A model generated the notes under the pieces. It was not told the origin of the DNA. It saw only the letters and a list, made by a program, of their open reading frames with translations, and made no database searches. From an uncultured Verrucomicrobia subdivision 3 bacterium (GTDB lineage: Bacteria; Verrucomicrobiota; Verrucomicrobiia; Limisphaerales; UBA11358), in contig CAINLR010000001.1 of NCBI GenBank assembly GCA_903850425.1, positions 1 to 64,000 on the forward strand: a stretch of 64,000 nucleotides of DNA, in the 5' to 3' direction. Both the position numbers and the translations under genes were made by a program. Below are positions 1 through 64,000 of this stretch, one piece after another. The first letter of the stretch is position 1, and the number at the start of each line of letters is the position of its first letter.

Positions 1-25
1 ACACCCTTCCAATCCAGCCCCAAAA

Positions 26-126
26 CTGTCCGACAGCCGCCCGGAACCCTGTCCGACAGAAATCGGAATGCTGTCCGGCAGAAATCGGAACCCTGTCCGA
101 CAGAGATTAGAATCACTGTCCGACAG
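26..126. repeat. Five-copy array of an 11-bp palindrome (CTGTCCGACAG)
   Basis: Five copies start at 26, 49, 71, 93 and 116, spaced 23, 22, 22 and 23 bp. Each has arms CTGTC and GACAG around one central base; the third copy has GGCAG instead of GACAG. The spacers are also similar (aaatcggaa or variants). The last copy lies inside the final codons of the kinase gene read on the minus strand, so the array sits across its 3' end. The spacing is close to two helical turns, so proteins bound to each copy would face the same side. It could be a binding-site array, a short tandem repeat, or part of a larger array cut by the window edge. Confidence 0.85.
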
Positions 127-1393
127 AGCCCGGAATACGCATGTTGTCTATATTTGTCACTGGCTCGGTTTGATTGGGAAATATATTTGTATTCCCGGAT
201 CCTCCTGGGGGCCGTGGTGGCGAGCTATGATAGTGCCACCAAGCCACCGCGACGATCCCACCCACGATCAGCAGCAGGAGCAAAAGCCCGGCGAGGAGAT
301 TGGATGAGGATTTTTCCGGCTCCGCTTCCCATTGCGGGCTGGGAGTGGCCACCCCACCGAATCGAGCCACGATTGGCTCGTCTTCGAGATAGTGGCGGAG
401 ATCCTCGGCCACTTCCAAGGCGGTCCGGTAACGCTGTCGTTGTTTTTTCCGAAGACACTTCAGGCAGATGACCTCCAGATCGGGCGGCACAGCCAAGTTC
501 AGCTTGCGCGGCGGCACGGGTTCCATCTCCTGCAACTGCTTCAGCGTGTCGGCCACCGTGCTCGACAGATATGGAGGCCGGGCGGTCAATAAATAGTATA
601 AGATTCCGCCAAGACCATACACGTCGCAGGCGGGACCGACCTCGCCGCTCCCGGCTGAAAGTTGCTCCGGCGGCAGATACCCCGGGGATCCGAGCATGTC
701 ACCGGTCATCGTCAGGCTGGAATCCGAATCCATCTGCCGGGCCAGTCCAAAATCGGTGATTTTCGGGCAATTATCCGCGCGCACCAGAATATTCGACGGT
801 TTCAGGTCGCGATGCAGCACGCCTTGCTCGTGAGCATAATGGACTGCCCGGGCCACGGCTTCGACATAACGCGCGGCTTCCTCCGGCCGCAAAGGCTGGG
901 GGTGAGACAACCGGGCCAAGTCCGTGCCCACGACGTATTCCATGGTGAAATACATCTGGCCATCCTGCTCGCCCACCTCGTAAACCGACACAATGTTGGG
1001 GTGTTGCAGTCTGGCGGCGACCTGTGCCTCGCGTCGAAAACGGCGCTTCAAATCGCTGCTGGCGTTCAGACCACTCAGCAAGGTCTTGAGCGCCACCAAC
1101 TGATTCAGACCACGGTGGCGGGCTTTGTAAACCACCCCCATCCCACCACGGCCAATCATTTCAAGAATCTCGTAAGCACCAATGTCAGGGACTTTTTGCG
1201 GCTCGACCGCATCGGCTGTTTCGTCCAGCGGAGGGGAATGGCCCGGCATTTTGTCTGACTCAGCCAGCAATTCTGGGGTGATCAACACCGTGTGATCGGG
1301 CGCGCACCGTGGGCAGACACCGTCGCGTGCGTCGAGGGGTATTTCCGCCCCGCAGCGTGGGCATTCGCCAGCCGTGCGATCACCAGGTTCCAT
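113..1393 (-). CDS. Transmembrane serine/threonine protein kinase with N-terminal zinc ribbon
   Basis: The 426-residue protein is a Hanks-type kinase that would phosphorylate Ser/Thr residues on unknown targets. The N-terminus carries CPRCG and CPRC (Cys 11, 14, 27, 30), a zinc ribbon. The kinase domain runs from about 73 to 340: glycine loop GRGGMGVVYKA at 81-91, Lys103, catalytic HRDLKPSN with Asp196, and DFG at 214-216, so it should be active. A single membrane segment follows at about 366-386, and only about 40 residues lie beyond it, so the usual large extracellular sensor domain is absent. The kinase is therefore cytoplasmic with a short external tail. The stop codon lies inside a palindrome array. 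No partner gene is adjacent. Confidence 0.93.
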   Translation of the reverse strand: MEPGDRTAGECPRCGAEIPLDARDGVCPRCAPDHTVLITPELLAESDKMPGHSPPLDETADAVEPQKVPDIGAYEILEMIGRGGMGVVYKARHRGLNQLVALKTLLSGLNASSDLKRRFRREAQVAARLQHPNIVSVYEVGEQDGQMYFTMEYVVGTDLARLSHPQPLRPEEAARYVEAVARAVHYAHEQGVLHRDLKPSNILVRADNCPKITDFGLARQMDSDSSLTMTGDMLGSPGYLPPEQLSAGSGEVGPACDVYGLGGILYYLLTARPPYLSSTVADTLKQLQEMEPVPPRKLNLAVPPDLEVICLKCLRKKQRQRYRTALEVAEDLRHYLEDEPIVARFGGVATPSPQWEAEPEKSSSNLLAGLLLLLLIVGGIVAVAWWHYHSSPPRPPGGSGNTNIFPNQTEPVTNIDNMRIPGSVGQ

Positions 1394-1409
1394 GAGCGTC
1401 TTGAATTAA

Positions 1410-1601
1410 ATCACAAGCTCCAAGCCGGCTCAACAAAAACTCGTGGAGTTGGTAGTTCTCAAAGTTGGAGAAGACGGCTTGAATCGCAGCCTGAACGTGG
1501 GCTTGAACGGCTGCCGGCGATATGTGGGCCACAGTGTGATGAGCTATAACCTGCTCGTTATCGGACGGGAGTTGCTGGTGCGCTATGAAATGGGGAATTG
1601 A
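1410..1601 (+). pseudogene. C-terminal remnant of a DDE transposase
   Basis: An open frame follows a stop at 1407-1409 and ends at TGA 1599-1601. It has no start codon of its own at the homologous region. The translation contains the pattern GLNRSLNVGLNGCRRYVG followed by NLLVIGREL. This resembles the C-terminal signature of ISNCY-like transposases, where a GLxRCxxxGxxGxxRYV block precedes NLxxLGR. Only about 55 residues remain and no DDE residues or terminal repeats are visible. I read it as the decayed end of an insertion sequence. The assignment is from memory of the pattern. Confidence 0.5.
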
Positions 1602-1673
1602 CTGCGGCACAATGTGGTTCCGGTCAACGATCGCCGGCCGCTGCGCGGAGAATCATCGAATGCGGGCAAAAGG

Positions 1674-1711
1674 AAAGAGCCTGGCTAAAACCCAAAAAAG
1701 CCAGGCTCTTT
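1674..1711 (-). terminator. Perfect 13-bp stem-loop, possible minus-strand terminator
   Basis: AAAGAGCCTGGCT (1674-1686) pairs perfectly with AGCCAGGCTCTTT (1699-1711) across a 12-base A-rich loop. On the minus strand the stem is followed by a T-rich stretch (CCTTTT), so it could end transcription of the RelE-like gene that stops at 1996. It could instead be a leftover of the decayed insertion sequence next to it. Bases 1712-1995 hold no other feature I can support. Confidence 0.5.
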
Positions 1712-1995
1712 CACCTCAACCCAATCACTCAACAGTAAGTCAGACCGGGCTGACCGCATTTCGTTCACAAAAATCTTTGTGATTTTTTCCACGCGGGATG
1801 CTGGCGGAATATTTCATCCCGGCGTCCGGCAACCAGAATGCGTCCGCTGATTCAACTGGCGAGACCGGCCGCCGAGGCACGACATTTTGTTGTGAACTTT
1901 GAAGTTTAGCTGGAGCTTGGTGGTTGGGGCTCGCAGCTTTGACTATACCGTCCCCGGTTCGCGGGTCGCGCCGAAAATACACGGCCTCGTGAATA

Positions 1996-2364
1996 TTATT
2001 TGCTTTCGGCTCCCTTGGCGGTGCGGATGAGTTCCCAGAATTTCGGATTTTCCTGCAACGTTTCATCCTCGCCGGTCTTGAGGCCGGAACGGAAAAAGAA
2101 ATCCTTGAGCGTGTGCCGGCTCAGGATGCGGTGGATCAGCACGCCAAGCTGATGCCGCTCAAAATAGACGCGATAATCGCCGACCCGAAAACGGTGGAGG
2201 ATGTGCCCGTCGCGTTCAAGCTGGCCGAAGTCCTCGGGCGGCTCGTCACGCACATGCTGGGGCAGGCCGCGAAATTCGCCGAGAATCTGGAGCTGCAACT
2301 CTTTGGGCATCCGCCCGAGTTCGGCGGCGCTGTTGGGCGTAAAAATGATTTGAAACGTGTTCAT
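1996..2364 (-). CDS. RelE/ParE-like toxin-family protein
   Basis: The 122-residue protein starts best at MNTFQIIF; a longer frame upstream has no family character. The beta-alpha pattern FQIIFTPNSAAEL, then YRVYFE and GVLIHRILSRH, fits the RelE/ParE fold of mRNA-cleaving or gyrase-poisoning toxins. A tail of about 30 residues extends past the usual end. No antitoxin-like frame is found within several hundred bases on either side, so it is either an orphan, a diverged member with another role, or a system that lost its partner. The fold-level assignment is fairly good; toxicity is not established. Confidence 0.65.
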   Translation of the reverse strand: MNTFQIIFTPNSAAELGRMPKELQLQILGEFRGLPQHVRDEPPEDFGQLERDGHILHRFRVGDYRVYFERHQLGVLIHRILSRHTLKDFFFRSGLKTGEDETLQENPKFWELIRTAKGAESK

Positions 2365-2713
2365 CAAATGGCGGTTCATGCGGTTCGGCTGCCGGCAACC
2401 TGACGGCCGGGTGAAAACAAACGGATTTCCCACGAACCTGCCGAAGAACATAACGATTGAGCCAGCGGCGGGCAATGCGTTTTCCGGGGCGCTTTCAGGA
2501 AGTTTGACAATGTCGTGCGACCAGCGTGCACAGCTGTCCCCGCAGACTCCGGCGATGGCAAAATGGGAAAAGTAAATTGCGTTCTGAAAATGCGCCCGAA
2601 AAGACGAGATTTCTCAGCCTAAAACCAACCGGATCTTGGGTAGGCTCCAGCGATGTTTCGCGCCTGCAGCAAGCGCCCGCTTCGGTTATTCCGGTTGGTT
2701 CCAGCGCAAATCT
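2365..2713. other. Intergenic region with a 10-bp inverted repeat
   Basis: No coding frame with family character is present. AACCAACCGG at 2623-2632 is inverted as CCGGTTGGTT at 2691-2700, a 10-bp perfect pair with a 58-base spacer. It lies upstream of the RelE-like gene and downstream of the prepilin-like gene. I see no clear promoter. Confidence 0.4.
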
Positions 2714-3562
2714 TCAATACGGTTCGAGCGCTGTAAAGGAAGTCACCCCGGGATTTACAGCGGTTGAGGAATTGTCATTGTTCCATTTGGGCACCCACGG
2801 GAGGCTGGTGATTACATTGCGAAGGGCTGGTTCGGCATGGCCATCCGCAAACAAGATGTCGGTCCGAAAATTGTGGCGGTTTGAAGGCAACTCAGAGTGA
2901 GCGTAGGTGGCATCCGTCGGATCCAGGTTGGCTCCAAAAGTAATCAGGGACTGAATCTTCGGCCCCGGCAGATCAGCGATGGCGATCATTTCCGAGGGTT
3001 TGCGAACCTGCGTATCCTTGACATAAGTATTGGAATTTGGCCCAGAGTCCACGTCCCCACCCATCCCCAGCGACTTGTTGGCCACCGGACCAAAGCCCCA
3101 ATCATTCCAGCCATAGGAAAAACGGGTGCCACCTGGTTTTCCGCCGCCGTTCAGCGCCATAATATTATAGACGTCGGCAATACCGGTGACCGGATCGGTG
3201 CCGCCCAAAGAGGTGTTTAAGTTGGTATTCCACGCGGCTTCAGGCAAGGCCGATGGGCAGGCGAATGAATTGCGGTTATTCCCCATGAACGGCAACAGGC
3301 GGGGAGCCCAAACATAACAAAATGTGCCGCCGCCAATGTGCAATGAACCGGGATAAACCTTGTAGTCGCCCACATACATTACCATGGCTAGGCCCATCTG
3401 CTTCAGGTTGTTGATGCAGGAGATTTGCTTGGCCTTGGATTTGGCCTTGGCCAGCGCCGGCAGCAGCATGGCTGCCAGAATGGCGATGATCGCGATGACG
3501 ACGAGTAACTCAATCAGCGTGAAGGCCGCTCGGAGCGAGGATCGTTTGGAGGTTGGTTTCAT
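2714..3562 (-). CDS. Prepilin-type N-terminal domain protein with H-X9-DG motif
   Basis: The 282-residue protein begins with a short basic leader, then [26 protein letters not shown]. This is the type IV pilin/pseudopilin signature: a prepilin peptidase site before Phe, Glu at +5 and a hydrophobic helix. The -1 residue is Ala rather than the canonical Gly. Near the C-terminus, [17 protein letters not shown] has the H-X9-DG spacing of a large secreted family in Planctomycetes and Verrucomicrobia. The mature protein is predicted to be exported by a type II secretion or pilus-like route; its substrate or role is unknown. It may be transcribed from the same side as the lipoprotein at 3599-3994. 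Confidence 0.9.
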
Positions 3563-3598
3563 CGAAGATATTTTAAGATCAAGAAGGTTGCTGAGAAA

Positions 3599-3994
3599 TT
3601 AGTGGGCCTGCCGGGGTCGGCTATCGGTTTGAGATTTTTGCGAGTTTTGCACGGCTTGAATGGCTGCCGGGTCATTCTTATCCACCGCCTTCATCAAACG
3701 CTGACTAAAAGCGTTGCGCTCGGCCTCCAACGCTTTGCTTTGCGGGTCGCTCAAGATCATTTTCTTGAGATTGTCCAGGGCGGCGGCGGCGGTTACATAG
3801 TCATTGGCTTGGTCGGCAGCCACAGCTTTTTCCCAAGTCTGCTTTACCTCCGGCGGCGCGCTGTCAAAGGTCTTGCTCTCTTCCGTGGTTACTTTGGAGG
3901 TGTGGTCACCGCAGCCGGCACCCAGCAGCAGTGCAACAGCAAGCGCTGCCAGCCGTGCCGTTCTGGCGGTGATCATGGCAGAAAATCTTTTCAT
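3599..3994 (-). CDS. Small predicted lipoprotein of unknown function
   Basis: The 131-residue protein starts at MKRFSAM, ten codons inside the longest frame, because this gives a normal signal peptide. A basic start and hydrophobic stretch end in the lipobox LGAGC (Cys28), so it should be lipid-anchored. The mature part is hydrophilic and helical, rich in Ala, Lys, Asp and Gln, with no motif I recognise. A segment of about 40 residues has TPR-like spacing (Ala-rich helix pair around YVTAAAALDNLKK). It lies 36 bases upstream of the prepilin-like gene, so the two may be co-transcribed. Confidence 0.75.
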   Translation of the reverse strand: MKRFSAMITARTARLAALAVALLLGAGCGDHTSKVTTEESKTFDSAPPEVKQTWEKAVAADQANDYVTAAAALDNLKKMILSDPQSKALEAERNAFSQRLMKAVDKNDPAAIQAVQNSQKSQTDSRPRQAH

Positions 3995-4109
3995 ATTGTG
4001 TTTTGATTGGGACGGCAAAGCCAACTCTCCCGCCGTTCAGGATGGCAACGCCTCGCTAATTTTTGGTCGGTCTGGCTGGTTTTAAGATTACTCTCACTCG
4101 CCAAAACGT

Positions 4110-4174
4110 CATGTGGCATGAAATGGCCACAGCTTGGAACGACGGGCGGCGGTGTGGCCAATTCATGCCACGTG
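4110..4174 (+). promoter_or_regulatory. Two operator-like dyads upstream of the glycan-degradation cluster
   Basis: Two related 20-bp dyads sit at 4112-4131 (TGTGGC-N8-GCCACA) and 4153-4172 (TGTGGC-N8-GCCACG). They are also inverted relative to each other: 22 bases at 4110-4131 match the reverse complement of 4153-4174 at about 20 positions. Their centres are 41 bp apart, near four helical turns, and they lie about 140-200 bp upstream of the first gene of the cluster. The arrangement fits a dimeric repressor or activator binding twice, but a hairpin is possible. Confidence 0.55.
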
Positions 4175-4314
4175 TGGTGGGTGATAGGCTTGGCTATGCT
4201 CCGCTAAATCATTGGCCAATCGTGCGTAGTCGAGTAGTGCCATTCTGCCCACGGGTCGGCGCTTTTCAGACTTTCCCCGCGCGGGGCCAGTGTCGTCTAT
4301 TGGATACTATCTTT

Positions 4315-6861
4315 ATGAAAAAATTCGCTCTGCTCGCTGCCACCGCATTGGTGGCGGCCACTAGTGTCGCGCAAACATTCCGCCCGCCGGCGGTGCCGCT
4401 GGTGACCTTCGATCCATTCCTGAGCATCTGGTCGGGAGCCGATCGTTTGACCGATCGCGCCACGCAGCACTGGACGCGGCGCGAACATTCACTGGTGAGT
4501 TTGATCCGCGTGGATGGCCAGGCCTATCGCCTCATAGGCAACGAACCGAGCGATGTGGCTCCATTGCCCCAAATAGGGCTGACCGTAACACCCACCCGCA
4601 GCATCTATGAATTTGAAGGCGCGAACATCCACGTCACGCTGACCTTCATGACGCCGGCGTTGCCGCAGGATTTGGACGCGCTGGCGTTGCCGCTGAGTTA
4701 TCTTACCTGGCAGGTGCGGGCGGTGGATGGCCAGAGTCACAGCATTTCGCTCTATGACAGCACTAGTTCACAACTCGCGGTTAACAAACCTGGCGAAGGA
4801 GTAGAGTGGGCTCGCGCCAAGGCCGGTAGTCTTACCACTCTTCGCATTGGCACGGTCGAACAAGCGGTCGTCAGTTCTTCCGGTGATGATCATCGTATCA
4901 ATTGGGGCTATGCCTATGCTGCCGCTCCCGCCGGCCAATCCAGCGCTGCGATTGGCGCGAGCCGGACGTTGCTCGGTGCGTTTGTGGCCCGCGGGGAACT
5001 GCCCGCTGCCGCCGACCTGCGGATGCCGCGCCCCGCCAACGACGAGCAGCCGGTGATGGCGTTTGTGTTTGATCTCGGCAAGGTCGCCACCGCGCCGGTG
5101 ACGCGTCAAGTGATCGTCGCCTACGACGAAATTTACGCGATCAAATATTTTGGGCAGAAGTTGCTGCCGTATTGGAAACGCAATGGCGCCACCGCCTCGA
5201 GCCTGTTGCCGAAAGCCTCCCGCGACTACGCCAAGCTCGCCGAACGCTGCGCCAAGTTTGATGCTGAATTGACCGCCGACGCGACGAAAGCCGGCGGCGC
5301 TAAATACGCGCAAATGTGCGCCTTGGCATATCGTCAATGTGTCGCCGCCTGCGGACTCGCCGCCGATGCGAACAAACAGCCGCTGTTCTTCACGAAGGAA
5401 AACAGCAGCAACGGCGACATTGCCACCGTGGACGTCTTCTTCCCGATGGACCCGCAATGGGTATTGCTCAGTCCCACGTTGGCGAAAGCCACGCTTGTGC
5501 CGATCTTGAGCTACGCCTCCTCGTGGCATTGGAAATTTCCGAACGCCCCACATGACTTGGGCACTTACCCGATTGCGCGCGGCACGGACGACGGCGGCGA
5601 AGGAATGCCGGTCGAAGAGAGTGGCAACATGCTTATACTCTGCGATGCCGTCTCGCAAATTCAGGGTGATTCCAAGTGGCTGAATCCTTGGTGGCCGAAG
5701 CTGACGCAGTGGGCGAAGTATCTCGAAAAATACGGCCTCGATCCCGAAGAACAACTTTGCACGGACGACTTCATGGGCCATCTCGCGCACAACGCCAATC
5801 TCTCTGTGAAGGCTATTCTGGGTCTCGCCGCTTATGGCGACTTGTGCCGGATGCGGGGCGACCAGGTGAATGCCGAGAAATATAAGCAACTCGCGCGAGT
5901 GGACGCGACGCATTGGGTGAAAGTCGCGGCCGATGGCGACCATTTTCGTCTGGCATTCGACAAGGCCGGCACCTGGAGCCAGAAATACAATTTGGTTTGG
6001 GATCGCATTCTCGGGCTGAATATTTTCCCGACGTCCGTCGCCCAAATAGAAGTGGCGCATTACCTGAAAATGATGCAGCGCTATGGTGTCCCGCTGGATT
6101 CACGCACGCATTTGACGAAGACCGACTGGTCTTTCTGGAGTGCCACCTTGGCTGACCACCAAGCGGACTTTGAAGCGATCGTCGCCCCGACCTATGACTA
6201 TCTCAATGCCACGACCGCGCGCTTGCCGTTCGTAGATTCTTACGAAACAGATAACCTCAAGAGCGGCGGTATGCGCGCCCGGCCCGTCATCGGCGGGGTG
6301 TTTATCAAGATGCTCGCCGATCGCGCGATGTGGAAGAAGTGGGCCAGCGCCGACAAAGTGAAAGTGGGCAATTGGGCTCCGTTGCCGGAAACCCCAAAAG
6401 TCACGGTGGTAATTCCCACTTCGCAGACGAATCCGGTTACGTGGCGCTACACGACCCAGAGACCGGCGGATCATTGGGCCGCCGTGGACTTCGATGCCAG
6501 CGCGTGGGCCGAAGGGGCAGGGAGCTTTGCGACGCGCGGCACGCCCGGTGCCGTGGAACACACGCGCTGGAATACCAGCGACATCTGGCTGCGCCGCGAG
6601 TTTACGCTGCCAGAAAAGAGTTATCCCAATCTTCAGTTTTATACTTGCCACGATGAGGATGTGGAGATTTACGTCAACGGTCTCTTGGCTTCGAGTGAAA
6701 GCGGTTTCACTTCCAGCTATACCGCGTTGGAGATTGCCCCGCACGCCCTGGAACTGCTCAAGCCCGGCGCGAAAATCCTCGTAGCCGTGCATTGCCATCA
6801 GACCGAAGGCGGACAAAATATTGACGTCGGCCTGGTAAACGTTGAGCCTTTGAAGAAATAG
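4315..6861 (+). CDS. DUF4965/glutaminase-A-like secreted protein with C-terminal jelly-roll domain
   Basis: The 848-residue protein starts at MKKFALLAAT, which gives a clean signal peptide ending near VAQT; longer upstream starts lie in the operator region. The body has the DUF5127, DUF4965 and DUF1793 order of the fungal glutaminase A (GtaA) family. Visible pieces are RPPAVPLVTFDPFLSIWS at the N-terminus, YDEIYAIKYFGQKLLPYW in the middle, and SWHWKFPNAPHDLGTYP followed by MPVEESGNMLI. About 130 C-terminal residues (DIWLRREFTLPE, then EDVEIYVNG) form a galactose-binding-like domain. Bacterial members sit in glycan loci and their substrate is uncertain. It is first in a cluster; the next gene starts 10 bases on. 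Confidence 0.85.
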   Translation: MKKFALLAATALVAATSVAQTFRPPAVPLVTFDPFLSIWSGADRLTDRATQHWTRREHSLVSLIRVDGQAYRLIGNEPSDVAPLPQIGLTVTPTRSIYEFEGANIHVTLTFMTPALPQDLDALALPLSYLTWQVRAVDGQSHSISLYDSTSSQLAVNKPGEGVEWARAKAGSLTTLRIGTVEQAVVSSSGDDHRINWGYAYAAAPAGQSSAAIGASRTLLGAFVARGELPAAADLRMPRPANDEQPVMAFVFDLGKVATAPVTRQVIVAYDEIYAIKYFGQKLLPYWKRNGATASSLLPKASRDYAKLAERCAKFDAELTADATKAGGAKYAQMCALAYRQCVAACGLAADANKQPLFFTKENSSNGDIATVDVFFPMDPQWVLLSPTLAKATLVPILSYASSWHWKFPNAPHDLGTYPIARGTDDGGEGMPVEESGNMLILCDAVSQIQGDSKWLNPWWPKLTQWAKYLEKYGLDPEEQLCTDDFMGHLAHNANLSVKAILGLAAYGDLCRMRGDQVNAEKYKQLARVDATHWVKVAADGDHFRLAFDKAGTWSQKYNLVWDRILGLNIFPTSVAQIEVAHYLKMMQRYGVPLDSRTHLTKTDWSFWSATLADHQADFEAIVAPTYDYLNATTARLPFVDSYETDNLKSGGMRARPVIGGVFIKMLADRAMWKKWASADKVKVGNWAPLPETPKVTVVIPTSQTNPVTWRYTTQRPADHWAAVDFDASAWAEGAGSFATRGTPGAVEHTRWNTSDIWLRREFTLPEKSYPNLQFYTCHDEDVEIYVNGLLASSESGFTSSYTALEIAPHALELLKPGAKILVAVHCHQTEGGQNIDVGLVNVEPLKK

Positions 6862-6871
6862 TCTCAACTCT

Positions 6872-8917
<2,046 letters not shown>

Positions 8918-8965
8918 GTATCGATTAAATCAAGTGTTCATAAAAACGGCGGCGGGCGTCCGTAG

Positions 8966-9018
8966 TCCAGGACGCTGGCGCGACATGGCGTCGCCACGCG
9001 TGCGCGCAGCGTCCTGGA
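8966..9018. repeat. Intergenic palindromic element (12-bp perfect arms)
   Basis: TCCAGGACGCTG at 8966-8977 is perfectly inverted as CAGCGTCCTGGA at 9007-9018, with a 29-base GC-rich spacer. It lies between the esterase gene and the GH92 gene, directly before a shorter hairpin with a T-run. The shape is that of REP-like extragenic palindromes. No second copy was found in this window. Confidence 0.7.
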
Positions 9019-9021
9019 GTG

Positions 9022-9041
9022 CGCCAGTCCTCTGGCGTTTT
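9022..9041 (+). terminator. Hairpin plus T-run after the esterase gene
   Basis: CGCCAG (9022-9027), loop TCCT and CTGGCG (9032-9037) are followed by TTTT. It is a short candidate intrinsic terminator about 105 bases after the esterase stop and 74 bases before the GH92 gene. If active, the cluster would be two transcripts or be attenuated here. Confidence 0.5.
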
Positions 9042-9114
9042 GTGGTGGGTGAGCGTCCGCACAGCCAGCGCTTGAGATAGAATGTTCTGATTGTGTTAAG
9101 AACCGTTTTGACTT

Positions 9115-11481
9115 ATGAAATCTACCGAAGCCAATTGCACAATGATAAAACAACCAAGACTGTCGCGGCATTTCTTGAACTCGTTGCTGGCACTGCTCCT
9201 CACTGGCGCACTGACCAGCTTTGCCGCCGAGCCATCCTTGGTCTCGCTGGTGAATCCTTTGCAGGGCACCGACTCGAAGCCGAGCTTCTCCCACGGCAAC
9301 GAGTATCCCGCCATCTGCCTGCCGTTCCCGATGAACACTTGGGCGCCCTACACGCAGCCGGAGCGCGACTCTTTCTATTACCAGTATCGCCAGCCGAAAC
9401 TTCGCGGCATCCGCCAAACGCATCAGCCTAGTCCGTGGATTGGTGACTATGCGGCCTTTTCGCTCATGCCCGTCTCTGGCAAGCTGGCGGTGACTGAAAG
9501 CGAACGCGCCTCGGACTTTCGCCACGAAGACGAAGTCGTCCAGCCGAGTTACTACCGCGTGCGGATGGATACTTGGAAGGCTAGCGCCGAAGTGACGCCG
9601 ACCGCGCGCTGTGCGCGCTACCGCTTTACCTACGAAGAAGCAGGCAACGCCTATGTGGTGCTCGACGCGTTTCCGGGCGGTTCCACGGTGGAAATTATTC
9701 CCGGCGAAAATAAGGTCGTCGGCACTACGCGTTACAATCATGGCGGCGTGCCGGACAACTTCTCCAATTACTTCGTCATCGTTTTCGACCAGCCTTTTCA
9801 AGGCCAAGGCGTGTGGTCACCGGAAGGCGTCCAAGCCGACAAGACGCAACTCGCCGGCAAGCACGTTGGGGCTTATCTGAAGTTCGAGGCCAAAGCCGGG
9901 GCCGTGATTGGCTGTAAAGTAGCTTCCTCATTTATCAGCCCGGAGCAAGCTCTGCGAAACCTGAAGCAGGAAATTGGCGCGGCTGACTTCGACACGATCC
10001 GCGGTCGCGCGGAGAAAGCCTGGAACGAAGCCCTGGGCCGCGCGAAAGTCGAAGGCGCTTTGGAGGATCAGCGACGCACCTTCTACAGCGCACTCTATCG
10101 GAGCATCGTCTATCCCCATCGCTTCTACGAACTCGGTGCCGATGGCAAACCGACTTACTTTAGTCCCTACGATGGGAAGATCCATTCGGGCGTGCTCTAC
10201 ACCGACACCGGTTACTGGGACACCTTTCGCGCGGCGCATCCACTTTACAATTTGCTCTTTCCCGAAATCAGCGCGGAGATTTTGCAGGGCGTTCTCAACG
10301 CCTACAATGAGAGCGGCTGGCTGCCCGAGTGGGCGAGTCCCGGTCATCGCAGCTGCATGATCGGCAATCACGCCTTCTCGCTGCTGGCAGATGGCTGGGT
10401 CAAAGGCATCCGCTCCTTTGATGCGGATAAAGCTGTCGCCGCCATGCTGCACGACGCCAACACACAAGGGCCGGATGCCTGCCGCTCCATCGGCCGCGAC
10501 GGCGCGGAGTATTACAACAAACTCGGCTATGTGCCGTATTCGTTCGCCAAGAACGAACCCAAAGTTCACGAAGGCACCGCCAAGTCGCTCGAATACTCCT
10601 ACGATGACTTCTGCGCGGCAGTGCTGGCGCGCGTGGCCGGTCGCACGGCGGATGCAGTTACTTTCGCTAAAAAGGCGATGTATTACACGAATCTCTTCGA
10701 CACGAAAACCGGTTTCATGCGCAGCCGCAAAGTGGATGGCTCGTGGAACGAACCGTTTGATCCGACCGAGTGGGGCGGACCCTTCACCGAAGGCAGCTCT
10801 TGGCACTGGACATGGAGCGTGTTTCAAGACGTGCCGGGATTAGTCAGCTTGATGGGCGGTGACAAGGCCTTTGCGGCCAAACTGGATGAAGTATTCACCG
10901 CGCCGAATACTTTCAAGCCGGGCACTTATGGTGGTCCAATTCATGAGATGACGGAAATGGCTGCGCTTGACCTTGGCCAATATGCCCACGCCAACGAACC
11001 GATTCAGCACATGATTTACCTCTACGACTACGCCGGCCAGCCGTGGAAGGCGCAATCACGCACGCGGCTTGTTATGAACAAGCTTTACCAAGCCGCACCT
11101 GATGGGCTGTGTGGCGATGAAGATACCGGCCAGACTTCTGCGTGGTATGTGTTCAGCGCACTCGGATTCTATCCCGTGTGTCCGGGAACACCGGAGTATT
11201 TGATCGGCAGTCCATTGTTTGATCGAGCCACGCTTACACTCTCGCCGGGCAAAACCTTGACCATTACGGCGCGCAACAATGGCCAGCAGCATCCTTACAT
11301 TCACGGAGCAACCCTGAACGGAAAGGAGTTTAACAAGGTTTACCTGACTCATGAGGAACTGTCGGCGGGCGGAGAATTAATCTTCGACATGGATAACGCC
11401 CCGAATACCCAGTGGGGATCAGCGCCCGAAGCACGCCCTGCTTCCGCCATGTCTCGGTTGAATTCACCCGCCGCGAAATAA
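9115..11481 (+). CDS. GH92 family alpha-mannosidase
   Basis: The 788-residue protein is a calcium-dependent exo-acting alpha-mannosidase by family. The signal peptide runs to about LTSFAAE; a second Met at codon 10 is an alternative start. The N-terminal beta-sandwich begins SLVSLVNPLQGTDSKPSFSHG, the form in which GH92 proteins start. The catalytic (alpha/alpha)6 barrel carries DTGYWDTFRAAHPLYNLL, ESGWLPEWASPGH and GDEDTGQTSAWYVFSALGF, the family signatures. It is 14 bases upstream of the next gene. GH92 members attack alpha-1,2, -1,3, -1,4 or -1,6 linkages; which one cannot be read here. Confidence 0.95.
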   Translation: MKSTEANCTMIKQPRLSRHFLNSLLALLLTGALTSFAAEPSLVSLVNPLQGTDSKPSFSHGNEYPAICLPFPMNTWAPYTQPERDSFYYQYRQPKLRGIRQTHQPSPWIGDYAAFSLMPVSGKLAVTESERASDFRHEDEVVQPSYYRVRMDTWKASAEVTPTARCARYRFTYEEAGNAYVVLDAFPGGSTVEIIPGENKVVGTTRYNHGGVPDNFSNYFVIVFDQPFQGQGVWSPEGVQADKTQLAGKHVGAYLKFEAKAGAVIGCKVASSFISPEQALRNLKQEIGAADFDTIRGRAEKAWNEALGRAKVEGALEDQRRTFYSALYRSIVYPHRFYELGADGKPTYFSPYDGKIHSGVLYTDTGYWDTFRAAHPLYNLLFPEISAEILQGVLNAYNESGWLPEWASPGHRSCMIGNHAFSLLADGWVKGIRSFDADKAVAAMLHDANTQGPDACRSIGRDGAEYYNKLGYVPYSFAKNEPKVHEGTAKSLEYSYDDFCAAVLARVAGRTADAVTFAKKAMYYTNLFDTKTGFMRSRKVDGSWNEPFDPTEWGGPFTEGSSWHWTWSVFQDVPGLVSLMGGDKAFAAKLDEVFTAPNTFKPGTYGGPIHEMTEMAALDLGQYAHANEPIQHMIYLYDYAGQPWKAQSRTRLVMNKLYQAAPDGLCGDEDTGQTSAWYVFSALGFYPVCPGTPEYLIGSPLFDRATLTLSPGKTLTITARNNGQQHPYIHGATLNGKEFNKVYLTHEELSAGGELIFDMDNAPNTQWGSAPEARPASAMSRLNSPAAK

Positions 11482-11495
11482 TCCAGCCTAGCCTG

Positions 11496-13673
11496 ATGAA
11501 ATCACTTTTGCCGCTATTCGCGCTGGTGGCCGGCGCGGGTGCCAATTTACTGGCTGCGGAAGGCCCGCTAAGCTTCGCCAACGATGCCGATCGGTTGTTG
11601 GAACGCACCTGTTTCCAAACCGGCGCGCCGTGGGCCGAAAAATATAGTCTGCGTTCGGATGTTGCCATCGTTTACGGCATTGATCCGAAACTGCCTGAAC
11701 GCATCGCGACCTGGCGTGAGCACGGCTACCGCATTCATCTCATGACCGGCGTGTCTTGGGGCCAATACCAGGATTATCTTTACGGACGTTTCGACGGCAT
11801 CAATCACGAGGATGAAGCGCAGACGCTGCGCAGCGGTGAAAAGCGCAGCCACGGCGGCGATGTCTATTACATGTGCCCCGGCACGAACTACGGAAAATTT
11901 CTGTGCGTTGGCGTGCAACGCGCCTTGGATGCTGGCGTGGAAGCGGTTCATCTAGAAGAGCCGGAATTCTGGGTGAACACCGGTTACTCCGAAGGTTTCA
12001 AACGCGAATGGAAAGCCTTTTACGGCGACGACTGGCAGCCGCCGCATAGTTCGGCGGCTGCACAGTGGCGCGCCTCCAAACTGAAATATTTTCTCTACCG
12101 CCGCGCGTTGCAGCAGGTCTTTGACTATATCCAAGCCTACAACCAGCGCACCGGCCGGCAGGTCCGGTGTTACGTTCCCACTCATAGTCTGATCAACTAC
12201 GCGCAATGGAGCATAGTCAGTCCCGAGTCTAGTCTGGCGCGGCTCAAGGGTTGCGATGGCTACATTGCGCAAGTCTGGACGGGCACCTCGCGCACGCCGA
12301 ATGTCTATCGCGGCAAATACAAGGAGCGCACTTTTGAAACCGCCTTTCTGGAATATGGCGCAATGCAAAACCTGGTGCGTGCCACCGGCCGTTCCGTCTG
12401 GTATTTGAATGATCCCATCGAGGACAATCCGGAGCACGACTGGAATGATTATCAGCACAATTGGGAATCCACGCTGACGGCTTCTTTATTCCAGCCCGAC
12501 GTCTGGCAATATGAAGTCGCGCCGTGGCCGGAACGTATTTTCAATGGTCGCTATCCGAGGTCGCTGCCACGCGAACAACGTCAGTCCATCCCGCCCGGAT
12601 ACGCCACGGAATTGCAGACGGTGATGAGCGCGCTCAACGACATGAAACAGAAGCGCGTCGAGTGGGACTGCGGCACAACGGGCATCGGCGTCATGATCGG
12701 CGATTCGCTGATGTTCGAGCGCGCCGGGCCGTCTCCGAGCGATCCGCATCTGGGCCACATCTTTGGATTAGCGATGCCGTTGCTGAAGCACGGAATTCCC
12801 GTCGCACCCGTGCAATTGGAAAACGTCACGGCGCCACACTATCTCGACTCTTTCAAAGTATTGCTCCTCACATATCAAGGCATGAAACCGTTGACGCCGG
12901 AGGTTCACACCCAGCTTGCTAACTGGGTCAAGCAAGGTGGCCACCTGATTTTCTGTGATGACGACTCCGATGCTTTCAACGCGGTGCCGGAGTGGTGGAA
13001 TAGCAACGGGAACAAGTTCGCCAATCCGCGCGCACATCTCTTTGCCCAGCTTGGTTTCAACGCTGCGAAGCATTTTGCCGCAACAAAACCCACTTGGAAA
13101 TTTGGCCAAGGTGAAGTCGTTTGGCTCCGCGAGAATCCGGCCATACTCGCCGGCAGCGCGGACGGCGCTGAGCAAGTTATTGCTGCGGTTAAAGCGGTCG
13201 CCGAATCGGCAAAGCTGGATTGGAGCGAGACCAGTTCGCTGCTGCTGCGCCGTGGTCCATACCTCATCGCCGCTGGTTTGGATGAATCCATCGCCGGCGA
13301 ACCCAAGACGATTCACGGTCACTTCGTGAATCTGTTCGATCCCGAGTTGCGGGTGTTGGAGAGCGTGAAGTTCGTTCCCGGCAGCCGCTTCTTTCTGCGC
13401 GATCTGGACACTGACCATGACCGTGCGCCGAAACTGCTCGCCTCGGCCTGCAAAGCGATGCCGATCAAGTCGCAGGATAAGTCTCTGTCTTACCTCGTCG
13501 AAGGCGTGGCTGAGACTCCGGCCGTGCTGTTGTTCCATGTTTCCACCGCGCCCAAATCCGTCACGCTCGATGGGCAGACCGTTGACCATGTTGATTTCTC
13601 AAAGCCGGATGGCCTCTTATGGATTCGCTTCGCCAATGAAGCCCGGCCACGAACTTTGGCGCTGCATTTTTGA
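11496..13673 (+). CDS. Secreted glycosidase-like protein of unassigned family
   Basis: The 725-residue protein starts at MKSLLPLFALVAG, 14 bases after the GH92 stop, giving a signal peptide ending near LLAAE. Residues about 40-360 look like a TIM-barrel hydrolase: HGYRIHLMTGVSWGQYQDY early, then AVHLEEPEFW, where a Glu follows a hydrophobic strand as in a catalytic acid. Residues about 430-520 resemble the glutamine-amidotransferase-like domain that follows the barrel in GH42-type enzymes (PHYLDSFKVLLLTYQGMKPL, NWVKQGGHLIFCDDDSD). A beta-rich end follows. I cannot place it in a named family. Its cluster position argues for a role in glycan breakdown. Confidence 0.7.
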   Translation: MKSLLPLFALVAGAGANLLAAEGPLSFANDADRLLERTCFQTGAPWAEKYSLRSDVAIVYGIDPKLPERIATWREHGYRIHLMTGVSWGQYQDYLYGRFDGINHEDEAQTLRSGEKRSHGGDVYYMCPGTNYGKFLCVGVQRALDAGVEAVHLEEPEFWVNTGYSEGFKREWKAFYGDDWQPPHSSAAAQWRASKLKYFLYRRALQQVFDYIQAYNQRTGRQVRCYVPTHSLINYAQWSIVSPESSLARLKGCDGYIAQVWTGTSRTPNVYRGKYKERTFETAFLEYGAMQNLVRATGRSVWYLNDPIEDNPEHDWNDYQHNWESTLTASLFQPDVWQYEVAPWPERIFNGRYPRSLPREQRQSIPPGYATELQTVMSALNDMKQKRVEWDCGTTGIGVMIGDSLMFERAGPSPSDPHLGHIFGLAMPLLKHGIPVAPVQLENVTAPHYLDSFKVLLLTYQGMKPLTPEVHTQLANWVKQGGHLIFCDDDSDAFNAVPEWWNSNGNKFANPRAHLFAQLGFNAAKHFAATKPTWKFGQGEVVWLRENPAILAGSADGAEQVIAAVKAVAESAKLDWSETSSLLLRRGPYLIAAGLDESIAGEPKTIHGHFVNLFDPELRVLESVKFVPGSRFFLRDLDTDHDRAPKLLASACKAMPIKSQDKSLSYLVEGVAETPAVLLFHVSTAPKSVTLDGQTVDHVDFSKPDGLLWIRFANEARPRTLALHF

Positions 13674-13705
13674 ATCATCTGTTCACCCTGTTGAAATAGC
13701 CATAC

Positions 13706-15316
13706 ATGAATTCACCTTTGATTTTTTTGCGCGGTTTAGCGAAGCCGATTTGCGTCACGTTGGCGCTGTCCAGCTTGATGGTTATTGGTTCAGTGGGCAA
13801 CGCTGCCACCCAAGTCACTTACCAAAATCCCGTCATTGCCGGGGATCATCCGGATCCCTCCATCATTCGCGTCGGCAAAGAATACTGGGCCTCCTCCACG
13901 GCATCCGCGTGGGGACCGCTGTTCCCGCTGCTGCGTTCCACCGATCTGGTGAACTGGGATTTGACCGGAGCGGTTTTGCCGCGCCGACCAGACTGGGCCA
14001 CCGGCGATTTTTGGGCGCCGGAAATTTCCGAATTCAAAGGTCGCTACTATGTCTATTACGTCGCGCGCCGACGCGGCGGCCCGCTGTCCGTGGCGGTGGC
14101 GACTGCGGACAAACCGGGTGGACCTTACACCGATCACGGCCCGCTCGTGGGGCAGGAGGATGGTTCGATTGACCCTTTTCCAGTCACGGATACCAATGGC
14201 CTCCGCTATCTCGTGTGGAAGGAAGACGGCAACAGCCGCAATAAATCCACGCCGATTTGGGCGCAGCGCCTGAACGACGATGGCACCAAGCTGGTCGGCG
14301 AAATGCACGAATTGATCCGCAACAACACTGATTGGGAAGGCGGTCTGGTGGAAGGCCCGTGCATCATTCGTCGCGACGACTGGTTCTATCTCTTCTATTC
14401 CGGCAACGGTTGCTGCGGCACTGGTTGCAACTATGCGCTCGGCGTGGCGCGCTCGCGCTCGCTGCTTGGACCTTGGGAAAAGAATCCGCTGAATCCAATT
14501 CTTGCCGCCAACGAAACCTGGAAATGCCCCGGCCATGGCACCGTGGTGACTGATCCAAGTGGCCGCTACTGGCTCCTATATCATGCCTATCCGGCCAGCG
14601 ATTCTATTTTCATCGGCCGCGAAGCGATGCTGGATGAAGTCAAGTTCGGCCTGGATGGCTGGCCAACGATCAACGCCGGCAATGGTCCGAGCCAGCAATC
14701 CGCTTCACCTTTTGGCGTCGCGCAAAAAGTTTTCGGTGGCAGTTATGCCGATGATTTCAACGGCAAGAATTTGGAGAGCGGCTGGCAATGGCCGCAGCAT
14801 CACGCGCCGCTCACGCAGTTGAAGAACGGCCAATTGCGATTGTCCGGCGGTGGAAGCGCAACCAATTTCCTCGCCGCCGTGCTGGCGCGGTTGGTCACGG
14901 TCGCCGATTATGTGGCGACAACCGTGATCCAAACCAAGCCACTGCAGCCGGGTGTGGCGGCGGGCCTCTGCGCGTTTGGAGATTCCGATAATGCGCTCGG
15001 TGCCGCTTTCAGCTATGGCCGCATCGTCACCTGGCGGCGCGACAAGGGAGTGACCCGCCAACTTTCGGAACAACCCGCGCCTGCCGCGACTCGGCTTTAT
15101 CTGCGTTTGACCGCACGTCATGGTTACCGCTTCCAGTTCGCCGTGAGCGCCGATGGCAAGAGGTGGACGCCTTGTGGCGAAGCCGCCGATGCCAAAGAAC
15201 TGCCGCCGTGGGATCGCACCGTGCGCGTGGCTCTGACCGTTGGCGGCGTTCCCGACGCCGAAGGAATTTTCGATTCGTTTTCCATCAAACCTTTTGAGCC
15301 CCCAACGGTGAAATGA
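13706..15316 (+). CDS. GH43 family glycosidase with C-terminal beta-sandwich
   Basis: The 536-residue secreted protein has a signal peptide to about NAATQ. It then shows the five-bladed propeller landmarks of GH43: NPVIAGDHPDPSII with catalytic base Asp50, DGSIDPFPVTD with the pKa-modulating Asp, and GLVEGPCII with the acid Glu. The family holds beta-xylosidases, arabinofuranosidases and galactosidases, and specificity cannot be told from this. About 190 C-terminal residues (from ADDFNGKNLESGWQW) form a beta-sandwich like the one following many GH43 domains. The next gene starts 4 bases after the stop, so they are translated from one message. Confidence 0.93.
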   Translation: MNSPLIFLRGLAKPICVTLALSSLMVIGSVGNAATQVTYQNPVIAGDHPDPSIIRVGKEYWASSTASAWGPLFPLLRSTDLVNWDLTGAVLPRRPDWATGDFWAPEISEFKGRYYVYYVARRRGGPLSVAVATADKPGGPYTDHGPLVGQEDGSIDPFPVTDTNGLRYLVWKEDGNSRNKSTPIWAQRLNDDGTKLVGEMHELIRNNTDWEGGLVEGPCIIRRDDWFYLFYSGNGCCGTGCNYALGVARSRSLLGPWEKNPLNPILAANETWKCPGHGTVVTDPSGRYWLLYHAYPASDSIFIGREAMLDEVKFGLDGWPTINAGNGPSQQSASPFGVAQKVFGGSYADDFNGKNLESGWQWPQHHAPLTQLKNGQLRLSGGGSATNFLAAVLARLVTVADYVATTVIQTKPLQPGVAAGLCAFGDSDNALGAAFSYGRIVTWRRDKGVTRQLSEQPAPAATRLYLRLTARHGYRFQFAVSADGKRWTPCGEAADAKELPPWDRTVRVALTVGGVPDAEGIFDSFSIKPFEPPTVK

Positions 15317-15320
15317 AAAT

Positions 15321-15860
15321 ATGAAGAAATTAAATCTGTTGCTGGCGGTGCTGGCTCTTGGTCTGGGCAATCTCCGCGCCCTGGCTGCAGACGCGCCGGC
15401 CAAATCCAATCAGGCTCCCGAGGCCACTACCTACCAGATCCGTAACGTGAAGCATCAGGACTTGCTCCGGCCTCGAGATGCCAACAACGCCAACGGCACG
15501 CCCATCGTTTTATACTCCGCGCAACCGTGGAAGTGCATGACATGGCGGTTGCAGCCGGCGGGCGATGCGACGTTTCAATTGAAAAATCTTTTCACTGCCA
15601 AAACCTTTTGCGCCGCGACCAATACCACCGCAGTCCAGCAAGTGCCGCTGGCGAAAGAGCGTGGCGTATCGCCCGCCTGGAGGTTCATCAAGCTGGCGGA
15701 CGGCACCTATGAAATCACTGACAGCAAATCCGGCCAGGCGTTGACGGCGGTGAAAGAGCAGGGAGGATACGAAGTGAAAATCGAGGTCGCGCCCTGGCAG
15801 AACTCCGACGAGCAGAAATGGCAACTCGAAAAAATGGATCCGCAACAACTGACGATGTGA
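15321..15860 (+). CDS. Secreted ricin-type beta-trefoil-like protein
   Basis: The 179-residue protein has a signal peptide ending near LAADA. The rest is one beta-trefoil-like unit: YQIRNVKHQDLLRPRDANN, then WRLQPAGDATFQLKNLFTAK, YEITDSKSGQALTAV and EQKWQLEKMDP. The QxW-like ends match ricin B/CBM13 or RICIN_14-like repeats that bind sugars. It is the last gene of the cluster, 4 bases after the GH43 gene, so it probably binds substrate or product. The repeats are diverged and binding is inferred only. Confidence 0.65.
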   Translation: MKKLNLLLAVLALGLGNLRALAADAPAKSNQAPEATTYQIRNVKHQDLLRPRDANNANGTPIVLYSAQPWKCMTWRLQPAGDATFQLKNLFTAKTFCAATNTTAVQQVPLAKERGVSPAWRFIKLADGTYEITDSKSGQALTAVKEQGGYEVKIEVAPWQNSDEQKWQLEKMDPQQLTM

Positions 15861-15956
15861 CGACGGCTTGCATTCGCGCTCAGCTCGCCCGATCCAGCGG
15901 TTTGAAACCAGTAATAAAGTCCGTCCGTTCAACCGGCATTCCCTTGCGGTATCAGG

Positions 15957-17099
15957 TTAAGCCGCGCTCAATTCCCGTTCCGTCTTCAGGCGCAACTGGC
16001 CGCAGGCGGCGTCAATGTCGTGGCCTTTTTCGCGGCGCAGGGTGGCGGTGACTTTTTCCTTCTCCAGCGCGGCGAGAAATGCTTCGCAGACGGCTTCGCT
16101 CGGACGGTCCCACGCCAGGCCTTCCACTTTGTTGTAGGGAATCAAATTGATCTTCGCGTGCAGTTTGCGCGCCAGCGAGGCGAGCGGTTTGGTCTCGGCG
16201 ATGGCCTCATTGATGCCGGCGATCAAAATATATTCCAGCGTGATCATGCGGCCCTTTTCGTGCAGGTAATCTTCGCACGCGTGGATGAGTTCCTTGAGTG
16301 GATACTTCCGATTGACCGGCATGATTTTGTTGCGGGTCTCGTCCGTCGCGCCGTGCAGCGAAATCGCCAGGCGGAATTGCATCGGCTCCTTGGCCAGCAT
16401 GCGGATTTGCGGCGCGAGGCCGCTCGTGGAAATGGTGATCTTCCGCGCGCCGATGCCGCCGCCCCACGGCGCGTTGAGGATTTTCAGCGCCTTCATCAGA
16501 TTGTCGTAGTTCGCCAGCGGCTCGCCCATGCCCATGACCACGATGTTATTCACGAGGCGGTCACTGCTGGATGCTGGCGTAGCAGACGCGCTCGTTTCCT
16601 TTTCCAGCATCGAGGATCGAGCCTCCAGCATCTGCTGTTCGTTCCACCGTTCCACCGCCAGAATTTGTTCTACAATTTCATTGGGTGTGAGATTACGTTT
16701 CCAGCCGTCCAAGCCGCTGGCGCAAAACCGGCAGCCGTAGGCACAGCCGACCTGTGTGGAGATGCAGAGCGTGTGTCGGTCGCTGGTTTCGCCGTAAAGC
16801 GCGGGATTGGCCGGGATCAAAACACTTTCGATCAACGCGCCGTCGGCGAGCTTCCAGAGGAATTTTTGCGTCGTGTCGCTCGCGCCTTGTTTGCGAACGA
16901 GCTCGAGGGTGTGCAGCGAAAAATGTTCGCGCAGTTTTTCGCGCAGACTTTTCGGCAGATTGGTCATCGCGTCCCAGGTGGCGGCGCGGCGGACGTAAAG
17001 CCAGTCGAGCAATTGCGCCACGCGATACGCCGGTTGCTCCAGGTGTTTGAACTGCGCTTCGATTTCCTCGCGGGTCAGGGATTTGATGTCGGTCGGCAC
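15957..17099 (-). CDS. rlmN: Dual-specificity RNA methyltransferase RlmN
   Basis: The 380-residue radical SAM enzyme methylates C2 of adenine 2503 in 23S rRNA and A37 in some tRNAs. It shows the iron-sulfur motif CAYGCRFC (Cys119, 123, 126), GMGEPLANYDNLMKAL, the LAISLHG strand and the methyl-carrying Cys366 (AACGQL). Length and order are normal except for about 25 extra residues at 156-180 (QMLEARSSMLEKETSAS and after), rich in Ser, Ala and Glu. They lie between two conserved blocks and look like an in-frame insertion of repetitive DNA. It runs opposite to the glycan cluster and no partner is evident. Confidence 0.96.
   Translation of the reverse strand: MPTDIKSLTREEIEAQFKHLEQPAYRVAQLLDWLYVRRAATWDAMTNLPKSLREKLREHFSLHTLELVRKQGASDTTQKFLWKLADGALIESVLIPANPALYGETSDRHTLCISTQVGCAYGCRFCASGLDGWKRNLTPNEIVEQILAVERWNEQQMLEARSSMLEKETSASATPASSSDRLVNNIVVMGMGEPLANYDNLMKALKILNAPWGGGIGARKITISTSGLAPQIRMLAKEPMQFRLAISLHGATDETRNKIMPVNRKYPLKELIHACEDYLHEKGRMITLEYILIAGINEAIAETKPLASLARKLHAKINLIPYNKVEGLAWDRPSEAVCEAFLAALEKEKVTATLRREKGHDIDAACGQLRLKTERELSAA
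16560..16634. repeat. Repeat-rich in-frame insertion within rlmN
   Basis: Within the rlmN gene, GATGCTGG at 16570-16577 recurs inverted as CCAGCATC at 16604-16611 and again at 16625-16632. The segment encodes the non-conserved residues of RlmN between ILAVERWNE and RLVNN. The mix of direct and inverted 8-bp copies in a stretch absent from other RlmN proteins suggests a small repetitive element inserted without breaking the frame. Confidence 0.55.
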
Positions 17100-17145
17100 C
17101 CGGATACTTTAGCTGGCGCAGGCCGGGAAACCAAGCGGGTTGTCG

Positions 17146-18063
17146 CTATTTCCGGCGCGTGGCGTGTTGCTGCAGCCAGGCCACATCGGGGTTGTTCGGC
17201 GAAGAATATTGGTCCGGAATCAGCCCGCTGCTCATCAGCGGTGGCATGGTGCGGTCATCCATCCACCGTTTCAGTTCGGCGTGACCATCCACAAATGAAA
17301 AGCCGCCGGCGCGATGATGGTAGCTGCCCGGCAAGTCGTAGAAACCGGCTTGTTCGGGATGATCCGGCCAGCCGCGCATGTCGGTGGCAAAGTTGCCCCA
17401 ATCAATGCTGTCTTCCCGCATGTCCAGCAGCAGAAAGATCTCGGCGGGGCCGGGATTGACGAACTCGTTCATCTTCAGAAACACGCGCCAGGGGTTTCCT
17501 CCAATCGTGCCCGGCGGCACGGGCGGATTCACCCAGCCAATGCCGCCGGATAATCCGCCGTCATAGCCGACGAAACCCCCGATCCAAAAATTCATGGACA
17601 TGCTGCGCACCCGCGGTAGCTGCACGCCACTGACGGTCACAAACGAATGATCCGCCGGGCATTTCCAAATGGCGGCGTTTTTCCCGCAATAAGTCCAGAG
17701 CGGGCTCTTGGCAAGATCCTGATTCACGTCCCAATTCGACCGGTTGCCCGGATCAAAATCCATCTGCCCGCTCACCCAGGCGTGTTTGCTTTCCTCATCC
17801 AGATTGGCCGGACCATACGGCCAATGGCTGGCGTAAGGCAGAAAATCGTGGTTGTCATCCACATACATTTTCCACGCGATGGCCAACTGCCGGTGATTAT
17901 TCATGCACTGGATGCCATAGGCTTTCAGTTTGGCCTTGTTCAGCGCGGGCAGCAACAGTGCCGCCAGAATGGCTATGATGGCGATGACGACGAGGAGTTC
18001 GATCAAGGTGAAAGCCCCGGCGGAAATCTGCCGGGGCCGAAGGTTGGTGGTCGAATGCCTCAT
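17146..18063 (-). CDS. Prepilin-type N-terminal domain protein with H-X9-DG motif
   Basis: I start this 305-residue protein at [14 protein letters not shown], 13 codons inside the longest frame, because the downstream paralog starts with the same MRHLTT pattern. [26 protein letters not shown] follows: a prepilin peptidase site with Ala at -1, Glu at +5 and a long hydrophobic helix. Near the C-terminus, HHRAGGFSFVDGHAE gives the H-X9-DG spacing. The central part carries CPADHSFV, typical of the family. It lies 112 bases after the paralog at 18176-19066 on the same strand, so the pair probably arose by tandem duplication. Exported; role unknown. Confidence 0.9.
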   Translation of the reverse strand: MRHSTTNLRPRQISAGAFTLIELLVVIAIIAILAALLLPALNKAKLKAYGIQCMNNHRQLAIAWKMYVDDNHDFLPYASHWPYGPANLDEESKHAWVSGQMDFDPGNRSNWDVNQDLAKSPLWTYCGKNAAIWKCPADHSFVTVSGVQLPRVRSMSMNFWIGGFVGYDGGLSGGIGWVNPPVPPGTIGGNPWRVFLKMNEFVNPGPAEIFLLLDMREDSIDWGNFATDMRGWPDHPEQAGFYDLPGSYHHRAGGFSFVDGHAELKRWMDDRTMPPLMSSGLIPDQYSSPNNPDVAWLQQHATRRK

Positions 18064-18175
18064 GACTTTAAAATAAGGTAGATGCGTCCGCCGCATCCGC
18101 AACCGGTTTTTGCCCCCAAACCAAACTCCGAATCCCGGTTTGTTCCGGCCCGCAAACTTCGTGTCATTGCCCGAA

Positions 18176-19066
18176 CTAATTGTCCGTGGCCTGTTTCATG
18201 GCGCGCAGGACGCGCTGGTAATCGGGCATTTCTTCCGGCCGAATATACTGCGGAAAGCTCCGGTAAATCATTGGCTGATTCCATTTCCAATGTTCGACGT
18301 GGCCATCGGCGAAAGACAGATTGGCGCCTTTGTTGTGGCGATTGGCCGGCATATCCCACCACTGGTTGGGTGAGTAATTGGGCAGCGGCGGATTGCCGAC
18401 ATTGCCAAATTGACCGTCAAAAATGGTGTCCTCGTTTTCATCAATAAACACGAAAAGTTCGTTCGGAATCGGATGGCGGATCTGCGTATATTTTTTCCAA
18501 GCGGGGAGATTGGTCCAATAACTCATAAAATAATCCGGGGCGCCGGGCGGCTTGTAATCCGGATAGCCATTGATGGACTGGCTCATATTGTAACTGCGCC
18601 AGCGCAACTGCGGCAGCGGCTGCCCGCTGGCATCCTGCAGCGTGGATCGGTCCGCCGGGCAATGGTAAATGCCAAGGGATGTGTTGTAGGGAAACAACAG
18701 GCCATTGATTATGTTTGAAGGGTTCAGCTTGGTCACGGCACTCTGGCCGTCCACGCCATCCAGGCACCATGACAATCCTTTGGTCGTCAAGACGGCGGCA
18801 CTGGAGAGCGAACTGATGGAAGCCACCGAATTGTTCGGCACGAGGTAATCATTGTTGTCAGCGGTATAGAGGTGAACACACAATTCCAACTGCTTGAGAT
18901 TGTTCAAACACGCAAGACTGTAAGCCTTCTCCTTAGCCTTGGTCAGTGCCGGCAACAACATGGCGGCGAGAATGGCAATGATGGCGATGACGACGAGGAG
19001 TTCGATCAAGGTGAAGGCACTGACGGAAATTCGTCGCGGACGAAAGGCAGTTGTTAAATGTCGCAT
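18176..19066 (-). CDS. Prepilin-type N-terminal domain protein with H-X9-DG motif (tandem paralog)
   Basis: The 296-residue protein begins [14 protein letters not shown], matching the start of its downstream neighbour, then [26 protein letters not shown]. The prepilin-type cleavage would fall between Ala and Phe. It carries CPADRST in the middle and [17 protein letters not shown] (H-X9-DG) near the end, followed by about 35 residues. It probably comes first in a two-gene unit with the paralog. Such proteins are abundant in Verrucomicrobia and are thought to be secreted or surface-displayed by a pseudopilus-like machine; none of that machine lies in this window. Confidence 0.9.
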
Positions 19067-19117
19067 GACTGAACCAAGCTATGCTTATTTGTCGCATTCG
19101 CAACGGATTTCTGGCCG

Positions 19118-20140
19118 TCAGTAAATGAGCAGGCCCAGTTCGCGCTCGCCTTTGTCCGTCAACTCCCAGCGGCTGCCGCGCTGCACCACGAGTTTGCGGC
19201 AGGGATGCGCCCGCTGCTCCGGCTCGTTCACGGACAAAAGCTGCAGCTTGGCCGCGCCCTTGATTTCCGAGGCCGCGCGGGGCATGAGGGCGAAGGCCAC
19301 GCCGTCGTAGTTCAGCGCGATTTCGTAACCGGCCACGCCTTCCTTGGCGGTCCGGGGATTTTTCAACACGAGCGGCGCGTAGCGTTTGAGATACGGAAAA
19401 CTCGTCGCCCGCACCAGCACGCGACACAATTCGGTCTGCCCGCGCACAAAATTCAGCAGGCTGAACTTGCCGCCGCGCTCCGCCAGCAAAATCTCGCGCG
19501 GGTCCAGACCGGTCAGGTTCTGACCATTCCACTCGCCATGATCGTTGCGTTCACCGGTCGCATGTTTTTTGAACCACGCGGCAAAGTTGTCGTTGTTGAG
19601 CACATTCAGTTCGAAGTGGACATGGGCGCGCTCCTTGGCAATGGTTTCGGCGGTGGAAGTCCGGCCCATCGTGGCGATGACTTCACCCGCCTTGACCGTC
19701 TGACCGATCACGAGGCCGGGCCGGACTTCGCTCAAATGCGCGTAGAGCGAATAAATTTCCAGGCCTTCCACGACGTGCCGCACGACGACGTAACTTCCAT
19801 AATTCGACAGCCCCGCTTTTTTGCTGAAATAAACCACCGTGCCGTCGGCCGTGGCCAGGACGGGATCGGTCGGCTCGCCGTGCCGGTCGTGTTGCAGGCT
19901 GCGAATGTCCAGCCCTTCGTGCATGCGCCAGCCGTCATTGCGCACGCAGCCAAAACTCCCGCTCGTCCACGGTTTGTCCGGCGACGTCGGCGCGAAAAAT
20001 TTCAGCTCGCTGCCGCTTTCAAACAAGGCGTGGTTGGCCGTGGGAAACTGAAAGGGCGACTGCGCAAACACCGTGGCGCTGGCCAACGAAAGCCCCGTCG
20101 CGATGGCCAGCGCGGGGCGGCGGAACCGGATGGCGATCAT
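19118..20140 (-). CDS. M23 family (LytM-type) metallopeptidase
   Basis: The 340-residue exported protein has a signal peptide ending near VFAQS. The peptidase domain spans about residues 60-180 with zinc ligands H74 and D78 (WRMHEGLDI), H135 (LYAHLSE) and the catalytic/binding pair in RAHVHFEL (H173, H175). All are present, so it should cut peptidoglycan cross-bridges or act as an amidase activator. The C-terminal 160 residues are beta-rich and of unknown role. Its start overlaps the stop of the upstream SecD-like lipoprotein gene by ATGA, so the two are translationally coupled. Confidence 0.93.
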   Translation of the reverse strand: MIAIRFRRPALAIATGLSLASATVFAQSPFQFPTANHALFESGSELKFFAPTSPDKPWTSGSFGCVRNDGWRMHEGLDIRSLQHDRHGEPTDPVLATADGTVVYFSKKAGLSNYGSYVVVRHVVEGLEIYSLYAHLSEVRPGLVIGQTVKAGEVIATMGRTSTAETIAKERAHVHFELNVLNNDNFAAWFKKHATGERNDHGEWNGQNLTGLDPREILLAERGGKFSLLNFVRGQTELCRVLVRATSFPYLKRYAPLVLKNPRTAKEGVAGYEIALNYDGVAFALMPRAASEIKGAAKLQLLSVNEPEQRAHPCRKLVVQRGSRWELTDKGERELGLLIY

Positions 20141-20664
20141 TTCGCTGAACCCCCGAGATTTTGCTTGGCCTGGTTATTCAGTCCCAGCACGAGTTGATTG
20201 ATCTCGTCCCGGTCGGCGTCCGGCGTGAAGGTCAGTTGGCCGTCGGGGATGCGGCGCGAGATGATGGGGGCCGCCAGCCAGCGCGTGTGGACGAGTTTCT
20301 CGCCCCACTGGCCGAAGACGGCCAGATGCCGGCCGGGATTGGCCGAGGAATATTGTTCGAGCATCCAGGTGCCGGTTTCATCAAACTTGATTTGCACGGC
20401 GAACCCGCCCGGCGCTTCCAGCACCCGCGCCGCGATCACGTTGGCCTCGGTCAGAAACGGGTCCGGCGCGATGGGCACCAGCACCGGCTTGGACCGCAGC
20501 ACGGAGATGGAATGGTTGTTCTCGGGGGTGTTGGCCGTGCTCTCAATATGCACGCGCAAGGTGGCCAATTGTTCCTTTTTTTTGTCCGTGGCACAGCCCG
20601 CCGCCAGCACCAGCATCGCCGGTAACAGCAAATAAAGATTGAATCGTCGCGCACAAAAATTCAT
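20137..20664 (-). CDS. Predicted lipoprotein with SecD P1-head-like domain
   Basis: The start is set at MNFCARRFNL (175 residues); the longer frame upstream runs antisense through another gene and has no signal peptide logic. The lipobox LAAGC places the anchor at Cys24. Residues about 55-170 carry the features of the periplasmic P1 head of SecD: AVQIKFDETGTWMLEQYSSANPG, RHLAVFGQ, then a pattern like APIISRRIPDGQLTF. A free P1-head lipoprotein could help protein export, but that is inference. It shares an ATGA overlap with the M23 peptidase gene downstream, and its promoter region is only 45 bases, shared with the divergent small gene. Confidence 0.7.
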   Translation of the reverse strand: MNFCARRFNLYLLLPAMLVLAAGCATDKKKEQLATLRVHIESTANTPENNHSISVLRSKPVLVPIAPDPFLTEANVIAARVLEAPGGFAVQIKFDETGTWMLEQYSSANPGRHLAVFGQWGEKLVHTRWLAAPIISRRIPDGQLTFTPDADRDEINQLVLGLNNQAKQNLGGSAK

Positions 20665-20709
20665 AGTGCGCACACGAAATCGTAACCAGCAAAAAAAGTA
20701 AAGACACTT

Positions 20710-20829
20710 ATGGGTAAACAACACAATAAAGACGAACATAAAAAACGCCGTAAAGCTTACATCAAGCGCAAAAAGGCCGTGGTGAAAACCAAGAAGAAGG
20801 CCGCGCCCAAAAAAGCCAAAGCGGAATAA
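20710..20829 (+). CDS. 39-residue Lys/Arg-rich basic protein
   Basis: The short gene encodes MGKQHNKDEHKKRRKAYIKR followed by a Lys/Ala-rich tail, ending at TAA 20827-20829. About half the residues are Lys or Arg. It has its own strong terminator 8 bases downstream and divergent promoter space, which supports a real, well-expressed gene. I recall similar short basic proteins starting MGKQxNK in Verrucomicrobia, but cannot name a family. Binding to RNA, ribosomes or DNA is likely from charge alone. Confidence 0.75.
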   Translation: MGKQHNKDEHKKRRKAYIKRKKAVVKTKKKAAPKKAKAE

Positions 20830-20837
20830 CGCAACCA

Positions 20838-20867
20838 CAGGCCGTCCATTGGACGGCCTGTTTTTTT
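20838..20867 (+). terminator. Intrinsic terminator after the small basic gene
   Basis: CAGGCCGTCC (20838-20847) pairs perfectly with GGACGGCCTG (20851-20860) across a 3-base loop and is followed by seven T (20861-20867). This is a textbook Rho-independent terminator, eight bases after the stop codon. On the minus strand the T-run is absent, so it is one-directional. Confidence 0.95.
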
Positions 20868-20882
20868 ATGCCCGTTGCCGAT

Positions 20883-21620
20883 TTAGCGGCGACGGATCGC
20901 GCCATCGGCCCGCATTTCCGCCACCAAGTTAAAAACATCGCGTTGCGAGCAGAACGCCACGTCGGCCCGCAGTTCGGGAATTGCCAGCAGCCGCCGGGCA
21001 TTCAGCGAACCGCCCAGCACCGCCGCCAGTTCGGTTCTCGCCGAAACATAAGTGCGCGCGGCAATTTCCGTCGTATCTGAGCATTCACCCGCGAGCAGGC
21101 CGGCCAGCGCTCCAGCCGCCAGCACATCCTCCAGCGCCACGCCTTCGCCTGTGCCCGCGCACACAAGAAAAATTTCTGCCGGCTGCGCCTGATTCAAGAA
21201 CTTCGCCGTGGCCGCCAGGTTTAATAACGACGACGCCAAAACAATATTCGCACCCGCGCAGGCCCGCAGCGCCCGCGTGCCGTTTGTCGTGGTGCTGACG
21301 ATGGTTTTGCCACGGACTTTTTCCGGGCGGAACTCGCGCGGCGAATTGCCGAAGTCGAAATCAAAGCTGCCGGTCAGCGCGGCGGAAATTTTTATGCCGT
21401 TCCGTTCCCCCGCGAGCAGAACGTCCGGCTGCTGCTGGCGAAGCGTCACGGCTTCGGAAATTTCGCTGACGGGAATGATTGCCTTCGCGCCATTTTGCAG
21501 CGCGGTGACGAACGTGCTGGTCGCGCGCAGGATGTCGAACACCACGCAGGCCGAGGCGCGCAGATCGCGGCGGGCGAGTGTGGGCAGTTCTGCCGGCGAA
21601 AGGAGGGTGTCAACTTTCAT
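20883..21620 (-). CDS. comB: 2-phosphosulfolactate phosphatase (ComB family)
   Basis: The 245-residue protein belongs to the ComB family, which dephosphorylates 2-phosphosulfolactate in coenzyme M synthesis in methanogens. The signatures are CVVFDILRATSTFVTAL, LLAGERNGIKI, FDFGNSP and TTTNGTRAL, in order and at normal length. Bacteria lacking coenzyme M also carry it, where it may feed sulfolactate metabolism. No other coenzyme M gene lies in the window, so the role here is open. The gene runs toward the small basic gene and ends 16 bases from that gene's terminator. Confidence 0.9.
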   Translation of the reverse strand: MKVDTLLSPAELPTLARRDLRASACVVFDILRATSTFVTALQNGAKAIIPVSEISEAVTLRQQQPDVLLAGERNGIKISAALTGSFDFDFGNSPREFRPEKVRGKTIVSTTTNGTRALRACAGANIVLASSLLNLAATAKFLNQAQPAEIFLVCAGTGEGVALEDVLAAGALAGLLAGECSDTTEIAARTYVSARTELAAVLGGSLNARRLLAIPELRADVAFCSQRDVFNLVAEMRADGAIRRR

Positions 21621-21668
21621 TCTATGGGGTGCGCAGGCGGTGAAAGGACTTTGAAGCCTGTTTCCAGA

Positions 21669-21965
21669 TTAGGCCACATGGTCCTCTTTGTGAAAATCTC
21701 GCTCCTGCTTCTGCCAGATGGACTCGCCCATCACATAGCCGAATCCAAAAAGCCACAGAGCTAAATCAACAATGAAATCCACCGCTGGCGACCAAATCTG
21801 AAATGGTGTGACATAGGATTTGTGCGTGAAGGCATCGTAAATAAATGTGCCGAAGGTTTGGGCTGCCCACATCGGCAAGCCCCAAAACAGAAAACTTCGC
21901 AAGATATAATGAGCGTGTCCTTGGGCACGGGTTCGCTCCCATTTTTGTCTTTGTGTTACAGTCAT
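21669..21965 (-). CDS. Small membrane protein with two predicted helices
   Basis: I start this 98-residue protein at MTVTQRQKWERTRAQGHAH. The frame is open further upstream, but that stretch is a decayed sulfatase fragment joined by chance. Two hydrophobic segments are visible (residues about 23-43, ending WAAQTFGTF, and about 61-80, LWLFGFGYVMG), separated by a polar loop. The charged N-terminus RQKWERTRA resembles small conserved bacterial membrane proteins of unknown function. It lies 48 bases after comB on the same strand and ends in a charged tail. Confidence 0.6.
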   Translation of the reverse strand: MTVTQRQKWERTRAQGHAHYILRSFLFWGLPMWAAQTFGTFIYDAFTHKSYVTPFQIWSPAVDFIVDLALWLFGFGYVMGESIWQKQERDFHKEDHVA

Positions 21966-22175
21966 ACGCTCAATGTGGCTTAACATCTGGATCGGCCCGA
22001 GGTTTTGCGATCTATCTGGTTCATGGCTCAAACTGTATTCAGGACGTAAAATTCTGTCCAGCGCGCTCTTGGCTTGGTCTTCGGTCTGCCCCAACGGGGC
22101 GGCGACCTCCCGCCCAGCGGTTGCGAGGCGCGAGCTACCCTGGGAACGCGGACCGTAAAAGTAAACAACCACAAC

Positions 22176-22553
22176 AGGGTTGCGGCAAATGGCTTGGCCG
22201 AACCGCGCGACATCTGCGGGCAGGCTAAACGGGCTATTAACGGCGGTGCAGATAAGCGGTATATTCTGCATCAGATTCGCCTTTGCCAGAGCGGTCAGCA
22301 CACGACCGGTTTGCGCTTCCATCATCATTACGCATTCGCCATACATTTCCACGCGTTGTTCCCGGCATATTTTTGCCCAGCCGCAACGCGCGTAAGGTGC
22401 CGTATATGCCAGGTAGAGCAGCCGCAGCTTGCTCAATTTCCATTTGCCTTCCGCCAGCGTGTTGATGACCGCGCAAGCTTCGTCCGTGAACTTTGGCAAA
22501 CGTCAATAAGCTCAAAGCCGGGAGCAATTCGACCTTCCCGCCAGAAAACGCCT
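22176..22553 (-). pseudogene. Decayed sulfatase fragment
   Basis: The protein pieces match the middle of the intact sulfatase at 46217-47689. One frame reads FWREGRIAPGFELIDV; after a frameshift near 22510 another reads TDEACAVINT, LLYLAYTAP, MYGECVMMMEAQTGRVLTAL and LPADVARFGQ. Intact counterparts are FWREGGIAPGLELKDV, TDEACTIINA, LMLYLAYTAP and MYGDFVMMVDAQIGRVLTAL. The catalytic cysteine region and the C-terminus are missing. The remnant then runs without a stop into the small membrane gene, which is chance. It shows that sulfatase genes were duplicated and lost here. Confidence 0.85.
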
Positions 22554-22704
22554 TGACTCACATTTCAGCCGTCTGAGTAATGTTCGGCAATATGTCCGTT
22601 TGGCGCGGCTACCGCGCGGCCGTCACGAAGGTAAAAATCAATTTCATCAAATCATTTGCGAACGCATTCACAATTCCCAGGCAGATGAAGTAGTCTCCGA
22701 AAGG

Positions 22705-23325
22705 TTACTCAGGCTTGATACTCCATTCCTGGCTGTCAAAAGACGGACTGCAAATAGCAACACCAGATGGATACCCGTTATCCATCATCCCACTAAATTT
22801 CCCATAAAATTGTCCCCACGTAAGCTGGCTGGGCAGGGATCGGGCTGAATGACCATCCACATAGATGACATTTACGCCCTTGCTATGCTTGGCATAGGTC
22901 GTCACAAGACGGTGCCCTTTGCCCCCTCCACCAGATGGAGGATTTCCAGTGGCACTGCCAGCCCACATATTATCCAGCCACGCGGCATCACCGCTGAAAT
23001 CTCCGCCGGAACAGTTGGCGGGGTCATTGGACCCGCTGCAATCCGTGCTCATCACCATTTCCGAAGGTTTCGTTGGAAAAGAAGCTTTGAATGGCTTTTG
23101 AACATAAGACCCGGGACTGACCGGAACGCCAAAAATGCCCACTTGATTGAAACCGCAGGATAGAAAACCCGTGATGCTGGGATCAAAATTACCTGATTCA
23201 GACTTATAGGTCATGCCACGCTTGCGTTTGGGACACACCCATACCGAATTGTTTGGCAAAACGGAAGTTAGCATGGGTGCTAGAGTATTAGCAATGTCAG
23301 GTCGTCGGTGGCCTGAAACCGCCAA
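22705..23325 (-). pseudogene. N-terminally truncated prepilin-like (H-X9-DG) protein
   Basis: The open frame of 206 codons begins from a TTG with no good start. It ends with KHSKGVNVIYVDGHSA, the H-X9-DG motif, and contains NSVWVCPKRKRG and PSEMVMSTDCSG, typical of the family. The [10 protein letters not shown] prepilin segment that starts every intact relative is missing. The space upstream (23326-23376) up to the next gene's stop does not encode it in any frame. It is probably a remnant, unless it is secreted by another route. Confidence 0.75.
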
Positions 23326-23376
23326 GTGCCGTGCCGGAGAATCGCAGCAGTAACTTAAACTGCTGCGCCAATACTC

Positions 23377-26300
23377 TCATTGCTGTAACCGGTAAAATTG
23401 CTGCGGCACTCTGGCGGCCGAATTAGTGACCGTCCAGTTATTTGTTGCAAAGTAGGGCGGGTTGGTCACCAGCGCCCAGGCCGGCGGCGCAAGGCTCGGA
23501 GTTGAATAGAGATTGAAGGCACCCATGTTGTTGGTCCAAACCAGCGAAATCGTCTTAGCCGACACATTCGGGCTGAATTGCAACTTGGGCGACGTCACGT
23601 TAAATGGAGTCTGGGTAAAAAGGTTGTTGATGCCGAAATTGCCCCAAGAATTGATCGGATTATTCACGTTGACCCTAGAGTTGGTAACACCCGTCCAAGC
23701 GTAGCAGCCAATGATTTCGGACAACTTGCCGGGAATACCCGGGCTGGCAGAATTGAACGGCACGATATAGTAAGAGGAGCTGTTGCCCTCGAACCCGCAG
23801 TTGATGAGGTGCAGCACGCCGCCATCCACCCTGATGCCATAGGTGCTGAGATAGCCCATGTGAACTAGTTCAAATCCCACGTCGCCGCCTTGAATCCAAT
23901 AGTCCCAGGTTCGCCCGCCCCACAACGGCGCGTTAAAAAACCGCGCCGTGCCTTGAAAAGTCGGCGTGCTGATGACGCCATAGTTGTTGGTGATGTCCGG
24001 GTAGCCCCCGGTGGTAGTGACCATCCATTCCGGGTTCACGATGTTGATCTGACAGGGAGCGGCGGCTTCAAAGAGAAAACAATTCACGGCAGCATCGGAC
24101 TCGGTGATAATGCCGTTGATCCATGGCCCGCGGCCGTTCTGGTCAACACAGTGCATGAAAATGTGGGAGGGAATATCGAAGTTCTTCACCAGCAGTTCGG
24201 TGCAATCGCCCAGCAGAAACCACTCTTGGTTGTGCCTGACATAGGAATCAATGGGGGTCCGCCACGCCGCAACATCCTGGCTGGCTGAAAAATTACTGTC
24301 CCACCAGTAAGTCACATTAGCCATGCACTGGACCAGCGTGCCGCAGGAGCCGTTGCCGATCGTAAAGCCGTATCGTAATGCCCAACCATCCACCTGTTGC
24401 AGGAAATGGTTAGTGCAGGCGTAGGTATTCAAATCCACATACCAATAGGGATTGGCACAGAGCACGCCGATGGCATAGATATTTTCGCCACGCCCTTGGA
24501 TGGTGGGCGGATACGGCGTGCAATTAGTATCCTGCAAATCGTAGTGGATGGTCATGCCCACGATACCCGCGTTGGCTTCCAGTGCGACCGCCGGCGGGCC
24601 GTTCGTTGTGCCCGCTCCACCGTAAGGTTGCAGCAAGGTCATTTTGACGTGGCCGTCATACAGCGGCGCTGAATGAACCGACGGGATTGACCCGCGCAGC
24701 TCAACGCCGCTGGGCACGTCGAGCGTGCTGGTTAACTTATATTTTCCGGCGGGCAGATAGACGATGCCGCCGCCGTTCGTGCTGGCGGCATTCAAGGCGC
24801 TTTGGATAGCCGCCGTGTCATCTGCCACGCCGTCACCCACCGCGCCCCAGCTAGGATTTGTCGCCACAAACAAATCCAGCTTGGCCGGTCGCCGCGCAAC
24901 CCAGTTGGTCTGGATGTCCGACCAATGGACTACGGGCAAGGGACTGGTGCTGGCACGCCGGCCATCTATGACCAGCCGCCGCGCATCTGCCGCGTTGCTG
25001 ATGGTTCGGGTGGGGTTGAAATTGCAGCCCGTGAAAGCCGCATAAATCGCCCCGGAAGCCATGGTGCATTGATTGCTGCCCGCAGGAACGGTCAAAGTGG
25101 AGTTGACCACGTTGACAATGCCGCCGTCTACTTTGACCGTGCCGGCGAGGTTGCAGTTCTGCAATTGCATCGTCGAGGAAGAGCCGCCGGTCTGGCACAA
25201 AGCCGTGCCGTTGCGGCCCGTCAACTGGCAGGAGTGGAAATAGAGCGAGGCGTCGTTGGGAGTGCTGGTGCGATCCACCGCGATGTCCCCGTCCAAGGTG
25301 ATCCGGGTGAACTCAATCCCGGTATTGCCGCCGCCCGCGTCATCCAGATAGGCTGTGGCGCAATTGCTGATGTAGCCGCCGTAAAACGAGACGTTCGGTC
25401 CGCCATTGGTGCTCACCGCACCCCACACTCCGACATGATAACCGCTTAGGTTAGCATCCATGATCGCTTCCCCATCGCCGCGATAGAGCAACTCCGCCGT
25501 GCCGTTGGCGCGCATCCAGGCCGCGTGCGGGCCGCCCACTGGTGGCGCGCCGGGAAGTTTCGACGCGGGCCAAAAGTCCGGAGAGAAACGAACATTCTCC
25601 TGATGACTGATGTCATACTGTGCATCCAAAGTAATCCCGACATAGAGCGGCGAACCAATGACGGTGGAAAGGACGTGTTTTGAGGCAGTGCTGCTGATGC
25701 CTAGGTAGGAATTGATCAACGCCACGTCCTGCACCAGGGTATCATTGCCGACGACCAGCGTGAAGGGATACGGCGCGATGCTCGCCGGATTCTGGTTCGG
25801 ATACCAAATGGAGACGCCCTTCAACGCCGCCCTGGGGAGCGTAATGAAGGGCGTGCCGTTGCTCTGGCCGGCACCGGCATAGACTTTGAAGAGCGTGCCG
25901 ACGACGCCATTTGTCCCTTGCGACCAATCCGTCCAATCACCATGCAGCGTCACGCCGTTAGGAATCGTCAGCGTGTTGGAGAAGCAATAGGTCCCCGCCG
26001 GCACATAGACCACGCCGCCGCCAAAACCGCCCGAGTTATAGACCGCGTTCATCGCGTTCTGAAACGCCGCCGTGTCGTCCGTCACGCCGTCCCCCGTCGC
26101 GCCATATTGCTGCGGTGTCGCCAGCGCCACAACAATCTCATTGGTGTTGTGTGGCGGCACAATGACCGTTGGCCCGGAGACATAAATAAAATAAACCGCC
26201 TGACTGACTGGATCATCAATAACTGCGAGACCAGACGGAACATTGCCAGGAACAAATCTCCCAGCTCCGCTCCGCGTGCCAGAGTATTTCAGCAGCACGC

Positions 26301-28770
26301 CACTCCCGCGACTGGCGTTGGTGATGTTCACCGAGACATTACCGTTCATCGTCAGATTGCCGAAGACGTTGATGAGCGGTGCAGCGGAATTGGCTGCGTT
26401 AGCAACATCAAAGGACAGTTGCGCCGCACCGCCGAAAGTCAGGTTGTTCATGGGCAGCGAAGTTCCTGCGCCGCCCAACTCCACGCTCAAATTGCCGCCC
26501 ATGTTAGAGTAGGACATGGCCGCAGTTGTTCCCGTCGTGACCGCGAGCGTCGCGTTGCTGATGGTCGTGCCGCCGCTGTAGGAATTATTCGGCGCAGCCA
26601 GCGTCACGGTGCCGCTGCCGGCCACGGTCAAAGAGGATGGAAAGATATTGTCCGCCAGCACGGCATTGATGACGAGGCCTGGGGCAAATCCGCTGTTGTT
26701 CACCAGGGTCAAACTGCCGCCCATAGTGCCGGCAGTCAGCACGCCGCTGCCCGGTGATGCGCCGATGGTTAGCGATGCCAGACCCGCATTAATCGCCACC
26801 TGGTTCACTTGCAATGTTTTGCCCGTCGTGTTCACCGTCGCGGCGATAGTGGTGTTTTGTTGCAGGCTGTTGATAGCCGTTGTCGCGGAACCCAACTGGA
26901 TGTTGCCACCGGTGCCGGTGAAGTTGATGCGGACGTTGCTGGAAGGCGCGTTGGTAATTGTCGAGCCAAGTGCGGCAATGTCCACATAAGCCGACGCGCC
27001 TTGCAAGCCATTGGTCACATCATAAACCGCCGGGTCGCCATTTACTGTGATCCAACTGCCGAGCGTCGGCGGAGTGGTGAAGAAAATCCTATTCTGGCTG
27101 GTGCCGGCACTTCCCATCTGAAAGTTCACCGAGCCGCCGTTGTGAACCAACGAACTGAAAGTCAGCGTCGAAGAATTTCCGCTGGCGGCGGGATAAGCTG
27201 TTACTGTATTGATGCCGGAGTTGACGATGAGCGGTCCCGCCGTCTCGCTGAGATTCGCCGCGCTGCCATCGTTGGCGAAAGTAAAAACACCAGTATTCAA
27301 AGTAATCGGAGCAGTGTTGCTAACGCGATTGTTAAGATTGACGGTGGCACTGTTCATCAACATGAGCTTGCTGCCATTGGTCAGCGCAAACCCGCTGCTG
27401 TTCGCAGCGCTGCCGTTACCAGTCAGAAGAACTGTTCCAGCATTAATGGCAATCACGCCGGTGTAAGTATTCGCGCCGAACAGTGTCAGTGTGCCGCCGC
27501 CGGTTTTCGTCAACCCGCCCACGCCCGACAGCGCACCGGACAGTGAAATGTCATTGCTAAAACCGTTAATATCCGCTGCCTGGAAAGTAATATTGCCGCC
27601 GAGGTTGGTCAGGACCATAGCCATCGAGGACGACCAATCCGCCGAGGCACCCACGATGCCGCCGGATAGTGTGACGATGTCGGTGGGATGCGAATTAGAT
27701 TCGACAATGCCGCCTGCGCCTAGGTAAAGACTGCCGCCCGTCACTGTCAACGTGGCGCTACCGCCGCTGTAGCTGCCCGAAGCCGCGCCAAATTGAATGC
27801 CCTGAACATTTGCAGTTCCACCCGAGATAGTCATCGTCGCGGTCTGGCCGCTTGCGGAGCCGCTGGTCATAAGATTGATCAGGCTCGCGATTTCGATTGC
27901 GCCGACGTTCAACGTGCCGCCCCGCACATTCAACGTCGCGTGGTTGTTACCGTTGGCATCCGCCGCGGCAAGATTGAGCGATCGGGCGGAAGTGGTGCCA
28001 ATGTTCGCCGTGCCGTTTTGGATGTTTAAGGTGCCGGATTGTCCGCTCCGCCCGATGGTCAGGTCTCCGTTGTTCATCGTCAACGAGGCCGCAGTCCCAT
28101 TCAAGTTGTAAACGCCCGGCCCGCCGGAATAGCCGATGAACGAATAAGCCGTCGGCGCCACGGTCCCGCCGGTCTGGTTCACGGTGGTGTTCGCCCAGAA
28201 AATCGAAGGTGTGTGGGTGCCACTGTTGAGATTGAGATTACCACTGCCCTGCCATCTTACCTGCATACCCTGAATGTTGCCCACGACATTAAGGGTTGAG
28301 CCTGAATTCACGGTCCAAAACTGGGCGATGTTGTTGCCATAGATGGTGCAGTTGATAGCCGCAGTCTGGTTGGCCGCAACGGTGATCGCACCGTTGTTGG
28401 GCAGAGTAAGCGTGCCATTGATCAGGGTGTAACCCGAATTGGTGAAGGTCACCGAGTTGGCCGAGACGGTGCCGACCGAGATGGAGTAAGTGCCGTTCGT
28501 CCCGGCACCAAACACCGCGTCATCAGGGGGCGCACCACTCCACGTGCCGCTGACGTTGCCGACCCCGTTCCACCAATTATTGGTGGTCAGCCACGAACCG
28601 CTGCCATCGGCCGGGTTGGGTGCGCTGGTGCCATTCGCATCCCAAGTTAAAACAGCTGGGCGGGCCATTGGAACGAAGATTAGCACCAACGCCAGCACCA
28701 CCGCTTCGCAAAGCCTGCGCAACTGACAGCGGCAAACTCCGCCTGAGACATTTGTGCTATTCACGTTCAT
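23377..28770 (-). CDS. Giant secreted protein: beta-strand repeats plus two pectate-lyase-like beta-helix domains
   Basis: The 1797-residue protein has a signal peptide ending near ARPAVL. Residues about 40-880 are autotransporter-associated beta-strand repeats (LTKTGGGTLTLFGANTYTG and many NxGTLN/GGT units), the kind that forms long adhesin passengers. Two Pectate_lyase_3-type beta-helix domains follow: one opens TPQQYGATGDGVTDDTAAFQ and one opens NPSWGAVGDGVADDTAAIQ, each with VYVPAGxY-like turns. The C-terminus ends in a short beta-sandwich (SLVWTNNMGAFNLYSTPS...FYRLQQ). No outer-membrane barrel is seen, so it may be free or held by an unknown anchor. It may bind or cut polysaccharide. Confidence 0.88.
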   Translation of the reverse strand: MNVNSTNVSGGVCRCQLRRLCEAVVLALVLIFVPMARPAVLTWDANGTSAPNPADGSGSWLTTNNWWNGVGNVSGTWSGAPPDDAVFGAGTNGTYSISVGTVSANSVTFTNSGYTLINGTLTLPNNGAITVAANQTAAINCTIYGNNIAQFWTVNSGSTLNVVGNIQGMQVRWQGSGNLNLNSGTHTPSIFWANTTVNQTGGTVAPTAYSFIGYSGGPGVYNLNGTAASLTMNNGDLTIGRSGQSGTLNIQNGTANIGTTSARSLNLAAADANGNNHATLNVRGGTLNVGAIEIASLINLMTSGSASGQTATMTISGGTANVQGIQFGAASGSYSGGSATLTVTGGSLYLGAGGIVESNSHPTDIVTLSGGIVGASADWSSSMAMVLTNLGGNITFQAADINGFSNDISLSGALSGVGGLTKTGGGTLTLFGANTYTGVIAINAGTVLLTGNGSAANSSGFALTNGSKLMLMNSATVNLNNRVSNTAPITLNTGVFTFANDGSAANLSETAGPLIVNSGINTVTAYPAASGNSSTLTFSSLVHNGGSVNFQMGSAGTSQNRIFFTTPPTLGSWITVNGDPAVYDVTNGLQGASAYVDIAALGSTITNAPSSNVRINFTGTGGNIQLGSATTAINSLQQNTTIAATVNTTGKTLQVNQVAINAGLASLTIGASPGSGVLTAGTMGGSLTLVNNSGFAPGLVINAVLADNIFPSSLTVAGSGTVTLAAPNNSYSGGTTISNATLAVTTGTTAAMSYSNMGGNLSVELGGAGTSLPMNNLTFGGAAQLSFDVANAANSAAPLINVFGNLTMNGNVSVNITNASRGSGVLLKYSGTRSGAGRFVPGNVPSGLAVIDDPVSQAVYFIYVSGPTVIVPPHNTNEIVVALATPQQYGATGDGVTDDTAAFQNAMNAVYNSGGFGGGVVYVPAGTYCFSNTLTIPNGVTLHGDWTDWSQGTNGVVGTLFKVYAGAGQSNGTPFITLPRAALKGVSIWYPNQNPASIAPYPFTLVVGNDTLVQDVALINSYLGISSTASKHVLSTVIGSPLYVGITLDAQYDISHQENVRFSPDFWPASKLPGAPPVGGPHAAWMRANGTAELLYRGDGEAIMDANLSGYHVGVWGAVSTNGGPNVSFYGGYISNCATAYLDDAGGGNTGIEFTRITLDGDIAVDRTSTPNDASLYFHSCQLTGRNGTALCQTGGSSSTMQLQNCNLAGTVKVDGGIVNVVNSTLTVPAGSNQCTMASGAIYAAFTGCNFNPTRTISNAADARRLVIDGRRASTSPLPVVHWSDIQTNWVARRPAKLDLFVATNPSWGAVGDGVADDTAAIQSALNAASTNGGGIVYLPAGKYKLTSTLDVPSGVELRGSIPSVHSAPLYDGHVKMTLLQPYGGAGTTNGPPAVALEANAGIVGMTIHYDLQDTNCTPYPPTIQGRGENIYAIGVLCANPYWYVDLNTYACTNHFLQQVDGWALRYGFTIGNGSCGTLVQCMANVTYWWDSNFSASQDVAAWRTPIDSYVRHNQEWFLLGDCTELLVKNFDIPSHIFMHCVDQNGRGPWINGIITESDAAVNCFLFEAAAPCQINIVNPEWMVTTTGGYPDITNNYGVISTPTFQGTARFFNAPLWGGRTWDYWIQGGDVGFELVHMGYLSTYGIRVDGGVLHLINCGFEGNSSSYYIVPFNSASPGIPGKLSEIIGCYAWTGVTNSRVNVNNPINSWGNFGINNLFTQTPFNVTSPKLQFSPNVSAKTISLVWTNNMGAFNLYSTPSLAPPAWALVTNPPYFATNNWTVTNSAARVPQQFYRLQQ

Positions 28771-28842
28771 TCAAGTTTATTCATCAACCATTTGGTCAAT
28801 AATCGCATCGTTGGCTTTCCTTCACACTTTATTTATGCAAAT

Positions 28843-28876
28843 CGGCGCGGGTGGCCACGCTGACCACACCGCGCCG
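28843..28876 (-). terminator. GC-rich hairpin between the two giant genes
   Basis: CGGCGCGG (28843-28850) pairs with CCGCGCCG (28869-28876), and TGG/CCA extends the stem with small internal offsets. It lies 27 bases after the stop at 28903 of the upstream minus-strand gene and about 73 bases before the start of the next. No long T-run follows, so termination is only possible. Bases 28771-28842 otherwise hold no feature. Confidence 0.4.
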
Positions 28877-28902
28877 ACGTAACTAACCCCATTAAACTTA
28901 TA

Positions 28903-31900
28903 TTACGGATGCATCATTCGGTAGAACACCGCGCCGTTGGCGGGATTGATGGTGAGGTTCGTGCTGGTCACGAGATCGGAACCGGGCACGGTAAACCACG
29001 CGGCGCCATTGGGCATCAAGCCGGTATTCAGCGCATTGGTCTGGCTTTGCAGAATCCAGCCTGCGTTCGTGGGCCAGGATAACGAGAGTGTGCCGCCACT
29101 GACAGAGACCGCAATCGTGCCCGGCAGCGGATTGATCGTCACCGGCGGAACAACCTCCAAGCTGCCAGAGCCAGCGAGATACAACGGATCGGTGGTTGCG
29201 TTATAAACACCCGCCGGCTTGCTCACTCCACCCAAGACTAGGGCGGCCACAATGTTGGTTCCATTATCGCTGAAGTTCAAATTCAGAACTCCGTTGGTGC
29301 CAAGCGTCGCATTGGTATTGACCGTCACAATCGAGTTGGTTGCCAGGAATTCGCCGTTAATAATCAAGGTGCCGTCGCTGACCGTGGTGTGGCCAGTGTA
29401 ACTGTTAGTGGTGCCCAACAGATTCACAACACCCAGCCCCGTTTTCACCAATGAACCCGCGCCGGTGATATTGCCGTTAATATCCAGCTCCGCATCCGCG
29501 GACGGCACATCAAACGTGTTCATGCCCGCAAGTCCGATGACCAGTCCACTAGGGGTGGTCGGGATGGTCAGTGTGGCGGGAAAGCCTAACGTCAGACTAT
29601 TGCGCAACACACCGTTAGTCATGGCAATCTGGCTGATCGTCTGGCTATTACCGTTCAAATCCAGAACGCCACCACTACTTAGTTTGCACGGAACGGGATA
29701 TGTGCCAGGCGCGCCCGCCGGCATGAATTGACTTGCAAAGCCGGTTATCTTGGCCACCGCGTTGGATTGCACGAGCAGACCATAGGTGGCACCTCCCGTC
29801 CCAATGGAGGCACCACTGGAAGAACCGAGATCCAACTCACCTTGATTGACACTTCCAATGAATGAACCGCTGCCGGTCAAAGCCAGCGTGCCTGCTCCAA
29901 TTTTAGCTGCCTGGCTATTTCCGCACACAATCCCATTGAAACTCAGAGCGTTGCTCACCACATTAAAGACCGCTGGGCCGGCAATAACACCTTGCGCCGG
30001 GAGACTCAAACTGTTGGAGATGCCCAGATAGGTAACCGTCGCCGACGGAAGCCCAATAGTCCCGGTAATTCCGGTCACCGCCAAATCCCCTCCGCTGAGA
30101 TTGTCCAGGGTGGCGGAGGCATTGAAGTTGAAAACACCATTACCCAAACAATTCGCCGTTTTTAGATTTAGCTGACCACCATCAACCGTCAAACCGCCGG
30201 TGAAGGAGTTGTCAGTTCCCAGCGTCAAGGTGCCATTGCCAGCCTTTTCAAGCCTGTAAATGTTCCCGCCGTCAGAGATAGCGCCGTCCACTTCGAGCGT
30301 ATTGCTAACTACCGTCAACACCACGACGCTGCTGCCCAGAGTGATCGCGCCAGCGCCGGTATTGAGGTTGGTGCTGCCGACAAAGGTCCAATCGTCCAGC
30401 CAATTTTGCGCAATGATGGGTTGCAGGGTGACACTCTGGCCGCTGGTATTGTCAATTTTCGAACCCAAAGCCAACGTGAGTGGGCCGGTGCCGATGGCGG
30501 AATTGGCCGCGCTGTTACCTCCGTTGTTGAGGTTCAACTGGCCGCCCGAGATCGAGGTGCCACCCGAGTAGGTGTTCGTTCCCGTCAGGGTCACCGTGCC
30601 ATTGCCGGCCTTGGTCAAACTGGCAACCCCGTCAATTGAGCCGCCATTGCCCGTGATCGTCCAGACATTCGTCCCCAGCACTGTGATCGCGTTGGGATTG
30701 ACCGCCGAAACATTGGTAACAATGATTGGGAAAGGTCCGCTGGCAGTATCGTCAAATTGCACCGCGTTGGGTTCGGTATAATTGATCGGGCTTCCAAACA
30801 GGCTCCAGTTTTGAGCGGGGATAAGCCCCCAATTGCCGCTGCCCACGCGCCAGGTCAGCGAAGCGCTCACCGGTGAACTGGTCACCACCAAAGCGATGAT
30901 CTTCGCGGCGACCTTGTTGGTAATGTAACCGGTCGTTGAGGCGGGCAACGAAATCGGCGTCGTCGGCAGGCTGCCAGTGACAGTGCCGCCGTATTTAATG
31001 AGCGGATAGGTGCCAACGGGGATGGAACTGCCCACAATGGTAATATCGGGCGTGACGGTGCAAACGACGTTGTTGGTAACTTGAATCGGAGCCACGGAGA
31101 AACTGGGTGGCAGCGCGCCAAAGTCAAAGTTCGCCGTCACCGTGCCAGCAGCATAGGTCAGGTTGCCATTGACGGCCATGAATTGCCCCGCACTGGCTGG
31201 CGCGACGCTCACGCTGGGCGAACCGGCCGAGCCATCCAAGGTAAGCGAACCATTGGTGGGAGATAAGAGCGGCACAATTTTCAAAATACCGTTACTGACC
31301 ACGGTGCTGCCTTCATAATTATTGGCCCCGCTCAAGGTCAGCGTGCCACCGCCGGTTTTGTAAAGTCCGCCGGGGCCGGTGAGCGCACCGGAAAGTCCAA
31401 TGTTGAAAGGCGCAGCACTGTCATCCGCGCATTGGAACGTGATGTTGCCATTCAGCATGTCCAGTTGCAGCGGAACCGTTGAGATCCAACTTTGCAGCGC
31501 TCCCACGGTGCCGCCGGATAATACGAAATAGTTGGTGGGAGAGAAAACCGCCAGGCGGCTGATACCGATGGAACCAACGTTGCCGATATAGAGGAAGCCC
31601 CCGGAATTGGTAAAGGCGATCGTGCTCACAACGTTAAAGGTCCCGCTGGCCGCTCCGATGGCAATTCCGCCCCAGGCTTTGATCGTGCCACCGGATTGTG
31701 AAAAGATCGCCCGGGAATTTGTCCCAGCGCCAGTTCTGGCTAACGCAATTGATCCCGCGCCGCTGGAATTTCCCACGTTCAAAGTGCCCCCTTGCATAAA
31801 GAATGAACCCTGGCCCCCGGCTGAGTTGTCATTCAACACCGAAACTATACCCAAGGCAGAGGCAATCATATTCACGGTTCCATTCTTGATGATCACCGTG

Positions 31901-32751
31901 CCACTGCCACCAGAGCGCGAGATTTGCGCTGCGTTGTTCAAATTCAGGATCGCGCCTGCGCCGTCCAATGTATAAACGCCAGGAAAGGCAGCTTTGCCGG
32001 CATCGGGTTGGGTGCTAGCACCCGGACGCCCTACTTGCCACGTGGTGGAATTCGCCCATGTGCCATTGGTCTGGGTCACATTCGCATTAATGGTGAATAC
32101 GCCGCCGCTACCACCCCCGGCCAACCACAAGGTGCTGCCATTGGTGCTGCCAACGGCAAATTGGCTGCTAGTGAAACTACCCATGAGAATCATAGAGGCT
32201 GGAGAGCCACCCGCACCCAGTCGCCAATTGGAGGCCGCGTTGTTCCCTGTAATATTGTTGCCGAAGGTCACGCTCTTGCCATCGGCGACGGACAAAATCG
32301 TGCCGCTGGGTTGATACATAGTGGCACCGCTAAACGCATACCCATTGGCACTGATGGTAAGATTGTTCCAGGCAATTTGGGGACCATCCAAGGCAATCTG
32401 ATAGGTGCCAGCGGCGGCATCCGTCCCGGCGAAGGTGGCGCCGTTCAGGGCCACCGTGGTGCTGGTCTGAGTCCAACTCACATTGCCGCTGCCGTTGTTC
32501 CAATTCAGGTTGGTGGTGGTATCAGTGTCCCACGCGCCGCTGGCCGCATCAATGGTGGCGCCGTTGGCGGTGTTGCCGGCGTCCCAGATCAATTGAGCAG
32601 CATGGGAGCTGACGGCGGTCAGCAAGACGGCAACGGCCAGCGCAACCTCAGCCAATTTTCTGCGCCACGGGTGCAGGCGCTGGGTTCCGTTCGGGCCGGC
32701 AGGTTTTAAAGCACACACGAGCGTCGAGTTTTTGGGGGTTATTATGTTCAT
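28903..32751 (-). CDS. Giant autotransporter-associated beta-strand repeat protein
   Basis: The 1282-residue protein has a signal peptide ending near SSHAAQL. Almost the whole length is PATR-type repeats such as YKTGGGTLTLSGANNYEGSTVVSNG and LTKAGNGTVTLTGTNTYSGGTSISGGQLNLN, spaced about 90-130 residues. These build a long beta-solenoid at the cell surface. The C-terminus is an immunoglobulin-like segment (GGTLSLSWPTNAGWILQSQTNALNTGL), common in secreted Verrucomicrobia proteins. No autotransporter barrel is present. It lies just downstream of the sensor kinase and regulator, and the 20-bp palindromic motif at 32930 is 180 bases upstream of its start. Confidence 0.9.
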   Translation of the reverse strand: MNIITPKNSTLVCALKPAGPNGTQRLHPWRRKLAEVALAVAVLLTAVSSHAAQLIWDAGNTANGATIDAASGAWDTDTTTNLNWNNGSGNVSWTQTSTTVALNGATFAGTDAAAGTYQIALDGPQIAWNNLTISANGYAFSGATMYQPSGTILSVADGKSVTFGNNITGNNAASNWRLGAGGSPASMILMGSFTSSQFAVGSTNGSTLWLAGGGSGGVFTINANVTQTNGTWANSTTWQVGRPGASTQPDAGKAAFPGVYTLDGAGAILNLNNAAQISRSGGSGTVIIKNGTVNMIASALGIVSVLNDNSAGGQGSFFMQGGTLNVGNSSGAGSIALARTGAGTNSRAIFSQSGGTIKAWGGIAIGAASGTFNVVSTIAFTNSGGFLYIGNVGSIGISRLAVFSPTNYFVLSGGTVGALQSWISTVPLQLDMLNGNITFQCADDSAAPFNIGLSGALTGPGGLYKTGGGTLTLSGANNYEGSTVVSNGILKIVPLLSPTNGSLTLDGSAGSPSVSVAPASAGQFMAVNGNLTYAAGTVTANFDFGALPPSFSVAPIQVTNNVVCTVTPDITIVGSSIPVGTYPLIKYGGTVTGSLPTTPISLPASTTGYITNKVAAKIIALVVTSSPVSASLTWRVGSGNWGLIPAQNWSLFGSPINYTEPNAVQFDDTASGPFPIIVTNVSAVNPNAITVLGTNVWTITGNGGSIDGVASLTKAGNGTVTLTGTNTYSGGTSISGGQLNLNNGGNSAANSAIGTGPLTLALGSKIDNTSGQSVTLQPIIAQNWLDDWTFVGSTNLNTGAGAITLGSSVVVLTVVSNTLEVDGAISDGGNIYRLEKAGNGTLTLGTDNSFTGGLTVDGGQLNLKTANCLGNGVFNFNASATLDNLSGGDLAVTGITGTIGLPSATVTYLGISNSLSLPAQGVIAGPAVFNVVSNALSFNGIVCGNSQAAKIGAGTLALTGSGSFIGSVNQGELDLGSSSGASIGTGGATYGLLVQSNAVAKITGFASQFMPAGAPGTYPVPCKLSSGGVLDLNGNSQTISQIAMTNGVLRNSLTLGFPATLTIPTTPSGLVIGLAGMNTFDVPSADAELDINGNITGAGSLVKTGLGVVNLLGTTNSYTGHTTVSDGTLIINGEFLATNSIVTVNTNATLGTNGVLNLNFSDNGTNIVAALVLGGVSKPAGVYNATTDPLYLAGSGSLEVVPPVTINPLPGTIAVSVSGGTLSLSWPTNAGWILQSQTNALNTGLMPNGAAWFTVPGSDLVTSTNLTINPANGAVFYRMMHP

Positions 32752-32929
32752 TCTACGTTTTTGTTATGCCTTTGGCTCAGGGCTCACACGCCGAACCGTG
32801 CGTCATCAGGCGGTTTTCACCACACACTTTCCACTGTCTCAACTTTGCGTCGGAGCGGCCGAACACCGCGCGACTTTGGATTATTTTATGGTGCGTGTTG
32901 AAATACTAACTCACTTCTTGAAATTGGGT

Positions 32930-32949
32930 ATTCCCCTAAAGGTGGGATA
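32930..32949. promoter_or_regulatory. 20-bp palindromic motif, copy 1 (ATTCCCCTAAAGGTGGGATA)
   Basis: This site lies in the 240-base gap between the LuxR-type regulator gene and the start of the giant beta-strand repeat gene, about 180 bases upstream of that start. Fourteen of its 20 bases are identical to the sites at 42489-42508 and 48193-48212. The arms TCCC and GGGA are inverted around an A-rich centre. Flanking TAT and ATA extend the symmetry in this copy. It may be an operator for the neighbouring regulator. Confidence 0.55.
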
Positions 32950-32991
32950 TGCCGCCCTTGCCAAACCGCGGCGTTGGCAGGATAAAGCCAG

Positions 32992-33642
32992 CTATTTGTG
33001 GCCGAATCGGGCCACCGCTTCCAGCCGGTTGCGCACATGCAATTTCTTGCAGATGTTTTTGACGTAGGTCTTCACGGTTTCCGTGCCGATGCCCAGCTGC
33101 TCCGCGATCTCCTTATACACGAAACCGGAGGCCAGCAGGTTGAGCACCTCCCGCTCCCGTTTGGCGAGGTTGGCCGCTTCATCCCGGGAAGGTTCCGCCT
33201 GCCGAAACTGCCGGACCACCTTCCGGGCGATGTGACTCGACATCGGCGCTCCGCCTAGGTGGACATCTTCGATGGCCCGCAGCAACACATCGGCCGAACT
33301 CGACTTGACCAGGTAACCATCGGCTCCCGCCTGCAAGGCCTGAAAAATCCGGTCGCTGTCTTCGTAAACCGTCAGCATAATCACATGCGTCGACGGAAGA
33401 TCTTTGCGCAGCCGTGCCACACACTCAATGCCGGACATTCCCGGCAGATTGATGTCCATCAGAATGACATCCGGCTGCACTGCAACCATTCCTTCCAGCG
33501 CCTTCTCCCCCGAACCAAAAGTGCCCGCACAAGAAACTCCGGGGGCGGATTTAAGGATTCGCTCCAGTTGTTCCCGCAAGCCGCTATCGTCCTCGACAAT
33601 GGCCACCCGGCGGAGCTTAGGGTTATTTTTCTGCGGTGACAT
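32992..33642 (-). CDS. LuxR/NarL-family response regulator
   Basis: The 216-residue protein is a DNA-binding response regulator. The receiver domain has VEDD near residue 17, phospho-acceptor Asp63 in VILMDINLPGMSG, the MLTVYE switch Thr and Lys in YLVKSS. The LuxR-type helix-turn-helix follows at about 150-212 (KREREVLNLLASGFVYKEIAEQLGIGTETVKTYVKNI). It starts 28 bases after the sensor kinase gene, so the pair is one operon. Its position in a polysaccharide island suggests it switches these genes in response to a glycan or its breakdown product. Confidence 0.95.
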   Translation of the reverse strand: MSPQKNNPKLRRVAIVEDDSGLREQLERILKSAPGVSCAGTFGSGEKALEGMVAVQPDVILMDINLPGMSGIECVARLRKDLPSTHVIMLTVYEDSDRIFQALQAGADGYLVKSSSADVLLRAIEDVHLGGAPMSSHIARKVVRQFRQAEPSRDEAANLAKREREVLNLLASGFVYKEIAEQLGIGTETVKTYVKNICKKLHVRNRLEAVARFGHK

Positions 33643-33670
33643 TGTTAGTGTTTAGATAGTAATGAGCGGA

Positions 33671-35425
33671 CTAAGCGACCGGCAAGGGGAACTCAAATGT
33701 CACTTTGGTTCCCGCCCCGGGCTGGCTCACCACCCAACAACTCCCCTGCAGCGAACGCATCCGGCGCTGCATATTGTCGAGGCCATTGCCGCGGACAGCG
33801 ACCACAGGGTCAAATCCGCAACCATTATCGCTTACCTGAAGAGTCAGAACGCGACCCGCCTGCCGGAGGCTAATCTGGATTTCTGATGCGTGGCCGTGCT
33901 TGATCACGTTATGAATGGCTTCCTTCACCGCCATGATGACATTATGCCGGATGGGACTGGCCACCGGAACATCGTCCAGCAGATCCGGAATCTCCAGCCG
34001 ACACCGCAACTGCGCCTGGGCACACATCTGGTTGGCCATCTGACAAACGAAGCTGGCCAGAGAATCGAGATGGTCGTTCTTGGGATTCACCGCCCAGACG
34101 GTTTCATACAATGCCCGCACCAGATCGTTGGTCAGCCGGGTAACCGCCCCGAATTCCGCGCGCGCCTCCGGTGACAAGTTTGGCTTAAGCTGGGCCGAAG
34201 AACTGAGCAAGGCTATCTCAGTAACCCGCGCCCCGAGATCATCATGAATATTCTGCGCAATCCGAAAACGCTCCTGCTCCAAATCCCGCAACCGTTCCAA
34301 ATCCTGAACCTGTCGCTTCATCCGCCGCCACGCAGACAGCCGCCAGCTACCGGCGACCATGGCGAAAGACGCCACTCCAACTGCGACCCAAAACCATAGC
34401 GTTTTCCAAGCGGCGACCGGCACGATCACCAGTTGGGAAACGCTGAAACCGGTGGGAATTCCCATGAGGTTCAAAGGTTCCATGCGAAACCGATAGAGTC
34501 CCGCCGGAAGATTCGTATAGCCCACCTTGCCGAATTCCGCCTTGCCGATGCTGTAAACTTCCTCCCATTCAAACATCAGTCTTTCTCCCGGCGTGAGTTG
34601 AGGCCCTTGCACTTTGGCTGTGTTCCAGTCGGCGTGACCCTGCGGAGAGTCATCCAGAATCGCCAGGGCCACCTCCGAACCGGGGCCGCAGCGCAGGAGC
34701 CGGGCATCGGCTGGTCGGATGCCGCCGCGGTCCCAGCCCGCTGGCGAAACTTTTGTCGCCTCCTCAGCCGCTTTGCTGGCATCTGGCTTCACCGGTGGAA
34801 TCATGCTGATCCCATTCGTATCGCCGGCGGACGGCCACACGACTAGCTTTCTAACCGCAAAAAACCCCACCGCGTCGGGCGGTCCCGCCGAACTAATCAC
34901 CACCCAGAAATGAACAGCGTCGGCAGGAACCGAGACGACCTCTTTACGGTGAATCCATGGTGAAGCCTGGAAACTGCCGGTCCAGCCCGGGCTTTCTCCC
35001 CTCACCTCAAAAGACTTTTCGGCAATATCCCGCTGATTCGCATCAATGAAACGAATCACTACACGCATCCAAACCGTGCCTTCGTGCCAACTCTGCTCGT
35101 AGCCATCGAGCTGACAGCGAAACCTTAGCGGGGCATTCGACACGAGCAGGTTGGGACCATAGGTGAAAGAAGTGGTGTCGGGATGCGTCGGCAAGTGCAG
35201 CGCATCATTGGAAACCACCGTCAATGCGCGGCCATTGACTTCGACCAAACGGAGCGTTAACGGCGGTTTTTGTTCTTTGGAATCGGCTACCTGATCGGCC
35301 GACAAATCCCGGCTGGCTTGCGCGATCAAAGCCGGTGCAGCCAGAGTCAAGGCGATGGCAAAGGCCCCAATCCCTGACAACGATGCAAAAAGACTTTTGC
35401 CGCCATGATGCTTCAGGACACACAT
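33671..35425 (-). CDS. NarX/DesK-type sensor histidine kinase with Y_Y_Y-like extracellular domain
   Basis: The 584-residue protein has an N-terminal signal region (about 1-36), a beta-rich external domain to about 340, a membrane helix at about 342-362 and a cytoplasmic kinase. The external part ends with AEFGKVGYTNLPAGLYRFRMEPLN, as in Y_Y_Y domains of glycan-sensing hybrid sensors. HisKA_3 has RIAQNIHDDLGARV with phospho-acceptor His394, and the ATPase domain holds EAIHNVIKHG, DNGCGFD and GNGLDNMQRRM. The phosphate would go to the regulator 28 bases downstream. It lies downstream of GH92, so a polysaccharide product may be its ligand. Confidence 0.92.
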   Translation of the reverse strand: MCVLKHHGGKSLFASLSGIGAFAIALTLAAPALIAQASRDLSADQVADSKEQKPPLTLRLVEVNGRALTVVSNDALHLPTHPDTTSFTYGPNLLVSNAPLRFRCQLDGYEQSWHEGTVWMRVVIRFIDANQRDIAEKSFEVRGESPGWTGSFQASPWIHRKEVVSVPADAVHFWVVISSAGPPDAVGFFAVRKLVVWPSAGDTNGISMIPPVKPDASKAAEEATKVSPAGWDRGGIRPADARLLRCGPGSEVALAILDDSPQGHADWNTAKVQGPQLTPGERLMFEWEEVYSIGKAEFGKVGYTNLPAGLYRFRMEPLNLMGIPTGFSVSQLVIVPVAAWKTLWFWVAVGVASFAMVAGSWRLSAWRRMKRQVQDLERLRDLEQERFRIAQNIHDDLGARVTEIALLSSSAQLKPNLSPEARAEFGAVTRLTNDLVRALYETVWAVNPKNDHLDSLASFVCQMANQMCAQAQLRCRLEIPDLLDDVPVASPIRHNVIMAVKEAIHNVIKHGHASEIQISLRQAGRVLTLQVSDNGCGFDPVVAVRGNGLDNMQRRMRSLQGSCWVVSQPGAGTKVTFEFPLPVA

Positions 35426-35576
35426 AAAACAACGCCCAACTCTTTCAGGGCGTCAGAATCAAAGCAATGAGAAATTCCAAACTCGCTCCGTCGCAATTAC
35501 CGGCCGCCGGATCACGATCATAACGGTGACCCAAAACGGGTGGTTGTTTGCCAGCAGTGCGGATTGGTCGAGTGGG

Positions 35577-37760
35577 TTATTTGCGGGTCAGCGTTTCCGG
35601 AGTAGTTGATGCCGAGCTGGGCGGCAATGATTCCGGCGTCGTGCCGAGCGAACGGTTGGGCGTGTCGCCCATCTGCAATTCCAGTGTGCCGCCATTGGCG
35701 ATGTCGGTGTGGCGAAACCAGATTTGATTGAGCGGCTTGCCGTTTAGTTTCACGCTTTGAATATATTTGTTGTCCCGCGAATTGTTTTTGGCGATCACCG
35801 TGAACATCTTTCCATTTTCCAACCGGATGGTCACGCGATTGAACACCGGGCTGCCGAGGTCGTAGGCTGGCACACCGGGCGTGACGGGATAAAAGCCCAT
35901 CATCGAAAACACCACCCACGCCGTCATGCCGCCGCCGTCTTCATCGCCGGGAATGCCGTGGAGGTCATCGGTGTAAAACGCCGCCAGTAGGTTCCGAATC
36001 TGCTTCTGCGTTTTCCACGGTGCGCCGACGCGGTTGTAAAGATACGGCGTGCTGAAGCTCGGCTCGTTGGCCATGACGAACTGGCCGACCAAGCCGGTCG
36101 AGTCGGGGAACTTCGCCCAGAATTCATATTTGCTGCGGTCAAGGCCTTCGCGGAACAGTTGATCGAGTTTCGCCTCGGCTGCCTTGCGCCCGCCCATCAA
36201 CTCGAACAGACCGCCGAAGTCGTGCAGCACATCCCAGTTGTAAGTGTAGCCGTTGTTTTCGTCGTAGTAAGCGCGTCCGCCCGGCCCGCCGCCGAACTTG
36301 GGATCGAACGGCTCAATCCATTTTCCTTCGGCGTCCTTCGGCCACATGAAACCTTGCTTGGCATTCCAAACGTTTTTGTAAAAGCCGGCGCGCTTCAGGA
36401 AAAGATTGAAATCCGCGTCATGCTGGGTGGCCTTGGCCAGCTGGGCGATGCACCAGTCGTCGTAACTCGTGCCGAGCGTGACGGCCACCGACTGGCGGTT
36501 TTCGAAAGGATGCACCAGCGGCTCGGTTTCCTTGGCGTCGGGCCAGAGCGAGGGGAAGTAACCGTGTTCGGCGTAGAAATCGTCCAGCGCGCATTTCGGC
36601 CCGTTGCGCCAGGGCAGCAGCGTGGCTTCGAGGGAGTTTTTGCGCAGGCCTTCGTAGGCTTTTTCCACCTCAAAATTCCGGACGCCTTTGAACCACGCAT
36701 CGGCAAACCAGCCGGCCGCGTGATTGCCGTTCATGCAGGGGTTGTCGCCCCAAAGAATAGCGAAGGACGGCATCCAGCCGGATTGCTCATACATGCGGAC
36801 GTAGGATTGCAACTGGTCTCCCTCCATCGTGGGATTGAGCAACAGATGCAGCGGCTCAAGCGCGCGAAACGTGTCCCAAATCCAGTTGTCCACATAGAAC
36901 GGCCGGGCGTCCTCATGCACCTGATGATCATAGGCGCTGTAGTAGTGGCCGCCCTCGGTGATGTTGACCATGCGCTCGTAACAACGATAGAGCGAGGTGT
37001 AGAACACGTGGCGCTGTGCGTCCGTGCCACCCTCGACCTTTACCTGGCCGAGCGCTTTGTTCCAACGCATCTTCGCGGCGGCTTTGACCTGGTCGAAGCC
37101 CCGGTCGGGAATTTCGTTCTGCAAATTCTTTTTTGCTTGCTCGCCGCTGATGAACGAAATGCCGTAGCGGAACTCCAGCGCGCCCGTGCCGGCTTGCGCG
37201 ATCAACTTCTTCTTTTCGCCACCGCTCGCGGTGAATTTCACCGGCGCGCTGAACTCGCCATAGACAAACGCCTTCATGTCGCGAAAATGCTCTTCCCCTG
37301 TCACAGCGTTGTCGCCGACAGATTGCAATTCTCCGGGATACAAATTAGCCAGATGCACGGAAGCTTTGCCGTCCGGAAACGTAAAATGAAAATAGCCACA
37401 GCGTTCGGCGGGCGTAAACTCGGTGCGAATGAGCGAGTCATCAAAGCGCGTCGAGTAATAGTAGGGCGTCGTCACTTCCTGATCCCAGGCGGCAGGAGCG
37501 TCGCTCGCGCCGGGCATGATTGAAAACAATTCCCCATGCCGATGCGAAATGATGGTGAGCGGGAATGATTTTATCTGGTCATCCAACTGATCTTTCCGCA
37601 CGGGATAGACACGCACCATGCTGTTGGGCAGATGCACCGTCGGGCGCGTCGGTTCGAGCAGGATCCCGACGCCGCCTATGGTGGGGTCAACGTATTCCAC
37701 TTGGGCGGTGGCTGCGCCGCCGGCAAGCAGGATCGCGAGGAAGGAAGTTTTCAATTTCAT
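35577..37760 (-). CDS. GH92 family alpha-mannosidase (second copy)
   Basis: The 727-residue protein has a signal peptide ending near ATAQV. The N-terminal domain begins VEYVDPTIGGVG, a standard GH92 opening. The barrel carries WIWDTFRALEPLHLLLNP, SGWMPSFAILWGDNPCMNGNH and GDEDGGGMTAWVVFSMMGFYP, the family signatures. It is only distantly similar to the GH92 at 9115-11481, so the two may cut different mannose linkages. It lies downstream of the sulfatase pair and 151 bases upstream of the sensor kinase, all on one strand. Confidence 0.95.
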   Translation of the reverse strand: MKLKTSFLAILLAGGAATAQVEYVDPTIGGVGILLEPTRPTVHLPNSMVRVYPVRKDQLDDQIKSFPLTIISHRHGELFSIMPGASDAPAAWDQEVTTPYYYSTRFDDSLIRTEFTPAERCGYFHFTFPDGKASVHLANLYPGELQSVGDNAVTGEEHFRDMKAFVYGEFSAPVKFTASGGEKKKLIAQAGTGALEFRYGISFISGEQAKKNLQNEIPDRGFDQVKAAAKMRWNKALGQVKVEGGTDAQRHVFYTSLYRCYERMVNITEGGHYYSAYDHQVHEDARPFYVDNWIWDTFRALEPLHLLLNPTMEGDQLQSYVRMYEQSGWMPSFAILWGDNPCMNGNHAAGWFADAWFKGVRNFEVEKAYEGLRKNSLEATLLPWRNGPKCALDDFYAEHGYFPSLWPDAKETEPLVHPFENRQSVAVTLGTSYDDWCIAQLAKATQHDADFNLFLKRAGFYKNVWNAKQGFMWPKDAEGKWIEPFDPKFGGGPGGRAYYDENNGYTYNWDVLHDFGGLFELMGGRKAAEAKLDQLFREGLDRSKYEFWAKFPDSTGLVGQFVMANEPSFSTPYLYNRVGAPWKTQKQIRNLLAAFYTDDLHGIPGDEDGGGMTAWVVFSMMGFYPVTPGVPAYDLGSPVFNRVTIRLENGKMFTVIAKNNSRDNKYIQSVKLNGKPLNQIWFRHTDIANGGTLELQMGDTPNRSLGTTPESLPPSSASTTPETLTRK

Positions 37761-37830
37761 AAGTTTCTATTGGCAACGGTTCAAGTTTGTGAATTGTCAG
37801 CCACCACAGGCACGCGGCTTAGTCGGTTCC

Positions 37831-39381
37831 CTACGGCTGATGTTCCGGCGCCGGCCCGTTTGTGTTTATTTTCGGTAGTTTATCCAACAGCGATTTCAAG
37901 GACGCTATCAGTTTGGCATTCTCCGGATTCCTGGACAAATCGGCAGTTTCCTCCGGGTCTTTGGATTCGTCATAAAGTTCAATGCCTTTGCGGCCTTCAT
38001 CCCATTCCGTATAGCGCCAGCGATCCGTCCGCACGCTGCGGCCAATCAAGTTGTCCTTGCCGCGCGTGACCATCGTGAAGGCAAAGCCCCGGCCGGGCAG
38101 GGCCGGATTTTGCAGCAACGGCCAGAAGCTCTCTCCGGCCAAGGTTTGATTCTGCGGTGGCGGCACCGCGCAGCGATTAATAAGCGTGGGATACAGATCC
38201 ACCATTTCAACCGGCGCATCGCAAACCCGGTTGGCCGCCACTCCCGCTCCGGCCATGATGAATGGCACGCGGCAGCAGCGCTCAAAGACGGTGACCTTGT
38301 TCCACCATTCCCGCTCGCCGAGGTGATACCCGTTGTCGCCCATGAAAATGACGAGGGTGTTCGTCCAGAGGTTGCGCCGGTCCAGTTCCTGAAGCAGCCG
38401 CCCCACCTGTGTATCCATGAAGGTGGTGCAGGCATAATACGCGCGCATAAACTCCAGTTTATCTTCCTCGGAAAAGGCCCGAAACGCAGCCAGTTCGGCT
38501 CCTTGGGGAAGAGCCAGTGGCAGGCTCGCCGTCATGTCCTGGGGATCATGATATAACTTGAGCGAGGAAAGCGGATACAGGTCGAAATATTTTTTCGGCG
38601 TGATGAATGGATCATGCGGACGGTGAAAACCGGCGGCAATGAACCACGGTTTGCCACCCGCCTTGTCCATCGCGGCGATGGCGGCGCTCGCCGTTCCGTA
38701 GTCCGGCTCCAAATTGTCCGGGCCGGCGGTGGCCCCCCACTCACACCATTTCAGTTTTCCGCCAGTGAGATTACGGCCTTCAATGATTTTTGGCTCGCGT
38801 GAAAAGTCGTCATCGTGCGGCGAATTCGCGGCGGAATTTTCTTTCAATCGCCGATACGCCGCTGCGCCGCCCTGAGAAGGAACTTCGTGGGAGTCATCCC
38901 AGGAGTTCTTGGCGTCGCTCCAGCGCGCCTGTTCCGATGGATTTCTGCCGGCGGTGTGAAACACCTTGCCAAAGCCGGCGGTGTAGTAACCAGCCGCGCG
39001 GAGGCATTGGGGCAACGTCACCACATCCGGCAGGTTGTCGCGGAAACAGGTGCGATTATCCCATACCCGGGTTTGTTCCGGGCGCAGTCCGGTCAGAAAC
39101 GAGGACCGGCTCGGATTGCACACCGAGTATTGCACGTAAGCATGATCAAAGCGCACCCCCCGCGCCGCCAGGGAATCAATGTTGGGCGTCTTGATTTGAG
39201 GATTTCCGTAGCAGCCCACGCGATCCCGCAAATCGTCGGCGATGATCAATAGCACGTTCGGCCGGCCATGATAGTCGGCGGCTTTGGCCAGCAATGGCGC
39301 GAACAAGCAGCCGGCGAGGAGCAGCCGGGCTGCCAGTTTCATTTCCGACGAGTATAATTTGAGGTTCAATTGCATGCTCAT
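37831..39381 (-). CDS. Sulfatase, iduronate-2-sulfatase-like
   Basis: I start this 516-residue protein at ATG 39381-39379, because it overlaps the TGA of the upstream sulfatase by ATGA, a coupling start; the longer frame lies inside that gene. A signal peptide ends near LLAKA. PNVLLIIADDLRD carries the metal-binding Asp pair. VCNPSRSSFLTG is the formylglycine signature, with Cys88 the residue oxidised for activity. RVWDN and GKVFH are patterns of iduronate-2-sulfatases, and FMGDNGYHLGE completes the site. An activating formylglycine enzyme must come from elsewhere. It would remove sulfate esters from polysaccharide. Confidence 0.93.
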   Translation of the reverse strand: MSMQLNLKLYSSEMKLAARLLLAGCLFAPLLAKAADYHGRPNVLLIIADDLRDRVGCYGNPQIKTPNIDSLAARGVRFDHAYVQYSVCNPSRSSFLTGLRPEQTRVWDNRTCFRDNLPDVVTLPQCLRAAGYYTAGFGKVFHTAGRNPSEQARWSDAKNSWDDSHEVPSQGGAAAYRRLKENSAANSPHDDDFSREPKIIEGRNLTGGKLKWCEWGATAGPDNLEPDYGTASAAIAAMDKAGGKPWFIAAGFHRPHDPFITPKKYFDLYPLSSLKLYHDPQDMTASLPLALPQGAELAAFRAFSEEDKLEFMRAYYACTTFMDTQVGRLLQELDRRNLWTNTLVIFMGDNGYHLGEREWWNKVTVFERCCRVPFIMAGAGVAANRVCDAPVEMVDLYPTLINRCAVPPPQNQTLAGESFWPLLQNPALPGRGFAFTMVTRGKDNLIGRSVRTDRWRYTEWDEGRKGIELYDESKDPEETADLSRNPENAKLIASLKSLLDKLPKINTNGPAPEHQP

Positions 39382-40817
39382 TTTCCCTTCTCGACATGAA
39401 CTTCGGTTGATTCCGAATTTCGCTGGTTTGTAGCTGGCCTGTGGTTGGAATCGGCTGTTGAATTGGGCGGCTGCCACGAAACCTGGCCACCGAGTTGAAT
39501 CTGCTTCATCATGGCGCGCAAGAGTTGTTGAAAAATCTGGCGGTCTTTAGTTGCGAGATTGGTGGACTCCATCGGGTCGGCGTGGAGATTATAGAGTTCA
39601 AGTGGAGCAAATGGATTATCCTGCAAAAGCTTCCAATCGTCTCGACGGTAGGCGTCAATCGTCTTGCCGCCATAAGTTAAGCCCCCCTCCCGACGGACGA
39701 AGTAGAGATCGCGTTTAGGCGACGATTCATCCTTCCCCGTCAGTGCCGATAGGAAACTCAAACCATCAATTTGACTCGGCGGGTTTACGCCGACGACCTC
39801 GCAGACCGTGGCGAAAATGTCCATCGTCATGGTCATCCGTTCCGTGCTGCTGCCGGATTTGACGACGCCCGGCCAGCGGACGATGCCGGGCACGCGCAAT
39901 CCACCTTCATACATGTGCTGTTTGCCGCTACGCCAAGGGCCGTTATTGGCTTCATCTTCCAAGTTGCCACCGTTGTCGGAATTAAAAATAACCAGCGTGT
40001 TGGTGGTCAACCCGGTCCGGTCCAGCGTCTCCAGAACCTGGCCGATACCGTGATCGAGATGTTCAATCAAAGCGACCAGCTTGGCACGTTTTTCGGAAAG
40101 GTTCGGTTCGCGGCGCTTGACTTTTTCCAGCCAGTCGGCGGGCGGTTGAATCGGGCCATGCGGTGCCGTGTAGGCCAGATAAAGGAAAAACGGACCGCCG
40201 GTCTTGGCCTGCTGCTGGAGGTAATCACAAGCCCACCCGGTGAACACATCGGTGGCGTGGCCCGTGGGATTGATGGGTTGCCCGTTGAGCCGCAGGAAAT
40301 TTTGGCCGTGTCGCAGATGGGTCCAGTAATCGTCCATCATGTCATCCAGAAACCCGTGAAACAAATCAAAGCCGCGTTCGTTGGGCAGGTTGGGCGACTC
40401 CAGGCCGAGGTTCCATTTTCCGATCAACGCCGTGTGATAGCCGGCCGGCTTGAGCATTTGCGGCAATAGCCTGGCACCGGGCAAAAGGTAGCCCCACGAA
40501 TCTTCCGGCTCATCCCGAACCAAGCCGGGAACGCCCACACGATCCGGATAACATCCGGTCATCAGCGAAGCCCGGGACGGGGAACAGACGCAACTGTTGG
40601 CGAAAAAATTCTGAAACGTCATTCCCTCGCGGCAGAGACGGTCAATGTTGGGCGTTTGAATGTCGCGCGTTCCAAACGCGCTGTAATCACCGCGGCCCAG
40701 ATCGTCGGCCAGGATGATCAGGATGTTCGGCTTGGGTGCCTGCCCTTGCGCAAAACTGCGCCCCACTCCCAGAAGTAGAGCGATACAGATGGCCAGCGAG
40801 GCAGGAGCTTTCAACAT
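39378..40817 (-). CDS. Arylsulfatase-like sulfatase
   Basis: The 479-residue protein has a signal peptide ending near SFAQG. PNILIILADDLGRGD gives the metal ligands, and VCSPSRASLMTG is the formylglycine motif with Cys78. GKWNLG and FNSDNGGNLEDE are the later active-site segments. It belongs to the large family of arylsulfatase A/GALNS-like enzymes that remove sulfate esters from sugars. The stop overlaps the start of the next sulfatase by four bases, so the two are made together. It follows the GH71/99-like gene by 89 bases. Confidence 0.94.
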   Translation of the reverse strand: MLKAPASLAICIALLLGVGRSFAQGQAPKPNILIILADDLGRGDYSAFGTRDIQTPNIDRLCREGMTFQNFFANSCVCSPSRASLMTGCYPDRVGVPGLVRDEPEDSWGYLLPGARLLPQMLKPAGYHTALIGKWNLGLESPNLPNERGFDLFHGFLDDMMDDYWTHLRHGQNFLRLNGQPINPTGHATDVFTGWACDYLQQQAKTGGPFFLYLAYTAPHGPIQPPADWLEKVKRREPNLSEKRAKLVALIEHLDHGIGQVLETLDRTGLTTNTLVIFNSDNGGNLEDEANNGPWRSGKQHMYEGGLRVPGIVRWPGVVKSGSSTERMTMTMDIFATVCEVVGVNPPSQIDGLSFLSALTGKDESSPKRDLYFVRREGGLTYGGKTIDAYRRDDWKLLQDNPFAPLELYNLHADPMESTNLATKDRQIFQQLLRAMMKQIQLGGQVSWQPPNSTADSNHRPATNQRNSESTEVHVEKGK

Positions 40818-40906
40818 TTATTTTCAATCAGTGCCGCTGGTTTCAACATGTGCGTGAACTTGCCAAACCACGCCAGCCAGCACAACCAGAGTCAGGAAAA
40901 GTTGTA

Positions 40907-42217
40907 TCATCGTTTGGCTGGTTTGACCAGTTTGTGACTGGTGTTTTGGTAAAGCTCTTTATCAGCGGCAACTTCGCCTCGCAAGATTTTTCCGGCCTGT
41001 CCCGTGAGCCAGAGGTAATGGTCACTGGGCAAGTCTTCGTAAGCCAGGAATTTTGCCGGTGGCTGATTCTCCGGCGGTTTGCTCGTGCATTTGAAAATGG
41101 CCGTGCCTTCGTCCATCTCGTCGAACATGGCGACATAAATCATTTTTGCTCCAGATTGAATGGCCGTCGTCATCAGCCCCCAATAGAAACGCCCCTTTAA
41201 CCGGGGAATGGCATCAAAAGGATCGCGGTGCTTGGACAAATTATACCAACTGAATCCGGGATAAACGCACGGAACATAATCCAATTTGAGCGCCGAACAC
41301 CATGCCCGATCCGCTGCGACTTCCGCCCCATAGCGATTCATCTCACCATACAAGGACGCGGAAAAACGTCCGACCATCCAAGGCATGATAACATCCGCCT
41401 TGGCCATGATTTCATGCAAGTAAGGGTCTGGAATTGTATCCGCCCGCAAATCACGGAAATAGCAGGGCACGCCGAGCATCACGCTGCACCCACCGTATTC
41501 TGGATCGTTCTTGAGAAAGTCGAGGAGCTTTTCGAGGCCGATGTCGTGGATGTTGTAGGGCCGGTCAGGGAAACCGATGCCCCAGATGGTGACGAGCGGT
41601 TTGCCGCGGTGATAGAGATATGACTGATTCGTGCCCTGCGAAGTAAGCTTAAGTTCATCCACCAGTTCCTTCCAATCTTGAATCAGCGATGAGCAGTCTT
41701 CGCCGGGCTTCAGACCGGAGAGGTCATACATCACGGCAATGGCGCGCTCGTATTTTTGCGCCGCCTTCAGCGCGTGCCCCAAAATCACCCGGCCGTCGGC
41801 GCGACTTTTTTTCGTGCGCGTCACATCGAAGAATCGCTGCATGAACACGCCGTCAATGCCGTATTGCTGCATCCATTGGAAGTGCAAATCCACCGTGCTC
41901 TCATCCCAGGAACTGAACACCCGCGCCGGCGAATCGTCTTCCCCATTGAAGCCAGTGGGGTAAGTCTTTTTGTATTCAGAAACATCTGGCCATAGTTCAA
42001 CCGTGCAGCTGTTCGAATCGAAATTTCCCCTTCCATAATGAACCCAACCCCGTCCCGCGCCATCACCTTCGGCCCGAAACCAGCCTTGGTAACCGCACAT
42101 GATGCGGCCTTCGTAGGAAGGAACGCGCGAGGCAGGCGAATGCTTCGTCCCGGCGTAAGCCGTTGGCAAAGGCCAAACCGACAGCGCGAGTAGCACGCAG
42201 ATTGAGTTTATTTTCAT
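40907..42217 (-). CDS. GH71/99-like glycoside hydrolase
   Basis: The 436-residue secreted protein has a signal peptide ending near TAYAG. It opens MCGYQGWFRAEGDG and carries YGIDGVFMQRFF, VMYDLSGL, and FDEMDEGTAIFK near residue 370, a strand end with acid residues. These are the marks of the GH71/GH99-like proteins common in Verrucomicrobia and Bacteroidetes. GH99 members are endo-alpha-mannosidases, so this enzyme may cut alpha-mannan internally, feeding GH92 enzymes. It lies between a permease remnant 14 bases upstream and the first of two coupled sulfatases. Confidence 0.85.
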   Translation of the reverse strand: MKINSICVLLALSVWPLPTAYAGTKHSPASRVPSYEGRIMCGYQGWFRAEGDGAGRGWVHYGRGNFDSNSCTVELWPDVSEYKKTYPTGFNGEDDSPARVFSSWDESTVDLHFQWMQQYGIDGVFMQRFFDVTRTKKSRADGRVILGHALKAAQKYERAIAVMYDLSGLKPGEDCSSLIQDWKELVDELKLTSQGTNQSYLYHRGKPLVTIWGIGFPDRPYNIHDIGLEKLLDFLKNDPEYGGCSVMLGVPCYFRDLRADTIPDPYLHEIMAKADVIMPWMVGRFSASLYGEMNRYGAEVAADRAWCSALKLDYVPCVYPGFSWYNLSKHRDPFDAIPRLKGRFYWGLMTTAIQSGAKMIYVAMFDEMDEGTAIFKCTSKPPENQPPAKFLAYEDLPSDHYLWLTGQAGKILRGEVAADKELYQNTSHKLVKPAKR

Positions 42218-42230
42218 AGCGAGAATTCAG

Positions 42231-42416
42231 CTAAGTGCCTTCGGTGAACGCGCCGGCGGCCCGGGCCTCGATCAGTTTGACCAGTTCGTTGAACCAGGTC
42301 ATAAAGCCCCACAGACAAAATAGTGCGCGCATGATTGCGAACAGCCCGAGATAGGTTTGGCCGTTGCCCGAGGTTGCAGGCTCGGGCATGGCCGAAGCCG
42401 ATGGAATGGATAGCAT
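42231..42416 (-). pseudogene. N-terminal remnant of a fucose-permease-like MFS transporter
   Basis: The 61-codon frame reads a polar leader, then NGQTYLGLFAIMRALFCLWGF and MTWFNEL before losing homology and stopping. This matches the start of FHS-family sugar permeases (FucP-like), where YxGLFxxxTSLFFLWGFxTxLND opens the first membrane helix. Eleven further helices are missing. The remnant ends 13 bases before the GH71/99-like gene start, so a deletion probably joined the two. It suggests the island once imported a deoxyhexose such as fucose. Confidence 0.55.
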
Positions 42417-42488
42417 AAATAAATTACCAACTCACGCCACTCATGTTGGCGCACTCTTGAATTAAGCCTGAATTACCAATTTTAAGCC

Positions 42489-42508
42489 ATTCCCCTAAAA
42501 CGGGGATG
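42489..42508. promoter_or_regulatory. 20-bp palindromic motif, copy 2 (ATTCCCCTAAAACGGGGATG)
   Basis: TCCCC (42491-42495) is inverted as GGGGA (42502-42506) around TAAAAC. It lies about 75 bases upstream of the permease remnant and about 270 upstream of the GH71/99-like start, in the 600-base gap after the sulfatase at 42817. Fourteen of its 20 bases are shared with copies 1 and 3. Confidence 0.6.
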
Positions 42509-42547
42509 TCCGGCAGCCGTCGGACGTGTTCAAAACCAATTAACACA

Positions 42548-42603
42548 GCGAGCCACCGATTGAGACGGGGAATTGTTTGGCTGCGGAAGGATAAACCCGC
42601 ACT
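42548..42603. repeat. Dispersed intergenic repeat, copy 1
   Basis: This stretch (GCGAGCCACCGATTGAGAC and onward) matches 60952-61007 at most positions, with one or two single-base gaps and a few substitutions. Both lie in intergenic DNA. It is one copy of a dispersed repeat family and has no coding frame. Confidence 0.7.
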
Positions 42604-42705
42604 GAATACTTTGCCGGGCAACTTCTCAGCTGGCCACGAAGTTGGGAGATGTCACTGCGAAGGCCGCTGAGGAAAGCAAAGCAAAACAGTTTTTCCCTAC
42701 TCTAC

Positions 42706-42737
42706 GGCTCTGCGGCTCTGCGGCTCTGCGGCTCTGC
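42706..42737. repeat. 8-bp tandem repeat, four copies
   Basis: GGCTCTGC is repeated four times without change in intergenic DNA upstream of the 42217 gene group and just after the sulfatase stop at 42817. It is a short microsatellite whose copy number could vary; no gene lies over it. Confidence 0.9.
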
Positions 42738-42816
42738 GTTTCGCCGAGTTTGGCAAACCACCCGATGAACAGGGATTTTCCAATCCACGATCGGTCGCGC
42801 CAGCTTCAAAAGTCGG

Positions 42817-44418
42817 TTACTCGCCTTCCTTTAATTGGCGGGCACCGTCAGCCCGGACTTGGTTCAAAACTGGCCGGGCTTTGACGGCTTCCAGATGCGG
42901 TGATTTCACGCTGGTCAACCATTCGACCAAGAGTTCCTTCATCCGCGCGGCCTCGGCGCGGTGTTTCACCCGGTCAGGGTTCCGACCAATGAGATTGCTC
43001 ACTTCCTGCGGATCGTTCTTCAGATCGTAGAGGGCATCCAACGATGACGCGTCCGCTGTTTGCCCGGAGATATACTTCCAGCGGCCATCGAAAACCATGA
43101 AGCCCGGCACGGTCTGACTGTTCCACTCCGAGACCACCACCCGGTCTGTCCCGCCTTCCCTGCCTTCAATGAAGGGGCGCAGGCTATTGCCTTCGGACGC
43201 CTTCCCGGCTTGGCCGCAGTAGTCAAGGATGGTGGGGAAAAGATCGAGATGCGAAGCGGGTGTCTGGATGACCGCGCCAGCCGGGATAATGCCGGGCAAA
43301 CGCAGCAACAGTGGCACATGCACCGAGCCTTCGTAGAAAATGTTTTTGCTGTGCATCCCATGGTCGCCCAGCATTTCGCCGTGGTCGCTGGTGAAAATCA
43401 CCAAGGTGTTGTCCGCGAGACCAAGTTCGTCGAGGCGATGGAGAATTTTGCCGACCCATTCATCCACCTCGGCGACCATCCCGTAGTAGATGGAAGTCAT
43501 CTGCCGGATATTTGTGGGATTGCGATACGCCCCGCCTTCCTCCCGCTTGTTCGGTGGATAAGGCGAGTTGGTGCGGGGATCATTGATGCTGATTGGCACC
43601 GGAATGCTTTCGGGTGGATACAGGCTGTAGTAAGGCTCGGCTACCATCATGGGCGGATGGGGCGGGTCAAGTGAGATGGTGAGCGTAAAAGGACCACCCT
43701 TGAGCCGGTCCAGCGCAGCCAACCCTGCTTCTGCAGTAAAAGCCGTAAGGCTATACTCCGGGGGCGTCTCCAGTCGGCCATAGGCTTCGCCTTCCGAAGA
43801 CTTCGCGGAATTGGTCTGGTGATAATTGGCATCCAACGGAATCGGGTGGTAAACCCCGAATCGCTGGAGCAGTTCACCGGGCTGCAAGGGTCGCTTCGGC
43901 ACATGTTCTGCGAGATAGGCTTTATACGCATCAGCCTCGGACATGGCCGACTTGCAGCCGGTCGGTCGCGGGCCATTGAGCCAGCGCACCGGTTGCGTGT
44001 AATCCATCGCCAGTTTGTAAGGGCTGTGAAACTTGCCGTGGTATTCGCCCTGATAACCATTGCGCAGCAGGATCTGATCAAAGGATAGATAAGCCGGCTC
44101 ATTTTCCAAGCTAACATCGGTATTATTCAAAACGTGATTGGATTCGATGCTGTGCCCGGTGAGAATGGCCGTGCGCGCCGGCACGCAGACGGGACAAGCG
44201 GAATAGAAGTTCGCGAACCGCGCCCCCTGCCGCGCGAGCTTATCGAGATTGGGCGTCTTGAGCACTGTGTTGCCGGCGCAACTCATGGCGTCCCAGCGTT
44301 GCTGATCGGTCATGATGAAGAGCAGATTGATCGGACGGTTAGCGTTCGCAGCCAAGGCAGTGTGCAGTGGTGCCAATAAGTGCGGGACAATGAGCCATAG
44401 GGTGATGAAAGATTTCAT
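42817..44418 (-). CDS. Sulfatase with CVPAR formylglycine motif
   Basis: The 533-residue protein has a signal peptide ending near ALAAN. INLLFIMTDQQRWDAMS supplies metal-binding Asp, and CVPARTAILTG is the activation motif with Cys78; CxPxR with Ala in place of Ser is common in this branch. Later segments VIFTSDHGEMLGDHGM complete the metal site. It is of the sulfatase S1 type, in a branch close to choline-sulfatase and heparan-type enzymes. Length is normal. It follows a broken GH71/99-like fragment on the same strand and ends before a 600-base decayed gap. Confidence 0.93.
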   Translation of the reverse strand: MKSFITLWLIVPHLLAPLHTALAANANRPINLLFIMTDQQRWDAMSCAGNTVLKTPNLDKLARQGARFANFYSACPVCVPARTAILTGHSIESNHVLNNTDVSLENEPAYLSFDQILLRNGYQGEYHGKFHSPYKLAMDYTQPVRWLNGPRPTGCKSAMSEADAYKAYLAEHVPKRPLQPGELLQRFGVYHPIPLDANYHQTNSAKSSEGEAYGRLETPPEYSLTAFTAEAGLAALDRLKGGPFTLTISLDPPHPPMMVAEPYYSLYPPESIPVPISINDPRTNSPYPPNKREEGGAYRNPTNIRQMTSIYYGMVAEVDEWVGKILHRLDELGLADNTLVIFTSDHGEMLGDHGMHSKNIFYEGSVHVPLLLRLPGIIPAGAVIQTPASHLDLFPTILDYCGQAGKASEGNSLRPFIEGREGGTDRVVVSEWNSQTVPGFMVFDGRWKYISGQTADASSLDALYDLKNDPQEVSNLIGRNPDRVKHRAEAARMKELLVEWLTSVKSPHLEAVKARPVLNQVRADGARQLKEGE

Positions 44419-44429
44419 AGTGGCGACGG

Positions 44430-44801
44430 TTACTTTTCAGGAAGTGCGCTTGGGTAGCAAATCTTGCAACGACAACTGTCCGCGCAACAGCCGCGCGCCT
44501 TCGCTGGGGAGCCAGAGGCAATGGTCGCTGGGCAGCCATCATCTGTCACGAACGGATCGGCACCGCCGGGTGGTTGGTTGGAGCATTTGGAGATGGCCGT
44601 GCCTTCAGCTATTTCATCGAACCTCGCCACGTAAACCATCCCGGCACCCGCGCGTTTGGCGGCGACAAGTTGCGACCAGAGAAACTTGCCCTTCAGCTGC
44701 GTAATCTGATTCAGCGGCGAGGCAGATTTCAGATTATGCCAACTCGACCTCGGAAAGGCAACCGGCAGACAATCAAGGGAGTGTTCGCGGCACCAGATCA
44801 T
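44430..44801 (-). pseudogene. Truncated, frameshifted GH71/99-like remnant
   Basis: Only the C-terminal third remains. Pieces match the intact protein at 40907-42217: MIWCREHSLDCLPVAFPRSSW against WCSALKLDYVPCVYPGFSW, QLKGKFLWSQL against RLKGRFYWGL, and MVYVARFDEIAEGTAISKC against MIYVAMFDEMDEGTAIFKC. After GGADPF the main frame loses similarity, while another frame reads LPSDHCLWLPSEGARLLRGQ, matching LPSDHYLWLTGQAGKILRGE. So there is a frameshift. The 5' end abuts the metallophosphoesterase stop with only six bases between. Confidence 0.88.
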
Positions 44802-44807
44802 ATCGGG

Positions 44808-46220
44808 TTACCTCGCCTGTTTGGTGGACAGCGATACCGTTGCTTTGCAGTGGGGCTGAATCTGGACGCTGACGTCAACAATATGGAATGAAGTCCCATC
44901 AAAAGCCTGTTCGATTGCCCCTGTGGAAGGCTCATAGGCCACGCCTTTGGGCAGGACAAAACGAATTCTCGCCGGGGAAATCTCAAAGTCGTAATGATTT
45001 TCAATGGTCGCCGTATTGGTGGCACAGCTCCCATCGTTGGGCCGCATGTATTCCAGAGTCAGGTTCGGTTGATACAGAGCGGGAGTCATAATGTCGTCAG
45101 GATTCCGCAAGGCCTGAACCCGGGCGGTGGGGCCGTTTACCGGCACGCAACGTCCCGTGGCGCCATTGACCCGGAATAAATTGAATTCAAAATGATCCCG
45201 GACGGAATTCGCCACGTATTGGATGGGGTCTTTGTCCAACATCGCCGGATTTTCCGAGGCAATGTGATGGTTGTGTCCGACCAGAACCAGATTGAATCCG
45301 GCGCTGTTATGAAATGTCCCCATTTCCTGATTCTTGATGTGAGCGGCGCCAACTCTGAAATTGCCCCGGCCGACTGAATTCAACCAGGACAGCGCCTCCG
45401 CGATTTGCCAGGATGGATCATAACCGTCCCAGCCGTCGTTGATGACCATGAACCTTCCGTCTCCGTAGGTGAAATGAAAAGCCTGCAGACCCCACCAATG
45501 GTTATACCAGATCGCTTTTGCCCGGTAATTACCCTTCACCGCTTCCTTGTCCAGGTCATAATCATGATTGCCAGCCGCGATAAAAACTGGCGCATTGAAA
45601 TCATCAAACCCCTTCGTGCCTCGCAATCGGTCGCCTTGAAAATACTGGTTCATCCTGACTTCCGATGGGCGATAAAGATTGTCGCCCGTTTCAAACACCA
45701 TTTCCGGACCAATGATGTTGGCGATGTCCACGATGGTTGAAATCTTTTCCAGAGTGGCTTCATAACCATGCTGAAAGGCATGCGTATCCGAGAGCTGCAA
45801 AATGTAATAATCTGGCTTGAAAGCTCTAACAACCTTCACCGACCTCGGAGATCTCACCTCCCCGCTGGAGGTGTGCAGTATCAGGTCATAGCGGTCGGCC
45901 GGAACTCCGGCTGGAACCGCGATGTTGATTCTGGTGTTATATGCGTTTGAGGATGTTTGGTCATACACCCAACTGCCGGTGGCGACCTTCGGGGCGACGG
46001 TCACTGTGTTGTATGGCCCCTGCAATGTGACCGCCTTGACAGTCTGTCCACGATCCGCATCAAACCAGACCTCAAAACTTTCCCCGTCTTTGACAATGGC
46101 CGTTGTCGTCCTCCAGGGGTTGATGATGTTGCCCGCCCAGAGACAGTTGCTGGATAACAGGATTATCCCGAGTGCAATTGACCTGTATGACAAGGTGAGC
46201 GGTTTCATGTGGATTTTCAT
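44808..46220 (-). CDS. Secreted calcineurin-like metallophosphoesterase
   Basis: The 470-residue protein begins at ATG 46220-46218, which overlaps the TGA of the upstream sulfatase by ATGA; a second Met at codon 5 is possible. The signal peptide ends near CLWAG. A beta-sandwich occupies about 30-130. The metallophosphoesterase core shows QLSDTH (Asp145, His147), ETGDN (Asp180), AGNHDYD (Asn218, His219) and VGHNHH, all ligands for a two-metal site. The remaining C-terminal part is beta-rich. It may remove phosphate from a phosphorylated polysaccharide, fitting coupling to a sulfatase. Confidence 0.9.
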   Translation of the reverse strand: MKIHMKPLTLSYRSIALGIILLSSNCLWAGNIINPWRTTTAIVKDGESFEVWFDADRGQTVKAVTLQGPYNTVTVAPKVATGSWVYDQTSSNAYNTRINIAVPAGVPADRYDLILHTSSGEVRSPRSVKVVRAFKPDYYILQLSDTHAFQHGYEATLEKISTIVDIANIIGPEMVFETGDNLYRPSEVRMNQYFQGDRLRGTKGFDDFNAPVFIAAGNHDYDLDKEAVKGNYRAKAIWYNHWWGLQAFHFTYGDGRFMVINDGWDGYDPSWQIAEALSWLNSVGRGNFRVGAAHIKNQEMGTFHNSAGFNLVLVGHNHHIASENPAMLDKDPIQYVANSVRDHFEFNLFRVNGATGRCVPVNGPTARVQALRNPDDIMTPALYQPNLTLEYMRPNDGSCATNTATIENHYDFEISPARIRFVLPKGVAYEPSTGAIEQAFDGTSFHIVDVSVQIQPHCKATVSLSTKQAR

Positions 46221-47689
46221 TCGCGAGTAACGGGTGACTCCACAATGCGCTTCATTTCGGCCTTGAGCCGGGCGACGATTTCAGGATGTTGCAAGTAGAG
46301 ATTATTGGTCTCGGCCAAATCGTTGCGAAGATTGTAGAGTTGTCCCGCGGGGTCGCCGGGGCCGGGCTTGATCGAGCTTGGTTTGGAGAAGCCACCTGAG
46401 CCGAGTTGATTAATTAGTTTCCAGTCGCCGGACCGGATCATCATGGCCGGCGAACTTCCGGCCTGCATCACGATCGGGCCGCGCACGGGCTTGTCTTGCG
46501 GTTGCCGCCCTTCCAGCACAGGGAGAAAGCTGAAGCTGTCCGGCCCGGCACCAGCGGGTAATTTCGCCCCGCAGATGTCGGCGAAGGTCGCAAGCAGATC
46601 GGTGAAACAGATGGTCTGGTCACTGGCTGTTCCTGCCTTCACCCGCCCTGGCCAACGCACGAGGAATGGCATCCGATGACCACCTTCCCAAGCGTCGGCC
46701 TTCATGCCGCGCAGTCCACCTTCTGCATCGTGACCAAACCGCGAGACATCGGCGGGCAACCAGACAGGGCCATTATCAGAAGTGAAAACCAACAGTGTGT
46801 CCTGCATCATGTCCGCCCTTTCCAAAGCGGTCAGCACGCGTCCGATTTGCGCATCCACCATCATGACAAAGTCACCATACATTCCGGCACCGCTCTTCCC
46901 GGCAAACTCCGTCGCCGGTAGCCACGGCGTGTGCGGTGCAGTGTAAGCGAGATAGAGCATCAGCGGCTTTCGTGCATCCGATTTTTGCCCGGCCTGCGCG
47001 TTGATGATCGTGCAGGCTTCGTCCGTGAGCCTTGGCAAAACGTCTTTCAATTCCAAGCCGGGAGCAATACCGCCTTCCCGCCAAAAACTGCCTTGAATCG
47101 GGGACCAGCCTTCGGAGTTATTCCCGGCAATTTTAGCAGTAGGTGGCGTGACTGCTCGATCTCCCCGGATGTAGAAGTAAGGCGGGATGTCAGTGGAGGC
47201 GCGGAACCCAAAGAAACTTTCGAACCCACAATCCACCGGCCCGCCGCGCAATGGCTGGTCGTAACCTGCTTCGCGAAAACCAAGATGCCACTTGCCCACC
47301 ATCGCGGTGTGATAACCCTGATCGCGCAACAGCGACGCAATCGTCACCTGACCTTTCTCAATGAGCGGTTGGGTCGGCCAGCGCGTGATGTCGGTGCGGA
47401 AAGGATAGCGTCCCGTCAGCAGACCGTAGCGTGAAGGATGACAGAGTGGCCCGGGCGCATGGGCGTCGGTGAACTTCATGCCTTCCCGCGCCAGCCGGTC
47501 AATGTTCGGCGTGGCAATTTTTGAACGGGGGTTGTTGCAGGCCGGATCGCCATAACCCATGTCGTCCGCAAGGATGATTACAATGTTCGGCTGCGGCGCT
47601 TCGGCGGGCGACGACGGCAGCGGCACAGCGTAAAGCTGCGTTGACACCAGCGATAAAGCAGCCAGCCCGACGATGAGTTTCAACTTCAT
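46217..47689 (-). CDS. Sulfatase (arylsulfatase-like)
   Basis: I start this 490-residue protein at MKLKLIVGLAALS because it begins a signal peptide ending near LYAVP. The frame stays open another 159 codons upstream, but that is a frameshifted fucosidase remnant. PNIVIILADDMGYGDPA gives the metal ligands and PLCHPSRYGLLTG the formylglycine motif (Cys83). GKWHLGF and FTSDNGPVWL are later active-site blocks. A damaged relative of this gene lies at 22176-22553. Its stop overlaps the metallophosphoesterase start by four bases, so the two form a unit. Confidence 0.94.
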   Translation of the reverse strand: MKLKLIVGLAALSLVSTQLYAVPLPSSPAEAPQPNIVIILADDMGYGDPACNNPRSKIATPNIDRLAREGMKFTDAHAPGPLCHPSRYGLLTGRYPFRTDITRWPTQPLIEKGQVTIASLLRDQGYHTAMVGKWHLGFREAGYDQPLRGGPVDCGFESFFGFRASTDIPPYFYIRGDRAVTPPTAKIAGNNSEGWSPIQGSFWREGGIAPGLELKDVLPRLTDEACTIINAQAGQKSDARKPLMLYLAYTAPHTPWLPATEFAGKSGAGMYGDFVMMVDAQIGRVLTALERADMMQDTLLVFTSDNGPVWLPADVSRFGHDAEGGLRGMKADAWEGGHRMPFLVRWPGRVKAGTASDQTICFTDLLATFADICGAKLPAGAGPDSFSFLPVLEGRQPQDKPVRGPIVMQAGSSPAMMIRSGDWKLINQLGSGGFSKPSSIKPGPGDPAGQLYNLRNDLAETNNLYLQHPEIVARLKAEMKRIVESPVTRE

Positions 47690-47693
47690 GAAA

Positions 47694-48094
47694 TCACTTC
47701 TGCGCCGCGACCTTCGCGGCCGCGTCCGCAATTTCGAGGCAGATGACGGAAGCGATTTGTCGGTAGTTTCGGCGGGCAGCGAAATACTGACTCCAGAGTC
47801 GGTTGGATCCGCTTGCAATTCTTTGTGGCCGGCCAGCAGATAAGCCTGGTTGACCTTGCTTTGCAGGCCCGGCAGCTCAAATTTTCCGGCCGAAGGCCAT
47901 GGGAAAATCATGACGTAAATTTTTCCCGGCTTGCTGGTGGCACGCCAATCCCAGGTGGGGACAAATTCCGGGTTGCCGTGCTTGTCGTTTTTCGCGTCGT
48001 CGCATTTGCCGTGGAGATCGCTGAACGGCGTGGGGCCGCTGCCGTAGATCGCCTCGCCGTTGACCTGCATCCAGCGGCCGACCTCGGCCATCTC
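47694..48094 (-). pseudogene. C-terminal remnant of a GH29 alpha-L-fucosidase
   Basis: The open frame before the sulfatase reads EMAEVGRWMQVNGEAIYG, then IYVMIFPWPSAGKFELPGL and NQAYLLAGHKELQ. These are the landmarks of the C-terminus of GH29 alpha-L-fucosidases. At the end, restoring one lost A in GACAAATCGC changes the frame to DKIASVICLEIADAAAKVAA and stops at 47694-47696, five bases before the sulfatase ATG. A single-base deletion has therefore fused the tail in frame with the sulfatase. The catalytic half of the fucosidase is absent. Upstream residues have no similarity I recognise. Confidence 0.85.
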
Positions 48095-48169
48095 GGTATT
48101 CCTTTTGCGGCACACGACCCCGAGTTTCTGACTTGTTGGTTTGGCTGAACTCATGCGGTTAGGCAATTG

Positions 48170-48934
48170 TCACAGTAGGCGATTCGCCCCGCAATCCCCC
48201 AAAGCGGGGATACGGTCAAACGGACGGGTGGCAGCGGCCTGATTCCACCCAGTCGGCGCCTCGGCGACGTCAACGGTGCGAACCCGGTAATCGCAAAGCC
48301 GGTCCACCCGCGCAAATATGCCGGCACAGGAATTGTTCACGCACCAATGCCGCTTCCCCTGCATGCACCACGAAAAGAAACTGGAAATCGCCCGGCAATA
48401 CCCATCCTTGGTGTTGGCGGTGACATCCTGCCTGGCCAGATATTTTTCAATGTGCAACGGCAACACATCCGTCACGCGCGAATTAGCACTGTTGCTCACA
48501 CAGTGCGCCAGTCGGCTACGCAGGCGTTTTTTGGCAAGGGACCGCAGCTCCGTGGTTGCGGCCAGCCACGCGGTATACTCCTTGAGCGCCTCGTCCAGTC
48601 GGGGCGATTCCTTGATGGTTTTGGGTTTGCCCGTGCGCAGCCAGTGATCCACCGCGGTGATTAAATCCTGATCTTGCTCCAGCCGTTTGAAAGCGGCTTC
48701 GGCAATGCCAACCTGTTCATCCGTCAGCCGCGTGGCGCGCAAAGCGGCCACGCCGTTGGCAGCGTGAAATTCGCCCTCCAACTCCGTGTGCCGAAACTGC
48801 GCCTCTTGGGCGCGGGCGTAGTTTTCACGGATGCGTTGCCCGTTGCGGCGCGTGCCGGAGACGCGCCAACTGGGCGTGCTCGTCCGAGGATTGGTGAAAG
48901 GGACGATCTTGAACCTTGCCTTCGGTGCTTTCAT
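48170..48934 (-). pseudogene. Truncated tyrosine-recombinase-like integrase
   Basis: The frame begins at MKAPKARFKIVPF (an earlier Met exists). It shows the N-terminal part of a site-specific integrase: SWRVSGTRRNGQRIRENYA, a helical core-binding region, and KDGYCRAISSFFSWCM. The catalytic domain with the RxxR..H..Y residues is missing. After about residue 220 the sequence loses family character and stops. The break is joined to the region holding the third 20-bp motif and the fucosidase remnant. It marks a past integration or rearrangement here. Confidence 0.6.
48193..48212. promoter_or_regulatory. 20-bp palindromic motif, copy 3 (AATCCCCCAAAGCGGGGATA)
   Basis: CCCC and GGGG face each other around an A-rich centre. 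It lies in the degenerate tail of the integrase remnant, about 505 bases upstream of the sulfatase start at 47689 and just before the fucosidase remnant. Fourteen positions match copies 1 and 2. It probably was the promoter site of a fucosidase-like gene that has since decayed. Confidence 0.5.
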
Positions 48935-49080
48935 TGCCACCGAATAAACCCGATTCAGCCGTAAGTGGCAACCGGAAGACAACTGGTTTTTACTGGTCGC
49001 ATTATAGGGTCTAGATGGATACTAATAAAATCTCTTTAGGACTTCGATGTGGCGGCGCGCGGACATGCCTGTTTGCGGAC

Positions 49081-49941
49081 TCAACTTCGTTTGGTCCGCA
49101 TGTAATGAAAAAGATATTGCTGCGCGTAACCAGCGCGCGGGCCAAAATGCGTGGCGGCAAATTTGCGCAGCCGTTTTTCGCTCGCGCGGCGGCGGGGAAA
49201 ATAGAGTTGCTGTAACGCGCGTTCGATCCAGACATCCACCGGGAACGCGGAATCAAAGCCGTAGCCGAACAGCAGCACGCAGTCGGCAATTTTGCCGCCC
49301 ACGCCACGCAACGTCATCAGTTCGGCGCGGGCGGCGGCGTAATCCAGCGCGCGGATTTTTTCGAGATCGAAACTGCCGTCGGCAATCCGGCGCGCGGCGG
49401 CGTGCAGGCTGGGCGCGCGAAAACCCATCTTGCACGCGCGCAGTTGGGATTCGTTCACGCTGGCGATTTTTTCAGCCGTGGGAAATGAATAATAAAATCC
49501 GTTTTGAATCGGTGGCGGCGGCGCCAGCCGCTCGCCAAACCGTGCGCAGAGCAGGGCGACGATCTGGCGGATTTGCACAATCTGCTTTGTGGACGAAAGA
49601 ATGAACGACGCCAGGCATTCCCACGGATCCTGCCGCAGCAGCCGCAATCCGCGGCACGCGGCGACGGCAGCGCGCATCGGCTCGTCGTCGGGAAATGTTT
49701 TCAGCACCGCGCCCAGATCAATTTCAGATTGGAGAAACTGGCGGAGCCAATCCCAATTTTCCACCGGCACGGCGGTCTCGGCGTGAATGCTGTTTTCAGT
49801 CTGCGTGAGCCGGACAACATTTTTTCCGATGAAGCCGTGCCAGGCATTGTCCATCTGCCGCCAGCGGAACACCTGCCCAGACTCCAGCGTGGCCGCGAGG
49901 TCGTAGTCGCGGACGGGCAGCAGAATTTCCGTCGCGGCCAT
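49081..49941 (-). CDS. ogg: 8-oxoguanine DNA glycosylase/AP lyase
   Basis: The 286-residue protein removes oxidised guanine from DNA and nicks the abasic site. The N-terminal TATA-box-like domain (about 1-100) has SGQVFRWRQMDNAW. The helix-hairpin-helix domain follows: SSTKQIVQIRQIV, then LRGVGGKIADCVLLFGY with the Schiff-base Lys217, and FPVDVWIERAL with catalytic Asp236. These residues are intact, and order and length match Ogg1-type enzymes. It starts one base before the stop of the PAP2-glycosyltransferase gene, so the two are co-transcribed. Function is well supported; substrate range is family knowledge. Confidence 0.95.
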   Translation of the reverse strand: MAATEILLPVRDYDLAATLESGQVFRWRQMDNAWHGFIGKNVVRLTQTENSIHAETAVPVENWDWLRQFLQSEIDLGAVLKTFPDDEPMRAAVAACRGLRLLRQDPWECLASFILSSTKQIVQIRQIVALLCARFGERLAPPPPIQNGFYYSFPTAEKIASVNESQLRACKMGFRAPSLHAAARRIADGSFDLEKIRALDYAAARAELMTLRGVGGKIADCVLLFGYGFDSAFPVDVWIERALQQLYFPRRRASEKRLRKFAATHFGPRAGYAQQYLFHYMRTKRS

Positions 49942-49942
49942 T

Positions 49943-52159
49943 TTATTTCAGATGGTAACAGCCGAAAATTTGCACGCGTTGAAAAATGCGGCCGTCACTC
50001 AAAGTGATCTCGCGCACGCCGAGGTTGGTCACGGTTTCAAATTCATTCGCGATGCGTTCCGGCACCGGGCGCGGCGGCGGGATTTCGCCAAATTGAATCG
50101 GTTCGCGCCGGAGCCATTTCCAGAGCCAGCCGCGTTCGAGCGGATACGGATCGAGCCGCAAAACAAAAATCGCATTTTCGCCGTGACGATGCGCGCGGTA
50201 GTTGTAGCTGTCCCAGAAATAAAACTGGTTTTCGGCCGTGTCGGCATCGATGCAATAAACCAGCGGCTGACCGGTCTGCGCGGCGGCGCGGGCGGGCGGC
50301 GAGTAAAATGAATAAATCCCCGTCCGGCCGTAATGGTCGCCAATGATGAAGGCGTTGGTGTCGAACTTGGCGCGTTCGGCCTCGACGAGCAGCGCGGTCT
50401 CGCGTCCGCCGCGCGCGAAATGGGCGTGGGTCGGGTCTTTGTCGCCGGGCAGCTTGTTGCCGACGAGCCGGCCGATCAGGTCGCTGCTGTGCATGAAAAC
50501 AGCGACGACGAAGCCCAGCAGCAGGCCGGCGGCGAGCCAGGGTTTGACGCGGATTTTGCTCTCGCTCCAGAACGCGACCATCAAGCAGAACATCGGCGGC
50601 ACGGCGGCGGCAATCCAGTTGGGCAGCGAGCGCGAGTGAAAGGAAAACAGCCAGTAACCGCCAAACAGCGGCGCGCTCATGCACAGGAGAAAAAGCCACA
50701 GCGGCTTTTCCCGGCGCCGGCGCCACGCGGCGACCATCGCCCAGAGCGCGGCAATGAAGAAAATGGGATTGAGCGCGCCGGCTTCCGCGCCGGTGAACTC
50801 AAAAAAATAATTCAGCGTGGGATGCCACACGCTGTGCATGCCGGCATCGCCCGCGACCTGGTTGACGGTGGTCCAGCCGTGCTGCGCATTCCAGAGGATC
50901 ACGGGCCAGGTGCAAACGGCGAAGATTCCCAGCGCCAGCCACGGGCCGATTTTTTTCAGATGACGGCGCGCGTTCGGTTGCAGCGCGAAGAAAATAATCC
51001 AGCAGCCGAGTTGCAGCATCGCAGTGTATTTGCAGAGGAAGCCGAGGCCCAGCGCGAGACCGACGATGAGCCAGTCGCGTATTTTGCCGTCCGCCTGCAC
51101 CGCGCGCCAGCCAGCGACGACGGCCCACATCCAGCAGAGCACCAGCGGCGGATCAATCGTCATCAAAATCGAACCGGCGACGAGCAGCGGCGCGGCGAAG
51201 GTGACGAGCAGCAGGCAAAACGCGGCGCGCGCGCCGATTTCGCGGGTCATGAAGCGCAGCACCATCAGGCTCAAAATCGCGGCGAAAAGTGGCGAGAAAA
51301 AACGCACGCCGAAATTGGTGTCGCCGAAAAGCGAGGTGCCGGCCCACTGGATGAACGCGATGCCCGGCGGCTTGCTGCAATACGAAAGCGCGAGATGCTT
51401 GGACCAGAGCCATTGATAGGCCTCGTCTTCGGTCAAGCCAATCATGCCGCTGGCGAGAAAAACCCAGCGACCGATGAGCGCGAGAAAAATCAGGACGTAA
51501 CCCAACCGAAGCCATTCACTTTCCGATTTCCGATTTCCGATTTCCGATTTGGCTCCGGATGTTGCTGGATTCACCAATGAGGGAAGCTGCGCGTGCCAGC
51601 TTGGGAAAAACTTTTTGCCGATAAAATCCCAGAGAATTTGCGCGGACACGACCAGCGCGATGGCGTAGCCGGCGCCGAGAATGGCACCAACCGTGACGTC
51701 GCCCGGATAATGCACGCCGCAATAAACGCGCGAGAAGGCGACGGCCGCAGCGAGGGGAAACATGATCCACGCGCTGCGCCGGTAGAACAGGAACATCACC
51801 ATCGCCATCGCAAACCAGTTGGCGGCGTGCGCGGACGGCATGCTGCCGGACGTGGTGCAGCCGAGCAGGTCATTTACATTCGACAGCGCCAGACAGGGGC
51901 GCGGGCGGGCGATGAGATTTTTTACCGTGCCGACCACCAGCGGATCGCCGAGTGCGATGACCAGCACCATGAGCAGCGCGCAAATCTTCAGCCGGGGCTT
52001 GGCAAAGAATAAAATCCACGGGACGGCAAGGAGCACGGCAAGGAGCCACGGCACGCCGCGTCCGCTCAAGACCGGCATGAGCCAGTCGAAAAACGGATTG
52101 CTCAGCGCGCCATTGATGAAATGGAATAGGGCGAGGTCGAGCGATTGGAGCCAGTGCAT
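49943..52159 (-). CDS. Fusion of PAP2-type lipid phosphatase and ArnT-like glycosyltransferase
   Basis: The 738-residue protein joins two membrane enzymes. Residues 1-185 are a PAP2 phosphatase: KNLIARPRP (Lys80-Pro88), PSAH at 108-111 and SRVYCGVHYPGDV (Arg144, His150), the full three-motif site. Residues about 215-738 resemble the PMT/ArnT (GT39/GT83) family, which moves sugars from polyprenyl phosphate: LTEDEAYQWLWSKHLALSYCSKPP, then many membrane helices and a soluble C-terminal part. The halves are linked by a low-complexity stretch (residues 205-213) encoded by a 7-bp tandem repeat. A lipid-linked sugar transfer with release of the lipid phosphate is plausible. It precedes the DNA glycosylase by one base. 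Confidence 0.88.
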   Translation of the reverse strand: MHWLQSLDLALFHFINGALSNPFFDWLMPVLSGRGVPWLLAVLLAVPWILFFAKPRLKICALLMVLVIALGDPLVVGTVKNLIARPRPCLALSNVNDLLGCTTSGSMPSAHAANWFAMAMVMFLFYRRSAWIMFPLAAAVAFSRVYCGVHYPGDVTVGAILGAGYAIALVVSAQILWDFIGKKFFPSWHAQLPSLVNPATSGAKSEIGNRKSESEWLRLGYVLIFLALIGRWVFLASGMIGLTEDEAYQWLWSKHLALSYCSKPPGIAFIQWAGTSLFGDTNFGVRFFSPLFAAILSLMVLRFMTREIGARAAFCLLLVTFAAPLLVAGSILMTIDPPLVLCWMWAVVAGWRAVQADGKIRDWLIVGLALGLGFLCKYTAMLQLGCWIIFFALQPNARRHLKKIGPWLALGIFAVCTWPVILWNAQHGWTTVNQVAGDAGMHSVWHPTLNYFFEFTGAEAGALNPIFFIAALWAMVAAWRRRREKPLWLFLLCMSAPLFGGYWLFSFHSRSLPNWIAAAVPPMFCLMVAFWSESKIRVKPWLAAGLLLGFVVAVFMHSSDLIGRLVGNKLPGDKDPTHAHFARGGRETALLVEAERAKFDTNAFIIGDHYGRTGIYSFYSPPARAAAQTGQPLVYCIDADTAENQFYFWDSYNYRAHRHGENAIFVLRLDPYPLERGWLWKWLRREPIQFGEIPPPRPVPERIANEFETVTNLGVREITLSDGRIFQRVQIFGCYHLK
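51520..51547. repeat. 7-bp tandem repeat, four copies, inside the PAP2-glycosyltransferase gene
   Basis: TTTCCGA occurs four times in a row, then TTT. It encodes SEIGNRKSE on the minus strand, exactly in the linker between the phosphatase and glycosyltransferase parts. Seven is not a multiple of three, so gain or loss of a unit shifts the frame and would separate the two enzymes. Confidence 0.92.
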
Positions 52160-52212
52160 CGCCGCGAGTTTAGCGGGAAATAACTATTTGGAAAACTGAA
52201 TTGCGCGGACGC

Positions 52213-53043
52213 TCACTGCGGCCGGGTGCCGTGCTCGCGGAGCCAGAGCAGATCAACATTCGAATCGGCGACCATTTGGGTGTTGTAATAATCTGTCGCC
52301 AGGCCTGATTGCTGCGGCGTGCGCAATTCGTCGCTGCGCCAGCGGTGCATTTCCGCATGACCATCGGCAAAGGTGAGCGAACCCGCGCCACCGTGAAAAT
52401 CGCTCGGAAAATTGCGCATGAAATTATCCACCATGTTGAGGGCGAAAAAACCGTCATCCACGGCGTCGTCGCGCTCATCCACAAACACGAACGCCTCGGC
52501 GGCGGGCAGTTTCACCAGGCTCGTGGTTTTCCGGAACGACATGAAACCTGGATTGTCCGACTGATTGGTATAGCCCAGCCAGCCGTTCATGGAAACCGTG
52601 CGGGCCATGGGCCACAAACCGCCGCCCTCCTTGACCAGCACGCGGCTCGCCGGGCAGTGATAAATGGCCGCGGCTTTGAGGTAAATCGCCAGGGAGGACC
52701 ATTTTGGATCGAGAAACAAGGCCGTGTTGGTATTGTCGGCGTTATCGGTTTTCAGGCACCCTTCATTGCCGCTCACCCAATTCAACGGCCCTTGCGCCAT
52801 CCCGGTGTAATTCGCCTCGGACAGCCAGTCGTTGCCCGCAATAAAATCGGTGTTGTCGGTGGCGTAAAGTTCCCAGGCGAGTTGCAGCTGCTTCAAATTT
52901 CCGAGGCATTGAATGCCGGTGGCGCGCCCTTTGGCTTTGGACAGCGCTGGCAGCAACATGGCCGCCAGGATGGCGATGATGGCGATCACGACCAGCAACT
53001 CGATGAGCGTGAAGGCCAACGAATTTTTCCGCAGCGGTTTCAT
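52213..53043 (-). CDS. Prepilin-type N-terminal domain protein with H-X9-DG motif
   Basis: I start this 276-residue protein at [19 protein letters not shown], as the first 44 codons of the longer frame have no family character. [26 protein letters not shown] is the prepilin-type helix with Ala at -1 and Glu at +5. CPASRVL lies in the middle and [16 protein letters not shown] (H-X9-DG) near the end. It is the fourth intact member in the window and is not adjacent to the others. Exported; function unknown. It follows apt by 85 bases on the same strand. Confidence 0.9.
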
Positions 53044-53128
53044 ATTCAGCCGACACCAATCCGACCGGGGCATTCCGAAAATTTTCCGTGGCGCCACGTT
53101 CTCCGCCGTGCGCCGGCCAGCCGCCAGA

Positions 53129-53662
53129 TCAATACGCAATGAGCGAGCGCACCGGGAAGCCGGCCAGTTTTTCACGGCCCTGGAGAAATTTCAGTTCGAT
53201 GAGGAAACCGGCTTCGACGATGGTCGCGCCGAGCTTTTGCACCAGGGCGGTGGCGGCGGCCGAGGTGCCGCCGGTCGCGAGCAAATCGTCAATCAGCAGC
53301 ACCCGGGCGCCGGGCTTGAGCGCATCAATGTGCATCGCCACGGTGGCGTGGCCGTATTCGAGCGCATAGTCTTGCTCGATGGTTTGATAGGGCAGCTTGC
53401 CCTTTTTGCGCACGGGCACGAAGCCGGCGTGCAGCCGGGTGGCGGCGGCGGCGGCAAAAATAAATCCGCGCGCGTCAATGCCCACGACGGCATCCACCGA
53501 GCCGGGTTGGAAGTTCTGCGTGAGTAGTTCGATCGCGCCGGCGAAGAGCCGGGCATCGGCCAGCACGGGCGTGATGTCTTTGAACTGGATGCCGGGCTTG
53601 GGAAAATCCGGGACGTTGCGGATGGCGGCTTCGATTTCGGCGGGGGTGACGAGTTTGGGCAT
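53129..53662 (-). CDS. apt: Adenine phosphoribosyltransferase
   Basis: The 177-residue cytosolic enzyme converts adenine and PRPP to AMP in purine salvage. Signatures are [36 protein letters not shown] and the PRPP-binding [17 protein letters not shown]. Length is that of bacterial Apt. It starts three bases after the stop of the sigma factor gene upstream, so it shares that message. Function is clear from these blocks. Confidence 0.97.
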
Positions 53663-53665
53663 GAA

Positions 53666-54682
53666 TCAATGTTCTTTGGTTTTGGATCTCTCCAGTTTCT
53701 CAATCATTTTGCGAAGCTTGCGCAACGCGAGATTTTGAATTTGGCGGACGCGTTCGCGGGTGACCCCAAATTTGACCCCGACTTCCTCCAGGGTTTTTTC
53801 ATTGCCGCCATCGAGGCCGAAGCGGAAGCGCAGAATTGTTGCTTCGCGGGCGTCGAGATGCTTGACCATGTCCTGCAGCATCCCGGTGACGGTCTTGTCT
53901 TCGAGTTCGTCGTAAGGATTGACGGCGCGTTCGTCCTCGACCATTTCGGAAAAATTATTGGAATCGTCGTCCCCAATCGGCGCGTCGAGCGACGCGGGGC
54001 GGATGGATGCGGTGCGCATCTGGGCGACGCGCGCGGCGGTGGTGCCGAGTTCCACGGCTAGATCTTCATCGCTGGGTTCGTGGCCGAGCATCTCCTGCAA
54101 CTTCATCGCCGTGCGGCGCATCTTGGAAATCTTGTCCACGAGATGCACGGGCAGGCGGATGGTTTTGGATTGGTTGGCGAGCGCGCGTTTGATGGATTGC
54201 TTGATCCACCAGGAACCGTAGGTGGAAAGTTTTCCGCCCTTGGCCGGGTCAAAGCGTTCGACCGCTTTCATCAAGCCGATGTTGCCTTCGCTGATCAAAT
54301 CCAGCAGCGGCAGGCCAATGCCCTCGTAGTCGCGCGCGATTTTCACGACGAGGCGCAGGTTCGCCTTGATCATGTGTTCGCGGGCCTTTTTGTCGCCCTT
54401 CTTGATGCGCGCGGCGAGTTCGATCTCTTCCTGCGGCGTAAGCAATTTGACTAACCCAATTTCGCGGAGGTAAAGCCGGATGGAGGTATCGCCGTCGTGC
54501 CGGTCGGATTCCTGACGAAGGTAGCGGGTGGTGTCGCCTTCCGCCGGCGTGGGCACTGGCGCTTCGGTTAACGGCGGGGTTGAGGCTGCGGGTGCGGGTT
54601 TGCTCGCGGCGGGAATGACGGCGGCGGTTTTCTTCCGCTGGACCGTCGGAGCTGATTTGCGAATTGTTTTTTTAGCCGCCAT
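53666..54682 (-). CDS. RNA polymerase sigma-70 family factor (RpoD/SigA-like, without region 1.1)
   Basis: The 338-residue protein has a Lys/Ala/Pro-rich N-terminus, not region 1.1. Then follow region 1.2 (DTSIRLYLREIGLVKLLTPQEEIELA), region 2 (NLRLVVKIARDYEGIGLPLLDLISEGNIGLMKAVERFDPAKGGKLSTYGSWWIKQSI), region 3 and region 4 (ATILRFRFGLDGG, VTRERVRQIQNLALRKLR). The -10 and -35 recognition regions are complete. Its size fits a group 1 or group 2 factor; which cannot be told from this window. It is upstream of apt with a three-base gap, an unusual pairing. The gene at 54811 runs in the opposite direction. Confidence 0.95.
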   Translation of the reverse strand: MAAKKTIRKSAPTVQRKKTAAVIPAASKPAPAASTPPLTEAPVPTPAEGDTTRYLRQESDRHDGDTSIRLYLREIGLVKLLTPQEEIELAARIKKGDKKAREHMIKANLRLVVKIARDYEGIGLPLLDLISEGNIGLMKAVERFDPAKGGKLSTYGSWWIKQSIKRALANQSKTIRLPVHLVDKISKMRRTAMKLQEMLGHEPSDEDLAVELGTTAARVAQMRTASIRPASLDAPIGDDDSNNFSEMVEDERAVNPYDELEDKTVTGMLQDMVKHLDAREATILRFRFGLDGGNEKTLEEVGVKFGVTRERVRQIQNLALRKLRKMIEKLERSKTKEH

Positions 54683-54810
54683 GACTGCAAAAATTTAAAC
54701 GCGCTTTGGCCGGCGGCAAGCAAATTAACTGCCCGTTCGCGGCCGGTCGCGCAACGATCCCGGCTTTAGCCTTGCGACGGCGTGGGGTCGTTTGTAGCCT
54801 GCGGCTGTTT

Positions 54811-55566
54811 ATGGCAGCCATTGGCCGATTTTCAAAAGGCGAAGAAATTTTTTACGCCAAAGTTGTGGACGGGGAACTGTTTCGCCTGCGCGGCGATGTT
54901 TTTGGTTCGCCCTCCTACGACCGTCAAGCCACGCCGCGCAAAGGCATCAAAACGCTCGTGCCCGTCGTGCCAACCAAGATCATCGCCGTTGGCGTCAATT
55001 ATCTCGACCACGCCCGCGAGATGAATCGCGAGCTGCCCAAGGAACCGCTCATCTGGTTCAAGGCCACCACGTCGCTGTTGCCGGATGGCGGCAAGATCGA
55101 AATCCCGTTCCGCGAACACCGCACCGATTTCGAGGCGGAACTGTGCATCGTCATCGGGCGCAAAATTCGCAACGTCTCGCCCACCCAGGCCCCGCGCTAT
55201 ATCTTCGGCTACACCGCCGCGCAGGATATCAGCGACCGCACGATTCAAAAAGCCGATGGCCAGTGGGCGCGCGCCAAATCGTTCGACACCTTCACGCCGC
55301 TTGGCCCGTATGTGGAAACGAAAATTGATCCGAACGAGCTGAGCATCCAGCAGTTTCAAAACGGTCTGCTGCGCCAGAACTCGAACACCAAGCAGCTCAT
55401 CTTCAAGCCGGCGGAAATCGTCAGCTTCGTCTCCACCAACCTGACGCTGCTGCCCGGCGATGTGATTCTCACCGGCACACCCAGCGGCGTCGGCCCGATC
55501 CAAAGCGGCGACAAGCTGGAAGTGCGGATTCAGGGTCTTGCGCCTTTGGTTAATTCGGTGAAGTAA
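54811..55566 (+). CDS. Fumarylacetoacetate hydrolase family protein
   Basis: I start this 251-residue protein at MAAIGRFSKGEEIFYAKV; an upstream Met lies 35 codons earlier without support. It has the FAH beta-fold: KIIAVGVNYLDHAREMN, then metal-binding FEAELCIVIGRK, GYTAAQDISDRTIQ and GDVILTGTPSGVGPIQ. Family members (YcgM-like) act as acylpyruvate or oxaloacetate-type hydrolases and need Mg or Mn. Its specific substrate is not shown. It is divergent from the sigma factor gene, with 128 bases between, and convergent to the beta-helix gene after it. Confidence 0.92.
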   Translation: MAAIGRFSKGEEIFYAKVVDGELFRLRGDVFGSPSYDRQATPRKGIKTLVPVVPTKIIAVGVNYLDHAREMNRELPKEPLIWFKATTSLLPDGGKIEIPFREHRTDFEAELCIVIGRKIRNVSPTQAPRYIFGYTAAQDISDRTIQKADGQWARAKSFDTFTPLGPYVETKIDPNELSIQQFQNGLLRQNSNTKQLIFKPAEIVSFVSTNLTLLPGDVILTGTPSGVGPIQSGDKLEVRIQGLAPLVNSVK

Positions 55567-55602
55567 CAGGCGCGGCGCATTTTCGGGTGCCTTGCGCGGA
55601 GG

Positions 55603-57132
55603 CTATTTCTCAGCCCCGGCTAAACGCTTTGCAAGCATGGCGGCGTGGAGATCGGCCGGTTCCAATTGGCCGGGAGCGAACTTTTCCAGCCAGCGACCCG
55701 CGGGGTTCAATGCGGGTGCATTGCTGATGGGCAGGCCAATGAGGTTGATGCCGTCGGGACCAAAACCTTTTGGCCACGCGACGCTCGCCCGCCCGCGAAG
55801 GTTCCAAAAAGTCGCCCCCGCCGCCGTGTGCAGCCCGCGATTGCTCCCGCCACCGCTGGCGAAGAGCCGCTTGCCCCAACCCGCGTCTATGTCGGTGAAC
55901 AGATTTTCGTAGGACGCCCAGCAGTGATGATCCATGCACAGGTTGACCGCCCGACCCGACGCGAAGACACTGCCGATGGCGCTTTGCACGGTGAGGTCAT
56001 GGATGAATTCCGTTTCGATGCTGAAGTTGGTGCAGAGACAATCGTCGCCTTCCAACGTGATGCCGTGATGACCGCTGTGACCGTCCTTGCCTTTGCGTTG
56101 CGGATCGGCGGTGATGCGGACGCCGGCCACGGTGCAGAAGGCCGCGCCTTCCACGAACGGGCCGTTGTCGCCATTGCGAACGACCAGATTTTTGAGCCAG
56201 CAATGCGCGGCGCTCGCGCGAATGGCCACGGGATTCCAGCCCGATTCCTTGAAATGTCCGGCATAAGGCGTCGCGGGAAACTCAAAACCAATCTCTTCAA
56301 TGCCGACATCCGTCACGGCCGGGCGGAACGGTTCGAGCGTTGGCCGCCACTCGGGACGCACATCGAAGCGCAGTCCGCGATCCAGGGTAACTTCATTCCC
56401 GCTCGCGGCCCGGATTCGAAAAATCTGGCGGCACTGCCAATGGTTCAGGCCGGAGATATTACCAGTCTGGTCGTGGTAGAGATATTTTACCAGGCCCTGG
56501 TCCGCCGTATCGTGGAGCACCAAACTCACCTCATCGCCGACTTTGAACAAAGGCTTTGCGAGGCTGAGCTGGTTCGCCCCGCGTTGGGCTGGCTCCGTGA
56601 CCTGTGTGAAAATGCCGGCGGGTTCTTCGCGATGTGCGCTGGGGTTGCCGATCATGATAAGGCCGCCCGCCCACGACCAATCCGTCGTGGATGTTCCGTC
56701 ATCGTTCTTCACCGGGCGTGGACGCAACGTCTCCAGACTTTTGGTGAAGATGATCACGGTCTTATCGGCACCGGCCCCGCGCAGGACCAAGTTCGATGTG
56801 CGAACTTCCAAGACGTCGCTGAGCACGAACCGTCCGGCGGGAATCTGGATCAGCTTGCCGGCGCCGGCTTGGATCGCCTGCTTGAAAGCATCTGTGTTGT
56901 CGGTGCTGCCATCGCCCTTGGCCCCGAAGTCCGCTACTGAAATACTTGCCGACGGAATGCGGAACGGTTCTTCGCCGCGCCGATAGCCCGCGAACGAAAA
57001 ATCCGGCAATCGGCTCGTCGGCGACCATTTCTCGCCGGCGGTGCCCCACAGTTGGGAAACTTCGGCACCGCATGTGGAAGCGACCAGCGCGGAGGTGACG
57101 AAGGCGAGACACAGTGGCCGGAGCAAATTCAT
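55603..57132 (-). CDS. Secreted pectate-lyase-superfamily beta-helix protein
   Basis: The 509-residue protein has a signal peptide ending near TCGAE. The beta-helix opens SISVADFGAKGDGSTDNTDAFKQAI and continues with QIPAGRFVLSDVLEVRTSNLVLRG, the Pectate_lyase_3 pattern. Later turns (CWLKNLVVRNGDNGPFVEGAAFCTV, GHHGITLEGDDCLCTNFSI) continue the coil. It may cleave or bind acidic polysaccharide, but the catalytic residues cannot be assigned. It stands alone, with convergent FAH on one side and the repeat-rich gap at 57133-57422 on the other. Confidence 0.85.
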   Translation of the reverse strand: MNLLRPLCLAFVTSALVASTCGAEVSQLWGTAGEKWSPTSRLPDFSFAGYRRGEEPFRIPSASISVADFGAKGDGSTDNTDAFKQAIQAGAGKLIQIPAGRFVLSDVLEVRTSNLVLRGAGADKTVIIFTKSLETLRPRPVKNDDGTSTTDWSWAGGLIMIGNPSAHREEPAGIFTQVTEPAQRGANQLSLAKPLFKVGDEVSLVLHDTADQGLVKYLYHDQTGNISGLNHWQCRQIFRIRAASGNEVTLDRGLRFDVRPEWRPTLEPFRPAVTDVGIEEIGFEFPATPYAGHFKESGWNPVAIRASAAHCWLKNLVVRNGDNGPFVEGAAFCTVAGVRITADPQRKGKDGHSGHHGITLEGDDCLCTNFSIETEFIHDLTVQSAIGSVFASGRAVNLCMDHHCWASYENLFTDIDAGWGKRLFASGGGSNRGLHTAAGATFWNLRGRASVAWPKGFGPDGINLIGLPISNAPALNPAGRWLEKFAPGQLEPADLHAAMLAKRLAGAEK

Positions 57133-57255
57133 AAAGCGATATTCAGATAAAAACTACCAGCGGCGCGTAAAACCAAAATAGAGCGCGCTGGCATGGTTGG
57201 TTCAAGCAACGAGATTAGAGGCACGTCGAGGTGGCGTCAATTCACTGGAAACCCG

Positions 57256-57359
57256 GAGCGCGAGTCTGTTACCCGCAGCGGCCTTACAGAAACCGAGCGT
57301 TTGATAGAGTTGGACGCGAACTTCACTGCCATTTTGCTGCGGGTTACAGACCCGCGCTC
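57256..57359. repeat. Long imperfect inverted repeat (24-bp arms)
   Basis: GAGCGCGAGTCTGTTACCCG and on to 57279 is inverted at 57336-57359, matching at 22 of 24 positions, with a 56-base spacer. It lies in the 290-base gap between the beta-helix gene and the secreted protein gene. The size and shape fit a small non-autonomous palindromic element. No transposase is near. The rest of the gap holds no feature I can support. Confidence 0.8.
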
Positions 57360-57422
57360 TGTTCAAGAAACCGCCCACGACGCAATGCCGTGGGCGCTCG
57401 CAGCGGACGCCGAACACCGGCC

Positions 57423-58043
57423 TTACTTCAGCGCCTTCTTGATCAGAAATTTTCCCAGCTCCTTGCCCGTCTTGGCGTAGCCTTCCTGCAACCGGTAGCC
57501 CACGTCGAAATCGTAACCCATCCCGTCGCGACCGGGGGCTTTGAGAATCGTGATCACGGCGAGCGGCTTGCTGCGATCCTTCGAGTCATAGGCCGTCACC
57601 TCGGTGCTGACCTCCGCCGGGCGGCGCATGATGGCTGCGTTCCAACCCGGGTCCAAGCTGGTCGTTTTCACCACCAGCGTGAACTTCGCTTCGGGATGCG
57701 CGCCGGCCGTCAGGGTGAGTTTTTTCTCCGCGAACTGCTTGTTCAGCAACTCTTCAAACTTGGGCTGAAAGCGTCCGCTCCGGTCGGATTTCCACGCGGC
57801 CAGCCAGGTGTCGCCTTTGCCGGCTTCCTTCTGGTTGTATTCCGCCACTTTTTCAGCCGTGTAGGTTTGCTCGGGTGTTTTGCCGACGGTCAGGCCGTCA
57901 TAGACATATTCGAGATTGAGCGCCGTCTCGCCCTTCAAGAAATCCAGGGAACCGGACTGCAGCTTGATGTCCTGCGCTGAAGCCCCCGCCACGCCCAGGA
58001 GCATTGCCCCCGCCAGCCACAGAGTTAATTTAAGTTTATTCAT
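57423..58043 (-). CDS. Secreted protein of unknown function
   Basis: The 206-residue protein has a clear signal peptide (MNKLKLTLWLAGAMLLGVAG to about ASAQD). The mature part starts DIKLQSGSLDFLKGETALNLEYVYDGLTVG and continues with alternating polar and hydrophobic stretches typical of a beta-sandwich or barrel-like periplasmic protein. WNAAIMRRPAEVSTEVTAYDS shows a Trp near conserved-looking strands. I recognise no family with confidence. It lies alone between a repeat and a nucleotidyltransferase pair on the other strand. Confidence 0.7.
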   Translation of the reverse strand: MNKLKLTLWLAGAMLLGVAGASAQDIKLQSGSLDFLKGETALNLEYVYDGLTVGKTPEQTYTAEKVAEYNQKEAGKGDTWLAAWKSDRSGRFQPKFEELLNKQFAEKKLTLTAGAHPEAKFTLVVKTTSLDPGWNAAIMRRPAEVSTEVTAYDSKDRSKPLAVITILKAPGRDGMGYDFDVGYRLQEGYAKTGKELGKFLIKKALK

Positions 58044-58223
58044 GAGTTGAGTTTGGTTGATTTCAATTTGACCGCGCGCAAAAAGCCAGTTGCCTTGCGG
58101 ATAGTCAAACCAAAATCGAATCTCCGATGGCCAAAGCGTTTTTAGGGGTCCGCGCCCTCCGCCGCGAAATATGTCGCGGCAAGGTGTTGACCCTGTGCCG
58201 TGCGGAGGATTAAGTTGGCGGCG

Positions 58224-58415
58224 ATGAAAGTTGAGATTGAGCCGATGCAGCAGCCGGTCCGTAAAGTGGTTGGGCGTCCGCCCACCACCTCACAACGGCT
58301 CGCCCACCTGGAGGATTTGACGAACTTTCTCAAAAAGCACGCGCATGGATCATTCGCCAGAGCCGAGGGAGATTACCTCCCGATTCGAAAAACTGTTGGT
58401 CGCCCTCGCCGCTGA
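58224..58415 (+). CDS. Small helical protein overlapping a nucleotidyltransferase gene
   Basis: The 63-codon frame starts at ATG 58224 and overlaps the next gene by 71 bases in another frame. It reads a polar start, then RLAHLEDLTNFLKKHAHG, a helix like the small proteins that often precede nucleotidyltransferases, and ends VGRPRR. The motif VVGRPPTT recurs as TVGRPRR, an internal echo. The end may be artefactual where it overlaps. It could be a partner or antitoxin of the next gene; evidence is weak. Confidence 0.4.
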   Translation: MKVEIEPMQQPVRKVVGRPPTTSQRLAHLEDLTNFLKKHAHGSFARAEGDYLPIRKTVGRPRR

Positions 58416-58830
58416 CGGAGTTGATTTTGCAGTCGTCGGCGGACTGGCGGTCATTCTCAACGGCTATCCGCGCCTTACGCTCGATGCCGACATCCTCGTT
58501 CACAACGAGCCGGACAATCTCCGGAAGCTGCTGGCTTGTCTGGCGGGCTGGGGCGAAGGCTGGGCGCGCGAACTCAAGCCGGAGGATTTTATTTACGATC
58601 AGGGCGCGATCCGCGTGATGGAAGAATTCGACCTCGACATCTTTACCCGGATGAACGGCAGAACACTTTCCGATTTTCACCCGCGCCTGCGCTATCTGGA
58701 AACCGGCGGCGTCCGCATCCCGTATCTCGCGCCCGAGGATTTGATTTTTCTCAAACAGGATTCCTGGCGCGACAAGGACAAGCTCGACGTGCAGGCCATG
58801 CGGGAAATCCTCGCGCGCGAAGGCCGGTGA
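58345..58830 (+). CDS. Nucleotidyltransferase-fold protein (MNT/AbiEii-like)
   Basis: The 161-residue protein has the nucleotidyltransferase core: FEKLLVALAADGVDFAVVGGLAVILNG, then RLTLDADILV with the Asp pair (DAD), LKPEDFIYDQGAIRVM and EEFDLDIFT with a further acidic residue. APEDLIFLKQDSWRDKDKLDV is the C-terminal helix pair of such proteins. Families of this kind include toxin-type enzymes (AbiEii, MNT) and resistance enzymes. It lies directly behind, and overlapping, a small helical frame, an arrangement seen in toxin-antitoxin pairs, but no function is shown. Confidence 0.75.
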   Translation: MDHSPEPREITSRFEKLLVALAADGVDFAVVGGLAVILNGYPRLTLDADILVHNEPDNLRKLLACLAGWGEGWARELKPEDFIYDQGAIRVMEEFDLDIFTRMNGRTLSDFHPRLRYLETGGVRIPYLAPEDLIFLKQDSWRDKDKLDVQAMREILAREGR

Positions 58831-58880
58831 CCCGCGCAATGCCCCCGGGCGTCACTCACTCGCTTGCGACCTTTCATTAG

Positions 58881-59013
58881 CCCCGGGCTTCAGTCCGGTG
58901 AGCGCAGGGTCCGGCCCCAAGCCGTTTCAACGGCTTCGGCGTTACGGCTGTGGGAAACGGTTGAAAGCGTTAGCGTTTTCTCGGCCCATGATTCACCCGG
59001 CTGAAGCCGGGTG
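58881..59013. repeat. Palindromic intergenic element with nested hairpins
   Basis: CCGGGCTTCAGTCCGGTGA-type sequence at 58881-58901 is inverted imperfectly at 58992-59013 (TTCACCCGGCTGAAGCCGGG). Inside, AAGCCG (58919-58924) and CGGCTT (58931-58936) form a small hairpin. The whole 133 bases are non-coding and resemble a small structured extragenic repeat. It ends about 110 bases before proS. Confidence 0.7.
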
Positions 59014-59120
59014 CGAATGAGCAAAATGGCTTTGCAAGAAAGTGAGCTGCGCCCAATGCCGCCCGCAGCAAAATAAAAATCTTCATTCCTGCGTTCCTTT
59101 GCTGTTAGACTTTCCGTCCC

Positions 59121-60845
<1,725 letters not shown>

Positions 60846-60906
60846 ACTGTGGTGACCATCCCGTCAGCATTCAACGCGGCGACATAGCACGGCGACGGCG
60901 CAGCCG

Positions 60907-61007
60907 ATTCCGCTGCCATTTGTTCCGCTGCCAATCCTCCGGCGGAACCGGGCGAGCCACCAATTGAGGCAGGGGAATGTTTGGCAGCGGAATGAAAAAC
61001 CCGCACC
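60907..61007. repeat. Dispersed intergenic repeat, copy 2, with inverted arms
   Basis: ATTCCGCTGCC at 60907-60917 is perfectly inverted as GGCAGCGGAAT at 60983-60993, and TTCCGCTGCC recurs at 60923-60932. The stretch 60952-61007 matches 42548-42603. It fills part of the 359-base gap between proS and the acyltransferase gene. I see nothing supportable in the rest of that gap. Confidence 0.7.
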
Positions 61008-61204
61008 ATTTGTTTGGCTGAACATCTTCTCTGCTTGCAACGAGGTTGAGCTATGTCAATGCAAGGCCGACACCGTAAAAATCAACCTCAGCCGGTGGCA
61101 AAAGCCACTCACCAAACGGAGATGCCAATCATTGCGCGGTTAAGATTTCGTTTCTCTTTGCTCTCGACCGGAGCGCGCGATAGTCTGCGCGCGTTGCTGA
61201 TTTG

Positions 61205-63130
61205 ATGAACGTCGTCCGCGAAAATCCCGACCCTGCTCGTGCCGAAAGTGGTGCCCCGCGCCTGCCTTATCTGCCGGCCCTCGATGGCTTGCGGGCGCTG
61301 GCGGTCGTCGCGGTGTTGCTTTACCACGCCGGCCAGATGTGGCTGCCCGGCGGCTTTCTGGGGGTGGAAATGTTCTTCGTCATCAGCGGCTACCTGATCA
61401 CTTCACTGCTCCTGGCGGAATGGGCGCAGCATGGGCGAGTGGATTTCAAAAGCTTCTGGCTGCGCCGCGCGCGCCGTTTGTTTCCGGCCTTGATCGCGCT
61501 GCTCCTCGTGGTGGTGGGTTGGTTGGTGATCTTCCTGCCCACGGAAGTCGCCGCCGTGCGCGGCGATGTTCTGAGCACCGCCGGCTACGTGAATAATTGG
61601 TATCAGATCTTCGCTCACAAGTCGTATTTTGAAAGCGTGGGGCGGCCTTCGCTGCTGCGCCACATGTGGTCGCTCGCCGTGGAAGAACAGTTTTATTTGG
61701 TCTGGCCGCTGGCGTTTAGTCTCCTGATGGTGCGCTGGCGGCCGCAGCGCGTCTTCCGGTTGATTTTGACCGCCGCGCTGGCTTCCATCGTTTGGATGGC
61801 GGTGCTCTATCAGCCCAACACCGATCCTTCGCGGGTTTACTATGGCACGGACACGCGGGCCGCCGGTCTGCTGCTCGGGGTGGCGCTGGCTTATCTTTGG
61901 CGACCTGGTCGCGAAGTCACGGGGGCAGGCCGCAGAATTCTGGACGCGGTGGGTTTGACGGCCCTCGTCACGCTGGGAGGGTGCTTGGCTTGCATCAATG
62001 AATTCCAGCCGTTTCTCTATCGTGGCGGCTTCAGTTTGACGGGACTGGCCACGGCCGCATTGCTCGCCGTGGCGGTGTCGCCGCGCGCCCGGCTGGTGCC
62101 GCGCGTGCTTTCGTGGGGGCCGTTGCGCTGGGTCGGACTGCGTTCGTATGGCATCTATCTCTGGCATTTCCCGGTGTTCATGCTCACGCGTCCGCAGTTG
62201 GATGTTCCGTTGGCTGGCTGGCTGCTCCTGACCGTGCGCTTTGGCCTGACCTTGGGCATCGCGGCAGCTTCTTATCGCTGGGTGGAAACCCCGGTGCGAC
62301 AGGGCGCGCTTGACCGTGCTTGGAACAACTGGCGGTCCGCTCCAGTTGGCGACCAGCGCCGACTCGGACTGCGGTGGGCGGCGGCATCGCTACCCATCCT
62401 GGTGCTGGGTTTGACACTGGGGGTGTTTCTGCTGAAGGCCCAGGCACCGGCACCGCCGGATTATCTAAAACACAACCGGATGGCGGTTGGAAAACCTGCG
62501 AATATCAAACCCAAATTGGCGCGTTCCGTGATCCAGCGCGCGCCCGCAGCCAGTTCCAACGTCGTGCGCGTGCCATCAATTCCACCGGTCAAACCGGCGC
62601 CCGTGATCGTGACTCCGGACAATCAAGTTACCGCCATTGGCGATTCCGTCATGGAAGGCGTGGCCGATGAACTCAAGCAGGCTTTTGGCACCAACACCAT
62701 TGTGGACGCGGATCAAGGCCGGCTGCCTTGGAATACCCCGGCCATTGTCAAGCATCTGCACCTGGCGGGGAAAATTCACGCGACCGTGATCCTGCACATT
62801 GGCAACAATGGGTTTCTGAGCGCGGAGGTTTTCAACGCGATCATGGCTGAATTCAAGGATGCCCGGCAAATCGTGGTCGTGAATCTGAAAGTTCCCCGCC
62901 CCTGGGAAAGCTTCAACAACCGGATGCTCGCCGCTGCCGTCAAGGCTTACCCCAATGCGGTGCTGGTGGATTGGCACGGCCTCATGGATGCCCGGCCCAA
63001 GTTGTTTTGGAAGGACGGCATTCACGTCCGCCCGGAAGGGGCCCGGGTCTATGCCGACCTGATGACGCAGGCGGTTCATCCGCGGTTGGCAATCAATCCC
63101 CCACAAACAACGGGGCTCATTCGCAAGTAG
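61205..63130 (+). CDS. Acyltransferase 3 (OafA/YrhL-like) with C-terminal SGNH domain
   Basis: The 641-residue membrane protein starts at ATG 61205 (a TTG precedes it). The N-terminal half is the acyltransferase-3 domain with about ten helices: YLPALDGLRALAVVAVLLYHAG and FLGVEMFFVISGYLIT open it, WSLAVEEQFYLVWPL is the family signature. The C-terminal part (about 450-641) is an SGNH esterase-type domain: VTAIGDSVMEGVADELKQAF has the GDS Ser, and DGIHVRPEGARVYADLM the Asp/His. Such fusions O-acetylate cell-surface polysaccharides or peptidoglycan. Which sugar is unknown. Confidence 0.94.
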   Translation: MNVVRENPDPARAESGAPRLPYLPALDGLRALAVVAVLLYHAGQMWLPGGFLGVEMFFVISGYLITSLLLAEWAQHGRVDFKSFWLRRARRLFPALIALLLVVVGWLVIFLPTEVAAVRGDVLSTAGYVNNWYQIFAHKSYFESVGRPSLLRHMWSLAVEEQFYLVWPLAFSLLMVRWRPQRVFRLILTAALASIVWMAVLYQPNTDPSRVYYGTDTRAAGLLLGVALAYLWRPGREVTGAGRRILDAVGLTALVTLGGCLACINEFQPFLYRGGFSLTGLATAALLAVAVSPRARLVPRVLSWGPLRWVGLRSYGIYLWHFPVFMLTRPQLDVPLAGWLLLTVRFGLTLGIAAASYRWVETPVRQGALDRAWNNWRSAPVGDQRRLGLRWAAASLPILVLGLTLGVFLLKAQAPAPPDYLKHNRMAVGKPANIKPKLARSVIQRAPAASSNVVRVPSIPPVKPAPVIVTPDNQVTAIGDSVMEGVADELKQAFGTNTIVDADQGRLPWNTPAIVKHLHLAGKIHATVILHIGNNGFLSAEVFNAIMAEFKDARQIVVVNLKVPRPWESFNNRMLAAAVKAYPNAVLVDWHGLMDARPKLFWKDGIHVRPEGARVYADLMTQAVHPRLAINPPQTTGLIRK

Positions 63131-63154
63131 GCCGGCAGCGGAGTTGACCTGGAT

Positions 63155-64000
63155 TCAAGCCTGAGTGGCGGCGGGCTTATCGTCGAGGCACTCGCGCACC
63201 AAGCGGACGAGGTCGCTGTAGGCGTAGGGCTTGGCCAGAAAACGTGAGTGGGTGCGGTCGAGAAATTCCGGGCTGATGACATCATCGGAATAACCGCTCG
63301 TGAAAATGACGTGCAGGCCCGGCTGTTCCGCGAGCATCCGCTGAGCGAGTTCCAGCCCCGACATGCCTTCGGGCATTTTCATGTCGGTCAGCAGCAGTTG
63401 AATTTCACTGCGGTGCGATTGCCAGACTTGCAGGGCTTCGCGCCCGGAGCCGGCTTCCAGCACGCGGTAGCCGCAGTCCGTGAGTATATCCCGCGCCATG
63501 TCGCGCAGCACCATCTCATCCTCCACCACTAGGATGCTTTCCGAACCACCGGCCACGGGTGTCACGTCCGCCGGTTTTTCAGATTCCACGGGCAGCGCTT
63601 CGTCGCAGGCGGGAAAATACACGGCAAACGTCGAGCCTCTGCCGACCGCGCTGAACACTTCCAGCCAGCCGCCGTGTTGACGCACAATGCCGAAGACGGT
63701 GGCCAATCCCAGCCCGGTGCCTTTGCCCACATCTTTGGTGGTAAAAAATGGTTCAAAGATCCGCGCCCGCACGGCATCCGTCATGCCGCAGCCGGTGTCG
63801 GTCACGAGCAGGCGCACGAACCGCCCCGGTCGCGCGTCGGGATTCCGTTCCGCGTAATTCAAATCTGCGTAAAATTCCTCGATGCTGATCGTCAGCGTGC
63901 CGCCCGCCGGCATGGCGTCGTGGGCATTGACGGCGAGGTTCATCAGCACCTGTTCGATCATGCCGGAATCGCCATAGACATTGGGCAAGGCCGGCGGCGC
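63155..64000 (-). CDS. Hybrid sensor histidine kinase, C-terminal part (cut by the window)
   Basis: The first base of the gene is beyond 64000, and 277 or more C-terminal residues are visible. The ATPase domain has [10 protein letters not shown] (N-box), [10 protein letters not shown] (G1) and [20 protein letters not shown] (G2). A receiver domain follows, [18 protein letters not shown], with the phospho-acceptor in [13 protein letters not shown] and the Lys in [12 protein letters not shown]. It is thus a PAS/HisKA-type hybrid kinase whose sensor part is not shown. It converges on the acyltransferase gene, with 24 bases between. Confidence 0.93.

Follow-up and report, generated by a model that had tools for sequence, protein, structure and literature searches.

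The window, by which we mean the whole 64,000-nucleotide stretch of DNA that was analysed, carries a run of six plus-strand genes at 4063-15860. In order, these encode a GtaA-like protein with DUF4964, DUF5127 and a six-hairpin domain (4063-6861), a SASA-type carbohydrate esterase with a GH2-type sugar-binding domain (6872-8917), a member of the alpha-mannosidase family GH92 (9115-11481; PF07971, E 9.9e-172, and TIGR01180 over its cut-off), the candidate glycosidase considered here (11496-13673), a GH43 protein with a GH43_C2 domain (13706-15316; PF04616, E 1.5e-75) and a ricin-B-type lectin (15321-15860), the five neighbours being typed by Pfam. The position between GH92 and GH43 genes given in an earlier note, made from the sequence alone, is thus borne out by Pfam matches on both sides, with gaps of 14 bases from GH92 and 32 bases to GH43. 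The open reading frame of the candidate starts with an ATG at 11496 and encodes 725 residues, its stop codon ending at 13673, and since relatives are encoded at 76 loci it is a real gene. It is present as a single copy in its own genome. The N-terminus, MKSLLPLFALVAGAGANLLAAEG, resembles a signal peptide by eye, as the earlier note had claimed (residues 1-21, 11496-11558, plus strand); residues 1-23 have a pLDDT below 50 in the structural model described below.

Two other parts of the window, both on the minus strand, deserve mention. A second GH92 gene adjoins two sulfatases at 35577-40817; as GH92 and sulfatase are among the gene types of a sulfated-mannan cluster described in an excerpted source (PMC13063451), this is possibly another locus for a sulfated-mannose glycan. 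At 23377-32751 lie genes for two large proteins, of 1797 and 1282 amino acids, with passenger-associated-transport repeats, one of which also has pectate-lyase-like domains.

In sequence, the candidate family is not akin to any family of the libraries searched. Neither Pfam nor NCBIfam has a model that matches the window protein at cut-off; NCBIfam gives no match, and the best from Pfam is DUF4350 over residues 432-501 (E 0.006; 17.3 bits, the cut-off being 30.4). When 43 family members were scanned singly against Pfam, DUF4350 was matched by 17 (best E 3.2e-5) and a GlmA-like second domain by four (best E 0.0051), and the 14 Pfam families matched by any of them at E up to 1 include neither a glycosidase catalytic domain by name nor PF02449, the GH42 catalytic domain. 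Nor does PF02449 match the window protein up to an E of 10, with the HMMER filters applied, and no Pfam match there is named GH99 or GH195. Among PDB sequences, neither a phmmer search with the single sequence nor a search with a 43-sequence profile returns a sugar enzyme up to an E of 10, or any similarity to the GH164 enzyme Bs164, itself a PDB protein; matches to desmoplakin (E 0.89) and calpain-7 (E 0.12) were dismissed as chance. Aligned by hhalign with 17 GH42 proteins, the candidate family shows no profile-profile similarity (probability 1.1%). A search of viral proteins in BFVD gave nothing informative, and no description of this family was recognised among the matches listed from open-licence PMC papers. 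Three leads from such papers were set aside on the excerpted descriptions: GH195, from Polaribacter and distantly related to GH99 (PMC13063451), GH173, which is compared with GH5 and GH30 (PMC8810776), and an enzyme that belongs to GH35 (PMC11739564). The earlier statement that no known family fits the protein cleanly therefore holds for sequence profiles, whether from Pfam, NCBIfam or the scans of the 43 members.

An AlphaFold2 model built from 43 sequences has a mean pLDDT of 90.4 and a pTM of 0.91, and consists of three domains. A TIM barrel at about residues 36-384 (11601-12647, by DSSP on the model) is followed by an amidotransferase-like middle domain of the GH42 trimerization type at about residues 388-575 (12657-13220, from the model, the full-length GH42 alignment and the weak DUF4350 match) and a C-terminal beta domain at about residues 581-725 (13236-13670, by DSSP on the model), all on the plus strand. 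The TIM-barrel-like and amidotransferase-like halves of the earlier note are both recovered by the model and by fold searches, the latter also, weakly, by the sub-threshold match to DUF4350. In a full-length Foldseek search of the PDB, Bs164 comes first (E 2.8e-13, TM 0.50/0.55, 8% identity) and GH42 enzymes appear from rank 10 (E 1.2e-12); ranks 44 and 45 are taken by the GH42 exo-carrageenase 6ptm and by GH167. Identity across the GH164 and GH42 full-length matches is 7-12%. VIA-align places the GH42 enzyme 4uoq (Z 21.4, rmsd 4.4, 532 residues) level with GH153 PgaB, which is aligned over the barrel alone (Z 21.1, 305 residues), and the barrels of GH42, GH153 and GH35 score Z of about 18-21. 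Folded alone, the barrel is modelled less confidently than in the full-length protein (pLDDT 81.8). With this isolated barrel GH191 leads the Foldseek matches, followed by mostly alpha-acting families, GH31, GH13 and GH20 being among the leading rows and GH42 being absent from the best 50, and VIA-align puts the GH42 enzyme 1kwg first (Z 21.4, 322 residues), tied with GH153. GH99 is not among the best 50 VIA-align matches of either the full-length protein or the isolated barrel.

The predicted fold thus has the barrel, trimerization domain and beta domain of GH42, by model and alignments, and the three-domain fold of GH164, by Foldseek. Bs164 (PDB 6T7G), an exo-beta-mannosidase, resembles the candidate in this architecture and in a Glu after barrel strand 4, and it acts on mannosides; it differs in sequence, with 7-9% identity and no profile match. 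The GH42 beta-galactosidases 1KWG and 4UOQ are alike over the whole length (Z 21.1-21.4, 510-532 residues), but are set apart by the hhalign result and by the Asp that the candidate has after strand 7. GH153, the C-terminal domain of PgaB, corresponds to the barrel only (Z 20.5-21.1 over 295-306 residues in isolated-domain chains), its matched chains of about 350 residues covering the barrel alone, at 5-7% identity. Excerpted sources describe the GH42-type architecture both in GH164 exo-beta-mannosidases (PMC7105311) and in GH5 exo-beta-mannosidases of a verrucomicrobial symbiont, the latter a precedent for this scaffold carrying a different sequence family (PMC8233224); the candidate, unlike the symbiont enzyme, has no Pfam match to GH5. 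Given the 7-12% identity and the GH42 profile probability of 1.1% together with the GH42/GH164-like fold, the model indicates that the family is distinct in sequence but built on a scaffold of the GH42/GH164 type. What is new here is accordingly a sequence family that Pfam and NCBIfam do not name, on a scaffold that is already known. Where the earlier note saw an unassigned family and a candidate for a new glycoside hydrolase family, the absence of any fitting profile, including any Pfam model at cut-off, stands, as do invariant carboxylates after strands 4 and 7 of a confidently predicted barrel; the architecture, by contrast, can be assigned, to the three-domain type of GH42 and GH164.

In many TIM-barrel glycosidases the two catalytic residues follow barrel strands 4 and 7, and in clan GH-A an Asn precedes the strand-4 Glu and a Glu follows strand 7. 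Conservation in the candidate family was read from an alignment of 86 sequences, comprising the window's own, those from 71 of the 76 loci and 14 from further genomes; strand positions are those of DSSP on the model, with the barrel strands numbered by us. Residues invariant in all 86 include D55, H119, E155, H230, Q259, W261, D306, D310, W344 and R347, of which E155, H230, Q259, W261, D306, D310, W344 and R347 are located at or after barrel strands, and near-invariant positions are E154 and E340 (85/86), E157 and E286 (84/86) and E309 (80/86). The HLEEPEFW motif singled out in the earlier note is present at residues 152-159 (11949-11972) and contains Glu154, Glu155 and Glu157, following strand 4 (150-154). 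His230 (12183-12185) follows strand 5 (224-229), and a DPIED motif at residues 306-310 (12411-12425) follows strand 7 (300-304) and holds Asp306, Glu309 and Asp310. Judged by these strands, the places of the clan GH-A signature would be taken by Glu154-Glu155 and by Asp306. On the model, Asp306 in place of the strand-7 Glu would depart from the clan pattern, and an Asp at the nucleophile place of clan GH-A would be a mechanistic exception. The candidate Glu-Glu also differs from the Asn-Glu of GH42, which appears as DNE in two of the 17 GH42 proteins at hand. In the excerpted account of Bs164, the acid/base Glu160 and the nucleophile Glu297 are on strands 4 and 7 (PMC7105311). Because Glu155 and Asp306 are invariant after the same two strands, they are proposed to be the catalytic residues, an assignment that we regard as somewhat probable. 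Glu155 would act as proton donor (acid/base), and Asp306 as nucleophile if the enzyme is retaining or as base if it is inverting. Set beside the Glu/Glu pair of GH164 by strand position, E155 is invariant and the strand-7 side offers the invariant D306 and D310; E309, kept in 80 of 86 only, was dropped as nucleophile.

The 17 GH42 proteins, which come from the genus and the order of the window, present a peculiarity of their own. At what we take to be the acid/base position, 15 (L092 (G000:C176) and 14 other loci) have Ser, Gly, Ala or Asn and two have Glu (DNS against DNE), and all 17 retain Glu at the presumed nucleophile position; judging by these sequences, the 15 may be a GH42 branch with altered chemistry.

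The 76 loci are on genome contigs titled Verrucomicrobiota, Planctomycetota, Armatimonadota (including Chthonomonas), Bacteroidota, Bacillota or just 'bacterium', with 36-77% identity over the best segment, and one member is in Bacteroides fragilis. Profile searches at E up to 1e-10 find the family in seven of 288 genomes of the window's phylum, counting its own; in a 148-genome sample of the family to which G308, source of a Paenibacillus locus, belongs, 56 match. Of 296 genomes sampled from the phylum of B. fragilis three match, one of them a weak partial match (E 4.9e-5) and another the B. fragilis genome around which the sample was centred. In a quick, midpoint-rooted tree of the 86 sequences, a single branch sets the labelled Bacillota to one side, and likewise the labelled Bacteroidota, and beside them lie L139 and L140, long and unsurely placed sequences of the window's phylum. 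The window protein groups with L001 and L002 and then L003, and clusters are partly kept among these close relatives, L001 having GtaA and GH43, and L003 SASA and GH92. A distant branch holds four long members (1565-1786 amino acids) from the Paenibacillus sample; of two that were scanned both have CBM9, one with SLH and the other with Big_2. A member of 1309 amino acids from the window's phylum (L138:3223-7149) has about 626 N-terminal residues without a Pfam match ahead of the family domain. Two copies of the gene occur per locus in the Bacteroidota MAG loci L056, L057 and L073, and the L073 genome has three.

Neighbours at the 76 loci, within at most 8 kb on each side and often less, were typed by BLAST with Pfam-typed representatives. 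GtaA was found at 31 loci, GH38 at 25, GxGYxYP at 18, GH92 and GH76 at 14 each and GH125 at six. At least one of GH38, GH92, GH76 and GH125 is present at 26 of 31 Bacillota and 12 of 15 Bacteroidota loci; the corresponding figures, with several contigs short, are two of 18 verrucomicrobial-type, none of seven Planctomycetota and none of five Armatimonadota loci, where groups follow record titles and two of the verrucomicrobial type are titled just 'bacterium'. The Bacillota and Bacteroidota counts are not independent, since each group occupies one side of one branch of the tree. Of six further loci from the window's phylum, L139 has GH92 and GtaA and the other five have none of the families probed. 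Genes scanned beside verrucomicrobial, planctomycete and armatimonadete copies include GH127, GH32 and GH125, and also unrelated ones (trimethylamine methyltransferase, sortilin-like repeats, chemotaxis and kinase genes). Most loci of Bacillota and of Bacteroidota, and the window itself, therefore have a mannosidase context, which is mostly missing in the window's own wider lineage. Where it occurs it can be tight: among the 16 Paenibacillaceae genomes whose copies score highest of the 56, 15 have a GH38 no more than 6 kb from the best copy, against 0.21 expected from GH38 counts, and in B. fragilis (L061) the order is GH76, family gene, GtaA, GH92, GH125 and aldose epimerase. GxGYxYP is linked to alpha-mannan-responsive clusters in an excerpted source (PMC4071793).

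GtaA-like (DUF4964/DUF5127) genes are the commonest neighbours among those probed. According to an excerpted report, a Streptomyces protein of this type is a weak beta-galactosidase without detectable glutaminase activity, so that a reading of the neighbour as a plain glutaminase was dropped; by analogy with this homologue the partner family probably consists of glycosidases in alpha-mannan clusters rather than glutaminases (PMC9668830).

Collectively, these results make it very likely that the gene encodes a glycosidase. A binding or scaffold protein that keeps the glycosidase fold but has lost catalysis would agree with the inexact retention of the clan GH-A signature residues, but carboxylates, His, Trp and Arg at the strand ends do not vary in any of the 86 sequences, distant ones included, and we consider this reading highly improbable. 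Action on an alpha bond, whether by an alpha-mannosidase or by an endo-alpha-mannanase, with a mechanism like that of GH31 or GH191 and in concert with GH92, GH38 and GH76, has in its favour the alpha-mannosidases and mannanases among the neighbours and the isolated barrel, for which Foldseek puts GH191 at the top and several alpha-acting GH31 and GH13 enzymes lower down. It is nevertheless unlikely, as the full-length protein matches the beta-acting GH164 and GH42 first, and the invariant strand-4 residue is Glu155, unlike the Asp of GH31-type enzymes. Equally unlikely is it that the family is already in CAZy under a recent number that neither Pfam nor NCBIfam has modelled and for which no structure is solved. 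New CAZy families do appear often, but no relative is found among PDB sequences at E up to 10, the abstracts naming GH191, GH192 and GH194-GH197 show no candidate among the matches listed, and the one matching PLSDB record, NZ_CP045296.1, annotates the protein as a 'hypothetical protein'.

The reading that we prefer is that of a secreted glycoside hydrolase in which a catalytic barrel is combined with an amidotransferase-like domain that would mediate trimer formation and with a beta domain. The enzyme would be an exo-glycosidase on oligosaccharides of alpha-mannose-containing glycans, taking off a beta-linked sugar that the neighbouring alpha-mannosidases cannot remove. For the combination of secretion, GH42/GH164 build, exo action and release of such a sugar from these oligosaccharides we see about an even chance; cleavage of a beta-linked sugar on alpha-mannan glycans is itself a tentative proposal, and the specific sugar is a guess. 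Fungal galactomannan and glucuronoxylomannan are decorated alpha-mannans, and the GH43 and acetylesterase of the window would fit a substrate of this kind. Location may differ among members. A signal-like start is seen by eye in most verrucomicrobial and Bacteroidota copies, and 21 of 24 Paenibacillaceae copies, inspected where they match the motif and with start codons chosen mechanically, seem to be cytosolic because only 7-14 residues precede the conserved domain. Together with a nearby ABC permease, typed in L026 and with its BLAST cluster in 28 loci, these cytosolic-looking copies point to imported oligosaccharides. In Paenibacillus the substrate may instead be xanthan: as excerpted, a study of P. 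taichungensis describes a xanthan cluster with GH9, GH88 and PL8 plus GH38 and GH92, and a GH76 and GH125 cluster likely to serve alpha-1,6-mannan (PMC12827396).

It is conceivable, if doubtful, that the family founds a new class of glycoside hydrolase, with a strand-4 Glu-Glu dyad and, as nucleophile or base, a strand-7 Asp on the GH42/GH164 scaffold, directed at an unrecognised alpha-mannan-type linkage in Bacillota and Bacteroidota. The family is common, being found in 56 of 148 Paenibacillus-family genomes, and occurs in Bacteroides fragilis, yet it has no Pfam or NCBIfam name. If it contributes an activity so far missing from alpha-mannan clusters, it would shed light on how fungal or protein-linked mannose glycans are degraded to the end by bacteria of soil and gut.
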